Shown piece by piece: positions 1-47,739 of a stretch of 47,739 nt of DNA (the first letter of the stretch is position 1; every line of letters starts with the position of its first letter). Source of the DNA: Pelagibacteraceae bacterium AG-422-N09 (GTDB lineage Bacteria > Pseudomonadota > Alphaproteobacteria > Pelagibacterales > AG-422-B15). The notes under the pieces were generated by a model, which saw only the letters and a list, made by a program, of their open reading frames with translations, was not told the origin of the DNA and did no database searches. The stretch covers positions 10,001-57,739 of the forward strand of contig QCMV01000002.1 of NCBI GenBank assembly GCA_003213515.1, in the 5' to 3' direction. A program made the position numbers and the translations under genes.

Positions 1-42
1 ACTTTGTCTTAAGGCATGGGAGAGTAGGACATTGCCAGGTCT
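1..42 (+). rRNA. rrf: 5S ribosomal RNA, 3' end only
   Basis: The first bases match the conserved 3' part of bacterial 5S rRNA: a helix strand ending in GGGAGAGTAGG followed by TTGCCAGG near the 3' end. The spelling is closest to alphaproteobacterial 5S genes. The 5' two thirds lie before the window, so length and upstream rRNA genes cannot be seen. The exact 3' end is estimated. The next gene starts about 60 nt later on the same strand, and the spacer shows only a weak GTGA/TCAC inverted repeat, so readthrough from the rRNA operon into the surface genes is possible. Confidence 0.85.
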
Positions 43-105
43 ACAAAACGTGAAATTTTCATTGTCACTTTACTTTATATTCAAAAAAAAATATCCTTAA
101 TTTAG

Positions 106-729
106 ATGAAAGAAAGCAGTCAAATAAATTATTACTATAATAATTCATCATCACCAGCTGATTTTGCTCGTCAGTATTTTGACTATTTAAATAAAGTTCT
201 CAATAAAATTGATGACAAAAGTTTAAACAAACTCTTTAAAGAATTTGAAGATGCTAGGTCTAAAGGAAAGACAATTTTTGTATTGGGTAACGGAGGTTCT
301 TCAACTACAGCGACAACAATGGCAAATGATATAGGATTTGACATAATTAAAAAAACTGGAATTGATAAACCATTTAAAATTCATGCTCTCACTGATAATA
401 ATGCTGTTATAACAGCAATTTCAAACGACATAGGTTACGAGGAAGTATTTTTGAATCAACTTAAAATTCATTACAGAAAGGGCGATAAGATATTACTAAT
501 TTCTGCAAGTGGAAACTCTGAGAATCTAATTTTAGCTGCAAAATGGGTTAAAAAGCAAAAGGGTAAAATTATAAGTTTTTTAGGATTTGATGGAGGAAAG
601 CTTAAAAAAATTTCTGACTTGAACATTCATATTGATACTAATAATGGAGAGTATGGCCCCGTAGAAGATTGCCATTTAATAATAAATCATGTTATGGCTC
701 ATTGGTTTCAAATGTATTTAAAAAAATAA
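106..729 (+). CDS. SIS-domain sugar-phosphate isomerase, GmhA-like
   Basis: This 207-residue protein is a single SIS domain of the size of phosphoheptose isomerase GmhA, which converts sedoheptulose 7-phosphate to D-glycero-manno-heptose 7-phosphate in the cytoplasm. The phosphate-binding GNGGSS loop is at residues 61-66, a second loop ASGNSEN at 134-140, GFDGG at 160-164, and a C-terminal E187/D188/H190/H195 region. In classical GmhA the GNGGS loop is followed by a zinc-site His and Glu; here those places are Thr and Asp (T71, D75), so the metal chemistry may differ. It is the first gene after the 5S rRNA and is followed by ugd. A heptose role is supported by an HldE-like protein and a sugar nucleotidyltransferase further on (28840-30956), but another ketose/aldose phosphate substrate is possible. 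Confidence 0.8.
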   Translation: MKESSQINYYYNNSSSPADFARQYFDYLNKVLNKIDDKSLNKLFKEFEDARSKGKTIFVLGNGGSSTTATTMANDIGFDIIKKTGIDKPFKIHALTDNNAVITAISNDIGYEEVFLNQLKIHYRKGDKILLISASGNSENLILAAKWVKKQKGKIISFLGFDGGKLKKISDLNIHIDTNNGEYGPVEDCHLIINHVMAHWFQMYLKK

Positions 730-793
730 GATATTTTCTTTGAGGTAATTCTTTAGTGTTGCTTTAAAGTTTGAATATAGTAAGGATTTTTTA

Positions 794-1966
794 ATGAAAG
801 TAACGGTTGTTGGCACAGGATACGTTGGATTATCCCTTGCAGTATTATTTTCAAGAAAATACGAAGTAATAGCCTTAGATATTAGTCAAGAGCGAGTAGA
901 TTTAATTAATAAAAGAATATCACCAATAAAAGATAATGACATATCTGAATACTTTAAAAATAAAAAATTGGAATTAAAGGCTACTATGGATAAAGAAATT
1001 GCTTACTCTAATTCAAATTTTATTATTATAGCCACTCCCACAAATTATAATGAAAAAAATAAGTCATTTGACACATCAACTATTGAGCAAGTTTTAGATG
1101 ATATAATGAAGATAAATGATACTGCATCGATAGTTATAAAATCAACAGTCCCTATCGGCTATACTGAGTCATTAAAAGAAAAATATAAACGAGATAATAT
1201 TTTCTTTTCCCCAGAGTTTTTGAGAGAGAATTATGCTCTTCATGACAACCTTCATCCCTCTAGAATTATCGTAGGAAGTAGAAGTGCTGAGGGCTTAGCT
1301 TTTGCTGATTTGCTATTAAAATGTGCAAAAAAAGATCAGCATAAAATTAGAGTTCTTCAGATGTCCTCAAAAGAAGCTGAGGCTGTGAAACTTTTCGCAA
1401 ATTCATTCCTTGCAATGAGGATTTCATTTTTCAATGAACTTGATACTTTTGCTCAAATTAATAAAATTTCTTCTGAAGAAATAATAAATGGGGTTTGCGC
1501 TGATGATCGTATTGGAAATTTTTATAATAACCCTTCATTTGGATATGGTGGTTATTGTTTGCCAAAGGATACTCGGCAATTATTAGATGCTTTTTTTAAT
1601 GTTCCAAGTAGTCTAATTAATGCAATAGTTGAATCCAACAATATCAGAAAAGATTTTATAGCAAAATTGGTGATATCAAAAAAACCAAAATCAATAGGTA
1701 TTTATAAATTGAGTATGAAAAAAGACTCCGATAATTATAGAGAAAGCGCTGTACTAGACATAATTAAAAAGCTCGATGACATTAAAGTAAAAATGTATAT
1801 ATATGAGCCACAGCTAAAAATGTCTCATTATGAAGGAATTGAAGTTCTTCAAGATTTTCAAGACTTTATATCAAAATCGGAACTAGTTATTGCAAATAGG
1901 CTCAGCAGTGAATTAGAGAAAGTGCACAGTAATGTATTAACTAGAGATTTATTCATGGAAAATTGA
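794..1966 (+). CDS. ugd: UDP-glucose 6-dehydrogenase
   Basis: Oxidises UDP-glucose to UDP-glucuronate with two NAD+, giving the precursor of uronic acids, pentoses and epimerised uronates for surface glycans. The 390-residue length is that of the E. coli-type enzyme. The N-terminal Rossmann motif GTGYVG is at residues 7-12, and the catalytic cysteine C255 lies in the family motif YGGYCLPKDT. An AAGGA Shine-Dalgarno about seven bases before the ATG supports this start. Spacers of about 60 nt separate it from the isomerase before and the radical SAM gene after, on the same strand. A different UDP-sugar or UDP-ManNAc-type dehydrogenase is less likely given the length and motif spelling. Confidence 0.92.
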   Translation: MKVTVVGTGYVGLSLAVLFSRKYEVIALDISQERVDLINKRISPIKDNDISEYFKNKKLELKATMDKEIAYSNSNFIIIATPTNYNEKNKSFDTSTIEQVLDDIMKINDTASIVIKSTVPIGYTESLKEKYKRDNIFFSPEFLRENYALHDNLHPSRIIVGSRSAEGLAFADLLLKCAKKDQHKIRVLQMSSKEAEAVKLFANSFLAMRISFFNELDTFAQINKISSEEIINGVCADDRIGNFYNNPSFGYGGYCLPKDTRQLLDAFFNVPSSLINAIVESNNIRKDFIAKLVISKKPKSIGIYKLSMKKDSDNYRESAVLDIIKKLDDIKVKMYIYEPQLKMSHYEGIEVLQDFQDFISKSELVIANRLSSELEKVHSNVLTRDLFMEN

Positions 1967-2028
1967 TAACTTATTGTGTGAAATGAATTTTTAATTTTTT
2001 AAATAACTATTTTGAATAATATTTAAAA

Positions 2029-3477
2029 ATGGCAAAGATACTATTTGTAAATCCTAATAAGTGGGGCAGAGGAATTACGCATATTTGGATAGCAAGTCAT
2101 GCGGGTATTCTTAAAAGAAATGGGCATGAAGTTTCACTTTTTGATGCATCTTTTTACTTAAATTGGTCAGAAGATGAAATCCGTTTTAATACGGAAAATA
2201 AACAGTACAGACCATCGACTTACCACAAAAGTATTACTTATAATAAAGAAGATATATTCAAGGATCTGCAAAAGAAAATAAATACTTTTAATCCAGATTT
2301 TATATTTTTCTCAGCAATTTCATCTCATATTCATGGTGAAGGTGAATATGTCAATATTCAAAATGGATATAATTTATTAAGCAAACTAGACTTAAAAGGA
2401 TCAAAATTAATAACTGGTGGTCTTCAGGCCACAGCTAGTCCAAAAATAATAATGGGTGAGATGGAAGGTATTGATATTTTGATTAGAGGGGAGTCAGAAT
2501 TTGTTCTCTTAGAACTTTTAAATAAATTTGACATGCAAGAAGATATGTTAAAGGTTCGAGGAATCGCATATATGAAAAATGAAGAGTTAATACTTAATGA
2601 TAAACAGCAGATTATTAATAATTTAGATTTATTGGCTCCTTACGACTATTCAATGTTTGAAGACCAATGTTTTTTAAGACCGTATAATGGCAAAGTTATT
2701 AGGGCAGTAGATTTTGAAATATCAAGGGGATGTATATACTCATGTGCATATTGCGTTGAAACAGTTATACAAGACTATTATGGATTTAAAGAAATAAATA
2801 AAAGTGGAGCAATTAAAAATTTCAAATCTTATTTAAGGAATAAATCTGCGCATGTAATATTTGAAGAAATAAAATTCCTTAGTGAAAATTACTTAATTAA
2901 GCTATTTAGATTTCAGGATACTAATTTTCTTACAATAGATAGATCAACTTTAGTAGCTCTTGCTGATCTCATAAACAATTCTAATCTTGATATAACTTTA
3001 TATATTGAGACTAGACCAGAGGGAATAAACTCTTCGTCGATAGAACTTTTAAAAAAACTAAAAGTTGATGGAGTTGGTATGGGAGTTGAACTTTCTTCCC
3101 AAGATTTCAGAGAGTCAGAGCTAAATAGATTTGCAGATCATAAAAAAATCATTGATGCCTTTAAATTGTTAAAAGAAAATAATATTAGATCAACTGCTTA
3201 TAATGTTATTGGATTTCCAAATCAAGACGAAGATTCAATTCTCAGCACGATTGAATTTAATAAAATTCTTAATCCAGACAACATAACAGTAGCTTATTAT
3301 TCCCCTTACTATGGGACACAACAGCAAAAGAAAAGTTTTGATATTGGTTTATTTAATGATTATGAGCAGGATGTAGATGGACAGCTTAGGAGCGTAAATA
3401 GAAAAAATAATTCGCTCTCAAAAGAAAAACTAGATTATTATAAAAAAAATTTTTATGAATTAGTCGAAAAAAGATGA
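2029..3477 (+). CDS. B12-binding-type radical SAM protein
   Basis: The 482-residue protein has the radical SAM cluster motif C235-x3-C239-x2-C242. Its N-terminal ~190 residues resemble the cobalamin-binding fold that precedes many radical SAM domains, with a GGLQAT stretch followed by an RGESE element. That architecture is common in methyltransferases, in enzymes that rearrange carbon skeletons, and in proteins of unknown chemistry. The C-terminal half continues the TIM-barrel pattern (VGMGVELSS, YNVIGFPNQDE). It overlaps the next gene, an aldo/keto reductase, by four bases (ATGA), so the two are probably translationally coupled. Between ugd and a CMP-sugar synthetase, it may modify a sugar or lipid carrier; the substrate cannot be told from sequence. 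Confidence 0.85.
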   Translation: MAKILFVNPNKWGRGITHIWIASHAGILKRNGHEVSLFDASFYLNWSEDEIRFNTENKQYRPSTYHKSITYNKEDIFKDLQKKINTFNPDFIFFSAISSHIHGEGEYVNIQNGYNLLSKLDLKGSKLITGGLQATASPKIIMGEMEGIDILIRGESEFVLLELLNKFDMQEDMLKVRGIAYMKNEELILNDKQQIINNLDLLAPYDYSMFEDQCFLRPYNGKVIRAVDFEISRGCIYSCAYCVETVIQDYYGFKEINKSGAIKNFKSYLRNKSAHVIFEEIKFLSENYLIKLFRFQDTNFLTIDRSTLVALADLINNSNLDITLYIETRPEGINSSSIELLKKLKVDGVGMGVELSSQDFRESELNRFADHKKIIDAFKLLKENNIRSTAYNVIGFPNQDEDSILSTIEFNKILNPDNITVAYYSPYYGTQQQKKSFDIGLFNDYEQDVDGQLRSVNRKNNSLSKEKLDYYKKNFYELVEKR

Positions 3478-4370
3478 GCCTCATCAATAGAATTATTATC
3501 GGCACTTGGTCTTTAAGTGGTGACTTCGGTAAAATTCCAAATCAAGAAGTAGAAAATATATTATATCACACGATTAAAAGTGGTTTTATAGAGTTTGATA
3601 CTGCACCAAATTATGGTGCAGGTGAAATAGATAATATTTTATCAAAAGTTATCTCAAATTCTAATCAAAAAATTAAAATTAATACAAAATGTGGAAATAG
3701 TCCGAATGGTATAAAGTCATTTAAAATTGAAGACATGATTAAAACTGTAGAACATTCACTGAAACTGTTCGGATCAATCAATATACTCTTTTTACATAAT
3801 CCTAGAGAGGAAATAGTAGAATGGACGAAAATAATTAACTTTTTAAATGATCTTAAAAGCCAAAACTTAATTAAGTCTACTGGAATTTCATTAGCTAGAA
3901 ATTATTATTTTGATGATAATTTATTAAATCAATTTGATTTTATACAAGACGAAATAAATTTATTGAACTTCATTTCTCTTGAAAAATTGAAAAAAATTAA
4001 ATCAAAAATTATTGCCAGATCCCCTCTTGCTTCTGGAGTATTATCAGGAAACTTAAATGAACATAGGGTCTTTGAAAAAAATGATTATAGAAGCTCATGG
4101 TTGAAAGGAGAAAGGCTCAAAAATATTCTTTATCAAGTAAAAAACTTTGAAAGAGTAAGCAATATGAAATTAGCAGATTTAGCTAAATCATTCATTTTTA
4201 GTCAGTCAAATGTAGATAAGGTGATTTTTGGAATAAAAAGTAAAACCCATATAGACCAACTAGTTACTGATACAGAAAATATACCATTTATAAAAAAGGA
4301 TACTTTAGAAAGTATAATAGAGTTATCAAAAATTAATTATGGGTTAGATTTTCAGAAAAAAGGATATTAA
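3474..4370 (+). CDS. aldo/keto reductase
   Basis: A 298-residue NAD(P)H-dependent oxidoreductase of the aldo/keto reductase superfamily. The catalytic tetrad is visible: D42 and Y47 in FDTAPNYGAGE, K72 in NTKCG, and H108 in FLHNP. The length is normal and the C-terminal cofactor-binding portion (IFGIKSKTHIDQL) is intact. It starts inside the stop of the radical SAM gene and is followed after 31 nt by the CMP-sugar synthetase, so it probably acts on a keto or aldo sugar intermediate in the same pathway. AKR members encoded in nonulosonate and deoxysugar clusters are known, but the exact step here is unknown. Confidence 0.88.
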   Translation: MSLINRIIIGTWSLSGDFGKIPNQEVENILYHTIKSGFIEFDTAPNYGAGEIDNILSKVISNSNQKIKINTKCGNSPNGIKSFKIEDMIKTVEHSLKLFGSINILFLHNPREEIVEWTKIINFLNDLKSQNLIKSTGISLARNYYFDDNLLNQFDFIQDEINLLNFISLEKLKKIKSKIIARSPLASGVLSGNLNEHRVFEKNDYRSSWLKGERLKNILYQVKNFERVSNMKLADLAKSFIFSQSNVDKVIFGIKSKTHIDQLVTDTENIPFIKKDTLESIIELSKINYGLDFQKKGY

Positions 4371-4401
4371 TTTATTAATTTAATAAAATATAAAATTAAA
4401 T

Positions 4402-5058
4402 ATGAGTTTTACAGCACTGATACCAATGAGAGGTGGATCAAAAAGTATACCAAATAAGAATATTAAATTATTTGGAGGTAAGCCACTTTGCGCTTGGGTA
4501 TTAGATGCTGTTAAGAATTCTAAATTTATAGATGAAATATACGTTTCATCTGATTCAAACAGAATACTTGAGATCGTAGAAAAAATAAATAAAAAGGTAA
4601 ATCTACTTAAACGCTCACCTTCATTAGCTAAGGATAAGACTTCTACTGAAGAGGTCATGCTAGATTTTGCCTCTAAATTTAATTTTGACAACTTAGTTAC
4701 ATTGCAGGTAACTTCACCCTTTACGACAAGTAAAGATATTGATAATGCAATTAAAAGTTTTAAACAAGAAGGTATGGACTCTCTATTTACTTCAGTAAGA
4801 ATAAAGCGTTTTTTTTGGGGCGATAATATGAAACCTCTAAATTATAACCCTCGTAAAAGATTGATGAGACAGGATTTTAAAGGGACACTTATGGAAAATG
4901 GCGCGTTTTATATAACAAATAGAAATGTACTTTCAAAATATAAGTGTAGATTAGCTGGCAAAATTGGCTCGTATGAAATGCCAATGATAAACAGTATGGA
5001 GCTGGATGAAATTGAGGATTGGAAAGCAATGAGTAAATTAATTAAAAAGACGAGATAA
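4402..5058 (+). CDS. neuA: CMP-N-acetylneuraminate-type cytidylyltransferase
   Basis: Activates a nonulosonic (sialic-like) acid with CTP to a CMP-sugar. The 218-residue protein has the N-terminal nucleotide-binding signature with R10 and GSKSIPNKN at 12-20, then SSD at 49-51, RSPSLAKDKTSTEEV at 71-85 and LQVTSPF at 101-107, all typical of the NeuA/PseF/LegF family. It lies upstream of a NeuB homologue at 5518, with a small HAD phosphatase on the opposite strand between them, so the pair likely makes and activates one nonulosonate. Whether it is Neu5Ac, legionaminate or pseudaminate cannot be decided. A second, different cytidylyltransferase sits at 43014. Confidence 0.9.
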   Translation: MSFTALIPMRGGSKSIPNKNIKLFGGKPLCAWVLDAVKNSKFIDEIYVSSDSNRILEIVEKINKKVNLLKRSPSLAKDKTSTEEVMLDFASKFNFDNLVTLQVTSPFTTSKDIDNAIKSFKQEGMDSLFTSVRIKRFFWGDNMKPLNYNPRKRLMRQDFKGTLMENGAFYITNRNVLSKYKCRLAGKIGSYEMPMINSMELDEIEDWKAMSKLIKKTR

Positions 5059-5067
5059 CTTTTTTAG

Positions 5068-5406
5068 TTAATAGATCTTATTAAATCTATCTAACCAATC
5101 TATTTTAAATTCAAAATTTTTGTCATCTACAAAAACATCATAAACTGGTTTTCCGAAGAAAAGTTTATCATATTTAAGACCCCAACCATTTATCTGAGTC
5201 TCGGTACTATCATATCCTTCTTTAATTGCTAAATTGACATCGCTATTATTCCTTCCCATATACCTGGCAGTGAATACAATAATTTCATTCCCCTCATCAT
5301 GTAGTTTGTTTATTTTTTTTATAACATCAAGGTTTGGTTGTGACGACGAATAATCACTTCCATTTGTTTTACAAATAACGTTATCTAGATCAAAGCAAAA
5401 AATCAT
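5068..5406 (-). CDS. small HAD-superfamily phosphatase
   Basis: A 112-residue HAD hydrolase core without an obvious cap domain. Motif I is FDLDNVIC (D6, D8), motif II is VFTAR, and motif IV is VFVDDKNF. It resembles the small phosphatases often found in capsule and LPS gene sets. The frame is open to a TTG at 5418, but the ATG at 5406, directly before the conserved IFCFDLDN strand, is the better start. It is the only minus-strand gene among the first eight genes and lies between the CMP-sugar synthetase and NeuB. It could dephosphorylate a nonulosonate 9-phosphate or another sugar phosphate. It is too short and too different to be a standard GmhB. Confidence 0.8.
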   Translation of the reverse strand: MIFCFDLDNVICKTNGSDYSSSQPNLDVIKKINKLHDEGNEIIVFTARYMGRNNSDVNLAIKEGYDSTETQINGWGLKYDKLFFGKPVYDVFVDDKNFEFKIDWLDRFNKIY

Positions 5407-5418
5407 AATTAAATACAA

Positions 5419-5517
5419 TTATACAAAACTATACATATATTATATTTTTAGTAATATAAATAATCTTTTAAAATTTAATTTTCGGTCTATAGTTAATCGT
5501 TAAATAAATAAATACTA
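5419..5517. promoter_or_regulatory. divergent intergenic region, likely promoters for the HAD gene and neuB
   Basis: These ~100 AT-rich bases separate the start of the minus-strand HAD phosphatase from the start of the plus-strand neuB, so both genes probably take their promoters here. Several TATAAT-like boxes occur (for example TATTATATTTTT), but no convincing -35/-10 pair with correct spacing could be chosen by eye. The call rests on gene orientation. Confidence 0.35.
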
Positions 5518-6372
5518 ATGTTGAATTTTAGTGAGCTCAAGGATACATATTTAATCGCTGAGATAGGGATTAATCACAATGGCGATATAAATATTGCACG
5601 TAGATTAATTGATGCAGCTGCAGCAATTGGTTGGAATTGTGTTAAATTTCAGAAAAGAAACCCCGATGTATGTGTGCCTGAAGAACAAAAAAGTATTCCT
5701 CGAAGTACTCCTTGGGGAGATATGACGTATCTAGATTACAAAAAAAGAATTGAGTTTGAAAAAAAAGAATATGATTACATAAGTAATTATTGTTCCACAA
5801 AAATTCCAAGGTTAGATTGGTCGGCCTCTGTGTGGGACTTAGATAGTTTAGATTTTATGTTATCTTATAATATTCCTTTTATTAAGATTCCTTCAGCAAT
5901 GATAACAGATTTAGAGCTATTAAAAAAAACTGCTATGTCTGAAAGACCTGTAATGATTAGCACTGGAATGAGTACGTTAAAAGAAATTGATGATGCAGTT
6001 AACACAATTTTGAAATATGGTGAAAAACCCTGTATTCTTCATTCAAATAGCTGTTACCCTGCGCCAATTGAAGATCTTAACTTATCTCTTATTCCTTTCT
6101 TAAAAGATAGATATGAATGTGTTGTTGGTTACTCTGGCCACGAATACACCGTTGAACCATCAGCCGTAGCAGTGACTATGGGTGCGCAAGTTATTGAAAG
6201 ACATGTAACTCTTGATCATAATATGTGGGGCACAGATCAAAGAGCAAGTTTGACAATCACTGGAATGGATAGATTGTATAATAGAATAAAAGATATAAGT
6301 GTGATGTTAGGAAAGCCTGAGAAAATTGTAACACCGGGCGAGAAAGAAATACGTAAAAAGCTTCGAAAATAA
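5518..6372 (+). CDS. neuB: N-acetylneuraminate synthase-like protein, SAF-less form
   Basis: Condenses an N-acyl hexosamine with phosphoenolpyruvate to give a nonulosonic acid. The 284 residues cover the NeuB TIM barrel: IAEIGINHNGD at 13-23, VKFQKR, ISTGMSTL, HSNSCYPAP, GYSGHE, and the ERHVTLD stretch near the end of the barrel. The C-terminal antifreeze-like SAF domain seen in ~350-residue NeuB/SpsE proteins is absent: the protein stops after EKEIRKKLRK. Short NeuB proteins ending in a similar basic tail are a known natural form, so this is probably not a truncation, although the stop codon lies one base from the tRNA gene. Partner of the CMP-sugar synthetase at 4402; a full-length paralogue lies at 35411. 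Confidence 0.9.
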   Translation: MLNFSELKDTYLIAEIGINHNGDINIARRLIDAAAAIGWNCVKFQKRNPDVCVPEEQKSIPRSTPWGDMTYLDYKKRIEFEKKEYDYISNYCSTKIPRLDWSASVWDLDSLDFMLSYNIPFIKIPSAMITDLELLKKTAMSERPVMISTGMSTLKEIDDAVNTILKYGEKPCILHSNSCYPAPIEDLNLSLIPFLKDRYECVVGYSGHEYTVEPSAVAVTMGAQVIERHVTLDHNMWGTDQRASLTITGMDRLYNRIKDISVMLGKPEKIVTPGEKEIRKKLRK

Positions 6373-6373
6373 A

Positions 6374-6450
<77 letters not shown>

Positions 6451-6600
6451 GCAATTAATAAGATATTTGGTCCTGTCTATAAATGCAAACATTGCTCCTG
6501 GTTTTATTGGTTGAATAGTTTTATGTCAATGTATAAATAAGCTCTTACTAACAAAACTAATATATTCTAGTGTGTACTGACTTTTGATTATTGACTCTTA
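6451..6600. other. 150-nt spacer upstream of tRNA-fMet
   Basis: No ORF or repeat is seen. For the minus strand this holds the region 5' of the tRNA and the end of the fusion gene at 6601. It should contain the tRNA promoter unless the tRNA is cotranscribed with that gene. No clear sigma-70 pair or terminator was found by eye. Confidence 0.3.
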
Positions 6601-8973
6601 TTACAAAAACTTTTTTGCTAATAATTTAGTTAATTTTATATTTGAGGAAAATGTAGTCATTTTTTGAATCAGATAAAGTATGTAAGTTGAAGATCCAATA
6701 AAGAGTATTTTTTTAGGATTTTGAATATTTTTTATAATCTTTTCTGCAACAAAGCTTACATTTAATAAACCTTTCCTCTCCTTAATTGAATATTTTTTTT
6801 GAAATCCTGTATTCATACCCCCTGGAATAATTAGAGATATATTTATTTTCTCATTACTATTTTCAGCCATAAGGGACAAAGTGAATTGGTTTATGAATGC
6901 TTTACTAGCGGTATATAAACTCATTTTAGGGATTGGTGAAAAACTTGAAGATGATGAAATATTAATAATATTTATCCTTTCATTAATTTTTTGTCTTAGC
7001 ACAAAATTACATAATATGGCGTATGCATCACAATTTATACGCATGAGTTTTGTTGCTTCTTTTAAATCTACTTTATTAAATTCTTCATTAATCATGACTC
7101 CAGCGTTGTTAATTAGATTTTCAATATAGTAATTGTATTTTTTAAGATATATTGAAATAATTTTTTCTAAGTTATTTAAATTTGATAGATCATATTGAAT
7201 AAAATGATCTATATTAGAATTTTTTGTATTATCTCTATCTATGGAAATAATCCTGTGTCCCTTTTGTCTTAGTTGATAATAAAGTTCTTTACCTAATCCA
7301 GATGAGGATCCTGTAATTAATGTGACAGGTTCTTTTTGATTATTTGTATTACTAGTAATTAATGATCTATAAAATTTTTTAATACCCACTCTTGCAGTAA
7401 TTTCCGGTTTAAATCCTATTCTTTCTATTTTGTTGTTTGAAGTCACTAATACATCATTACTCAGTGACTGTATGGTTGTTGGAAAAAATTTTCTAAATTT
7501 TATTATTATAAAATTTATAATTTTTGGGACATTTATCATTTTAGATTTTTTACCTGAACTTTCGTGCATAATAGAAAAAATATCACCAAGTGATATAGGT
7601 ACGCTGTCACTGACATGAAAAATCTCTTTATTTTTTGATTTTTCTGAAACTATCAATATAGAACGAAGAAGATCATCAATATGTATTATACTGACTTTAC
7701 CAACGAAATTAATTCGAGTTAAAATCTTATTATTATTAATTTGTTCAAAGAAATATCTTAAATGTGTATCAAGTGTCATATTTGAACCATAGGCCCATGG
7801 TATTCTAATAATATTGAAAGGCAGCTTTGAATTGATTACTTCCTTCTCAGATTTGAGCTTTGAAATTCCATATGTAGATTTTGGAAAACCTTTAGAACTT
7901 TCATTTAATGGTTTACTGCAATTATCATTCCACCCTCTTTCAAGAGCGCCAAGTGTACTTCCCAATATAAATTTTTTAATTTTAAAATTTTTAACGAAAT
8001 CTATTAATTGTTTCGTTGCTTTTTCGTTGTGTCTATATGGATCGACAGGTTTATTAAATTTTACTTCAGCAGCAAAATGAAATACATAATCTATTTTCTT
8101 TATTTTATTTTTAAAGTTCTCAAGTTCGTCAAAATCACAGTATAAATATGAACAATTCTTAATTTTTATGAGACTGTGTTCAGGATTTCTCATCATAACT
8201 ATTAAGTGATTGTTTTTCCCATTAATCTTGTTTTTTGACAAATAATTAATTAAGTGAGAACCAATAAATCCAGAACCGCCAGTAATAAAAATAATATTTT
8301 GATTTATTTTTTTTTTGTCTACGTATTCTAATTGTCTTAAAAATTTTCCTTTTTTAAAGACTAATACTGTTCTAGAGGCAACCCAAATATTAAAATATTG
8401 GTAAGAACTAACTAAACTTAAACCACATCTTTTTATAAGATTTACCCACTCATTTTTCTCACGAAAACAAATTTCTAATTCAGGTTCAATTTTTAAATCA
8501 AAGAATTTAGTTAACTTATTATCAACATAGTCACTTTGATTAACGTCTTTAAAGAAAAACTTTCCATTAATATTGAGTAATGTTTTAACTTTTTTGATAA
8601 AAAGATTATGCTTTTCATAGTTTATGTGATGCATAAAATCATTCGATATAACAAAATCAAATTTTTCTTCTATTTTAATATTTTCAAAACTAGCAGTAAT
8701 AGAGTTGTGTGGCCTGCTAATTTTTCTTGCTATTTTAAGTTTATCTTTATTACTATCAATAATTGTAACACTCATATTAGGTCTTAGAATTTTTACAGAT
8801 AGTGCGTACAGTCCCTCCCCGCAACCAATATCTAAAACGTTACCTTTCTTTGGCATTTCTTTGTCTAATAATTTTAATGGAAGAATTAAAGTTTTAATTG
8901 CGGCAGTTAAAAACCCAAGCTCTCTGTTAGTTAAAAAAAATATTCTAATTTTTATGATTATATATTTTAACAT
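6601..8973 (-). CDS. trifunctional fusion: SAM methyltransferase, extended SDR epimerase, classical SDR
   Basis: A 790-residue protein with three enzyme domains in one frame. Residues ~1-215 are a class I SAM methyltransferase (LDIGCGEG at 47-54, a DFMHH stretch at 112-116). Residues ~225-540 are an NAD-dependent epimerase/dehydratase of the extended SDR type (TGGSGFIG at 231-238, HFAAEV at 299-304, Y368-x3-K372). Residues ~548-790 are a classical SDR (TGSSSGLG at 554-561, NNAG at 622-625, serines near 673-677, Y687-x3-K691). All three keep their cofactor and catalytic motifs, so none looks decayed. It is a lone minus-strand gene, divergent from the membrane protein at 9037. It probably performs several consecutive steps on one lipid- or nucleotide-linked sugar. 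This exact combination is not one I recognise. Confidence 0.88.
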   Translation of the reverse strand: MLKYIIIKIRIFFLTNRELGFLTAAIKTLILPLKLLDKEMPKKGNVLDIGCGEGLYALSVKILRPNMSVTIIDSNKDKLKIARKISRPHNSITASFENIKIEEKFDFVISNDFMHHINYEKHNLFIKKVKTLLNINGKFFFKDVNQSDYVDNKLTKFFDLKIEPELEICFREKNEWVNLIKRCGLSLVSSYQYFNIWVASRTVLVFKKGKFLRQLEYVDKKKINQNIIFITGGSGFIGSHLINYLSKNKINGKNNHLIVMMRNPEHSLIKIKNCSYLYCDFDELENFKNKIKKIDYVFHFAAEVKFNKPVDPYRHNEKATKQLIDFVKNFKIKKFILGSTLGALERGWNDNCSKPLNESSKGFPKSTYGISKLKSEKEVINSKLPFNIIRIPWAYGSNMTLDTHLRYFFEQINNNKILTRINFVGKVSIIHIDDLLRSILIVSEKSKNKEIFHVSDSVPISLGDIFSIMHESSGKKSKMINVPKIINFIIIKFRKFFPTTIQSLSNDVLVTSNNKIERIGFKPEITARVGIKKFYRSLITSNTNNQKEPVTLITGSSSGLGKELYYQLRQKGHRIISIDRDNTKNSNIDHFIQYDLSNLNNLEKIISIYLKKYNYYIENLINNAGVMINEEFNKVDLKEATKLMRINCDAYAILCNFVLRQKINERINIINISSSSSFSPIPKMSLYTASKAFINQFTLSLMAENSNEKINISLIIPGGMNTGFQKKYSIKERKGLLNVSFVAEKIIKNIQNPKKILFIGSSTYILYLIQKMTTFSSNIKLTKLLAKKFL

Positions 8974-9036
8974 TTACCAAATTACTCTAAGATTTGAACA
9001 GATAACCCCAATTGATACCAATTTATAAATATTTTA
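8974..9036. promoter_or_regulatory. short divergent promoter region
   Basis: These 63 bases separate the starts of the minus-strand triple fusion and the plus-strand membrane protein. A TATAAAT box lies about 15 bases before the ATG at 9037, but no well-spaced -35 element is obvious. Support is mainly the gene orientation. Confidence 0.3.
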
Positions 9037-11016
9037 ATGCTCGCAAAGTACGAATATATATTAATACCTTTTTTTTTAACAGTCATATCTATAATAGCAA
9101 TTGGCGATTTCAATATACGATTAGCGACCGAAGATTATAGGCTAGCGGGAGCATCACATTCATTTAAATTTATTCACGAAGAACTTTACAAAGGGACGAT
9201 ATTATCAAATTTTAACAAATTAAACTTTCTTTTACTGACAAATATTCCGGTTTCTCTTTTTGAAAATTTTAAATTCCCTATCTTCAGTAGCGTTTATATT
9301 CTTACTATTTTTGGAAATACTTTTTTTTATACAATTTTTTATTTTTTTTCAAAAAAAATTCTGAATTCAACAAAAAAATCTTTTTTTACTTTATTATTAT
9401 TTATTGCTTCTGGCATCTCATATAACAACTTGTCAATTATGGGAACAGATGGTTCAATTCAAGTATTTCCTGATACAAACATCTATGCGTGGTCAATAAT
9501 CCTTTTATCTACGTATTTTTTGATTAAAAATAAATTTTACTTTGCTATAGGAACACTAATATTTCTTCCATTTATACATCTTGGCCATTTCTTTTTATTC
9601 TCACTCTATATATTATCATTTTTTTCGTTAAAGTTTCTTAAAAAAAAAGGCATCAGAGAACTATTATTTATAATTGTTTATATAATATTTTTAATTCTAA
9701 TAATTTTTATTTTTGGACAATTTGAAGTTATTAAAAGTTTTGCTGATTTTAAAGAATTCTTCTTTGATCATTTAAAAGCTTCCAGCGGTCACGCCAATCC
9801 ATTAGGTTACTCACATATATTTCCTGGTGTTTTTATTTCTTATATCACAGTATTGTCATTTGCTTATCTTGGGTATTGTTTCAATTTTAAGAAAGAAAGC
9901 TTCATTGGTAATTACAAACTAATTATTTTGATAAGTTTATTCTTTTCTGTATTTTTGTTTATTTTGACAATTGCAATCCCTTACTATGAACTAAAATTTC
10001 TTTCAAATATTTGGTTTTTGATTCCTGCAAGAGCGACAGTATATTTACAAATTTTTGTTTTTCCACTGGCTTCAGCATTTCTTTTTGAAATAATTTCCTC
10101 TAATTATTCAAAAATATTTAAATACATCACTATGTTTTTCATGATTATATCTTCTGTGATTTCTAGCTTTGGTTTATTTATCATAAATGTAGTTTTCTTA
10201 TCGTATTTTGCTTTTATTACTTCATGCAAAAATCTCAGAAATCAAATTTACTTAGTATTAATATTATCCTTGACATCAATGCTTATTTTATATTTTTCAT
10301 ATGAAGCAAACGTACTTGAAACAATTATGTTAGGCCCGTTTCAGGTTTATAAAAGTCTATTCCTCCAAGTTGAAAATTCTATTTTTAGAGACAGCTTTAT
10401 ATTAATCATAACAGCTAGAATGATAATAGGTATAATCATAATAATATTTATTTATTGTTTTTTTAAAATAAGAAAAATAAAGCCAATTAGTAATATTGGA
10501 CTATTTAGTTCAATCAGCTACAGCGATATTATGATACTAATATTATTTGTTTTTGTATTTGCTAATTCATTTCAAAAAATGTCTGCAACATTTTTCGATA
10601 ATAATAGGCAAGAGATTTATAAAACACAATTATGGATTGGTGAAAATATAGACCCACATGATATAATTTTAACTGATGAGTATATATTTTCCTTTAGCGG
10701 AGTCGTAAAAAATGCGATAATCTATCCTTCAATAAATACCTTTTTACCATTTAGAATTTTAAATAAAGAGCTAGAAGAATATCAAGAGATTATAGAAAAA
10801 ACTATAAATAGTGATTACGAAAAAAATAATATATCTTATCGTTTAAATGTTGATGACATTCGTAGACATGAAACAAATATTCGTAATTTAAGTGAAGATA
10901 ACATTTACAAATTGGGCCAACTACATGGCTCAAAATATTTTATAACACAAAAAAGCTATGAAAATTTCAAATTATTATATAAGAATAATTTATATAATAT
11001 TTACGAAGTTTTTTAG
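9037..11016 (+). CDS. large polytopic membrane protein, possible GT-C glycosyltransferase
   Basis: A 659-residue protein with many hydrophobic stretches, roughly a dozen predicted membrane helices through residue ~520, then a soluble C-terminal ~130 residues (IGENIDPHDIIL and onward). The first extracytoplasmic loop after helix 1 carries acidic residues (ATEDYRL), as GT-C enzymes using polyprenyl-phosphate sugars do. This, and the C-terminal soluble domain, is the basis for suggesting a GT-C role, and it is weak. It could instead be a polymerase or an oligosaccharide-processing membrane protein. A methyltransferase follows nine bases downstream on the same strand. I do not recognise a named family. 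Confidence 0.75.
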   Translation: MLAKYEYILIPFFLTVISIIAIGDFNIRLATEDYRLAGASHSFKFIHEELYKGTILSNFNKLNFLLLTNIPVSLFENFKFPIFSSVYILTIFGNTFFYTIFYFFSKKILNSTKKSFFTLLLFIASGISYNNLSIMGTDGSIQVFPDTNIYAWSIILLSTYFLIKNKFYFAIGTLIFLPFIHLGHFFLFSLYILSFFSLKFLKKKGIRELLFIIVYIIFLILIIFIFGQFEVIKSFADFKEFFFDHLKASSGHANPLGYSHIFPGVFISYITVLSFAYLGYCFNFKKESFIGNYKLIILISLFFSVFLFILTIAIPYYELKFLSNIWFLIPARATVYLQIFVFPLASAFLFEIISSNYSKIFKYITMFFMIISSVISSFGLFIINVVFLSYFAFITSCKNLRNQIYLVLILSLTSMLILYFSYEANVLETIMLGPFQVYKSLFLQVENSIFRDSFILIITARMIIGIIIIIFIYCFFKIRKIKPISNIGLFSSISYSDIMILILFVFVFANSFQKMSATFFDNNRQEIYKTQLWIGENIDPHDIILTDEYIFSFSGVVKNAIIYPSINTFLPFRILNKELEEYQEIIEKTINSDYEKNNISYRLNVDDIRRHETNIRNLSEDNIYKLGQLHGSKYFITQKSYENFKLLYKNNLYNIYEVF

Positions 11017-11025
11017 AATTAATCA

Positions 11026-11832
11026 ATGTCAGAAAATAAAGATTATTTAGAAAGAGAAAAGGAAATACATGATACCTGGGCGCTTGAAAATGATTACAAG
11101 CTTTTTAATCCAGACTCATTTGAAAAAGGTCTTTCTTTACCAGAATTTAATTGGTTATTTAAAGATATTGACTTTCAAAATAAGAGGGTACTTGATATTG
11201 GTTGTGGACTAGGAGAGTCTTCAATTTTTTTTGCAAAGAAAGGGGCGCATGTTTCTGCAATTGACATATCAGAGGGTGTAATTGAAAAGGGACGAGAAAA
11301 AGCTCTAGAAGAAGGCGTAAAAATTGAATTTTATGTTACTAACGGTGAGGACCTAAGCTTATTTGAGGATAATACGTTTGATTATATTTATGCAGCTAAT
11401 CTTTTACATCATTTGGCAATCGATGAAATTATTAAAGAAGTAAATTTAAAATTAGTTAAAGGAGGATCCTTTTTTTCTTGGGATCCTATAGCATATAATC
11501 CTGTTATAAATATTTATAGAAGATTGGCAACAGCAGTAAGAACAATTGATGAGCACCCATTAACGAAAAAAGATATCTCAAATATTTGTAATTCCTTTAG
11601 TAAGTCTGAGGTAAAGTTCTTTTGGCTAACTGGTTTGTTAATTTTTTTAAAATTTTTTTTAATAGATTTTAAAAATCCCTCAAAAATAAGATACTGGAAA
11701 AAGATAGTTGAGGAAGAAGAGAAATATAGCTCTTTTCTTAAAATAAGTCACAATATTGATCAAGTATTATTCAAGTTTTTGCCTGTGTTAAAATATTTAA
11801 CCTGGAATGTTGCCATTAGAGTTACTAAGTAA
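11026..11832 (+). CDS. class I SAM-dependent methyltransferase
   Basis: A 268-residue methyltransferase. The SAM-binding motif I LDIGCGLGES is at 56-65, motif II AIDIS follows about 20 residues later, and the post-II NLLHHL element is intact. The C-terminal ~100 residues are more hydrophobic (GLLIFLKFFLIDF) and may contact lipid or the membrane. It starts nine bases after the membrane protein gene, suggesting one transcript and a shared glycan substrate. Its 3' end overlaps the convergent small gene at 11797 by 36 bases. The substrate is unknown; methyl transfer to a sugar hydroxyl or a carboxylate is plausible. Confidence 0.87.
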   Translation: MSENKDYLEREKEIHDTWALENDYKLFNPDSFEKGLSLPEFNWLFKDIDFQNKRVLDIGCGLGESSIFFAKKGAHVSAIDISEGVIEKGREKALEEGVKIEFYVTNGEDLSLFEDNTFDYIYAANLLHHLAIDEIIKEVNLKLVKGGSFFSWDPIAYNPVINIYRRLATAVRTIDEHPLTKKDISNICNSFSKSEVKFFWLTGLLIFLKFFLIDFKNPSKIRYWKKIVEEEEKYSSFLKISHNIDQVLFKFLPVLKYLTWNVAIRVTK

Positions 11833-12177
11833 ATATTTCTCATATATTTTTTTAACTAAATTTAAAAAATAGTCTTTATTAATATCCATTACTGGATCAG
11901 AACTTATATCTGGAAACTCTTTCTTTTGTTTATTTTGACTCTCCTCCGTGTCTCCCTTTATATAAAAAAACTGTTCATCTAGTGGAATTTCTAATTTTAT
12001 TTCACTTTCATCTTTGTATGAAGTAACTACTACTTTTTTATTAATATATTCAAAATTAATATTTTTTATGAATTCATCAAATAACTTAATATCAGTTTCT
12101 GCAAAGTTATTTTTAAATTCTCTCGATTCAATTAAGAATCTGTATATAAAACTTTCAAATTTAATTTTCTTTGGCAT
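11797..12177 (-). CDS. small hypothetical protein after a radical SAM gene
   Basis: A 126-residue, acidic/lysine-rich, soluble protein that I do not recognise. It has no signal peptide, cysteines or membrane segment. Its ATG lies inside the end of the upstream radical SAM gene (17-base overlap), as in translationally coupled pairs. At its 3' end it overlaps the convergent methyltransferase by 36 bases. The position as last gene of a GT2/radical SAM operon suggests an accessory or partner protein of the radical SAM enzyme. The overlap at both ends makes the reading less certain than for its neighbours. Confidence 0.6.
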   Translation of the reverse strand: MPKKIKFESFIYRFLIESREFKNNFAETDIKLFDEFIKNINFEYINKKVVVTSYKDESEIKLEIPLDEQFFYIKGDTEESQNKQKKEFPDISSDPVMDINKDYFLNLVKKIYEKYLLSNSNGNIPG

Positions 12178-13321
12178 TTGAGTTTAATATATCTTGAGAT
12201 ATATCAACCAATTCTTCATAACTTAGCGGCCAATTGTTTTTCTTAGGTGGAGCCGAAAAAAAAGTTTTAGCTCTTTGAATCTTGGCAGACATATATCTTA
12301 GTGAAATAGTTATTTCAGGGTAACTGCCATACATACAGCCATCGCAAGCAGAAGTTGTTTCAAATACCTCATCTCTAAATGATTTTTCTTTATATTTTTT
12401 CGGAAAATCATCAGCATAGGTTGGATATGAATTTTTTATTCTAAAATCACAACATGGCTGAAAATGTCCATTTGGCAAAACTGCAAAATATAAGTTTGGT
12501 GAGTCACAAACATTGTCATTCTTACTTCTCCAGGATGTTTCTAATCCCTTCGTAAATCTTTTTATATCATCCAGGTATTGATCACTATCATATAATAAGT
12601 ATCCTTGTTTCCTCATTCTTCTAATGTCTTCAATAAGATTATCAATCTTATCAAAATGACAATCTTCAAACTTCATTTTTTGATCAAAGGTCCTGAATCC
12701 TCTTGGGTGTGCATAATTACTTACATGTATAGGCACTAGTGATGTAAACCAGGAAATTTTAGTTCCAAATCTAATAACATCTTTTACTTCTTCTAAATTA
12801 CTTTTTGAAAGTACGCACCCCAATGATGCAAAACTACCTTTTTTTGGAAGATGTTTCGTAAATAATGAAATTGATTTCAACGCTTTATGCCAAGAGTCCT
12901 TGAATTGACCATTTATTTTGTCTTGGTTATGAGGCTGTAAAGAATCCAGAGAAATGGATATATCTCTTCCACCAGACTCAATACATTTAACAATCTGTTC
13001 TTCACTAGCGAAACCATTAGTTTGCATTCTTACGTGAACACCCCTGCTTTCGAAAGCTTTTATTATGTCAGGTAGGTCTTTTCTTGCAAAAGGTTCACCG
13101 CCAGTTAGTAAAATTATTGCAACACCCATTTTTGCAAAATTGTCTGCCATTTTATTAATCTCATACAGACTGCACTCTCTAACGTCAGCATTCGCATAAA
13201 TTATATTGCACTGTTCACAAGTGAGATTACATCGTGCGGTTATATAAAACTGAACATAAGCTGGAGTGTCTTTAAAGACAGCTGCTTTTGCTAAATTAAA
13301 CTTTGTAGGTATTGAAAACAT
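12161..13321 (-). CDS. radical SAM protein with SPASM-like C-terminus
   Basis: A 386-residue radical SAM enzyme. The 4Fe-4S cysteines C31-x3-C35-x2-C38 follow the strand FYITARC, and the SAM-binding GGEPF motif comes about 45 residues later. A C-terminal cysteine cluster (VCDSP, QPCCDF, ACDGCMYG) resembles SPASM or twitch auxiliary-cluster domains. It lies nine bases downstream of an ArnC/GtrB-like glycosyltransferase and upstream of the small gene at 11797. Relatives occur in lipid and sugar modification loci (for example HpnH-like proteins), so action on a lipid-linked glycan is plausible, but the substrate is unknown. Confidence 0.87.
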   Translation of the reverse strand: MFSIPTKFNLAKAAVFKDTPAYVQFYITARCNLTCEQCNIIYANADVRECSLYEINKMADNFAKMGVAIILLTGGEPFARKDLPDIIKAFESRGVHVRMQTNGFASEEQIVKCIESGGRDISISLDSLQPHNQDKINGQFKDSWHKALKSISLFTKHLPKKGSFASLGCVLSKSNLEEVKDVIRFGTKISWFTSLVPIHVSNYAHPRGFRTFDQKMKFEDCHFDKIDNLIEDIRRMRKQGYLLYDSDQYLDDIKRFTKGLETSWRSKNDNVCDSPNLYFAVLPNGHFQPCCDFRIKNSYPTYADDFPKKYKEKSFRDEVFETTSACDGCMYGSYPEITISLRYMSAKIQRAKTFFSAPPKKNNWPLSYEELVDISQDILNSNAKEN

Positions 13322-13330
13322 TGTTTAATA

Positions 13331-14278
13331 TTACTTCTCGAAATCAAAAATTTTGTCAATAATATAAAGTGGTCTATTTTTTGTTTCTTCAAATATTCTA
13401 GCGATATATTCTCCCACAATCCCAATTAAAAAAATTTGAACTCCGCTAAATATTATTATTGTAAGAATTATTGCTGTAAATCCTGGTACCAATGAGTCGG
13501 TGAAAAACTTTAAATATAAATAATAAAGTGAAATTAAAGTACCTACAATTATTGTGAAAGTCCCTAATTGAACAGCAAAAGTAAGAGGTTTGTTTGAAAA
13601 AGAAAATATAGCATTCATAGAGAAACCTAACATTTTAAAAAATGGAAACTTTGTTATTCCCGCTACTCGTTTATCCCTTTCATAAAAAAATGCTTTAGAT
13701 TTGAAACCAAGCCATGGAATCATCCCCCTTATAAATCTATTTTTTTCTCTTAACTTGCTAAATTCTGACGCAGTTCTTTTAGACAACACTGCAAAATCCC
13801 CTGAATTAAGGTTTATGTTTGTATCACTCATCATTTTCATTATTTTATAAAATAGTCCTGCAGAGGCTTTCTTGAAAAATGTTTCACCTTTTCTTTCTTT
13901 TCTTACGCCATATACAAAATCATAACCCTCATTATTACAAAGATCATACATCTCCTCTATTAACTCAGGTGGATCTTGTAAGTCTGCGTCTATAATACAT
14001 ATGTAATCACCCATTGCATAATCAATACCAGCAGTTATTGCCATTTGATGTCCAAAATTTCTTGTGAAAGATATTATTTTGATACAATCTATATATTTCT
14101 TAAGAATATTAAGTGAATTATCATTAGATCCGTCATTTACAAATATTACTTCAGTACTAACTTTATCTTTTATTTTTTGTTTCAATTTTAAGATTCTATC
14201 AATACTTATCTCTAAAATTTCTTCCTCATTATAAACAGGTAATACAATACTCAGAGTGTTTTTATTTTTAGTTGACAT
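13331..14278 (-). CDS. GT2 polyprenyl-phosphate glycosyltransferase (ArnC/GtrB/DPM1-like)
   Basis: Moves a sugar from its nucleotide donor to undecaprenyl phosphate on the inner face of the cytoplasmic membrane. The 315 residues contain a GT-A domain (IVLPVYNEEE at 11-20, FVNDGSND at 46-53, DADLQDPP at 97-104) followed by two C-terminal transmembrane segments around residues 225-290, the standard layout of this family. It heads the minus-strand operon with the radical SAM gene and the small unknown gene. The sugar it loads might be used by a GT-C-type membrane transferase such as the candidate at 9037. Confidence 0.92.
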   Translation of the reverse strand: MSTKNKNTLSIVLPVYNEEEILEISIDRILKLKQKIKDKVSTEVIFVNDGSNDNSLNILKKYIDCIKIISFTRNFGHQMAITAGIDYAMGDYICIIDADLQDPPELIEEMYDLCNNEGYDFVYGVRKERKGETFFKKASAGLFYKIMKMMSDTNINLNSGDFAVLSKRTASEFSKLREKNRFIRGMIPWLGFKSKAFFYERDKRVAGITKFPFFKMLGFSMNAIFSFSNKPLTFAVQLGTFTIIVGTLISLYYLYLKFFTDSLVPGFTAIILTIIIFSGVQIFLIGIVGEYIARIFEETKNRPLYIIDKIFDFEK

Positions 14279-14362
14279 AGGATTTTTTATAAGTTCTATA
14301 ACATCTTAATATATCAAATAAACTCAGAAATAAACTTACTTTTATTATATAGTTTTACTACA
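14279..14362. promoter_or_regulatory. divergent promoter region
   Basis: These 84 bases separate the start of the minus-strand GT2 operon from that of the plus-strand O-antigen ligase gene, so promoters in both directions are expected. TATTATAT about 15 bases before the ATG at 14363 could be a -10 box. No clear -35 was found. Confidence 0.35.
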
Positions 14363-15646
14363 ATGACTTATCAACTACTACATGTAATACAACGTTTATT
14401 AATTTGTTTCATACCTTTAGCACTTATTATTGGCCCCTTTATTGCAGATTTGTTTGTAGTTGTTTGCTCGTTGTTATTTTTATTTTTTTCTATAAGTAAA
14501 AAAGAGTTTAAATATTTTAAAAGTATTTTTTTTCTAACATTTATCTGCTTGTGCTTATACTTACTTATAAGATCGATATTTTCAAACGATTACCTACTTT
14601 CTCTTGAAAGCTCATTATTTTACTTTAGATTTGGCTTATTTTCTCTTGCAGTATGGTACATTCTTGAAAATGATAAGCTTTTTATAAAAACTTTTTATTT
14701 ATTTATCATATTCACTTTTCTTATTCTTTTTATAGATTCTTTCTATCAGTATTTCACAGGTTTTAATTTACTTGGCTATAAATACAATGGAATACGTCTC
14801 TCAAGTTTTTTTGGGCAAGAAATGGTTCTTGGCAACTACATTTCTAGACTAATGCCTCTTCTTATAGGAATTATTCTCTACTATCACAATTCCTCAAAGA
14901 TATCTTTGATCATTGGATTTTTATTCTTAATTTTATCCGATGTACTCATATATATCAGTGGAGAAAGAAGCGCATTTTTTTTCCTGATTCTCACCACCAT
15001 TATATTAGTGATAATTTCAAATAGATGGAAATTATTGAGATTAATTTCTTTCCTTATATCATTAGCGATTATTATATTTCTGTCATTATATAATCCATCT
15101 GTAAAAGAAAGAATGATAGATGCTACAATTAATCAGACTAATATAAATGAAGATAAAATATATTTTTTCTCGTATGAGCATACTTCTCTCTATAATACTG
15201 CCATAAATATTTTTTATGATAATCCTATTTTTGGAGTTGGAACAAAGATGTTTAGGGTTATGTGCAATGATGAAAAGTACCGTTTAATAGATACAGTCAA
15301 TGAAACCGAATATGTGAGGTCTTGTAGCACTCATCCTCATAATGTATTTTTACAATTATTAGCTGAGACAGGATTAGTTGGTTTTCTACCAATTTTCTTA
15401 TTATTTATATTTATTATTTATCAATTTTGTAGACAAACTGTAGCCACATGGATTACTAAAAAAAGTTTTTTGAGTGATTTCCAAATTTGTTTGTATATTT
15501 CAATTATGCTTTCAATTTGGCCTTTTGTTCCAAGCTTAAATATATTTAATAACTGGATAAGTATTATATTTTACTTACCTGTTGGATTTTTATTATTTAC
15601 ATATGAAGCACATAATAATAAACCTAATAACCTAAGTAACACCTAA
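14363..15646 (+). CDS. O-antigen ligase/polymerase family membrane protein (WaaL/Wzy type)
   Basis: A 427-residue polytopic protein with about ten to twelve hydrophobic segments. It has a large periplasmic loop (~residues 255-325) containing the family motif region: GVGTKMFR, then HPHNVFLQLLAETGLVGF. WaaL ligases join polyprenyl-linked O-antigen to lipid A-core, and related Wzy-type proteins polymerise repeat units; sequence alone does not separate them. It is the only ligase/polymerase candidate in the window and precedes the large sugar-biosynthesis operon by 16 bases. It should act in the cytoplasmic membrane with its active loop in the periplasm. Confidence 0.88.
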   Translation: MTYQLLHVIQRLLICFIPLALIIGPFIADLFVVVCSLLFLFFSISKKEFKYFKSIFFLTFICLCLYLLIRSIFSNDYLLSLESSLFYFRFGLFSLAVWYILENDKLFIKTFYLFIIFTFLILFIDSFYQYFTGFNLLGYKYNGIRLSSFFGQEMVLGNYISRLMPLLIGIILYYHNSSKISLIIGFLFLILSDVLIYISGERSAFFFLILTTIILVIISNRWKLLRLISFLISLAIIIFLSLYNPSVKERMIDATINQTNINEDKIYFFSYEHTSLYNTAINIFYDNPIFGVGTKMFRVMCNDEKYRLIDTVNETEYVRSCSTHPHNVFLQLLAETGLVGFLPIFLLFIFIIYQFCRQTVATWITKKSFLSDFQICLYISIMLSIWPFVPSLNIFNNWISIIFYLPVGFLLFTYEAHNNKPNNLSNT

Positions 15647-15662
15647 ATTATTAAGGAATATT

Positions 15663-16652
15663 ATGAAAATTATTGTTACAGGAGGCGCTGGTTTCATAGG
15701 AAGTCATTTGGTTGATGAGTTACTAACAAAGAGTCATGAAGTTATTGTGTTAGATAATTTTTCAACTGGAAGAAAACAAAACTTAGATCATATAGAAAAT
15801 ATTAAAATCATTGATTGTGATCTTTCTATAAACGGATCCTGGACTAGTGAATTTAGAGGAACAGATTTAGTGTTTCATATTGCGGCATTAGCAGACATTG
15901 TTCCAAGTATAAAGGATCCGTCAAAATACTTTGAAGCGAACGTGGTAGGTACCTTTAATACACTAAAAGCTTCTCATGAACATGGTGTAAAAAAATTTAT
16001 TTATTCAGCTTCTTCATCCTGCTATGGAATACCAAAAAAATATCCAACTAATGAAAAAGAAGAAATTGATACGCACTACCCATACGCATTAACCAAAAAA
16101 ATGGGAGAAGATCTTGTAATGCATTTTGAAAAAATCTATAAACTTCCTTCAATTTCACTTAGATTTTTTAATGTATACGGCACAAGATCAAGAACATCAG
16201 GCACCTATGGGGCCGTAATGGGTGTATTTTTAGCACAAAAAATAGCGAACAAACCATTTACAATTGTTGGCGATGGAGAGCAAACAAGAGATTTTACTTA
16301 TGTTTCAGATGTAGTTAACGCATTGATAAAAGCCTCAGACTCAGATCTTTCAGGAGAAATTTTGAATGTAGGGAGTGGAAATACTATATCAGTAAATACA
16401 CTAGCGAAATTAATAGGTGGGAATGACTATAAAAAAGTTTTTATCCCTAAAAGACCAGGTGAACCCGATTGTACATTTGCAAATATAGAAAAAATAAAGA
16501 AACTATTAAATTGGGAACCTTTTGTTCCAATTGAAGAAGGAGTAAATATTATACTTAAAAATATTGATTATTGGAAAGAAGCTCCAGTTTGGACTCCTGA
16601 AACAATAAAAAAAGAAACAACTGATTGGTTTAAATATTTAGGAAATGAATAA
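15663..16652 (+). CDS. NAD-dependent NDP-sugar epimerase (GalE/WbpP-like)
   Basis: A 329-residue extended SDR. The NAD-binding GGAGFIG is at 7-13, HIAALAD at 72-78, SASSSCYG at 115-122 and the catalytic Y141-x3-K145. The C-terminal half has the sugar-nucleotide-binding pattern (RFFNVYG, VGDGEQTRDFTYV). A Shine-Dalgarno AAGGA lies seven bases before the ATG. Likely a UDP-hexose or UDP-HexNAc 4-epimerase, or a dehydratase-related member. It opens the dense operon that runs to 25666, and the next gene, also an epimerase-like SDR, overlaps it by eight bases. Confidence 0.9.
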   Translation: MKIIVTGGAGFIGSHLVDELLTKSHEVIVLDNFSTGRKQNLDHIENIKIIDCDLSINGSWTSEFRGTDLVFHIAALADIVPSIKDPSKYFEANVVGTFNTLKASHEHGVKKFIYSASSSCYGIPKKYPTNEKEEIDTHYPYALTKKMGEDLVMHFEKIYKLPSISLRFFNVYGTRSRTSGTYGAVMGVFLAQKIANKPFTIVGDGEQTRDFTYVSDVVNALIKASDSDLSGEILNVGSGNTISVNTLAKLIGGNDYKKVFIPKRPGEPDCTFANIEKIKKLLNWEPFVPIEEGVNIILKNIDYWKEAPVWTPETIKKETTDWFKYLGNE

Positions 16653-17628
16653 GAAGATCTATATAACTGGAGGAGGCGGATACGTAGGCTCAAATTTGAT
16701 ACCATCTCTTTTAAAAAAAGGATTTAAGGTAACAGTTCTAGATCTATTTATCTATGGTGAGGATGTACTTGACAAGCATACAAACCTAGAATGTATAAAA
16801 GGAGATATTAGAGATCAAGAATTACTAAAAAAGTCTATACAAGGCCACGATGTTGTAATTCACTTAGCATGTATTTCTAATGATCCTAGTTTTGAATTGA
16901 ATCCACTTTTAGGAAGATCAATAAATTTAGATGCGTTTGAGCCCCTAGTAAAGATTTCTAAATCTGCAGGAGTAAAAAGGTTTATTTATGCTTCTTCATC
17001 GTCTGTATACGGGGTCAAAAATGAGTTAGATGTTAATGAAACCATGACCTTAGAGCCAATGACTGATTATTCAAAGTTTAAAGCAGAATGTGAAATGATT
17101 TTAAGTTCATACAATTCAACTAACTTTGTAACAACCACAATTAGACCCGCAACAGTTTGTGGCTATGCTAGACGACAAAGACTCGATGTCGTTGTAAATA
17201 TCTTTACAAATATAGCATTTCACAAAAGAGAAATTTCAGTTTTTGGAGGTAAACAATTGAGACCAAATATTCATATTAACGATATGACAAAAGCCTACAT
17301 AAAAGTCTTAGAAGCACCAGATGACTTAATAAGCAATGAAATATTTAACGTTGGAGACAAGAATTTTACTGTCTTAGAATTAGCAGAAATTACAAAAAGT
17401 GTTGTGGGAAATGATGTCAAACTTGTGTTATCTCACTCTGATGATAATAGGTCCTATCATATATCTTCTAAAAAAATATTTAATTTGCTTAATTTCAAAA
17501 CAGAAAATACAATCAAAGATGCTGTAATTGATCTTCAATTTGCAATAAAGGAAAATAAACTTAAAGATAGTTTATCTAACCCAAAATACTTTAATATAAA
17601 AACAATGCAAAAGATTAACTTAGTTTAA
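16645..17628 (+). CDS. NAD-dependent epimerase/reductase (extended SDR)
   Basis: A 327-residue extended SDR with the nucleotide-binding GGGGYVG at 9-15, HLACISND at 73-80, ASSSSVYG at 116-123 and catalytic Y142-x3-K146. The HLACISNDPSFELNP segment is typical of a subgroup of NDP-sugar oxidoreductases found in O-antigen clusters; the exact reaction (epimerisation, 4-keto reduction or dehydration) is not decided. It starts within the end of the preceding epimerase and is followed after 19 bases by a DegT aminotransferase, so a 4-keto or 3-keto sugar for transamination may be its product. Confidence 0.88.
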   Translation: MNKKIYITGGGGYVGSNLIPSLLKKGFKVTVLDLFIYGEDVLDKHTNLECIKGDIRDQELLKKSIQGHDVVIHLACISNDPSFELNPLLGRSINLDAFEPLVKISKSAGVKRFIYASSSSVYGVKNELDVNETMTLEPMTDYSKFKAECEMILSSYNSTNFVTTTIRPATVCGYARRQRLDVVVNIFTNIAFHKREISVFGGKQLRPNIHINDMTKAYIKVLEAPDDLISNEIFNVGDKNFTVLELAEITKSVVGNDVKLVLSHSDDNRSYHISSKKIFNLLNFKTENTIKDAVIDLQFAIKENKLKDSLSNPKYFNIKTMQKINLV

Positions 17629-17647
17629 TATTTATTAGAAAATACTT

Positions 17648-18769
17648 ATGGTTAAAAAAGTAAGATATTCATATTTACCGCAGCAATTTGAAAATATAGA
17701 TGATCTGTGGATACAGTTGAAAGAGTTTGTAAAAAGTGGAGACTTCACTCTTGGTAAACCACTCCAAGAATTTGAAAATAAGTTTGCCAAATTAATTGGT
17801 GTTAAGCATGCTATAGGAGTTAATTCTGGAACAGATGCAATTAAGCTACCACTTAAAGCCTATGGGGTTGGACATGGAGATGAAGTAATTACAGCTGCTA
17901 ATACTTTTGTTGCAACTGTTGGCGCTATTACTGAAATTGGTGCAAAGCCAATTTTTATAGATTGTGATGATACATTTTGCATGAATACAAATTTGATTGA
18001 GGAAAAAATTAATGAGAAAACAAAAGCAATTGTACCTGTTCATTTTACAGGATACATGACAGAAATGAATCATGTAATGAAATTAGCCCAAAAGTATAAC
18101 CTACCTGTAATAGAAGATGCTTGCCAGTCAATTCTAGGAGAAATAGATAATAAAAAAGCAGGTACTTGGGGAGATGCTGGTGCATTTTCTTTGCACCCAT
18201 TAAAAAATTTAAATGTTTGGTCAGATGGGGGCTTAATTACATGTAATGATGATGAATTAGCAAAGAAATTAAGGTTGTTAAGAAATCATGGTTTAATTGA
18301 CAGAGATAATGTCAGTTTACTGGGTTACAATTCTAGGTTAGATACGATCCAAGCTGTTGTTGGAAATTGGCTTATTCCACAAACCAATTCAATTGCTGAT
18401 AAAAGAATAGAAAATGCAGCGTATTTAGATAGTAATCTATCAAAGATAAATTCAATTACATTACCACCAAGACCGAAAAATTATAAAATTGTATACCATC
18501 TCTACATTGTATTTGCAGAAAAAAGGGATGAATTGCTTGAATATTGTCTCACAAAAGGTATCGAGGCTAAAGTTCACTACCCAATTCCTATATATAGGCA
18601 ACCGGCATTAAGTTTTTTAAATCATTCTGAAGGTGATTTTCCTGTTACCGATAGTCATGCAAAGAAGATAATTTCATTTCCATGTGATCAGCATTTGGAA
18701 AAAGAGGAGCTAGACTATATAATTAACACTGTATCCAGTTTTTATTCAAAGTCAAAAAGTGACAATTAA
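17648..18769 (+). CDS. DegT/DnrJ/EryC1/StrS-family sugar aminotransferase
   Basis: A PLP-dependent aminotransferase of 373 residues that would convert a keto NDP-sugar to an amino sugar using glutamate. The sugar-aminotransferase signatures are complete: NSGTDA at 59-64, ANTFVAT at 84-90, EDACQS at 156-161, and the Schiff-base lysine K186 in HPLKNLN with a downstream DGG. A second DegT homologue follows with an 11-base overlap; the two are clearly different proteins, so they probably act at different positions or steps. Confidence 0.93.
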   Translation: MVKKVRYSYLPQQFENIDDLWIQLKEFVKSGDFTLGKPLQEFENKFAKLIGVKHAIGVNSGTDAIKLPLKAYGVGHGDEVITAANTFVATVGAITEIGAKPIFIDCDDTFCMNTNLIEEKINEKTKAIVPVHFTGYMTEMNHVMKLAQKYNLPVIEDACQSILGEIDNKKAGTWGDAGAFSLHPLKNLNVWSDGGLITCNDDELAKKLRLLRNHGLIDRDNVSLLGYNSRLDTIQAVVGNWLIPQTNSIADKRIENAAYLDSNLSKINSITLPPRPKNYKIVYHLYIVFAEKRDELLEYCLTKGIEAKVHYPIPIYRQPALSFLNHSEGDFPVTDSHAKKIISFPCDQHLEKEELDYIINTVSSFYSKSKSDN

Positions 18770-19868
18770 TAATATAGCTTATATTGATTTACAAGCTCAG
18801 TGGACAACTGAGAAAAAAGATTTATTGAAAATAATTGATAATGTTATGTCTAGCGGCCAGTTTGTTGGTGGAAAGTATGTTGATCAGTTTGAAAAAAAAA
18901 TTGCAAAGTTTTGTAATGTTAAATACGCCGTTTCTTTGAATAGTGGTACTGATGCTCTAACAGTTGCACTACATTGTGCAGGAGTTAAGAAAGGAGATGA
19001 GGTAATTACAGCTCCTAATTCATTCATATCCTCAGCGTCAGTTATAGCTCATTTAGGAGCGAAACCTGTATTCGCAGACGTGCTTGAGGATCAAAATATC
19101 GATCCCGAAGAAATTGAAAAAGTAATTACAAAGAAAACTAAGGCAATAATACCAGTCCATCTCACTGGAAGAATATGTGAGATGAAAAAAATTAATAAAA
19201 TAGCCAAGAGAAAAAATATTGTTGTGATAGAGGATGCTGCTCAAGCAATTGGCTCAAAATATTATAATAAAATGAGTGGATCAATTGGTCATATTGGATG
19301 TTTTTCTACTCATCCACTTAAGAATTTAAACGCTTCTGGCGATGGTGGTTTTATTACTACTAACAATGCTCTATATGCAAAGAGAATAAAAAAATTGTGT
19401 AACCTTGGGATAATAAATAGAAATATAGTCGAGGAATTTGGCTATGTATCAAGATTAGACAATTTACAAGCAGCAATACTATTATATCGTTTGTCAAAGA
19501 TGAAGGATGTTATACGAAAAAGAAGAAATAACGTAGATTTCTATATGAAAAATTTAGATAAAAATCATGTTTTCTATCCCAAAGAAAAAAAATATCAATT
19601 TAATACGTATCATACTTTTGTAATTCAAGTTAGAGAGAGAGACAAATTAAGAAATTATCTTAAAAAAAAGGGTATAGGTACCGCAATACACTACCCTATC
19701 CCTATTCATCTTCAACCAGCGGCAAAAAAATTAAAATATAATAAAAATAGCTTTCCTGTAACAGAAAAACAATCAAAAGAAATTTTAACATTACCTGTTC
19801 ATCAATTTCTTTCTCTTAAACAAATAAAATTTATAACAGATACAATTAATGAATATTTTAAACAGTAA
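18759..19868 (+). CDS. DegT/DnrJ/EryC1/StrS-family sugar aminotransferase (second of pair)
   Basis: A 369-residue PLP aminotransferase beginning at a GTG inside the end of the previous gene. Signatures are NSGTDAL at 61-67, APNSFISS, EDAAQAIG at 158-165 and Schiff-base K188 in HPLKNLNASGDGG. It keeps the HYPIPIHLQPA element near the C-terminus that helps bind sugar nucleotides. The 20-base overlap with the transketolase gene after it supports one operon. Tandem sugar aminotransferases suggest a diamino sugar, or one of the pair may act as a PLP-dependent dehydratase, which cannot be decided here because both retain the lysine. Confidence 0.92.
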   Translation: MTINNIAYIDLQAQWTTEKKDLLKIIDNVMSSGQFVGGKYVDQFEKKIAKFCNVKYAVSLNSGTDALTVALHCAGVKKGDEVITAPNSFISSASVIAHLGAKPVFADVLEDQNIDPEEIEKVITKKTKAIIPVHLTGRICEMKKINKIAKRKNIVVIEDAAQAIGSKYYNKMSGSIGHIGCFSTHPLKNLNASGDGGFITTNNALYAKRIKKLCNLGIINRNIVEEFGYVSRLDNLQAAILLYRLSKMKDVIRKRRNNVDFYMKNLDKNHVFYPKEKKYQFNTYHTFVIQVRERDKLRNYLKKKGIGTAIHYPIPIHLQPAAKKLKYNKNSFPVTEKQSKEILTLPVHQFLSLKQIKFITDTINEYFKQ

Positions 19869-20694
19869 GCTCAATCTGGCAGCACAGAAAATTACTTTAG
19901 ATGACAGATCTAAGTATTTAAGAAGTCTAGTAGTCAAATCTCTATTAGGAGCTGGCAGAGGGCATATGGGTTCTGCTATGTCTATAATTGAAATATTAAG
20001 AGTTTGTTACGATAGTTATATTAAGCACTTTCCAAATGATGCAAATAATGATTTGAGAGATAGATTAATTTTAAGCAAAGGCCATGGATGTCTCGGGCTC
20101 TATGCTTTACTTGTCGATAAAGGTTATTTTTCAATTTCTGAATTAGATTCAGTAGGGTCCTTTAACTCTATTTTAGGAGGCCATCCCGAGCACTATAAGA
20201 TACCGGGAGTAGAAGCTTCGACGGGGGCCCTGGGCCATGGACTATCCATCGGTGTAGGTATTGCAAAAGCACTTAAGATGAAGAAAAAAAATAACAAGGT
20301 AATTGTTATAGTCGGGGACGGGGAAATAAATGAAGGATCAGTCTGGGAAGCAGCAATGTCAGCATCTAAGCACAATCTAAATAATCTAATTGTTTTTATA
20401 GATTATAATAAAATTCAATCTTACGGTTTTACTAGTGACGTTATTGATCTAGAGCCATTAGCAGAAAAATGGAAGAGTTTTGGATTTATAGTTAATGAAG
20501 TTAATGGACATGATATTAATCAAATAGAGGAATCCCTGAATCAATCATCTGAAGACGATAGACCTAAAGCTATTATCTGTCATACTGTTAAAGGAAAAGG
20601 CTTTCCTTTTGCAGAAAATAATCCGAAGTGGCATCATAAAAATAATTTTACTGATGAAGAAATAAGTTTATTGAAAGAGTTTACGAATACATGA
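19849..20694 (+). CDS. transketolase-like, N-terminal (TPP-binding) subunit
   Basis: A 281-residue protein equal to the N-terminal thiamine-diphosphate domain of transketolase. It shows SKGHG at 76-80, STGALGHGLS at 124-133 and the metal/TPP motif GDGEINEG at 156-163. The C-terminal half is a separate gene starting four bases before this one ends (ATGA), the usual two-subunit arrangement of split transketolases, so it is not a frameshift. Inside a sugar operon, between aminotransferases and an oxygenase, it probably transfers a two-carbon ketol unit to a sugar intermediate and is unlikely to serve the pentose phosphate pathway. Confidence 0.92.
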   Translation: MNILNSKLNLAAQKITLDDRSKYLRSLVVKSLLGAGRGHMGSAMSIIEILRVCYDSYIKHFPNDANNDLRDRLILSKGHGCLGLYALLVDKGYFSISELDSVGSFNSILGGHPEHYKIPGVEASTGALGHGLSIGVGIAKALKMKKKNNKVIVIVGDGEINEGSVWEAAMSASKHNLNNLIVFIDYNKIQSYGFTSDVIDLEPLAEKWKSFGFIVNEVNGHDINQIEESLNQSSEDDRPKAIICHTVKGKGFPFAENNPKWHHKNNFTDEEISLLKEFTNT

Positions 20695-21620
20695 GACAAG
20701 CAGCACTTAACTCAGTTTATGAAATTGCAAAAGAAAATGAAAATATAGTTTTTATTGGATCAGACCTTGGTCCTGGAGTTCTTGAGGAGTTCAAAAAAAA
20801 TATTCCTGAGAGATTTTTTATGGAAGGAGTTGCAGAGCAATTTGTGATTGGATTTTCAGCTGGATTAGCTAAGGAAGGCTTTATTCCTTTTGTAAACACT
20901 ATATCTACGTTTTTAACTCGAAGATGTTTTGAACAAATTACTATAGATTTATCCTTACATGATCTTCCAGTGAAATTAATTGGTAATGGCGGAGGTTTAG
21001 TTTATTCACCACTTGGCCCTACACATCAGGCAATTGATGATATAGCCATATTAAAAGCAATTCCAAATATGACTATTGTATGTCCATGCGATGCAATAGA
21101 AATGAAAAAGCTTATAACCGCATCAATAGACTGGCCTCACCCAATGTATATAAGGTTAGCAAGAGGCGGTGAAGATATTGTAACAGCAAGAACAACTGAT
21201 TTTCAAATAGGAAAGGGATTATTGATCAGAAAACCATTGAAAAATTTATTTATTACTTGTGGGGCTATGGCACAAAAAGCAATTAAAGCCTCCGATAACT
21301 TATTAGAAGAGGGTATCGAAAGTGGAGTTTTACATATGCATACAGTCAAACCATTAGACACAGGGATTTTAAAAAAATGGCTGCCTCTGGTAGATAATGT
21401 AATAACAGTGGAAGAGCACATAAGAAGTGGCGGGTTAGGTACTAGTATATTAGAATTTTGTAATGATTTTTTACCATCTCAAACAAAAAATATTCACAGA
21501 ATTGGCCTTCCAAATAAATACGTTGAACATTATGGTACACATGATGAGCAACAAGTATTTTATGGGTTAACAGATGAAAATCTTACAAATGCAATGAAGG
21601 AAATGATTAATAATGTCTAA
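20691..21620 (+). CDS. transketolase-like, C-terminal subunit
   Basis: A 309-residue partner covering the central pyrimidine-binding and C-terminal domains. The catalytic glutamate that activates TPP is E49 in MEGVAEQF. The GGGLVYSPLGPTHQAIDD region and the final VEEH...GGLG element match split transketolase or DXS-like beta subunits. It overlaps the N-terminal subunit gene by four bases and the following oxygenase gene by eight, implying coupled expression. With the preceding protein it should form an alpha2beta2-type enzyme in the cytoplasm. Confidence 0.92.
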   Translation: MRQAALNSVYEIAKENENIVFIGSDLGPGVLEEFKKNIPERFFMEGVAEQFVIGFSAGLAKEGFIPFVNTISTFLTRRCFEQITIDLSLHDLPVKLIGNGGGLVYSPLGPTHQAIDDIAILKAIPNMTIVCPCDAIEMKKLITASIDWPHPMYIRLARGGEDIVTARTTDFQIGKGLLIRKPLKNLFITCGAMAQKAIKASDNLLEEGIESGVLHMHTVKPLDTGILKKWLPLVDNVITVEEHIRSGGLGTSILEFCNDFLPSQTKNIHRIGLPNKYVEHYGTHDEQQVFYGLTDENLTNAMKEMINNV

Positions 21621-22416
21621 TGATTATCAATCATACCAAGAATTAAAAATTTCGAAGGAGTTCATTAATAATGGATATGTGATAAAAAAAATTAATCAAG
21701 AAAAGTCCTTTACTTGGATAAATGATAAAGTATTAAATATTTCGCAAAAATTATTAAAAACAAAAAAATTACCCGCTAGTTTTTTTGATCAAACACATAA
21801 ATATTTAAATTTGAAAAATCTAAATAATTTTAGAATGAGTATTATAAATGAACTTAATAAATCTAAAAAATTTAAATTTCACTATTACAATATATCTCGA
21901 GAATACACTGATTTAATCGTTGGGAATGAACTAGCTATGCAAAAGAGAATAAACCTTAGTATTCAGCTTCCAAATGATTCAAGCTCTCTACTACCTGTAC
22001 ATTCAGATGTATGGTCAGGAGATTCACCCTATGAAGTTGTAGTATGGTTACCACTTGTAGATTGCTATAAGACAAAATCAATGTTCATTCTACCCCCAAA
22101 AGCAAATATAAAACTTAATAAAAATTTTGATAAATTTTATGGCAAATCCAGTGAAAGAATTTTTAATTTTATTAAAAAAGATATTAAATGGATAAAGATA
22201 GATAAAGGCGAATTATTGATATTCAATCAAGCCTTACCTCATGGTAATCGTATTAATAAGGAAATTTCGACAAGATGGTCTATGAATTGCAGATTTAAAA
22301 GCCTATTTTCACCATATGGAGATAAAAAAATAGGTGAATTTTTTATTCCTATAACAACAAAAGTTGCATCTAAAATTGGAATGCAATATCAGAGTCCCTT
22401 GTATACTAAAAAATGA
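21613..22416 (+). CDS. 2OG-Fe(II) oxygenase, sporadic carbohydrate cluster type
   Basis: A 267-residue protein with a non-heme iron facial triad: H130-x-D132 in PVHSDVW and distal H210 in ALPHGN, plus R221 placed to bind 2-oxoglutarate. This matches, from memory of family names, the oxygenase that co-occurs with LIC12192-type proteins in so-called sporadic carbohydrate clusters. It would hydroxylate or oxidise a sugar or its substituent. Overlaps: eight bases with the transketolase gene before and four with the LIC12192-like gene after. The N-terminal ~100 residues, lysine-rich, are not recognised. Confidence 0.82.
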   Translation: MSNDYQSYQELKISKEFINNGYVIKKINQEKSFTWINDKVLNISQKLLKTKKLPASFFDQTHKYLNLKNLNNFRMSIINELNKSKKFKFHYYNISREYTDLIVGNELAMQKRINLSIQLPNDSSSLLPVHSDVWSGDSPYEVVVWLPLVDCYKTKSMFILPPKANIKLNKNFDKFYGKSSERIFNFIKKDIKWIKIDKGELLIFNQALPHGNRINKEISTRWSMNCRFKSLFSPYGDKKIGEFFIPITTKVASKIGMQYQSPLYTKK

Positions 22417-22817
22417 AAAATAAGAAAAAAGTCAAAGGATATATTTTTAGTAGAGCTTTTGAAGGTGAGAGAGCACCTCAACATATACAGAATCTGGTAA
22501 TTAGAAATTATTGTAATAATAATAATTTAGAGTATCAATTAAGTGCAAGTGAATATGAGTTTAAAGACTCTCATTCTATGCTTTATCAAATGTTGGATGA
22601 ACTTTATGCGATAGATGGAATAATTGCTTATAGTATTTTTCAAATGCCAAGAGATACGTATTCTAGAAACAAGATAATCAATAAGATAATAAACAAAAAG
22701 AAAAGTTTTTATTTTGCGTTGGAAGAAATGAAAGTTTCAAATAAAGAAGATCTTTTTTTATTAGACGAAATCTGGAATGTTAACAAAATATTATCTAGTT
22801 GTTACAAACCAGAATAA
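22413..22817 (+). CDS. LIC12192-type sporadic carbohydrate cluster protein
   Basis: A 134-residue soluble protein of unknown function. The N-terminal strand KGYIFSRAFEGERAPQHIQN and the central ELYAIDGIIAYSIFQMP resemble the LIC12192 family, named after a Leptospira protein found in scattered carbohydrate gene clusters. It resembles the small resolvase-like or flavodoxin-like alpha/beta fold in pattern, but no catalytic residues can be assigned. It starts in the stop codon of the 2OG oxygenase and ends directly against the next ATG, so it is probably needed for the same step as the oxygenase. Confidence 0.78.
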   Translation: MKNKKKVKGYIFSRAFEGERAPQHIQNLVIRNYCNNNNLEYQLSASEYEFKDSHSMLYQMLDELYAIDGIIAYSIFQMPRDTYSRNKIINKIINKKKSFYFALEEMKVSNKEDLFLLDEIWNVNKILSSCYKPE

Positions 22818-23483
22818 ATGAAAAAACTTAAAAATTTTGTAACACCTCTACATCTTGCTTCAAAGAGAAATTATCTTGAACGCATGAATAACAATAAAGT
22901 AGATTGCATGAATGTTGCTAAAAAGTATGATCAAGATTATTGGGATGGAGATAGAAAGTACGGGTATGGTGGATATAAGTACATTGAGGGCTGGTGGGAA
23001 CCTGTTGCTCAACAATTAATCGATACTTACCATCTTGTTTCTGGATCAAAAATTCTAGATGTTGGATGTGGAAAGGGATTTTTACTTTACGAAATATATA
23101 AAAAAAACCCAGAGATAAATATTCAAGGGTTTGATATATCACAATATGCAATAAAAAATAGTAAAGATGAAATTAAAATGTATTTAAATGAATTTGATGC
23201 AAGAAATCTTTTCCCATATAAAAATAATGAATTTGATTTAGTAATTTCATTAGGAACTTTACATAATCTTAAGCTTTCAGACCTAAAGCAAACAGTAGCA
23301 GAAATAGAAAGAGTAGGTAATCAAGGATATATTATGCTCGAAAGCTACAGAAATAATAGAGAACTATTCAATTTACAATGTTGGGCATTAACTTGTGAAA
23401 CATTTTTTGATACTGAAACTTGGATTAACTTTTATGAGTCTGTAGGCTATAAAGGAGATTATGAATTCATTTACTTTGAGTGA
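22818..23483 (+). CDS. class I SAM-dependent methyltransferase
   Basis: A 221-residue methyltransferase. SAM motif I ILDVGCGKGFL lies around residues 76-86, motif II GFDIS follows, and the post-II region LGTLHNL is typical. The N-terminal 70 residues include an aromatic stretch (YWDGDRKYGYGGYKYIEGWWEP) seen in sugar-cluster methyltransferases of this type. It begins immediately after the LIC12192-like stop codon and overlaps the NUDIX-fusion gene by 23 bases. Probable O- or N-methylation of the operon's sugar; the target is unknown. Confidence 0.86.
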   Translation: MKKLKNFVTPLHLASKRNYLERMNNNKVDCMNVAKKYDQDYWDGDRKYGYGGYKYIEGWWEPVAQQLIDTYHLVSGSKILDVGCGKGFLLYEIYKKNPEINIQGFDISQYAIKNSKDEIKMYLNEFDARNLFPYKNNEFDLVISLGTLHNLKLSDLKQTVAEIERVGNQGYIMLESYRNNRELFNLQCWALTCETFFDTETWINFYESVGYKGDYEFIYFE

Positions 23484-24423
23484 GCATTCAAACAATGCCG
23501 TGAAGGCAATTATATTTAATGCAGATGGAAAGATACTTTTGCAAAAAAGAGATAATCATAAAAATCTTCCATTCGCAAACTGTTGGAATTTTTTTGGTGG
23601 AATCGTTGAAAAGGAAGAGTCATTAACTGCCGCTTTGAAAAGAGAGCTTAATGAGGAAATTTCTTACATTCCAAAGAATATTGAAAATGCAGCTTTTAAT
23701 TGGATATGGAAAAGTGAATGGAGACAGACCGTAAATCACTTTTATCCATTATTATGGGATGGTCAAATTTCAGATTTAGATCTTAAAGAAGGTCAGGAAA
23801 TGAGATTGTTTAGTCTTGATGAGATTCTTAAATTAGAACTTGTGCCAGCTATTTACTGTAATTTTGCTAATATATACAAGATTATTTCAAAGGATAAAAA
23901 TGCAATAAATGGAAACTTAATAAATTTTATAACTGATAGGTTTGTGAAAAATAATAATCTGATAAAAAAAAATGAAAGAGTTTATTTTGCAGCAAGTGAA
24001 AATATCAAATTATCAAGACAACAAATATTTTTATTCAGAGAAATATCTATTTTAAATAATCTTGAAGTGTCTAGAATTTGTTTACATAGAGATCAAAATT
24101 CTTTAATCCAGGAAATGATTATGTTTCATTGTAAATCAACAACTGTTGGACCTTTAAAACAATTAAATCAAAGCATCTCCTATCACATTGTTGATGGAGT
24201 TATACAAATTTCAGTTTATGAAAATGAAAAAATTAGAGATACTTATACTTTATCAAGCATATCATACTCTAATAAACAACTAGGTTCGATAAGAATAAAT
24301 CCTGATGAATATAGAACAGTATCTTCAATAACAGAAAACGCTATTTTTATAGAAACTACAAACGGACCATTCAAAGATGATGATACGATTTGGTTAGAGG
24401 AAAGACATAAAATTGAGAAATAA
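23461..24423 (+). CDS. NUDIX hydrolase fused to a WbuC-like cupin domain
   Basis: A 320-residue two-domain protein. Residues ~10-145 are a NUDIX hydrolase with the full box at 47-69 (G47, E53, R61-E62, E65-E66), expected to cleave a nucleoside diphosphate linked to another group such as an NDP-sugar. Residues ~170-315 resemble WbuC-type cupins of O-antigen clusters: RICLHRDQNSLIQEMI, then SYHIVDG, and a C-terminal IETTNGPF. The metal-binding histidines that WbuC proteins have after this region are replaced (VGPLKQLNQS), so the cupin may be structural or bind sugar without metal. The start overlaps the methyltransferase gene by 23 bases. The cupin call is by pattern and less certain than the NUDIX call. 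Confidence 0.82.
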   Translation: MNSFTLSEHSNNAVKAIIFNADGKILLQKRDNHKNLPFANCWNFFGGIVEKEESLTAALKRELNEEISYIPKNIENAAFNWIWKSEWRQTVNHFYPLLWDGQISDLDLKEGQEMRLFSLDEILKLELVPAIYCNFANIYKIISKDKNAINGNLINFITDRFVKNNNLIKKNERVYFAASENIKLSRQQIFLFREISILNNLEVSRICLHRDQNSLIQEMIMFHCKSTTVGPLKQLNQSISYHIVDGVIQISVYENEKIRDTYTLSSISYSNKQLGSIRINPDEYRTVSSITENAIFIETTNGPFKDDDTIWLEERHKIEK

Positions 24424-25666
24424 AGAAATAATTTTTAGGAGGGAAGACTGCCGAGCTTGTAAAAGTAAAAATCTAGATCTTTTCTTTGCTTTAAAACCAT
24501 CGCCAATTGGAGACGCGTTTATTAATAAAAATCAACTAGATATTAAGCAGGAAAAATTTCCTATAGATCTTTTCATGTGTAAGGACTGTGGTTTGGCACA
24601 ATTACTTGATGTTATTGATCCAGACATTTTGTATGGTAATTATATTTATCTTACTGAAAGCTCAGTAGGATTAAAAAATCATTTTAAAAATTTTGCTAGC
24701 CACATAATGCAAATATTAAAACTTAAAGAAAACTCAGTAGTTATAGATTTAGGAAGTAACGATGGCATTCTACTTAATTTTTTTAAAAATTTTGGTATGA
24801 ATGTAATTGGTATAGAGCCCGCTAAAGAAATTGCGCAAGCAGCAAATAAAAATGGCATAAAAACTATACCGAAATACTTTTCGTCAGAGGTTGTTAAGAA
24901 TATTTTACAGAACGAAGGCAAAGCTAAATTAATTACTTCAAATAACGTTTTTGCCAATGTTGACGATATTAGATCATGGGTGAAATGTGTTGAAAATCTC
25001 TTAGATTTTGATGGTGTTTATGTATTCGAAAGTTTTTATCTTTTAGATGTAATAAACAATTTCGTATTTGATTTTATTTATCATGAACATTTATCAGCTT
25101 TTTCAGTAAAACCAATAAAAAAACTATTTGAGAGTGTTGGTTTAAATTTAATTAAAGTTGAGCATGTAGAAACTAAAGGAGGTTCATTAAGATATTTTGT
25201 ACAGCGAGAACAAGGTCCTTTATCAGATGATGGAAGTGTTGCAGATTATCTTGCTTTAGAAGAAAAAGAAGGCTTGTATGTCAAACAGACTTATCAAGAA
25301 TTTGCAGAGAGAGTAAAAATCATAAAATTTGAGTCAATAAAGAAATTAAAAGAATTAAAGAATGAAGGAAAAGTTATTGCTGGATTTGGTGCATCTATTA
25401 CTGGAACAACTTTAATTCACCATTTTGAGTTGGAAGAGTTATTAGATTATTTAATTGATGATAACAGAGACAAACAGGGGAAATATAGTCCTGGTATACA
25501 TCTTCCAGTATATCCTGTGGAACACATATATCAAAAAAAACCTGACTACGTGTATATTTTAGCGTGGAGATTTGCTTCCTACTTCATAGATAAGAATGAA
25601 AAATTTATAAACTCTGGAGGAAAAGTTATAATTCCTGTACCAAATTTAAAAGTCATTGAGACTTAA
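24413..25666 (+). CDS. NDP-sugar C-methyltransferase (TylCIII/NovU-like)
   Basis: A 417-residue enzyme with the three-part layout of C-methyltransferases acting on NDP-4-keto deoxysugars: an N-terminal zinc domain (C13, C16, C56, C59), a SAM-binding domain (DLGSNDG at 112-118), the hallmark GGSLRYFVQ, and a C-terminal domain with GFGASITGTT. Members such as TylC3 add a methyl branch at C-3 or C-5. It starts at a TTG overlapping the NUDIX fusion by 11 bases, with a GAGG about 12 bases before. It is the last gene of the operon and implies a branched-chain methyl sugar product. Confidence 0.92.
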   Translation: MRNKEIIFRREDCRACKSKNLDLFFALKPSPIGDAFINKNQLDIKQEKFPIDLFMCKDCGLAQLLDVIDPDILYGNYIYLTESSVGLKNHFKNFASHIMQILKLKENSVVIDLGSNDGILLNFFKNFGMNVIGIEPAKEIAQAANKNGIKTIPKYFSSEVVKNILQNEGKAKLITSNNVFANVDDIRSWVKCVENLLDFDGVYVFESFYLLDVINNFVFDFIYHEHLSAFSVKPIKKLFESVGLNLIKVEHVETKGGSLRYFVQREQGPLSDDGSVADYLALEEKEGLYVKQTYQEFAERVKIIKFESIKKLKELKNEGKVIAGFGASITGTTLIHHFELEELLDYLIDDNRDKQGKYSPGIHLPVYPVEHIYQKKPDYVYILAWRFASYFIDKNEKFINSGGKVIIPVPNLKVIET

Positions 25667-25674
25667 ATCAGTGA

Positions 25675-25693
25675 TATTAATATTTTTTTAATA
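25675..25693. terminator. weak AT hairpin in a convergent spacer
   Basis: In the 46-base gap between two convergent genes, TATTAA and TTAATA form a perfect six-pair stem around a T-rich loop. It is AT-only, so stability is low; it could work as a bidirectional terminator only weakly. Placement between convergent stop codons is the main support. Confidence 0.25.
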
Positions 25694-25712
25694 ATTCTAT
25701 ATTTTTCAATTT

Positions 25713-26729
25713 CTAGTTTAGTCTTTTTATAAGGTAAATCTCATTTCTATTTAATTCTTTGATCACACGAGAGTATTCAAAAATCTCTAATTTTTCATTA
25801 AAAAAATCAATAAGCCTTTTAGAGTCAAAGTTTTTTACGTTGTCATAACTTTTATGCCCTATTAATGATATTGATTTTGTTTTATTAAGATTAATATATT
25901 TTATGTAATTTTCTATTGTCTGAACCTCCATCTCTTGAAATGCTGCTGCACTATGAAAATGATCTATCACATCACTTATTTTCTCAATTTCCCATGGCGG
26001 TATACAGAAGATTTGAAGATTATCATCATTAGAAAATGATATTTGTTTCATTTTTTTTGTTTGATTGTAGTCAATAACAGCGTCTTTATAAAACCTTTTT
26101 AAATATTTCGTACCAACATAAATATTTGGAACAATATCAAGATATATAATTTTTTTTATATTTTGAAAATTTTGAATTAAAAAATGTATATTAGCTCCGT
26201 ATCCACCACCAATTTCTAGATAAGTCCTAATTTTTTTCAGATCAATAAAATTTCTAATATGATCAACTCTATTTGCAACCTCTAAATAAAAGCATGAATA
26301 ATCTACATTATTTAGATTAAATTTCTGAACACATCCAAATTCAGTAGTTTCGTTAAAATTGTAAGTATTGATTAGATCTTTAACTCTCTTATTATTTTTA
26401 TAAACCAAATTCTGATGAGTTAAAAAAGATAAAATGTGATCAGATGTTAATTTTAATTGGCTTTTAAATACATTTCCCATTATTGGCAAACTAAAGAGAG
26501 AAGATGCCATTCTTCCTAATATGTTGTATTCATTTCGTATATCCAAAATAATATTATCAGAAAAACTTGTACCAACTCCAGAGTCCCTTCCCCTAAAATT
26601 ATTAATACCTTTTTTTTTAATTTGAATTGTAGTCTTTTTAGTTTTGTACTTCCAATATGGTCCGCTGGAATAAAACTGTTTATTTACTTTTTTTTCATCG
26701 CAAAGTAGTATATCTAGTAGTTTACTCAT
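25713..26729 (-). CDS. putative sugar O-methyltransferase
   Basis: A 338-residue protein of the type annotated as putative sugar O-methyltransferase. It shows a conserved N-terminal region with WKYKTKK and GRDSGVGTSFSDN, a SAM-binding motif YLEIGGGYGANI near residues 170-181, then a YLDIVPN element. The region around IPPWEIEKISD and HSAAAFQEM is the post-motif part typical of this family. It is a lone minus-strand gene convergent with the sugar C-methyltransferase and divergent from the glycosyltransferase at 26830. The likely role is methylation of a sugar hydroxyl in the surface glycan. Confidence 0.83.
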   Translation of the reverse strand: MSKLLDILLCDEKKVNKQFYSSGPYWKYKTKKTTIQIKKKGINNFRGRDSGVGTSFSDNIILDIRNEYNILGRMASSLFSLPIMGNVFKSQLKLTSDHILSFLTHQNLVYKNNKRVKDLINTYNFNETTEFGCVQKFNLNNVDYSCFYLEVANRVDHIRNFIDLKKIRTYLEIGGGYGANIHFLIQNFQNIKKIIYLDIVPNIYVGTKYLKRFYKDAVIDYNQTKKMKQISFSNDDNLQIFCIPPWEIEKISDVIDHFHSAAAFQEMEVQTIENYIKYINLNKTKSISLIGHKSYDNVKNFDSKRLIDFFNEKLEIFEYSRVIKELNRNEIYLIKRLN

Positions 26730-26829
26730 ATTTAATGTATTTGACTTGAAGTAAGTATGTTTTCAATTTTTATAAGTTAAAGCTTAATATTTATACCTAG
26801 TTTTGTCGAGGTAGTTAATTGATGCAAAA
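26730..26829. promoter_or_regulatory. divergent promoter region
   Basis: One hundred bases lie between the start of the minus-strand O-methyltransferase and the plus-strand glycosyltransferase. A TTGACT at 26741-26746 looks like a -35 element for the plus strand, but the following TATAAG is about 24 bases away, too far for a normal sigma-70 promoter. Orientation is the main evidence. Confidence 0.35.
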
Positions 26830-28065
26830 ATGAAAATTTCATTATCGAAAAGACATATAAAGATCTTAAAGTCAGAACCAGATCTGTTGATTACTTTATT
26901 TATTGCTCCTTTTTTTATATTATTATTTTTTTTCTTAAAGCCATTTATCCAAATTAGAGTTGGTCTTTTACACTGTGATAGATTAGGACATTTTACTGTT
27001 AATACTGAGTTATATATCCTAGAAAAAAACTTTATTCATAAAAAAATAAAGAAAAGATCCTTCGATTTTCTATACCTACCATGGAAAACATCATGTAATA
27101 AAACCCTTGAAAATCTTTGGAGGCGAAAACTTATTATTCTTCCTCGTTTTATTCTTAGACCTATTTGTTTAATTATTAGATCTTTTAATTTCCTAAAAGA
27201 TTTTCGTTGTGGTGTACCAACTAACAGTGATCGCGATGTATTGAACTTGATTGAGAAATACCCTCCTACTCTAAAATTTTCTGAGAAAGAAGAAGAATTT
27301 GGAAAGTTGGAACTCAAAAAACTTGGTATTGAAGAAAACTCTAAATTTGTTTGTGTAATTTTTAGAGATAGTTCGTATCTCGATCAAATTTATTTAAAAC
27401 GTTTTTCTAAACATGACTATAGAGATAGTGATATTCAGAATTTTTTATTAGCTGCAGAAGAATTAACTAAAAGGGGCTACTATGTGATTAGAATGGGAGC
27501 AGTAGTCAACAAGCCTTTTAAAACTTCAAATGAAAAAATAATTGATTATGCATATAGAGGTTTGAGAACTGATTTTATGGACATATATTTGGGAGCGAAA
27601 TGTGAATTTTGCGTAACAACTGGCACTGGATTTGACGGTGTGCCAATGATATTTAGAAAGCCCTTAGTTTACGTAAATTTTTCTCCATTATTTCATATCC
27701 ATATTGAGTCAGAGTTCTTTACTTTTATTCCAAAACATCATTACAGTAAGAAATTAGAAAGAAGACTTACTGCAAAGGAGATTATAAATAGTGATTGTTT
27801 TTATTATTTAAATGAGGCCGAATTTATAAAAAATAATATAGAATTAAAAGAAAATTCACCAGAAGAAATAAGAGATGTAGTGATAGAAATGTGCATGAAA
27901 ATTAATAATGAAGAATTTATGGATGGTGAAGATAAGAAATTTCAAAATAAATTTTGGGATATTTTCCCAAATCAAAGAAAATATCGCGGAAACTTATATT
28001 ATGGAAAAAGAAAATCGACTATTGGATCAAAATTTTTACGAGAAAATCAGTGGTGGCTAGAATAA
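26830..28065 (+). CDS. TIGR04372-type glycosyltransferase
   Basis: A 411-residue protein. After an N-terminal hydrophobic segment (residues ~18-42) it shows the family's RVGLLHCDRLGHFTVNTELY region, and in the C-terminal half TTGTGFDGVPMIFRKPLVYVNFSPL, which resembles the nucleotide-sugar-binding part of GT-B enzymes. These features match the family named TIGR04372, known from marine and other surface-polysaccharide loci. The sugar donor is unknown. Its stop codon shares one base with the next ATG. A decayed copy of its last ~48 codons lies 3050 bases downstream at 30972-31115. Confidence 0.85.
   Translation: MKISLSKRHIKILKSEPDLLITLFIAPFFILLFFFLKPFIQIRVGLLHCDRLGHFTVNTELYILEKNFIHKKIKKRSFDFLYLPWKTSCNKTLENLWRRKLIILPRFILRPICLIIRSFNFLKDFRCGVPTNSDRDVLNLIEKYPPTLKFSEKEEEFGKLELKKLGIEENSKFVCVIFRDSSYLDQIYLKRFSKHDYRDSDIQNFLLAAEELTKRGYYVIRMGAVVNKPFKTSNEKIIDYAYRGLRTDFMDIYLGAKCEFCVTTGTGFDGVPMIFRKPLVYVNFSPLFHIHIESEFFTFIPKHHYSKKLERRLTAKEIINSDCFYYLNEAEFIKNNIELKENSPEEIRDVVIEMCMKINNEEFMDGEDKKFQNKFWDIFPNQRKYRGNLYYGKRKSTIGSKFLRENQWWLE
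27922..28065 (+). repeat. direct repeat copy 1, 3' end of the glycosyltransferase gene
   Basis: The last 48 codons of the glycosyltransferase recur at 30972-31115 with a constant offset of 3050 bases and no indels. The final 48 bases match at 45 positions; the 5' part has diverged more. This copy is intact coding sequence. Confidence 0.85.
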
Positions 28066-28814
28066 TGAAAAAGCACGTGTTAATAGTTGGATCTAATTCT
28101 CCATCTGCACTAAGTACAGCAAAATTACTAATTCAAAATGGATATAGAATCTCTTTAATTTCAAGGTCTAAGATTATTAAATCAAAAAAAATTCTTCTTG
28201 AAGAGGATGTTAAATTCTATCAGTGTGATATTTCAAATAAACTGCAAGTAAAGAAAACATTTGCGAAGTTAAAGAAAGTATCAAAATATATTGACTCAAT
28301 TATTTTTTTTCAAAGATTTAGAGGATCAAAAATGAATATTGAGAATGAAGTAAAGGTTTCAATTTCAGCAACTGTTCAAATGATAGAATTATTTCAAAAA
28401 CAAAATTTAAAGAGTCATGATAAATCTATAGTAGTTGTTTCTTCAATTACATCAGAAAAAATAGCGCTTGAACAACCCTTATCTTATCACTTAGCAAAAG
28501 CAGCTTTATCACAAGCAATAAGATATTATGCATTAAAACTTGGAAGTTTGGGCATTCGAGTAAACGGAATTGAGCCTGCAGTATTGTACAAAGAAAGAGC
28601 GAAGAGCTATTATAACAATAATAAAAGTCTTGTTAATTTATATAAAAGAGTAATACCATTAAAAAGAATGGGTTCAGTCAACGATTTAGCAAATTTAGCT
28701 AAGTTCTTATTAAGCGAAAAATCATCATATATTACAGGTCAAATTATTGGTGTTGATGGAGGGATATCTTTACATGAACCTGCTTCTCTGTCTAGATTAG
28801 CAGCAAAGTTGTAA
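28065..28814 (+). CDS. short-chain dehydrogenase/reductase
   Basis: A 249-residue classical SDR beginning at the ATG that shares its A with the stop of the upstream gene. The open frame runs further upstream inside the glycosyltransferase gene, but similarity to SDRs begins at HVLIVGSNSPSA, so the later start is preferred. Features: VVVSSITSE with the catalytic serine, Y-x3-K in SYHLAKAA, and a C-terminal GQIIGVDGG. The N-terminal glycine loop is unusual (GSNSPSA in place of TGxxxGIG), and the usual NNAG is replaced by a FFQRF region, so cofactor binding may be altered. Probably reduces a keto sugar. Confidence 0.82.
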   Translation: MKKHVLIVGSNSPSALSTAKLLIQNGYRISLISRSKIIKSKKILLEEDVKFYQCDISNKLQVKKTFAKLKKVSKYIDSIIFFQRFRGSKMNIENEVKVSISATVQMIELFQKQNLKSHDKSIVVVSSITSEKIALEQPLSYHLAKAALSQAIRYYALKLGSLGIRVNGIEPAVLYKERAKSYYNNNKSLVNLYKRVIPLKRMGSVNDLANLAKFLLSEKSSYITGQIIGVDGGISLHEPASLSRLAAKL

Positions 28815-28839
28815 GATTGTTTGTGAAAAGTTAAGTATT

Positions 28840-30270
28840 ATGAAAACAGTTTTTGTATCAGGCGCGTTTAATGTTATTCATCCGGGACATCTAAGGCTAC
28901 TAAGATTTGCAAAGGAATGTGGAGATAAATTAATAGTAGGCGTGTTGTCCGATAAAGCTGCAGGAATAAAGGCACACATTCCTCAAGAGCTTAGGTTAGA
29001 AGGAGTAGAAATTAATAGTTGGGTTGATGAAGCTTTCTTAATTGATGGCTCAATCAAAGATATTATTTCTAAATTGAAGCCTGATATTGTTGTTAAGGGC
29101 AAAGAACATGAGGGAAGGCACAATATTGAGCTAGAAGATGTAAAGAAATATGGTGGCAAACTTTTGTTTAGTTCGGGTGAAAATGTATTTTCTTCAATTG
29201 ATTTAATACATCGAGAGTTTGATCCTAAAACTGATAATAGTATTAATGTGCCATCTGATTATCTAGAAAGACATAATATTACAAAAAATAGATTAACAGA
29301 GTTAGTTAATTCATTTTCAAAAATTAAAGTTTGTGTAATTGGTGATTTAATTATTGATGACTATATTACCTGTCAGTCTCTTGGAATGTCTGAAGAAGAC
29401 CCCTCAATAGTTGTTACACCAATAGATAAGACAAGGTTTATAGGAGGCGCTGGAATAGTGGCAGCTCATGGAGCAGGACTTGGAGCAACTTCTCATTTAT
29501 TTACTGTTACTGGTTCTGATGGAGCTAGTGATTATGCATTTGAAAGATTATCAGAATTTGGAGTACATACTGAAATATTTAAAGATGAAAATAGACCCAC
29601 CACAATAAAAGAAAGATACAGAAGTCAAGGTAAAACTCTTTTGAGAATGAATCATTTATACCAAGGATCAATTAATAAAAAATTATCAGATGCAATCTTA
29701 AATAAGTTTAAAAGTATAATTAAAAATACTGATTTAATAATATTTTCGGATTTTAATTATGGCTGTCTTCCCCAAATACTAGTTGAAGATATTATTTCGA
29801 TTGCTAAAAAAGAAAAAAAAATAATTGTTGCAGATAGTCAGACTTCATCTCAGTTAGGTGATATAAGCAGATTTCATTCAATGGATTTAATAACTCCTAC
29901 TGAAAAAGAAGCAAGAGTTAGCCTTAAAAATAATGAGGATGGCCTAGTTGTATTGGCAGAAAAACTTCGCTCTCAATCAAATGCTAAAAATATTATTTTA
30001 AAATTAGGTGAGGAAGGTATCTTAATACATGCTTCAGATCAGAAGGATCAAAAGGAATGGGTTACCGATAGGCTAAATGCATTAAATTTATCTGCAAAAG
30101 ATGTATCTGGTGCTGGTGATTCTTTATTAATTTGTAGCGCACTTACGCTTGCAAGCGGTGGCAGTATATTTGAATCTGCATTAATGGGATCAATTGCCGC
30201 TGCAGTACAGGTAAGTAGGGTTGGCAATGTTCCTATAGATTTTAAAGAAATTATTAAGGTTCTAGATTAA
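28840..30270 (+). CDS. HldE-like bifunctional nucleotidyltransferase/PfkB kinase, domain order reversed
   Basis: A 476-residue protein with two catalytic domains. Residues 1-~130 are a cytidylyltransferase-fold domain (HPGH at 14-17, then VKGKEHEG). Residues ~155-476 are a PfkB/ribokinase-family kinase with GGAGIVAAH and the catalytic GAGD at 424-427. In E. coli HldE the kinase comes first and the adenylyltransferase second; here the order is reversed. Activities would be phosphorylation and nucleotidylation of a heptose-like sugar. The SIS isomerase at 106 and the sugar-1-phosphate nucleotidyltransferase two bases downstream support a heptose pathway. It is also possible that only one step concerns heptose. 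Confidence 0.87.
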   Translation: MKTVFVSGAFNVIHPGHLRLLRFAKECGDKLIVGVLSDKAAGIKAHIPQELRLEGVEINSWVDEAFLIDGSIKDIISKLKPDIVVKGKEHEGRHNIELEDVKKYGGKLLFSSGENVFSSIDLIHREFDPKTDNSINVPSDYLERHNITKNRLTELVNSFSKIKVCVIGDLIIDDYITCQSLGMSEEDPSIVVTPIDKTRFIGGAGIVAAHGAGLGATSHLFTVTGSDGASDYAFERLSEFGVHTEIFKDENRPTTIKERYRSQGKTLLRMNHLYQGSINKKLSDAILNKFKSIIKNTDLIIFSDFNYGCLPQILVEDIISIAKKEKKIIVADSQTSSQLGDISRFHSMDLITPTEKEARVSLKNNEDGLVVLAEKLRSQSNAKNIILKLGEEGILIHASDQKDQKEWVTDRLNALNLSAKDVSGAGDSLLICSALTLASGGSIFESALMGSIAAAVQVSRVGNVPIDFKEIIKVLD

Positions 30271-30272
30271 TA

Positions 30273-30956
30273 ATGAGAGCAATGCTTCTAGCTGCTGGAA
30301 AAGGTACTAGGCTTAAACCTTATACTAACGATAAACCAAAATGTTTAATGCCAATTAAAGGCAAGCCATTATTAGATATATGGATTAATAAACTATGCAA
30401 TGTAGGTGTTAAAAATTTTTTTATAAATACTCATTATCTTCACGAACAGGTAAATGAATTTGTGTCAAGAAATGAATTAAAAGAAAAAATTCAACTTAGT
30501 CATGAGCTAGAATTGCTTGGAACAGCAGGAACACTATTAAATAATCTAAATTTTTTTAAAGAAGAAGATTCTTTTTTTATTTATGCAGATAATTATTGTG
30601 AGGATAACCTAGAAGAATTTATTTTAGCTCATCTTAATAGGCCAAAAGAGTGTCTAATGACCATGATGACTTTTAGAACAGATGATTTTGAAAGCTCAGG
30701 TATCGTTAAAGTTGATGATTATGGTATTGTAAGAAATTATTATGAAAAAGAAAAGCATTCAGAAGGCAACCTAGCAAATGGAGCTGTATTTATATTTTCA
30801 AAAGAATTTATCTCATTTCTAAAAGCCGGAGATTATAAAGGTGAAGACTTCAGTAAAGATATATTGAGTAGGCTTATTAATAATATATACACATATGAAA
30901 CTAAAGATTTGTTTTTAGATATTGGCTCAGTAAAAAATTATCTATCTGTTACATAA
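30273..30956 (+). CDS. sugar-1-phosphate nucleotidyltransferase (HddC-like)
   Basis: A 227-residue nucleotidyltransferase with the N-terminal signature LAAGKGTRLKPYT at 6-18, then KPKCLMPI and GKPLLD. It contains the LGTAGTLL element and a YADNYC acidic metal site. The size and pattern fit the mannose-1-phosphate guanylyltransferase and HddC (heptose 1-phosphate guanylyltransferase) group. It lies two bases after the reversed HldE-like gene, which makes a GDP- or ADP-heptose product plausible. Between it and the ABC exporter sits a 171-base stretch holding a gene remnant. Confidence 0.86.
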   Translation: MRAMLLAAGKGTRLKPYTNDKPKCLMPIKGKPLLDIWINKLCNVGVKNFFINTHYLHEQVNEFVSRNELKEKIQLSHELELLGTAGTLLNNLNFFKEEDSFFIYADNYCEDNLEEFILAHLNRPKECLMTMMTFRTDDFESSGIVKVDDYGIVRNYYEKEKHSEGNLANGAVFIFSKEFISFLKAGDYKGEDFSKDILSRLINNIYTYETKDLFLDIGSVKNYLSVT

Positions 30957-30971
30957 AAGTGTATTTAAATA

Positions 30972-31115
30972 GATTATGAATATAAGAGCTTGCAAACTAA
31001 ATTTTGGGATATTTTTCAAAAGGAAAAGTAATTTAGTAATAAGGATTTTAATTGAAAGAGAAGTTCAACTATTGGATCAAAATTTTTACGAAAAAATCAG
31101 TGGTGGCTGGAGTAA
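30972..31115 (+). pseudogene. decayed 3' fragment of a TIGR04372-type glycosyltransferase
   Basis: Reading in the frame of the stop at 31113-31115, these 48 codons align without a gap to the last 48 codons of the gene at 26830. Shared residues include D-x-E-x-K, KFWDIF and STIGSKFLR-NQWWLE. Two internal stop codons (after QKEK and after KDFN) show it is dead. The last 48 bases are 45/48 identical to the intact copy; the rest is far more worn. The constant 3050-base offset makes it a direct repeat flanking the SDR, HldE-like and nucleotidyltransferase genes. It also fills most of the leader of the ABC transporter gene. Confidence 0.88.
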
Positions 31116-31127
31116 AGTCAATAAAAC

Positions 31128-32867
31128 ATGAGTATAAGCGAAAATATTAAGAAAATTTTCAGTATTCTTAATCGAAAACAAAGGTTCTCTCTTATTATTC
31201 TTTTTTTTCTTATGTTAATTGGCATGTTACTTGAAACATTAGGTATCGGATTAATATTGCCAGTTCTTACATTAATTACTGATCCTGAGATTGTTTACAA
31301 ATATTCTTATATCGAGAATTTATATATTTCTATTGGAGAGCCAAGCCAACCAAAATTAATTATTTACGTTTTATTATTACTTTCAGCTTTTTATTTCTTC
31401 AAAACTTTATGTTTAGCATATGTGACTTGGGAACAATTAAAGTTAGTGTTTGGTATTCAAGTTTATTTATCAAAAAAATTATTTAAAACTTATTTAAAAT
31501 TACCTTTTTCATTTCACTTTGATAAAAATTCTTCTGATTTGATAAGAAATATAACAGTTGAAGTTGATCAGTTTGGTGGCGCAATGAGTGCCGCAATAAG
31601 TCTTGTAGCTGAATGCTTGGTTTTAATTGGGATATTGATTTTATTATTTATCTTTCAACCAATAGCGACAGCAGTATTGGGATGTGTACTTGGCATATCA
31701 AGCATTGTTTTTTATAAATTAACAAAAAGCTATGTTTATAAATGGGGAAAAGCTCGTCAAAAACATCAGGGAAAAAGAATTCAATACATTCAACAAGGTC
31801 TCGGAGCAATAAAGGACATAAAAGTACTACATAGAGAAGACAATTTTATTAACAGGTATTCAATACACAACGAACAAAATGGCCGAGTAAATATGCTAGA
31901 AAACTTAATGACTAAACTACCTAGATTATGGCTTGAACTTATAGCTGTTTTTTGCTTGACCTTACTAGTTTCAGTAGTTTTATATCAGGAGTCAATTGAG
32001 TTATTAGTTCCCACACTAGGTTTATTTGCTGGAGCAGCTTTTCGATTACTGCCTTCTGTGAATAGAATAGTTGGTAGTTTACAGGGCTTAAGGTATACAA
32101 TTCCATCAATAGAGGTATTAGCAAAAGAAATTGAAATCTCTTCATATGATAATACTGCACAAAGCAATGAAGAAATAAACTTTACAAAACATCTAGATTT
32201 AAGAAACTTAAGCTTTTCCTATAATAAAGAAGATAATCTAACACTAAAGAATATTAATTTGAGCATACCTTTTGGTACTTCAGTGGGATTTGTTGGCTAT
32301 AGCGGTTCAGGAAAGAGCACTTTGATGGATCTGATACTGGGTGTTATTGAGCCTGATGAGGGCGAAATAGTTGTTGACGGTATAAATGTTAAATCAAGTT
32401 TAGAAAATTGGCAAAAACAGATAGGTTATGTTCCACAAAACATTTATGTTACCGATGATACATTGATGAATAATGTAGCGTTAGGATTAAACGAAGATGA
32501 AATTGATGAAAATGCGGTTTTAAAAGCTATCAAGTCTGCCCAATTAAATGAATTCTTAGAAACATTACCAGAAGGTCTAAATACCAGGATGGGTGAAAGA
32601 GGTATTAGACTTTCTGGCGGACAATTACAAAGAGTGGGTATTGCTCGCGCTTTATATCACGATCCAAAAATAATTATTTTAGATGAAGCTTCGAGCGCAT
32701 TAGACTCTGAAACTGAGAAGAAAATCATGGCAGACGTTAACAAGCTTAAGGGGCAAAAAACAATTCTAATAATTGCTCATCGAGAATCTACGATCGAAAA
32801 TTGTGACAAAGTTTATAGAGTAAATGACGGAATTATAGAAAATGATAATAAAATTATTTCCTCATGA
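31128..32867 (+). CDS. ABC exporter, fused permease/ATPase (MsbA/lipid-linked glycan type)
   Basis: A 579-residue half-transporter with six transmembrane segments in residues ~1-325 and an ATPase domain after. Walker A GYSGSGKST is at 390-398, the LSGGQ signature at 495-499, and Walker B IIILDEASS with D519/E520. The order and length match MsbA- or PglK-like exporters that flip lipid-linked glycans or lipid A across the cytoplasmic membrane. It is the only flippase candidate seen in the window; no Wzx-type protein was found. It overlaps the next gene by four bases (ATGA), which ties it to the putative glycosyltransferase that follows. Confidence 0.93.
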   Translation: MSISENIKKIFSILNRKQRFSLIILFFLMLIGMLLETLGIGLILPVLTLITDPEIVYKYSYIENLYISIGEPSQPKLIIYVLLLLSAFYFFKTLCLAYVTWEQLKLVFGIQVYLSKKLFKTYLKLPFSFHFDKNSSDLIRNITVEVDQFGGAMSAAISLVAECLVLIGILILLFIFQPIATAVLGCVLGISSIVFYKLTKSYVYKWGKARQKHQGKRIQYIQQGLGAIKDIKVLHREDNFINRYSIHNEQNGRVNMLENLMTKLPRLWLELIAVFCLTLLVSVVLYQESIELLVPTLGLFAGAAFRLLPSVNRIVGSLQGLRYTIPSIEVLAKEIEISSYDNTAQSNEEINFTKHLDLRNLSFSYNKEDNLTLKNINLSIPFGTSVGFVGYSGSGKSTLMDLILGVIEPDEGEIVVDGINVKSSLENWQKQIGYVPQNIYVTDDTLMNNVALGLNEDEIDENAVLKAIKSAQLNEFLETLPEGLNTRMGERGIRLSGGQLQRVGIARALYHDPKIIILDEASSALDSETEKKIMADVNKLKGQKTILIIAHRESTIENCDKVYRVNDGIIENDNKIISS

Positions 32868-33736
32868 AGAGATATCTTTTAAGACTTGTCGTTTTATTTT
32901 GGTCTCTGCATTATAAATTATTAGAGAAAAATAAAAAATATAAGAACCTTCATAAGGGCAAAACATGCTTTATTTTTGGTAATGGAGCATCGTTGAAATA
33001 CTATGATTTTTCAAAAATACCTATAGATTATTCTATTGCTACAACTTTTGGTTTATTAGATATTAGAATGAAAAAATTAAAACCTAAATATTATATTATT
33101 CCAGATCAATACAACTTTTATTCAGTTGTAAGAAATAAAAGAAGGAAAGGTATTAGTATAAATATTATTGGAAGAATATTTAAAGAAATAATTAAAGCGA
33201 ACCCCCAAACGACATTTTTTATTAGTCTAACTAATGCTTATTCTTACTTTGCTACACCTAACAATGTAAATTATTTTTACACAAGATACAGATCTGATAT
33301 TAAAAATAATGAATTTATCTTTTCTAATGATTTATGTAAAAATTTTAACTGCACAGAAGGGTCATTAGATGTAATGATAGGAGTAGCAAAATATTTAGGC
33401 TTTTCTAAAGCAGTACTTTTAGGCTGTGATTATCTTGGTTCACCGAAACTTGAAGGGCACTTTTACTCAGATGAAGAGCCATGGTTTGGAGATCCTGTAT
33501 ATGATGACTATCTTAAAAGAATTAAAAAAGTATCTGAGGATATTGATATACTTGCTATTTTTCCAAAAGGTATTAAAAGCACTATTTTTAACTCAAATTC
33601 ATTTGATGAATATTTTGATGCAAATGAAAAAAAATTTGTTAATGAAGAGATTGTTAATTCTAAGGATTTAAATTTATTAAGAAAAGCTGGCATAAATGAA
33701 CAGCTATGGATGAGAAAACCTGATGACGAAAAATAA
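32864..33736 (+). CDS. DUF115/GT42-like putative glycosyltransferase
   Basis: A 290-residue protein. After a short hydrophobic N-terminus, residues 34-52 read TCFIFGNGASLKYYDFSKI, the pattern that opens GT42 sialyltransferases (CstI/CstII) and the DUF115/MptE-like group. Further on, EGSLDVMIGVAKYLGFSKAVLLGCDYLG is spaced like the GT42 region before its catalytic histidine, and H199 follows in EGHFYS. With two NeuB and two CMP-sugar synthetase homologues in the window, a nonulosonate transferase is a reasonable guess. The assignment is from remembered motifs and no alignment was made. It overlaps the ABC exporter gene by four bases and pseB by 14. Confidence 0.65.
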   Translation: MKRYLLRLVVLFWSLHYKLLEKNKKYKNLHKGKTCFIFGNGASLKYYDFSKIPIDYSIATTFGLLDIRMKKLKPKYYIIPDQYNFYSVVRNKRRKGISINIIGRIFKEIIKANPQTTFFISLTNAYSYFATPNNVNYFYTRYRSDIKNNEFIFSNDLCKNFNCTEGSLDVMIGVAKYLGFSKAVLLGCDYLGSPKLEGHFYSDEEPWFGDPVYDDYLKRIKKVSEDIDILAIFPKGIKSTIFNSNSFDEYFDANEKKFVNEEIVNSKDLNLLRKAGINEQLWMRKPDDEK

Positions 33737-34721
33737 AAGAATACTTATAACTGGTGGAACAGGATCCTTTGGTCAGAGAATAACAAGAACCATAATGAAG
33801 AATTATGAGGCGAACAATCTTGTCATTTTTTCAAGAGATGAACTGAAACAGTTTAACATGATGGAAGAATTAGGTTCGGATAATATAGAATATATAATTG
33901 GAGATGTAAGAGATAAAGACAGGTTAAAGATTGCAATGCAAGGTGTAGATATAGTAATTCATGCGGCAGCGCTTAAACAAGTTCCTTCCACAGAATATAA
34001 TCCAGTAGAATGTATTAAAACTAATATACACGGAGCTGAAAATGTTATTGCTGCTTCAATTCAATCTGGAGTTAAAAAAGTAATAGCATTGTCAACTGAT
34101 AAAGCGGGTAATCCAATTAGTCTTTACGGAGCATCCAAACTTGTGTCTGACAAACTTTTTGTATCTGCAAATAACTTTGAGAAGTCAGATAACACGAAAT
34201 TTTCTGTTGTAAGATATGGTAATGTTGTTGGTTCAAGAGGTTCCGTTGTTCCATTTTTCCAAAAATTAATAGATTCAGGTTCAGACTATCTTCCAATAAC
34301 AGACAAAGAAATGACGCGTTTTTGGATCACTCTACAACAGGGAGTTGATTTTGTGTTAAAAAACTTTGACAGAATGAAAGGGGGAGAAATTTTTATTCCA
34401 AAAATTCCATCGGCAAAAATAACTGATTTAGCAATTGCTATGGCTCCTAATTTAGTTCAAAAAATTATTGGTATCAGACCAGGGGAAAAAATTCATGAAA
34501 CTTTGTGTCCTTCAGAAAATTCTTCACAAACTTTAGAATTTTCTGACCACTACGTGATTTGTCCATCAATTAAATTTAATAATTTTGATGAAAAAAATTA
34601 TAAATTAAACGAGTTAAATGAGTCTGGTAAGTATGTTAAAGATGGATTTGAATATTCTTCAGGATTAAATCCACATTTTTTAACTATAGAAGAATTAAAA
34701 AATTATAATAATCTTCCTTAA
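33723..34721 (+). CDS. pseB: UDP-GlcNAc 4,6-dehydratase, PseB-like
   Basis: The first enzyme of pseudaminic-acid-type pathways: converts UDP-GlcNAc to a 4-keto-6-deoxy sugar. The 332 residues carry GGTGSFG at 11-17, HAAALKQVP at 80-88, and the catalytic set D126-K127 (STDKA) with Y135-x3-K139 (YGASK). This spelling fits the FlaA1/PseB branch and differs from RmlB. It overlaps the previous gene by 14 bases. The downstream DegT aminotransferase (36475), NeuB (35411) and GNAT (39339) match the roles of PseC, PseI and PseH, though a nucleotide-cleaving hydrolase (PseG) was not recognised. Confidence 0.9.
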   Translation: MTKNKRILITGGTGSFGQRITRTIMKNYEANNLVIFSRDELKQFNMMEELGSDNIEYIIGDVRDKDRLKIAMQGVDIVIHAAALKQVPSTEYNPVECIKTNIHGAENVIAASIQSGVKKVIALSTDKAGNPISLYGASKLVSDKLFVSANNFEKSDNTKFSVVRYGNVVGSRGSVVPFFQKLIDSGSDYLPITDKEMTRFWITLQQGVDFVLKNFDRMKGGEIFIPKIPSAKITDLAIAMAPNLVQKIIGIRPGEKIHETLCPSENSSQTLEFSDHYVICPSIKFNNFDEKNYKLNELNESGKYVKDGFEYSSGLNPHFLTIEELKNYNNLP

Positions 34722-34739
34722 AAAAACAAACCTTATTAA

Positions 34740-35408
34740 ATGAATATTATAAATAAAAAGGCTGATGTAACTGTGATTATTCCAACTTATAATCATGAAA
34801 AATTTATTGGAAGATGTATAAGATCCTTACTTAATCAAAACATAGAAAATAATTTATTGGAGATAATAGTAATTAATGACGGAAGCACAGATGGTACGAG
34901 CAAGATTCTTGAACTTTATAAAGATGAAATTAAGATTATTGAAAATAAGACTAATAAGGGCCTTCCAGCATCTTTAAATAAAGCAATCAGATTAGCTAGG
35001 TCACCATTTATTGTTCGAGTAGACTCTGATGATTATGTTAATGAAAATTTTATAAATTTGTTACATATGTTTTTATTAAATAATGATGATATTGATGCGG
35101 TCGCATGTGATTATTTCAAAGTAGATGAAAAAGGTAATATTATTCGGAGAGTATCCTGTGAAGAGGATCCTATTGCATGTGGAATTATGTTTAGAATTGA
35201 ACAATTAATAGATATTGGTTTATATGATGAAAATTTTATCCTTCATGAAGAAAAAGAGCTTAGATATCGATTTACAAAAAAATATGAAATTACAAGATTA
35301 CAGTTGCCTCTTTATAGATATAGACAACATCAAAGTAATATTACTAAAGATTTAGAATTGAAGGCCATTTATGAAGACCTTTTAAATGAGAAGCACGGTA
35401 AAGTATAG
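34740..35408 (+). CDS. GT2-family glycosyltransferase
   Basis: A 222-residue, single-domain GT-A enzyme. [13 protein letters not shown] is at 12-24, [10 protein letters not shown] at 44-53 and the metal-binding D95-x-D97-D98. No membrane helices are present, so it is a cytoplasmic or peripheral inverting transferase. It is slightly short for the family but keeps the C-terminal [11 protein letters not shown] element where the catalytic base region ends. It sits between pseB and neuB with spacers of 18 and two bases, so it probably adds one residue to the same glycan. The donor sugar is unknown. Confidence 0.88.
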
Positions 35409-35410
35409 TA

Positions 35411-36472
35411 ATGGTAAGACTCAATAACAAGGATTTAAACGCGTTTTCAGAACCATATATAATTGCGGAGATAGGTGTAAATCATGAGGGTAATTTTAAA
35501 AAAGCCATTAACTTAATAGATTTAGCAAAAGAAGGAGGTGCTGATGCTGTAAAATTTCAAACATATAAAGCCGAAACAATCGCTTCTAAAGACTCACCTT
35601 CATATTGGGATCTAAATAAGGAATCTACCACTAGTCAATTTTTACTTTTTAAAAAATACGATTCCTTTAATAAGAACGACTATCATGAACTCTCTAACTA
35701 TTGCAAAAAAATTGGAATTGAATTTTTATCAACACCATTTGATTTAGAGTCTGTTGATTTTTTAGATCCATTAATGAATTTTTTTAAAATTGCTTCTGCC
35801 GATATTAATAATATTCCACTCTTAAGAAAGATTGCATCAAAAAGAAAACCAATTATTTTATCCACAGGAGCTTCAGAAAAAAATGAAATTAATTACGCTA
35901 TATCTACCATTGAGAAAGAAGGGCTAAAAAAGGAGAATATAATTCTACTACACTGTATCCTTAATTATCCTACAAAAGATGAGGACGCAAATTTATTTAT
36001 GATTAAAGATTTGGTTAATTCTTATCCTTCAAATTTAATTGGCTATTCTGACCATACTTTGCCAAATGCAAGCATGTCAGTTATATCTACAGCTTATCTT
36101 ATGGGAGCCGTAGTAATTGAAAAACATTTTACAGATGATAAATCTTTACCTGGTAACGATCACTATCATTCAATGGACGTTAGTGATTTAAAAAATATTC
36201 GAACTAACACAGAAAAAATTGCTAAAATACTAGGGTCAATAAAAGAAAAAAAATCTATAGCTGAGGAGCAGATTGCAAGAGAAAATGCAAGAAGAAGTAT
36301 TGTTCTCTTAAAAGATTTACCAGCAGGCCATACTCTCAAAGAGTCCGACTTAATTTGTAAAAGACCAGGATCAGGTATAAGTCCATCAGAATGGGATGAT
36401 ATTCTAGGAAAAAAATTGTTAAAATCTCTAAAATCTGATCACATATTAAAATGGTCTGAGATTGAAAAATAA
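35411..36472 (+). CDS. neuB: nonulosonate synthase with SAF domain (NeuB/PseI/SpsE-like)
   Basis: A full-length 353-residue synthase. The PEP-condensing barrel has IAEIGVNHEGN, VKFQTYKAE, STGAS, HCILNYPT, GYSDHT and EKHFTDD. It is followed by a SAF/antifreeze-like domain from residue ~293 (RSIVLLKDLPAGHTLKESDL). It differs clearly from the SAF-less neuB at 5518, so the window encodes two nonulosonate synthases. Position with pseB, an aminotransferase and an acetyltransferase suggests PseI-type or LegI-type specificity. The next gene starts two bases later. Confidence 0.92.
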   Translation: MVRLNNKDLNAFSEPYIIAEIGVNHEGNFKKAINLIDLAKEGGADAVKFQTYKAETIASKDSPSYWDLNKESTTSQFLLFKKYDSFNKNDYHELSNYCKKIGIEFLSTPFDLESVDFLDPLMNFFKIASADINNIPLLRKIASKRKPIILSTGASEKNEINYAISTIEKEGLKKENIILLHCILNYPTKDEDANLFMIKDLVNSYPSNLIGYSDHTLPNASMSVISTAYLMGAVVIEKHFTDDKSLPGNDHYHSMDVSDLKNIRTNTEKIAKILGSIKEKKSIAEEQIARENARRSIVLLKDLPAGHTLKESDLICKRPGSGISPSEWDDILGKKLLKSLKSDHILKWSEIEK

Positions 36473-36474
36473 AA

Positions 36475-37662
36475 ATGAAAAGAATTAGTTCACTCGAGAA
36501 AAAATATGTTCAAGAAGTACTGGATAGTCAGTTTAATTCTAAAGACGGTGCAAAATTTAATAAATTATTAGAAAAAAAATTTAAAAAAAAATTTAAATGT
36601 AAATATGCAATTCCTGTAGCTAATGGAACTGCAGGTTTACATATAGCTTTATTAACTTTTGGTCTCAGCAAAAAAGATGAAGTCATTGTGCCTGCATTAA
36701 CAATGAGTAGTACAGCTATTTCAGTTTTGCTAGCAGGCGGTACACCAATATTTGCTGATATAGATCCTAAAACATTTTTGATTGACCCTAAGAGTATTAA
36801 AAAATCTATAAATAAAAATACTAAAGGGATAATTACTGTTTCACTTTATGGTTTAATGCCAGACTACAAAGAAATAAAAAAGATCACTTCTAAAAAAAAT
36901 ATTTTTATCATTGAAGACAATGCCGAATGTTTTTTAGGAAGAAGTTTAAAAAATATTACTGGAAGTTATGGTGAATTCTCAATGTATAGTTTTCAGTCTT
37001 CAAAACATATTACTTGCGGAAATGGGGGAATAATTACTACTAACAAAAGAGATTTATATGAAAAGGCTAAGGAAATTTCAAATCTAGGATACCCAATTTC
37101 AGGAAAAAAATCATTTACGAGGAATAATATCCAAGATCCAAACTTTGAAAGACATAAAGTTTTAGGTTTAAACTATAGATTGCCTGAGCTATGTGCAGCT
37201 GTTGCATATGCACAACTAGAAAGAATTGAGGATCTAATTAGAGTAAGAAAAGAAGCGGGAAAAAAATTTAAAAAAATTATTAAAGAGTTTTCTTTTGTAA
37301 AAGAGCAGAAGGTTCCTAAAGGATATATTCATACGTATTGGTGTTTTCCTTTTGTTTTAAATTTTAAGAATAAAAATATTTGGTTTAAGTTCAAAAAAAT
37401 TTTTAATAAAAATGGAGGTGATTTTTTTTATGCGGCGTGGAAACCGGCATATCTTGAACCTTTATTTAAAACAATTTATAGTAGTACTGTTATAAATAAA
37501 AAATATTCTAAAGGTTTGTGTCCAAATGCAGAGTATATTCAAGAAAGAGTAGTGCAATTGAAAACCAATTATTGGGCACCTCGTAGATTAAATGCACAAT
37601 TAGGAATTTTAAGGAAGACATTGAAAGAAATTGAATATGAATATCTATCAAAAAATCTTTAA
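36475..37662 (+). CDS. DegT-family sugar aminotransferase (PseC/LegC-like)
   Basis: A 395-residue PLP enzyme. NGTAGLHIAL is at 50-59, EDNAECF near 147-153, and the Schiff-base lysine K177 lies in FQSSKHITCGNGG, the H-next-to-K form seen in one DegT branch. It would aminate the 4-keto sugar made by the PseB-like enzyme, as PseC or LegC does, but that partner assignment rests on gene order. The C-terminal region is rich in Lys and longer than in the aminotransferases at 17648 and 18759. It overlaps the SDR gene after it by about 26 bases. Confidence 0.9.
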   Translation: MKRISSLEKKYVQEVLDSQFNSKDGAKFNKLLEKKFKKKFKCKYAIPVANGTAGLHIALLTFGLSKKDEVIVPALTMSSTAISVLLAGGTPIFADIDPKTFLIDPKSIKKSINKNTKGIITVSLYGLMPDYKEIKKITSKKNIFIIEDNAECFLGRSLKNITGSYGEFSMYSFQSSKHITCGNGGIITTNKRDLYEKAKEISNLGYPISGKKSFTRNNIQDPNFERHKVLGLNYRLPELCAAVAYAQLERIEDLIRVRKEAGKKFKKIIKEFSFVKEQKVPKGYIHTYWCFPFVLNFKNKNIWFKFKKIFNKNGGDFFYAAWKPAYLEPLFKTIYSSTVINKKYSKGLCPNAEYIQERVVQLKTNYWAPRRLNAQLGILRKTLKEIEYEYLSKNL

Positions 37663-38419
37663 TTTAAATAATAAAATTGTTCTCATTACCGGAAGCAGAG
37701 GCTTACTAGGAGAGAAGATACTTAAAACATTTAGAAAATTAAATGCGAAAATTATTGCAGTTGATTATATTAAAAACAATAAAGAGTTTAACTTTATAAG
37801 AAAAAATAGAGAGCTAAGTTTTAATGCTGATATGTCCAACACTGCCCACGTAAAGTTGATTACGAAAAAAATTCAAAGTCATTTTAAGAAGGTTGATGTA
37901 ATAATTAATGCTCATCAAATCAAACCTGAAGGATTTTTATCTAACAAGCCTGAAGATTTGAATGAAGATATATGGAAACGAATAATTGATGTTAATTTAA
38001 CAGGAACTTTTTTAAGTTGTAAATATTTTGGAAAGCTCATGTTTAAGCAGAAAAAAGGTTCAATAATTAATTTCGGATCAACATACGGAGTGGTCTCTTC
38101 TAATTATAATCTTTACAATAAACTTAAATTTGGTAATCCAATAGCTTATACAGCCAGCAAGGGAGGTATATCATCCTTAACGAAATATCTTGCAACTCAT
38201 TGGGCAAAAAAAGGAATTAGAGTAAATTGTTTAATTCCTCACGGGGTAGCAAATAATCATTCGGCACAATTTAAGAAGAATTTTGAAAAAATGTCTCCAT
38301 TAGGAAGGATGATGGAAAAAGATGAAATTATTGGTCCAATAATTTTTTTAAGTTCTGATGCTTCATCATATTGTACTGGTACAGACTTTCTAGTTGAGGG
38401 CGGGTGGACAGCTTGGTAG
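37637..38419 (+). CDS. short-chain dehydrogenase/reductase (PtmA-like)
   Basis: A 260-residue classical SDR. The cofactor loop TGSRGLLG follows IVLI near residues 15-25, the INFGSTYG serine strand is present, and Y-x3-K is in AYTASKGG, with a C-terminal FLVEGGWT. An in-frame TTG six bases earlier is open, but the ATG at 37637 is preferred. The usual NNAG is NAHQ. SDRs of this kind (PtmA) sit in nonulosonate clusters between the aminotransferase and the CMP-transferase, which fits here. It may reduce or oxidise the sugar before condensation; the exact step is uncertain. Confidence 0.85.
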   Translation: MNIYQKIFNLNNKIVLITGSRGLLGEKILKTFRKLNAKIIAVDYIKNNKEFNFIRKNRELSFNADMSNTAHVKLITKKIQSHFKKVDVIINAHQIKPEGFLSNKPEDLNEDIWKRIIDVNLTGTFLSCKYFGKLMFKQKKGSIINFGSTYGVVSSNYNLYNKLKFGNPIAYTASKGGISSLTKYLATHWAKKGIRVNCLIPHGVANNHSAQFKKNFEKMSPLGRMMEKDEIIGPIIFLSSDASSYCTGTDFLVEGGWTAW

Positions 38420-38435
38420 TAAATTAAAGCAAAAA

Positions 38436-39296
38436 GTGAAAGATAACCAAAAAATAAGTTTTAATGATCTTTATAACTATTCTGATTGGCCAAAAATTCT
38501 ATCTGAAGAAAAAGAATTTAAAACAAAAACCAAAAATAAAATAAATATATTAAGAGAATTTAACGATGACAAGTGGGGAAGATTAGTTTCATACTTTCAC
38601 GATAAAGATGAAATCACTATAGATGAACTAGAGGCAAAATATGATAACTTAGATCAAATTGAACCCTATTATGAAAATAACAATTTTTATATTACATTAA
38701 ATCGCAATATACTATCTAAACATTTAAATTATTATTCAAAATTTATACAAAAGTATAATTATAATAATCCATCTATCGTAGAATTAGGTGCAGGTTATGG
38801 ATCAAAGATTTTAGGAATTTCTAAATTTGACAATTTTTCCAAAAACTCTTTGATTGCTGCAGAATATACTGAAAATGGAAGGACACTTTTACATAAAGCA
38901 AGTAATTCTTGCAATAATAAGGTAATAGTTGGAGGCTGCGATTTTAATAAATGCAAAGTTGATAAAGATTTAATTCCCGAAGACTCAATTATATTCACAT
39001 CATATGCTTTGATGTGTATTCCATTCATAGAAGATAAATTGATTGATTTTTTCATAGAATTAAAACCAAAAGTCATAATTAATTTTGAACCATGCTACGA
39101 ACTGTATGACAGTATTACTCCGCATGATATAATGTGCAAAAAATACATTGAAATTAATGGATATAGTAAAAATATTTATTCGGCGATTAAGAAAAAATCT
39201 ATGAAAGGTGATTGTCAATTATTAGGTGTATCACATAAGGTTGTTAGTTTTAATCCATTTGTTCCAATATCCGCTATTGAGTGGAAACCAAATTAA
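38436..39296 (+). CDS. SAM methyltransferase-like protein
   Basis: A ~286-residue protein with a SAM-binding motif VELGAGYGSKILG at about residue 112, resembling the ELGGGYG motif of the putative sugar O-methyltransferase at 25713. The C-terminal half has NFEPCYELYD and HKVVSFNP. The start is unsure: the frame is open back to a TTG at 38394 that overlaps the SDR by 26 bases, while the GTG at 38436 lies 17 bases after the SDR stop and is chosen here. Neither has a clear Shine-Dalgarno. It lies between the SDR and a GNAT acetyltransferase in the nonulosonate set, so it probably methylates that sugar. Confidence 0.75.
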   Translation: MKDNQKISFNDLYNYSDWPKILSEEKEFKTKTKNKINILREFNDDKWGRLVSYFHDKDEITIDELEAKYDNLDQIEPYYENNNFYITLNRNILSKHLNYYSKFIQKYNYNNPSIVELGAGYGSKILGISKFDNFSKNSLIAAEYTENGRTLLHKASNSCNNKVIVGGCDFNKCKVDKDLIPEDSIIFTSYALMCIPFIEDKLIDFFIELKPKVIINFEPCYELYDSITPHDIMCKKYIEINGYSKNIYSAIKKKSMKGDCQLLGVSHKVVSFNPFVPISAIEWKPN

Positions 39297-39338
39297 TTGT
39301 AGAAATCGAGTGTAAATCTTATTTATTGAGTATCAATT

Positions 39339-39872
39339 GTGAAAAAAACTTATCTTAAACAAACAAAGATTAGAAAGATAAAAATTATAGATGTATCTAT
39401 AGACTGGGTTAATTGGCTAAATGATAAACAGATTGTTCAATTTTCAAAACAAAAGAATAATAGGCATACGTTAAGTTCACAAAAAAAATTTGTAAAAAAA
39501 AAATTAGAAGACAAAAATTCAGTTCTATATGGAATCTTCTTTGAGGATAATCATATTGGCTTAGTAGAATTAGATTTAATTGACAAATTTAATAAGAACT
39601 GTGAGATTTCATATTTTATTGGAGAGAAAAATTTATGGGGCAAAGATATAGCTTCTATTGCAATTAATATGGCACTTAACGAGGCATTTAATAAATTAGG
39701 CATTTTAAAAGTTTATGCTGGAGTGTATTCAAATAACTATCCAAGTCATAGGGTACTTTTAAAAAACAATTTTAAAAAAGAAGGAGATCTTAAAAATTTT
39801 TATAAATATAATAACAATAGAGTTTCAAAAATATTTTTTGGATTAGATAAAAAAAATTATAAAAAAATTTAA
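39339..39872 (+). CDS. GNAT N-acetyltransferase (PseH-like)
   Basis: A 177-residue RimJ/RimL-type acetyltransferase starting at GTG. The ISYFIGEKNLWGKDIASIAI segment holds the acetyl-CoA-binding motif A, although the canonical Q/R-x-x-G-x-G/A is loose here (WGKDIA). The C-terminal VYSNNYPSHRVLLKNNFKKEG is typical. In pseudaminate or legionaminate pathways a GNAT (PseH/LegH) acetylates the amino group made by the aminotransferase. The surrounding genes make that role plausible. The start was chosen because the upstream 42 bases contain no in-frame alternative that preserves the fold. Confidence 0.84.
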   Translation: MKKTYLKQTKIRKIKIIDVSIDWVNWLNDKQIVQFSKQKNNRHTLSSQKKFVKKKLEDKNSVLYGIFFEDNHIGLVELDLIDKFNKNCEISYFIGEKNLWGKDIASIAINMALNEAFNKLGILKVYAGVYSNNYPSHRVLLKNNFKKEGDLKNFYKYNNNRVSKIFFGLDKKNYKKI

Positions 39873-39873
39873 C

Positions 39874-41226
39874 ATGAATAAAAATTTTAATAAAAAAAAT
39901 AAAGAATTTCCAAACATTGATAAAATAAATAAAGACTTTAAAAAATTATTTTTTCTTAATAGAAGTTTAACAGGTGAAGGAAATATTAAAACATTAGAAA
40001 TTTTAAATAATATTGTTCCAATTAAAATAAAAAAAATAAAATCTGGGACAAAAGTTTATGATTGGAAAATTCCACCTGAGTGGTCAATTAAAGATGGCTA
40101 TGTCAAAAATGGCAATGGAGAAAAAATAATTGATTGGAAAAAGAATAATCTACAAGTTGTAAATTATAGTCAACCGATACGAAAGCAGAATGTCTCTAAA
40201 ACAGAGATAATGAGCCACATACATACTCTACCGCAACATAAAGACTGGATTCCATATAGAACAAGTTATTACAATAAAAGCTGGGGATTTTGTACTACAG
40301 ATCGACTTTTGAAATCAAAAAAATTTAAAGAACCTTTTGAGGTTTGTATTGATTCGAGTTTTAACGATCAGGGTAGTTTAATTTATGGAGAGTCGTTTCA
40401 TAAAGGAAAATCAAGTAAAGAAATCCTTATATCGGCTTATATTTGCCATCCCTCAATGGCAAATGACAATCTTTCGGGAATATTAACTGCAGTTTATCTT
40501 TTTAATTATATTAAGAAATTTAAGAATTTTTATAGTTATAGGCTGGTTTTATGCCCAGAAACAATTGGTGCTATCGCTTTTTTAAAAAAATTAAACAAAC
40601 CTAAAAATATTGTTGGGGGTTGTGTTATTTCTACTACAGCAGGTCCTGGTACATTAAGTCTAAAGAAAAGTTACCAAAAAAATCATTTTATAGACCTTCT
40701 TGCCGAAATTTCAGTATCCAAACTGGAAAAGAATTGGATTGAATATGGTTTTACTCCTGACGGAAGTGATGAGAGACAATATTCTTCTCCTGGTTTCCGC
40801 ATACCAATAATTACTATTTCAAAATCAAAGTATCATGAGTACAAGGAGTATCATACTTCTGCGGATAATCTAAAGTTTGTAAAAGCTAAAAGCCTAATGT
40901 TAAGCTTAAAGGCATATAAGGAATGGTTTAAGCTGCTAGAAATGAATAGAATATTTGAGAGGAAAATGAAATATTGTGAATATCAATTAGGAAATAAAGG
41001 ACTATATCCAACTTTAGGTGGACCAAGAGCTGAACTATCAAAGAGAACAAATTTGTTTAGAAATATAACTGGAGAACATATTAAGGCATTTGGATGGATC
41101 ATGCATCTTGCTGACGGTAGAAACTCTGTTTTAGATATGTCTCTTAAATCAGGGATTGACTATGATATAATTAGTGAGTCTTGTGATATATTTCACAAAA
41201 AAGATTTATTAAGGGTAGTTCAATGA
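39874..41226 (+). CDS. DUF4910-type aminopeptidase-like metalloprotein
   Basis: A 450-residue protein resembling the DUF4910/DUF2172 aminopeptidase-like group, which has an M28-like zinc-peptidase core. Candidate metal ligands are H192 and D198 in ICHPSMANDNLSG, E229 in CPET, and a histidine in EYHTSADNL. Such proteins recur in surface-sugar clusters, where they might act as sugar deacylases or amidases in place of peptidases. It begins one base after the GNAT gene and overlaps the formyltransferase by four. N-deacylation followed by re-acylation or formylation by its neighbours is an attractive but unproven scheme. Confidence 0.8.
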   Translation: MNKNFNKKNKEFPNIDKINKDFKKLFFLNRSLTGEGNIKTLEILNNIVPIKIKKIKSGTKVYDWKIPPEWSIKDGYVKNGNGEKIIDWKKNNLQVVNYSQPIRKQNVSKTEIMSHIHTLPQHKDWIPYRTSYYNKSWGFCTTDRLLKSKKFKEPFEVCIDSSFNDQGSLIYGESFHKGKSSKEILISAYICHPSMANDNLSGILTAVYLFNYIKKFKNFYSYRLVLCPETIGAIAFLKKLNKPKNIVGGCVISTTAGPGTLSLKKSYQKNHFIDLLAEISVSKLEKNWIEYGFTPDGSDERQYSSPGFRIPIITISKSKYHEYKEYHTSADNLKFVKAKSLMLSLKAYKEWFKLLEMNRIFERKMKYCEYQLGNKGLYPTLGGPRAELSKRTNLFRNITGEHIKAFGWIMHLADGRNSVLDMSLKSGIDYDIISESCDIFHKKDLLRVVQ

Positions 41227-42032
41227 GACTAATTATATTTAGTGGAAGTCATTCAAGACATTTGTATGTTCATAAAAAGATTGTCAAATTAGGATTTGAC
41301 TATCTAGCAATTGTAATGCAAAGAGAAAATTTGATACCTGAATCACCAGAAAACATTGAAAAAAAAGATAGAGATAATTTTAAAAGACATTTTGAAGAAA
41401 GATTATCAGTTGAAAAAAAAATATACTCAGATCTGAAAGTTGATGATGTTTTTGATAAAGATAAAGCATTAATGATTTCACCAAAAGATTTAAATTCTGA
41501 ACAGGTTTGTAAAAAAGTTATAGAGTTTAAACCTGATATTGCTTTTATTTTTGGCTGCGATTTAATTAAAGAGCCCCTTATAAGCATGCTCCCAAAGTAT
41601 AAAATAAATTTACACTTAGGCCTTTCTCCATGGTATAGAGGAAGCGCCACATTATTTTGGCCATTTTATTTCCTTGAACCACAGTTTGCAGGAATTACAT
41701 TACATAACATTTCCCTAATACCAGATTCGGGTGAAATTTTTCACCAAACTGTTCCAGATTTAGAAATAGGTGATTCAATACATGATGTCGCTGCAAAAGC
41801 TGTAGTAAAAGCAAGTGATTATGTTGTTGAAATGATGAGTCTTTTTGAGAGAGAAAAAGGTTTAACTCTTGTAAGCCAGAAAAGCACAGGAAGAGTTTGG
41901 AGAGATAGGGATTTCAAACCATACCATTTGAGACTTATTTATGATTTATTTAACAACAATATTGTTGACGAATATTTAAATGGAAATCTTGGATCACATA
42001 AGCCTAAATTAATAAATGGATTCAAGACATAA
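41223..42032 (+). CDS. formyltransferase-family protein, probable sugar N-formyltransferase
   Basis: A 269-residue protein with the folate-dependent formyltransferase core. The catalytic triad N129, H131 and D168 is in NLHLGLSPWYRG and IPDSGEI, the same spacing as in methionyl-tRNA formyltransferase and sugar N-formyltransferases such as VioF or WlaRD. It lacks the C-terminal tRNA-binding domain of Fmt and sits in a sugar cluster, so transfer of a formyl group from N10-formyl-THF to an amino sugar is likely. It starts inside the stop of the DUF4910 gene (ATGA). Confidence 0.87.
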   Translation: MRLIIFSGSHSRHLYVHKKIVKLGFDYLAIVMQRENLIPESPENIEKKDRDNFKRHFEERLSVEKKIYSDLKVDDVFDKDKALMISPKDLNSEQVCKKVIEFKPDIAFIFGCDLIKEPLISMLPKYKINLHLGLSPWYRGSATLFWPFYFLEPQFAGITLHNISLIPDSGEIFHQTVPDLEIGDSIHDVAAKAVVKASDYVVEMMSLFEREKGLTLVSQKSTGRVWRDRDFKPYHLRLIYDLFNNNIVDEYLNGNLGSHKPKLINGFKT

Positions 42033-42070
42033 AACAAATAAGGACTAATAATTTATTTCTTACTTTGCAA

Positions 42071-42979
42071 ATGATTTTTGGAAAAAGAAAAAAAGGAAAT
42101 TTACTAATTATTTCAGGAGATGCTGGGGGAGCAGAAATCTTATCTCGTATATGTAAAAAAATAAAATGGAATAAATTTTATTATCTTATTGGACCTGCAA
42201 AAAATATTTTCAATAAAAAGCATACTATTAAACATACTAATCTTAAGGAAAAGATAAGCAGCGTTGATGCACTAATATGTACCACAAGTTTTAATGATAG
42301 GAGCTACTATGACTCAATTCAATTTGCAAAGAAAAAAGGAATATATTCAATTTTAGTTCTAGACCATTGGACTTTTTATAAGGAACGATTAATTAAAAAT
42401 AAGAATGATTTTCTTCCAGATGAAGTAGTTGTTTTTGATAAATATGCTTCAAGAATACTTAAAAAACTTTTCCCTTTAATTAAAGTAAGAATAATTGAAA
42501 ATCCCTACCTCAAGGAAATGATAAAAGGAATAAAAGAACAAAGTAAGAAAACTATGAAAAATTCCTTCAATATTCTTTACTGCACTGATTCTACTCAAGT
42601 AATGAAAACTAGCCTGAATAAAAAAACTAAGAGGATTTATGGGTATTCTGAATTTGAGGCCTTAGAATATTTTTTTGAAAATATAAATAATTTAATGAGA
42701 AAAATAGATCTTATAACTATCAGAATTCACCCCTCGGAAAAAACAGATAAATACGATAAAATAATAAAAAAATATTCTAGTAAGTTTAAAATTAAAAAAA
42801 ATAGAAAGGTTGATCTTATTAAACAAATTTCTATTTCTGACACAATAGTTGGTTGTGAAACTTTTCCAATGGTTATAGGTCTCTATGCAAAAAAGAATGT
42901 TGTATGTTCTATTCCTCCAAAAGGAAAAAAAAGTCCCTTGCCGTTTAAAAAAATTAAATATCTACGAGATTTCGTTTAA
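42071..42979 (+). CDS. putative GT-B-like glycosyltransferase
   Basis: A 302-residue soluble protein with lysine-rich composition. A Rossmann-like N-terminus (LLIISGDAGGAEI) and a C-terminal half with the IRIHPSEK motif and VGCETFPMVIGLYAKKNVVCSIPP resemble the nucleotide-sugar-binding half of GT-B enzymes, including several CMP-sugar users that carry an HP motif. No family is recognised with certainty. A TTG six bases upstream is an alternative start. Because it lies next to an SpsF-like cytidylyltransferase, it could transfer the CMP-activated sugar. It could instead be a sugar-nucleotide hydrolase of the PseG type, so the call is tentative. Confidence 0.6.
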   Translation: MIFGKRKKGNLLIISGDAGGAEILSRICKKIKWNKFYYLIGPAKNIFNKKHTIKHTNLKEKISSVDALICTTSFNDRSYYDSIQFAKKKGIYSILVLDHWTFYKERLIKNKNDFLPDEVVVFDKYASRILKKLFPLIKVRIIENPYLKEMIKGIKEQSKKTMKNSFNILYCTDSTQVMKTSLNKKTKRIYGYSEFEALEYFFENINNLMRKIDLITIRIHPSEKTDKYDKIIKKYSSKFKIKKNRKVDLIKQISISDTIVGCETFPMVIGLYAKKNVVCSIPPKGKKSPLPFKKIKYLRDFV

Positions 42980-43013
42980 TAAAAATTCTGATTACGATTA
43001 TAGTGTAAAATTA

Positions 43014-43796
43014 ATGAAAAATAATAAAAAATTAAATATTGCTGCGTCGATACAAGCACGTATGGGGTCTAGCAGATTACCAGGAAAAGTAATGAAAGAT
43101 GTTTTTGGAAAACCATTGCTATTAAGGCAGATTGAAAGAATACAAAAATGTCAAAATATTCAAGAAATTATAGTTTCTACAACAACAAATACTAAAGACG
43201 ATCCTATAGTTGAAATGTGTAAAGAAAATTCAATTTTATATTTTAGAGGATCTGAAGATAATGTTTTAGATAGAATTGCTAGAACTATAAATAATTTTGA
43301 AATTGATATTCATGCAGAGTTTGTGGGTGATTCACCTCTGCCAGACTTTGAACTAATTGATAGTTACATAAATATGTTTTTAAATGAAATAGATAATATT
43401 GATTATCTATCAAATTGTATCAATACTACCTTTCCTCCTGGTATGGATATCATTTTATATAAATCTGAAGTACTTACCCAGTTAAATAATGAGCTTAATA
43501 AAGAAGACCCCCTTAGAGAGCATGTAGGATACAACATAACTAGATTCCCAGAAAAATTTAGATTAAAGTCACTGAATGCTCCGTCAGAATATTTTGATCC
43601 AAACCTTTATCTTGAAGTAGACACTGAAGAAGATCTTCTTCTTATTAAAACTATATTTCAGCATTTCTTAGATCAAGAAAAAGAATATTTTTCTCTAAAA
43701 GACATTTTGAAATTTATTTCCACGCAGCCGCAACTGAGAAAATTAAATTCCAATGTTAAGAGAAATTGGAAATCTTTAAGGGGGGAGGATACTTGA
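43014..43796 (+). CDS. SpsF-like cytidylyltransferase
   Basis: A 260-residue nucleotidyltransferase of the CMP-KDO/CMP-nonulosonate synthetase fold. ASIQARMGSSRLPGKV is at the N-terminus, followed by STTTNTKDD, RGSEDNVLDR, EFVGDSPL and EVDTEEDL, matching SpsF-type proteins of spore-coat and LPS clusters. The frame is open back to 42885 within the preceding gene, but homology starts at the ATG at 43014, preceded by an AT-rich spacer. It probably activates the product of the NeuB at 35411. The stop overlaps the TTG of the next gene (TTGA). Confidence 0.87.
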   Translation: MKNNKKLNIAASIQARMGSSRLPGKVMKDVFGKPLLLRQIERIQKCQNIQEIIVSTTTNTKDDPIVEMCKENSILYFRGSEDNVLDRIARTINNFEIDIHAEFVGDSPLPDFELIDSYINMFLNEIDNIDYLSNCINTTFPPGMDIILYKSEVLTQLNNELNKEDPLREHVGYNITRFPEKFRLKSLNAPSEYFDPNLYLEVDTEEDLLLIKTIFQHFLDQEKEYFSLKDILKFISTQPQLRKLNSNVKRNWKSLRGEDT

Positions 43797-44767
43797 TAGG
43801 TTCAGCTATTATTGGTTGTGGAAAAATTGCAGGAGGAGCTAAGATAACTGATTCTACAACTCATGCAGGGGCATACTTAAGCAATAATAATTTTAAATTA
43901 AAAGCTTGTTATGATAGAAAGTTCGAAAAAGCTAAGCTTTTCGGAAAAAAGTTTAATTGTGCTTCCGAAAAGAGCATATCAGAATTAATAAGAATTCATA
44001 CCCCTGAAGTAATATCTATTTGCACCCCTGACCACACTCATTTAAGTATAATTAAAAACATATTAGAGGAGAATATTAATACTAGGATTATTATTTTAGA
44101 AAAACCCGCAACATCAAATGAGAAAGATTTTTTTGAACTTTTAAAGATCTCTAGAGGTTCAGATGTTCGAATTGTTGTAAATCACACTAGAAGATTTGAT
44201 CATAAACATCAAAAAATAAAAGATCTTATTAAAGCAAATAAATTTGGAAAATTAATTAGTTGTGAAGCCTCTTATTATGGCGGATGGGTACATAATGGGG
44301 TTCACGTTATAGACACGTTGCACTTTTTACTAAATAAAAACTTATTTATTAATGCATTACATAATACTCATAAAAGTAAGTATATTGATGATATTCTTGT
44401 TGATTTAGAAATAGGCATAGGATCAAAGAATTCTCAGAATAAAATAATGATAAAATCTTATGATGAAAGTCATTATCAAATATTAGAATTTGATATGAAA
44501 TTTTCTAAAGGAAGATTGAGAATTGAGAATTTTGGCAATATTTTTAGATATGAGAAAAAAATAAAGAATAAATTAAATGAAAATATTCTTGCAGCTGATA
44601 GTATTAGCTTTTCAAATAAAAGTTTAACAGCAATGGAGAATTTGTTAAATTTTATTTGTAAGTCATTAATCAATAAAAATTTTAGTTCTATTAGAGAATA
44701 TGAAATTCAAAGTACAATTAAAACAATGAATATTATTTGGGAAGGTATTAGGCTTGCAAAAAAGTAA
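43793..44767 (+). CDS. Gfo/Idh/MocA-family oxidoreductase
   Basis: A ~324-residue NAD(P)-dependent sugar oxidoreductase. The N-terminal IIGCGKIAGG cofactor loop, CTPDHTH, EKPATSN (EKP motif), and GWVHNGVHVIDTLHF carrying the family's catalytic region are present. The start is TTG at 43793, overlapping the preceding TGA and placed a few bases after a strong GGGGGAGGA Shine-Dalgarno at 43781-43789. An earlier ATG at 43766 would add nine residues that read through that ribosome-binding site, so it was rejected. Members with an SpsF-like gene next door occur in nonulosonate pathways, where they reduce or oxidise keto sugars. Confidence 0.87.
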   Translation: MIGSAIIGCGKIAGGAKITDSTTHAGAYLSNNNFKLKACYDRKFEKAKLFGKKFNCASEKSISELIRIHTPEVISICTPDHTHLSIIKNILEENINTRIIILEKPATSNEKDFFELLKISRGSDVRIVVNHTRRFDHKHQKIKDLIKANKFGKLISCEASYYGGWVHNGVHVIDTLHFLLNKNLFINALHNTHKSKYIDDILVDLEIGIGSKNSQNKIMIKSYDESHYQILEFDMKFSKGRLRIENFGNIFRYEKKIKNKLNENILAADSISFSNKSLTAMENLLNFICKSLINKNFSSIREYEIQSTIKTMNIIWEGIRLAKK

Positions 44768-44770
44768 TGA

Positions 44771-44792
44771 TTAATTTTTTTAAAAAAATTAA
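44771..44792. other. perfect 22-bp AT palindrome
   Basis: TTAATTTTTTT and AAAAAAATTAA form an uninterrupted perfect inverted repeat in the 46-base gap between the oxidoreductase and the next aminotransferase. There is no loop, and only A-T pairs, so it would be a weak RNA hairpin. It could be a DNA-binding palindrome, a transcription pause, or chance in AT-rich sequence. Confidence 0.3.
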
Positions 44793-44813
44793 AAAAGGGA
44801 TAATGGTGATTTT

Positions 44814-46091
44814 ATGGTAAATGAAAAACTGGCGATACTAGGCGGTCCAAAAGCTATAAAGACCGAATTTAAAAAATATAATTCAATTGGTACTGAGGAA
44901 TTAGAAGCAGCAAAAAAAGTAATTGAAGATGGCTCTTTATCAAAATTTGTAGGTTGTTGGGAACCTGAATTTTATGGTGGAAACAAGGTTCAAGAATTTG
45001 AGAGATTGTGTGAAAAAACTTTTAATGTGAAATATGCTATAAGTGTAAATTCTTGGACCTCAGGTTTGATTGCTGCAGTTGGTGCAATTGGAATTCAACC
45101 GGGAGATGAGATTATAGTTACGCCTTGGACTATGTGTGCTACTGCTACAGCAATTTTGCATTGGAATGCCATTCCTGTTTTTGCTGATATTGAATCTGAG
45201 ACATTTAATATTGATCCTGAATCTGTAAGAAAAAATATATCTCCCTATACTAAAGCTATAATGGCTGTCGACATTTTTGGTCACTCATGTGATATTGATT
45301 CATTGATGGAAATTGCTGAAGAATTTAATCTAAAAATTATAGGGGACACAGCACAAGCGCCAGGCACTTTTAACAAAAATAGAGTCACGGGATCAATTGC
45401 TCATGTAGGAGGTTATAGTTTAAATAGACACAAACATATTCAAACTGGTGAAGGGGGAATATGTGTAACAAATGATAAACAGATATCAGAAAACTTGCAA
45501 TTAATTCGTAATCATGCTGAGGCAGTCGTTGGTGACAAAGGGCATTCCGATTTAACAAATATGGTTGGTTATAATTTTCGTATGGGTGAAATAGAGGCGG
45601 CAATCGGGATAGAACAAATAAAAAAAATGAATAAATTTGTTCAAAGTAGAATAGATACAGCTGAAAAATTAACAAATCAACTTTCAGGCATACCGGGCTT
45701 AAAGTTACCTATTGTAAAACCAAAATGTACTCATTCTTATTATATGTATCCTATGATAATTGATACAGAGATAATCAAGGTACCCAGAAAGAAAATTCAA
45801 GATGCTCTTGAGGCAGAAGGTATGCAAGGTTTAGATCCTGGCTATATAAATGTACATAGATTGCCAATGTATCAAGAAAAAATAGCATATGGATCGTCTG
45901 GTTTCCCTTGGAATAGCGAAATATGTAAAAGAGAAATTTCTTACAAGAAGGGAATTTGTCCTGTAGCTGAAGAGTTACATGATAAATCTTATCTTGGGTT
46001 TAATAACTGTGACTATGATATTACAGATAATGAAATTAATTCAATTGGCTTTGCTTATAAGAAAGTTTTTTCTCAATTGGAGCTTTTATAA
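44814..46091 (+). CDS. DegT/DnrJ/EryC1/StrS-family aminotransferase
   Basis: A 425-residue PLP aminotransferase. It is longer than the others in the window, with an N-terminal extension beginning KLAILGGPKAI, as in AHBA-synthase-like or SpsC-type members. NSWTSGL is at 79-85 (NSGT becomes NSWT), GDTAQAPG near 177-184, and the Schiff-base lysine K207 in NRHKHIQTGEGG. The C-terminal part has HRLPMYQ and NSEICKREI. It starts 46 bases after the oxidoreductase that may supply its keto substrate, as in oxidoreductase/aminotransferase pairs that make 3-amino sugars. Confidence 0.9.
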   Translation: MVNEKLAILGGPKAIKTEFKKYNSIGTEELEAAKKVIEDGSLSKFVGCWEPEFYGGNKVQEFERLCEKTFNVKYAISVNSWTSGLIAAVGAIGIQPGDEIIVTPWTMCATATAILHWNAIPVFADIESETFNIDPESVRKNISPYTKAIMAVDIFGHSCDIDSLMEIAEEFNLKIIGDTAQAPGTFNKNRVTGSIAHVGGYSLNRHKHIQTGEGGICVTNDKQISENLQLIRNHAEAVVGDKGHSDLTNMVGYNFRMGEIEAAIGIEQIKKMNKFVQSRIDTAEKLTNQLSGIPGLKLPIVKPKCTHSYYMYPMIIDTEIIKVPRKKIQDALEAEGMQGLDPGYINVHRLPMYQEKIAYGSSGFPWNSEICKREISYKKGICPVAEELHDKSYLGFNNCDYDITDNEINSIGFAYKKVFSQLELL

Positions 46092-46098
46092 ATTGTAA

Positions 46099-46863
46099 AT
46101 GGCTAAGTTAAAAAGAATTTCTGATGAAATAAAAAATCTCAATAATTTTAAACGCAACGGATTTTTAGTTATAAAGGATGTTTTTACTAAAAATGAAATT
46201 AAATTTATTTTAGATTCAATACAATTATACATTGCAAAAGAAGGAGACAAACTTAATATTAAAAATATAAATTTAGTTAATAACAAAATAAACTCCTTAC
46301 ACTCGCTTAAAAAATCAAAAGCACTATTAAGATTTGCAAACAAAAATAAAATTAAGAAAATTTCAAGATTTTTTTTAAATTCTGATGCCAAAGTTAATGC
46401 AATAGAGTTGTTTGCAAAACCTGCATTTGTTGGATATGCTAGTCCAATTCATCAAGATAATGCTTATTGGTGCCTAAATGATCCAAATGGTATTACAATG
46501 TGGATAGCATTGAGCAAGGCAAACGCAAGTAACGGTGGAATCTTCTACTATCCTGGAAGTCATAAAGGAGGTGATTATCCGCATGAGCCATCATATATTA
46601 AAGGAAGTTCACAAAAGGTAAAAAAAAATACTCTTAAAAAATTTTCAAAAATAAAACCTGTTACTCCTTCTCTAAAACCAGGTGATATTGTTATTCATGA
46701 CTCCCGAACTTTACATGGAAGTGGAAAAAATAATTCTAAATTTTCTCGCAAAGGAATGACAATTCAATTATTTGACAAAAATTCAAGAATAAATACACCA
46801 ATGAGAAAGAAATATTTATCTTCTCTCTCCAATCAATTGAAACAAAGAATATCTATAAAATAA
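46099..46863 (+). CDS. phytanoyl-CoA dioxygenase family 2OG-Fe(II) oxygenase
   Basis: A 254-residue non-heme iron oxygenase of the PhyH type. The facial triad is H118-x-D120 in IHQDNAYW and H206 in TLHGSGKNN, with R217 as the likely 2-oxoglutarate ligand. The GGIFYYPGSH and LKPGDIVIHD stretches are typical of the family. It is seven bases after one aminotransferase and three bases before another, so hydroxylation of a sugar or acyl group of the surface glycan is likely. It is a second oxygenase in the window and is unlike the one at 21613. Confidence 0.87.
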   Translation: MAKLKRISDEIKNLNNFKRNGFLVIKDVFTKNEIKFILDSIQLYIAKEGDKLNIKNINLVNNKINSLHSLKKSKALLRFANKNKIKKISRFFLNSDAKVNAIELFAKPAFVGYASPIHQDNAYWCLNDPNGITMWIALSKANASNGGIFYYPGSHKGGDYPHEPSYIKGSSQKVKKNTLKKFSKIKPVTPSLKPGDIVIHDSRTLHGSGKNNSKFSRKGMTIQLFDKNSRINTPMRKKYLSSLSNQLKQRISIK

Positions 46864-46866
46864 TTT

Positions 46867-47739
46867 ATGCCTGGATACGAGTTAATTGGTAGAAAAGAAA
46901 AGAAAGCTGTTTCCAAACTATTTGATGAAGGGGGCGTTCTATTTGCTCATGGTTTTGAAAAGCAAAGAAAAAAATTTCACGTAAGAGAATTTGAAGAATC
47001 TATAAGGACTTTTTTCAAGACTAAGCATGCTTTAGCAGTTTCATCAGGCACTGCGGCTATTAAGATAGCCTTACTTTCATTAGGAGTTAAGCCTGGCGAT
47101 GAAGTAATTACTCAGGCATTTAATTTTATTGCAACTATAGAAGCTATAAGAGATGTAGGAGCCAAACCAATAATTTGTAATATTGATGAAACATTGAACA
47201 TGGATGTTAATGATTTAAGAAAGCGAATCACTAAAAAAACAAAAGTTATAATACCTGTTCATATGTTAGGAATGAGTGCAAAAATTGATGAAATTTGTTC
47301 GGTCGCAAAAAAGAACAAGATTTATGTATTGGAGGATAATTGTGAGTCAGTAGGTGCAAAAATTGATAATAGGTTTCTTGGCACATTAGGTCATGTAGGA
47401 ATATTAAGTTTAGATTTTGGAAAAATAATTACTGCTGGTGAGGGAGGAGTAATATTATCAAATAGTAAGAGAATTGAAAAATTTTGTAGAGAGTATCATG
47501 ATCACGGACATGAAAATAATCCAGCTTATACAAGAGGGAATGATACCAGAAGAATATATGGTTTTAATTACAGAATGACAGAAGTACAAGCTGTAATTGC
47601 AAAAGTACAGCTCTCAAAATTAAATTTTATAATCAAAGAAAATAGCAAAAGATTTAAAATTTTAGAAAAAAATTTATCAAATAAAGTAAAACAAAGATAT
47701 TATCTGAGTGAATCAAGGCCTATATATGATTGTTTTATT
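46867..47739 (+). CDS. DegT-family aminotransferase, 3' end beyond the window
   Basis: The reading frame from the ATG stays open for 291 codons to the window edge. It shows SSGTAAIKIAL at 59-69, AFNFIATIEA, EDNCESVG at 156-163 and the lysine K186 in DFGKIITAGEGG, then the HDHGHENN and RRIYGFNYRMTE region, all typical of DegT/StrS aminotransferases. About 80-120 residues are missing at the end. It lies three bases after the PhyH oxygenase gene, so it belongs to the same operon. It is the fifth DegT homologue in the window. Confidence 0.9.
   Translation, partial: MPGYELIGRKEKKAVSKLFDEGGVLFAHGFEKQRKKFHVREFEESIRTFFKTKHALAVSSGTAAIKIALLSLGVKPGDEVITQAFNFIATIEAIRDVGAKPIICNIDETLNMDVNDLRKRITKKTKVIIPVHMLGMSAKIDEICSVAKKNKIYVLEDNCESVGAKIDNRFLGTLGHVGILSLDFGKIITAGEGGVILSNSKRIEKFCREYHDHGHENNPAYTRGNDTRRIYGFNYRMTEVQAVIAKVQLSKLNFIIKENSKRFKILEKNLSNKVKQRYYLSESRPIYDCFI

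Follow-up and report, generated by a model that had tools for sequence, protein, structure and literature searches.

In the window (the whole stretch of DNA analysed, 47,739 nucleotides), from a marine bacterium that is probably related to SAR11, the operon at 17648-25666 is tentatively read, only just short of an even chance, as part of a dedicated nucleotide-sugar pathway to an unusual surface sugar, probably of heptose type or of higher carbon number, in which a chain-building transketolase would be followed by tailoring by an oxygenase (OXY), a LIC12192-family protein (LIC) and a small methyltransferase (MT). A wider reading, to be regarded as possible and on balance doubtful, is that this is a self-contained pathway to an undescribed sugar, shared by distant bacteria and a phage. 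Its carbon chain would come from a dedicated transketolase, and one key C-H functionalisation would fall, depending on oxygen, either to an oxygenase working with LIC12192, a protein of recombinase fold, or to a radical SAM enzyme, LIC12192 being a new enzyme or methyltransferase partner derived from the recombinase fold. Were this so, the orphan families TIGR04323 and TIGR04324 would become parts of a defined and testable pathway, and the split transketolase would gain a use outside central metabolism; LIC12192 gains a fold in either case.

Layout and Content of the Operon

Nine + strand open reading frames are tightly packed between 17648 and 25666, with junctions, in order, of -11, -20, -4, -8, -4, 0, -23, and -11 bp; their overlapping or abutting arrangement and all of the names given to them in a sequence-only reading were borne out by the open reading frames and family profiles. 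That reading took the overlap to imply a single pathway. The single, coherent, and uncharacterised sugar pathway stands, but on account of gene order conserved in other genomes and not of packing: 14 of the 27 same-strand gaps in the rest of the window are also 5 bp or less, so that close spacing is general and gene overlap is weak evidence here. The unit also reaches further upstream, as the SDR genes at 15663 and 16645 belong to it too. The relevant genes are as follows.

15663..16652, + strand: SDR1, NAD-dependent epimerase/dehydratase of the GalE-like superfamily (Pfam/NCBIfam); homologue in 36/57 well-covered loci
16645..17628, + strand: SDR2, nucleotide-sugar dehydrogenase/epimerase; closest solved structure 6vo6; 46/57 loci
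17648..18769, + strand: AT1, DegT/DnrJ/EryC1 sugar aminotransferase; PLP lysine (HPLKNL); closest PDB entry 3uwc; optional, 17/57 loci
18759..19868, + strand: AT2, second DegT aminotransferase; PLP lysine (HPLKNL); optional
19849..20694, + strand: TKN, transketolase N half (ThDP domain); PF00456, 166 bits; clade support 0.93
20691..21620, + strand: TKC, transketolase C half (pyrimidine and C-terminal domains); PF02779/PF02780
21613..22416, + strand: OXY, PhyH-type 2OG-Fe(II) oxygenase; TIGR04324, 323 bits (cut-off 150)
22413..22817, + strand: LIC, LIC12192-family protein; TIGR04323, 143 bits (cut-off 55)
22818..23483, + strand: MT, small class I SAM methyltransferase, core member; 55/57 loci
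23461..24423, + strand: NUDIX hydrolase fused to WbuC-type cupin, accessory; cupin 45.7 bits (cut-off 42); NUDIX in 2/57 and cupin in 24/57 loci
24413..25666, + strand: CMT, sugar C-methyltransferase with TTG start, accessory; Methyltransf_13/23/14; 17/57 loci
106..729, + strand: SIS, GmhA-like ketose/aldose isomerase, probable pathway member outside the operon; GmhA 82 bits, below the cut-off of 209
28840..30270, + strand: HldE-like bifunctional protein (HLDE), probable pathway member; rfaE_dom_I 198 bits, below the cut-off of 345; 45/57 loci
30273..30956, + strand: HddC/ManC-like sugar-1-phosphate nucleotidyltransferase, possible pathway member; HddC 92 bits, below the cut-off of 300

AT1 and AT2 are DegT sugar aminotransferases rather than dehydratases, the PLP-binding lysine being present in both (PF01041, 339 and 360 bits), and CMT, in which the Methyltransf_13, 23, and 14 domains are all found, fits the TylC3/NovU type of sugar C-methyltransferase. 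Because the aminotransferases, the C-methyltransferase, and the NUDIX-cupin protein are optional (AT1 and CMT each in 17 of 57 loci), the product earlier put forward, a doubly branched amino sugar, is unsupported.

Conservation in Other Genomes and in a Phage

OXY is followed immediately by LIC in 89 of 90 related loci, where the pair usually lies downstream of the same split transketolase and upstream of the same small methyltransferase. Among the 57 well-covered loci, LIC was counted in 57, MT in 55, TKN in 49, SDR2 in 46, HLDE in 45, APH in 37, and SIS in 30, these counts being biased by the use of OXY as the entry point for finding most loci. The order SDR1-HLDE-SIS-SDR2-(HAD-APH)-TKN-TKC-(AT1-AT2)-OXY-LIC-MT is conserved from Pelagibacteraceae through cyanobacteria and actinobacteria. 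As predicted, the split transketolase does co-occur with the 2OG oxygenase and LIC12192 families, both in the related loci and at the genome level: TIGR04323 is present in 7 of 398 genomes of the phylum, and all of them (7/7) are among the 33 with the operon-type transketolase clade (hypergeometric 1.4e-8, for genomes that are not phylogenetically independent). The co-occurrence is not chance. LIC is fused to MT in L024 and L087; in L068 and L081 its fusion partner is a CMT-like protein.

Thirteen loci have no local close transketolase; in five of these the gene lies at another place in the genome, and a sixth has a further OXY-LIC set next to a divergent split transketolase. L049 and L071, with OXY-LIC, SIS, and HldE and without a transketolase of the operon clade, count against a dedicated-transketolase pathway. 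The HAD phosphatase and APH kinase precede the transketolase in oxygenase lineages and radical SAM lineages alike, but the HAD-APH gene was not found in the window genome (85% complete), which counts against the favoured model. Since SIS is missing from most oxygenase-free loci and an HldE-like gene is present in only about half of them, the heptose-type genes and the transketolase genes may form modules that can be separated.

A phage contig (L098) carries SDR1, SIS, SDR2, TKN, TKC, OXY, LIC, and MT among genes for DnaB, terminase, and portal proteins, together with two proteins that resemble rfaE domains, a transferase like domain II (121 bits) and a kinase like domain I (336 bits, cut-off 345). 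Carriage of the route by a phage would show which sugar is required, by phage or host, on the surface or the virion. By eye, L174:4933-6573 in the phage looked like a GT9 heptosyltransferase, but Pfam gave this no support.

Five of the first homologous loci came from what is inferred to be a genus resembling Bradyrhizobium. A link to bradyrhizose was rejected, LIC being found in 2 of 10 photosynthetic genomes sampled of the genus versus 32 of 118 overall. Azospirillum lipoferum Sp59b also carries the cluster; its O-antigen is reported to contain ordinary sugars only (PMC4153317), and the cluster product may be elsewhere.

The Split Transketolase and its Heptose-Type Partners

The sequence-only reading would have given up its view that the split transketolase lies outside central metabolism had the genome held no other; a separate full-length enzyme of 665 aa is encoded elsewhere (G000:C2:107566-108537), and the view is upheld. 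The operon transketolases form a distinct clade on a long branch (0.57). The equivalents of E. coli H26, H66 (read from the motif SKGH), H100, N185, E411, and H473, which we take to have ThDP/Mg and donor-site roles, are kept in this clade, whereas those of S385 (a gap), H461 (Asn/Ser), and D469 (Leu), presumably serving the acceptor and phosphate in central transketolase, are lost; the clade thus resembles the canonical enzyme in the former set and departs from it in the latter. TKC itself retains Glu411 and His473, with Asp469 replaced by Leu and His461 by Asn. The change of Asp469 to Leu was ruled out as a hallmark of the clade, the loss being common to other split transketolases.

The conserved partners are heptose-type, namely a GmhA-like isomerase, an HldE-like kinase/nucleotidyltransferase, a Cj1427-like dehydrogenase, and a phosphatase-kinase fusion. 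We take 6vo6, the structure closest to SDR2, to be Cj1427, a GDP-heptose C4-dehydrogenase. SIS homologues adjoin SDR2/HLDE in 30 of the 57 well-covered loci, and several related loci have an HddC-like gene downstream of the HldE-like one. The oxidation of GDP-heptose by Cj1427 takes place at C4 (PMC10680097). By analogy, the operon set would work like a GDP- or ADP-heptose pathway, of which membership is not claimed. Counting against the favoured model are the distance of the SIS, HldE-like, and HddC-like genes from the operon in the window (3-17 kb) and their equivalog scores, which fall short for GmhA, HldE, and HddC (82/209, 198/345, and 92/300 bits, respectively). A backbone-building transketolase is favoured because the conserved partners, in bacteria and phage, are of this type, and they fit a chain-building enzyme better than a branch-adding one.

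The Oxygenase, the Radical SAM Protein, and LIC12192

H130, D132, H210, and R221 of OXY are invariant across 44 homologues, and Foldseek matches its AF2 model (pLDDT 92) to the 2OG oxygenases SptF, PtlH, HygX, and EctD (E about 1e-8 to 1e-10). With the HxD...H triad, the 2OG-binding Arg, and a modelled double-stranded beta-helix, OXY is assigned to the 2OG-Fe(II) superfamily, and the corresponding activity is predicted. In oxygenase-free loci, a radical SAM (rSAM) gene is located between TKC and MT. The O2-dependent HemF occurs in 0 of 14 rSAM-only genomes versus 22 of the 31 that carry the oxygenase, a contrast confounded by phylogeny. A strict either/or exchange is too strong, given that 15 of the 31 oxygenase genomes checked also have the radical SAM gene, and both are in the same operon in some loci (L015, L020, L036). 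If true, a replacement comparable to that of HemF/HemN would point to the reaction.

The invariant residues of LIC are Q23, Q26, N27, E47, R85, and E104. Its AF2 model (pLDDT 95) has the fold of a serine-recombinase catalytic domain, matching 4bqq with VIA Z 14.7 and 2.6 A over 125 residues, and the top 26 matches are all recombinases. Serine recombinases are marked by a Y-x-R-x-S nucleophile motif and a D-R-x-x-R motif; LIC has GYI-x-S-R and YSxFxLP where these would stand, and was rejected as a true serine recombinase. Sequence profiles gave no serine recombinase match over the cut-off in the LIC family (PF00239 E 0.09, in 1 of 47 members). As the LIC sequence profile recovered no recombinase from the PDB, the link is structural only.

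Proposed Pathway and Rival Explanations

The gene set, its conserved order, and the families were observed directly, and the following steps are inferred from them. The split transketolase would take a two-carbon ketol off a common ketose phosphate and attach it to an aldehyde acceptor of an unusual kind, and the resulting ketose phosphate would be isomerised to an aldose phosphate by the GmhA-like SIS protein. Conversion into an NDP-sugar could be achieved by the HldE-like kinase/nucleotidyltransferase, or by the phosphatase-kinase fusion with the HddC-like enzyme, after which SDR1 and SDR2 would oxidise or epimerise it. OXY with its LIC partner would then oxidise a C-H bond, the radical SAM protein performing the same step where oxygen is scarce, and methylation by MT would come last. 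Amino groups from AT1 and AT2 and a C-methyl group from CMT would be local options of the window genome.

Alternatively, SDR2 may provide an NDP-keto-sugar to whose keto group the transketolase adds its ketol, so that a branched sugar is formed, with CMT providing a second branch. Such chemistry has a precedent in Rif15, a split transketolase that attaches a C2 keto unit to the ketone of a quinone (PMC6002545), and the loss of the Asp469, His461, and Ser385 equivalents with donor and ThDP residues kept, as well as the LIC-CMT-like fusions, would suit it. This is nevertheless unlikely, for the HAD phosphatase, APH kinase, HldE-like kinase, and GmhA-like isomerase neighbours, the phage set included, are left unexplained, other split transketolases show the same residue changes, and CMT is only accessory. 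Somewhat less likely still is a small non-sugar glycan substituent (e.g., a phosphorylated polyol or acid) made by the transketolase, phosphatase, kinase, oxygenase, and methyltransferase beside an independent heptose cassette: a HAD-APH-TKN-TKC-rSAM-MT block does occur without SIS and often without SDR2, and some OXY-LIC loci are without the operon-clade transketolase, yet about half of the loci with that block still have SDR1/HLDE, and both blocks are found together in phage.

That the enzyme merely provides more of the ordinary sedoheptulose 7-phosphate or erythrose 4-phosphate needed to make a common heptose is improbable. The GmhA/HldE-like partners and the retained canonical His/Glu residues speak for it, but the genome already has a full transketolase, the clade stands apart on its long branch without the acceptor/phosphate-site residues of the central enzyme, and the isomerase and kinase score well under the heptose cut-offs. 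Least credible by far is a chance grouping, with no common product, as might arise where a streamlined genome carries a mixed glycan locus; the close packing general in the window and the accessory standing of the AT, CMT, and NUDIX genes would agree with it, but for the core genes it is contradicted by an order conserved in dozens of unrelated genomes and in phage.

Comparison with Known Systems

Nothing in the literature searched bore directly on the TIGR04323/TIGR04324 families or on transketolase in sugar clusters. TIGR04323 (LIC12192) and TIGR04324 (2OG oxygenase) are "sporadic carbohydrate cluster" families of NCBI, named for occurrence alone and without a stated function; LIC and OXY of the operon adjoin each other, both far over the curated cut-offs, and to this pair the present analysis adds the phage copy and, as partners, the transketolase, HAD-APH, isomerase, HldE, and methyltransferase. 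LIC shares the fold of the serine recombinase catalytic domain (4bqq, 3bvp, gamma-delta resolvase) but differs in having no DNA-binding domain, 10-15% identity, and a lost catalytic Arg/Ser pattern.

The nearest solved structure for both TKN and TKC is the Carboxydothermus split transketolase (6yaj/6yak), which retains the Asp of the GED motif where the operon clade has Leu. Rif15a/Rif15b of rifamycin biosynthesis are likewise two overlapping genes for a transketolase in a specialised pathway (PMC6002545); their substrate is a polyketide quinone, with a P450 adjacent, whereas the operon transketolase sits in the context of a sugar pathway. With the GDP-/ADP-heptose routes (GmhA, HldE or HddA/GmhB/HddC, and a Cj1427-type dehydrogenase; PMC10680097), the set has in common the order of enzyme types, from isomerase, kinase, and nucleotidyltransferase to nucleotide-sugar dehydrogenase. 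It differs from them in the reversed domains of the window HldE-like protein (nucleotidyltransferase then PfkB kinase) and in the addition of a dedicated split transketolase, oxygenase, LIC, and methyltransferase.

The operon and its surroundings

The nine-gene operon proposed in the sequence-only reading was recovered in full, every gene belonging to the family named:

17648-25666 (+), containing the following, each within that span on the + strand:
AT1 and AT2, PF01041 aminotransferases
TKN and TKC, transketolase N and C halves (PF00456; PF02779/PF02780)
OXY, TIGR04324 2OG-Fe(II) oxygenase
LIC, TIGR04323 LIC12192 protein
MT, small SAM methyltransferase
NUDIX-cupin, NUDIX fused to a WbuC-type cupin
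CMT, C-methyltransferase (Methyltransf_13/23/14)

Neighbouring genes overlap by 4-23 bp, except at one junction where they abut exactly; taken alone, such packing is weak evidence here because gaps of at most 5 bp occur at 14 of the window's 27 other same-strand junctions. The genome is probably that of a SAR11 relative, judging by its size, the packing of its genes and best matches to Pelagibacteraceae and SAR116 cells. Two orphan glycan families flank the operon downstream, namely a TIGR04371 putative sugar O-methyltransferase just 3' of it (25713-26729, -) and a TIGR04372 glycosyltransferase (26830-28065, +). A second predicted PhyH-like 2OG oxygenase (46099-46863), unrelated to TIGR04324, adjoins a DegT aminotransferase. 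Given two putative NeuB-like sialic-acid-type synthases (5518-6372 and 35411-36472), the locus probably also makes nonulosonic acids.

A conserved core in other genomes

An alignment search of genome contigs with OXY returned 223 relatives, the best 80 of which were kept and combined with six loci from a phylum search and four viral contigs. Mapping the window proteins and their neighbours onto these 90 loci gave the order SDR1-HldE-like-SIS-SDR2-HAD-APH-TKN-TKC-(AT1-AT2)-OXY-LIC-MT, in which SDR1 and SDR2 correspond to the SDR genes upstream of the operon, the HldE-like protein (HLDE) is a kinase/nucleotidyltransferase and SIS a GmhA-like isomerase; some loci carry cupin, HldE-like and HddC-like genes 3' of MT. 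LIC lies immediately 3' of OXY in 89/90 loci. Among the 57 well-covered loci (at least 8 kb upstream and at least 5 kb downstream), LIC was counted in 57, MT in 55, TKN in 49 (39 of the close clade) and SDR2 in 46, followed by the partners HLDE (45), APH (37), SDR1 (36) and SIS (30), and by the accessory AT2 (25, any homologue), AT1 (17), CMT (17) and NUDIX (2).

When 13 loci lacking a local close-clade transketolase were traced into whole genomes, one was found elsewhere in five (57-62% identity), four of which adjoin SDR2/HAD-APH within the stretches examined; for another of the 13, the Thalassobaculum litoreum genome has a second, divergent OXY-LIC pair (L171), whose neighbours are SDR2, SDR1 and a split transketolase that is likewise divergent. 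Independently of the OXY search, a phylum sample held the transketolase clade in 33/398 genomes and LIC in 7/398, all seven within the 33. The conserved core across the 90 loci supports the claim of one pathway, a well-defined, widely spread and uncharacterised rare nucleotide-sugar cluster.

Divergent split transketolases (about 35-39%) occur near OXY-LIC in L019, L024, L028, L037, L042, L045, L059 and L093, which are mostly Pelagibacteraceae and mostly without HAD-APH, the transketolase being directly upstream in several. HAD-APH, a fusion of a HAD phosphatase with a kinase of APH type, often lies upstream of the transketolase; the L016 protein (L016:6672-8249) matches no Pfam family, while other homologues match APH. 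The gene was not found in the window genome, whose 1.22 Mb assembly is 85% complete.

A phage-borne copy

The 46.7 kb IMG/VR contig L098 (IMGVR_UViG_3300047552_000915) carries nearly the whole set at 3885-14639. Its order runs from a DnaB helicase (phrog_19, 1.9e-46) through SDR1, an rfaE-domain-II-like transferase, SIS and SDR2, then a methyltransferase and an HNH endonuclease, the latter an insertion in the stretch from SDR2 to TKN, and on through TKN, TKC, OXY, LIC and MT to a terminase large subunit (6.6e-45). Next are a PfkB kinase of near-canonical HldE type (336 bits to rfaE domain I, cut-off 345) and a portal resembling Vibrio phage proteins, and after these come genes for virion and DNA-ejection proteins and for a glycosyltransferase of family 2. 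L099 is 99.98% identical to it across 16 kb. Because a phage devotes about 9 kb to the set and keeps both HldE parts beside the transketolase, this copy is the best evidence that the genes form one pathway, in which the transketolase would take part in chain building. This copy and the recombinase fold of LIC described below are features that would come as a surprise to specialists.

The transketolase

The operon transketolase was confirmed as distinct from the central enzyme, since a separate 665-aa transketolase is encoded at G000:C2:107566-108537; the condition under which the sequence-only reading would have fallen, a genome with no other transketolase, therefore does not hold. In the tree, 62 members from OXY loci and 20 others form a single group (support 0.93) on a long stem, separate from 12 other split transketolases. 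Judged by the known functional roles of residues in the E. coli enzyme, the clade retains the catalytic and donor residues; Leu stands in place of Asp469 and Asn in place of His461, and Ser385 has no counterpart. These losses suggest an unusual acceptor without identifying which, because other split transketolases likewise lack the three.

Oxygenase, LIC and radical SAM proteins

OXY is predicted to fold as a PhyH-type 2OG oxygenase, and H130-x-D132, H210 and R221 are kept in 44 homologues. The LIC model (pLDDT 95) resembles the catalytic domain of serine recombinases (4bqq with Z 14.7, 2.6 A, 125 residues), the first 26 rows of the comparison all being recombinases. As the recombinase motifs Y-x-R-x-S and D-R-x-x-R were not found in register in LIC and other polar residues are invariant, LIC is, on its predicted structure, a reused recombinase fold. 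Its fusion to MT (L024:10786-11844, L087:9217-10266) or to a CMT-like methyltransferase (L068:10798-12351, L081:10573-12351) points to LIC working with methyltransferases.

Where OXY-LIC is missing from a transketolase locus, the space between TKC and MT is taken in 12 of 20 cases by a SPASM radical SAM protein of 354 aa, and in two more this protein adjoins TKC (L112) or MT (L110); its nearest solved relatives include sugar enzymes, namely cytosylglucuronate decarboxylase, DesII and BtrN. In L108-L123, L015, L020, L036, L051 and L080 it stands beside the same transketolase and methyltransferase, in place of or alongside OXY-LIC, the last five of these loci having both. HemF, the O2-dependent coproporphyrinogen oxidase, was present in 0/14 radical-SAM-only genomes, 11/16 OXY-only genomes and 11/15 with both (0/14 against 22/31, Fisher 6.8e-6), a contrast that is suggestive only because the genome groups are related by descent.

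The product and its likeness to heptose pathways

The sequence-only reading is supported as to a coherent uncharacterised pathway; its predicted product, a doubly branched amino sugar, is not supported. The aminotransferases, C-methyltransferase and NUDIX-cupin are local options, AT1, AT2 and CMT being accessory among the 57 loci, and the core product is therefore not necessarily an amino sugar or C-methyl-branched. The partners that remain constant are the enzyme types that would lead from ketose phosphate to NDP-sugar. The analysis establishes gene content, order, domain families and folds; for the chemistry, we infer that the transketolase would act on an unusual acceptor to give a ketose phosphate, which SIS would convert into an aldose phosphate, and that kinase, phosphatase and nucleotidyltransferase would yield an NDP-sugar, to be tailored by the SDRs, by OXY with LIC or the radical SAM protein, and by MT, with AT1/AT2 and CMT as presumed strain-specific additions. 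In the window, three such partners stand apart from the operon, all below curated heptose cut-offs:

106-729, SIS, GmhA-like, 82 bits (cut-off 209)
28840-30270, HldE-like, 198 bits (cut-off 345)
30273-30956, HddC-like, 92 bits (cut-off 300)

The closest solved structure to SDR2 is 6vo6, which we take to be Campylobacter Cj1427. Cj1427 oxidises GDP-heptose at C4 using 2-oxoglutarate (PMC10680097). With scores under the cut-offs, membership of the heptose pathways is not claimed; on the strength of the partner enzyme types and the likeness of SDR2 to 6vo6, the gene set would work like one.
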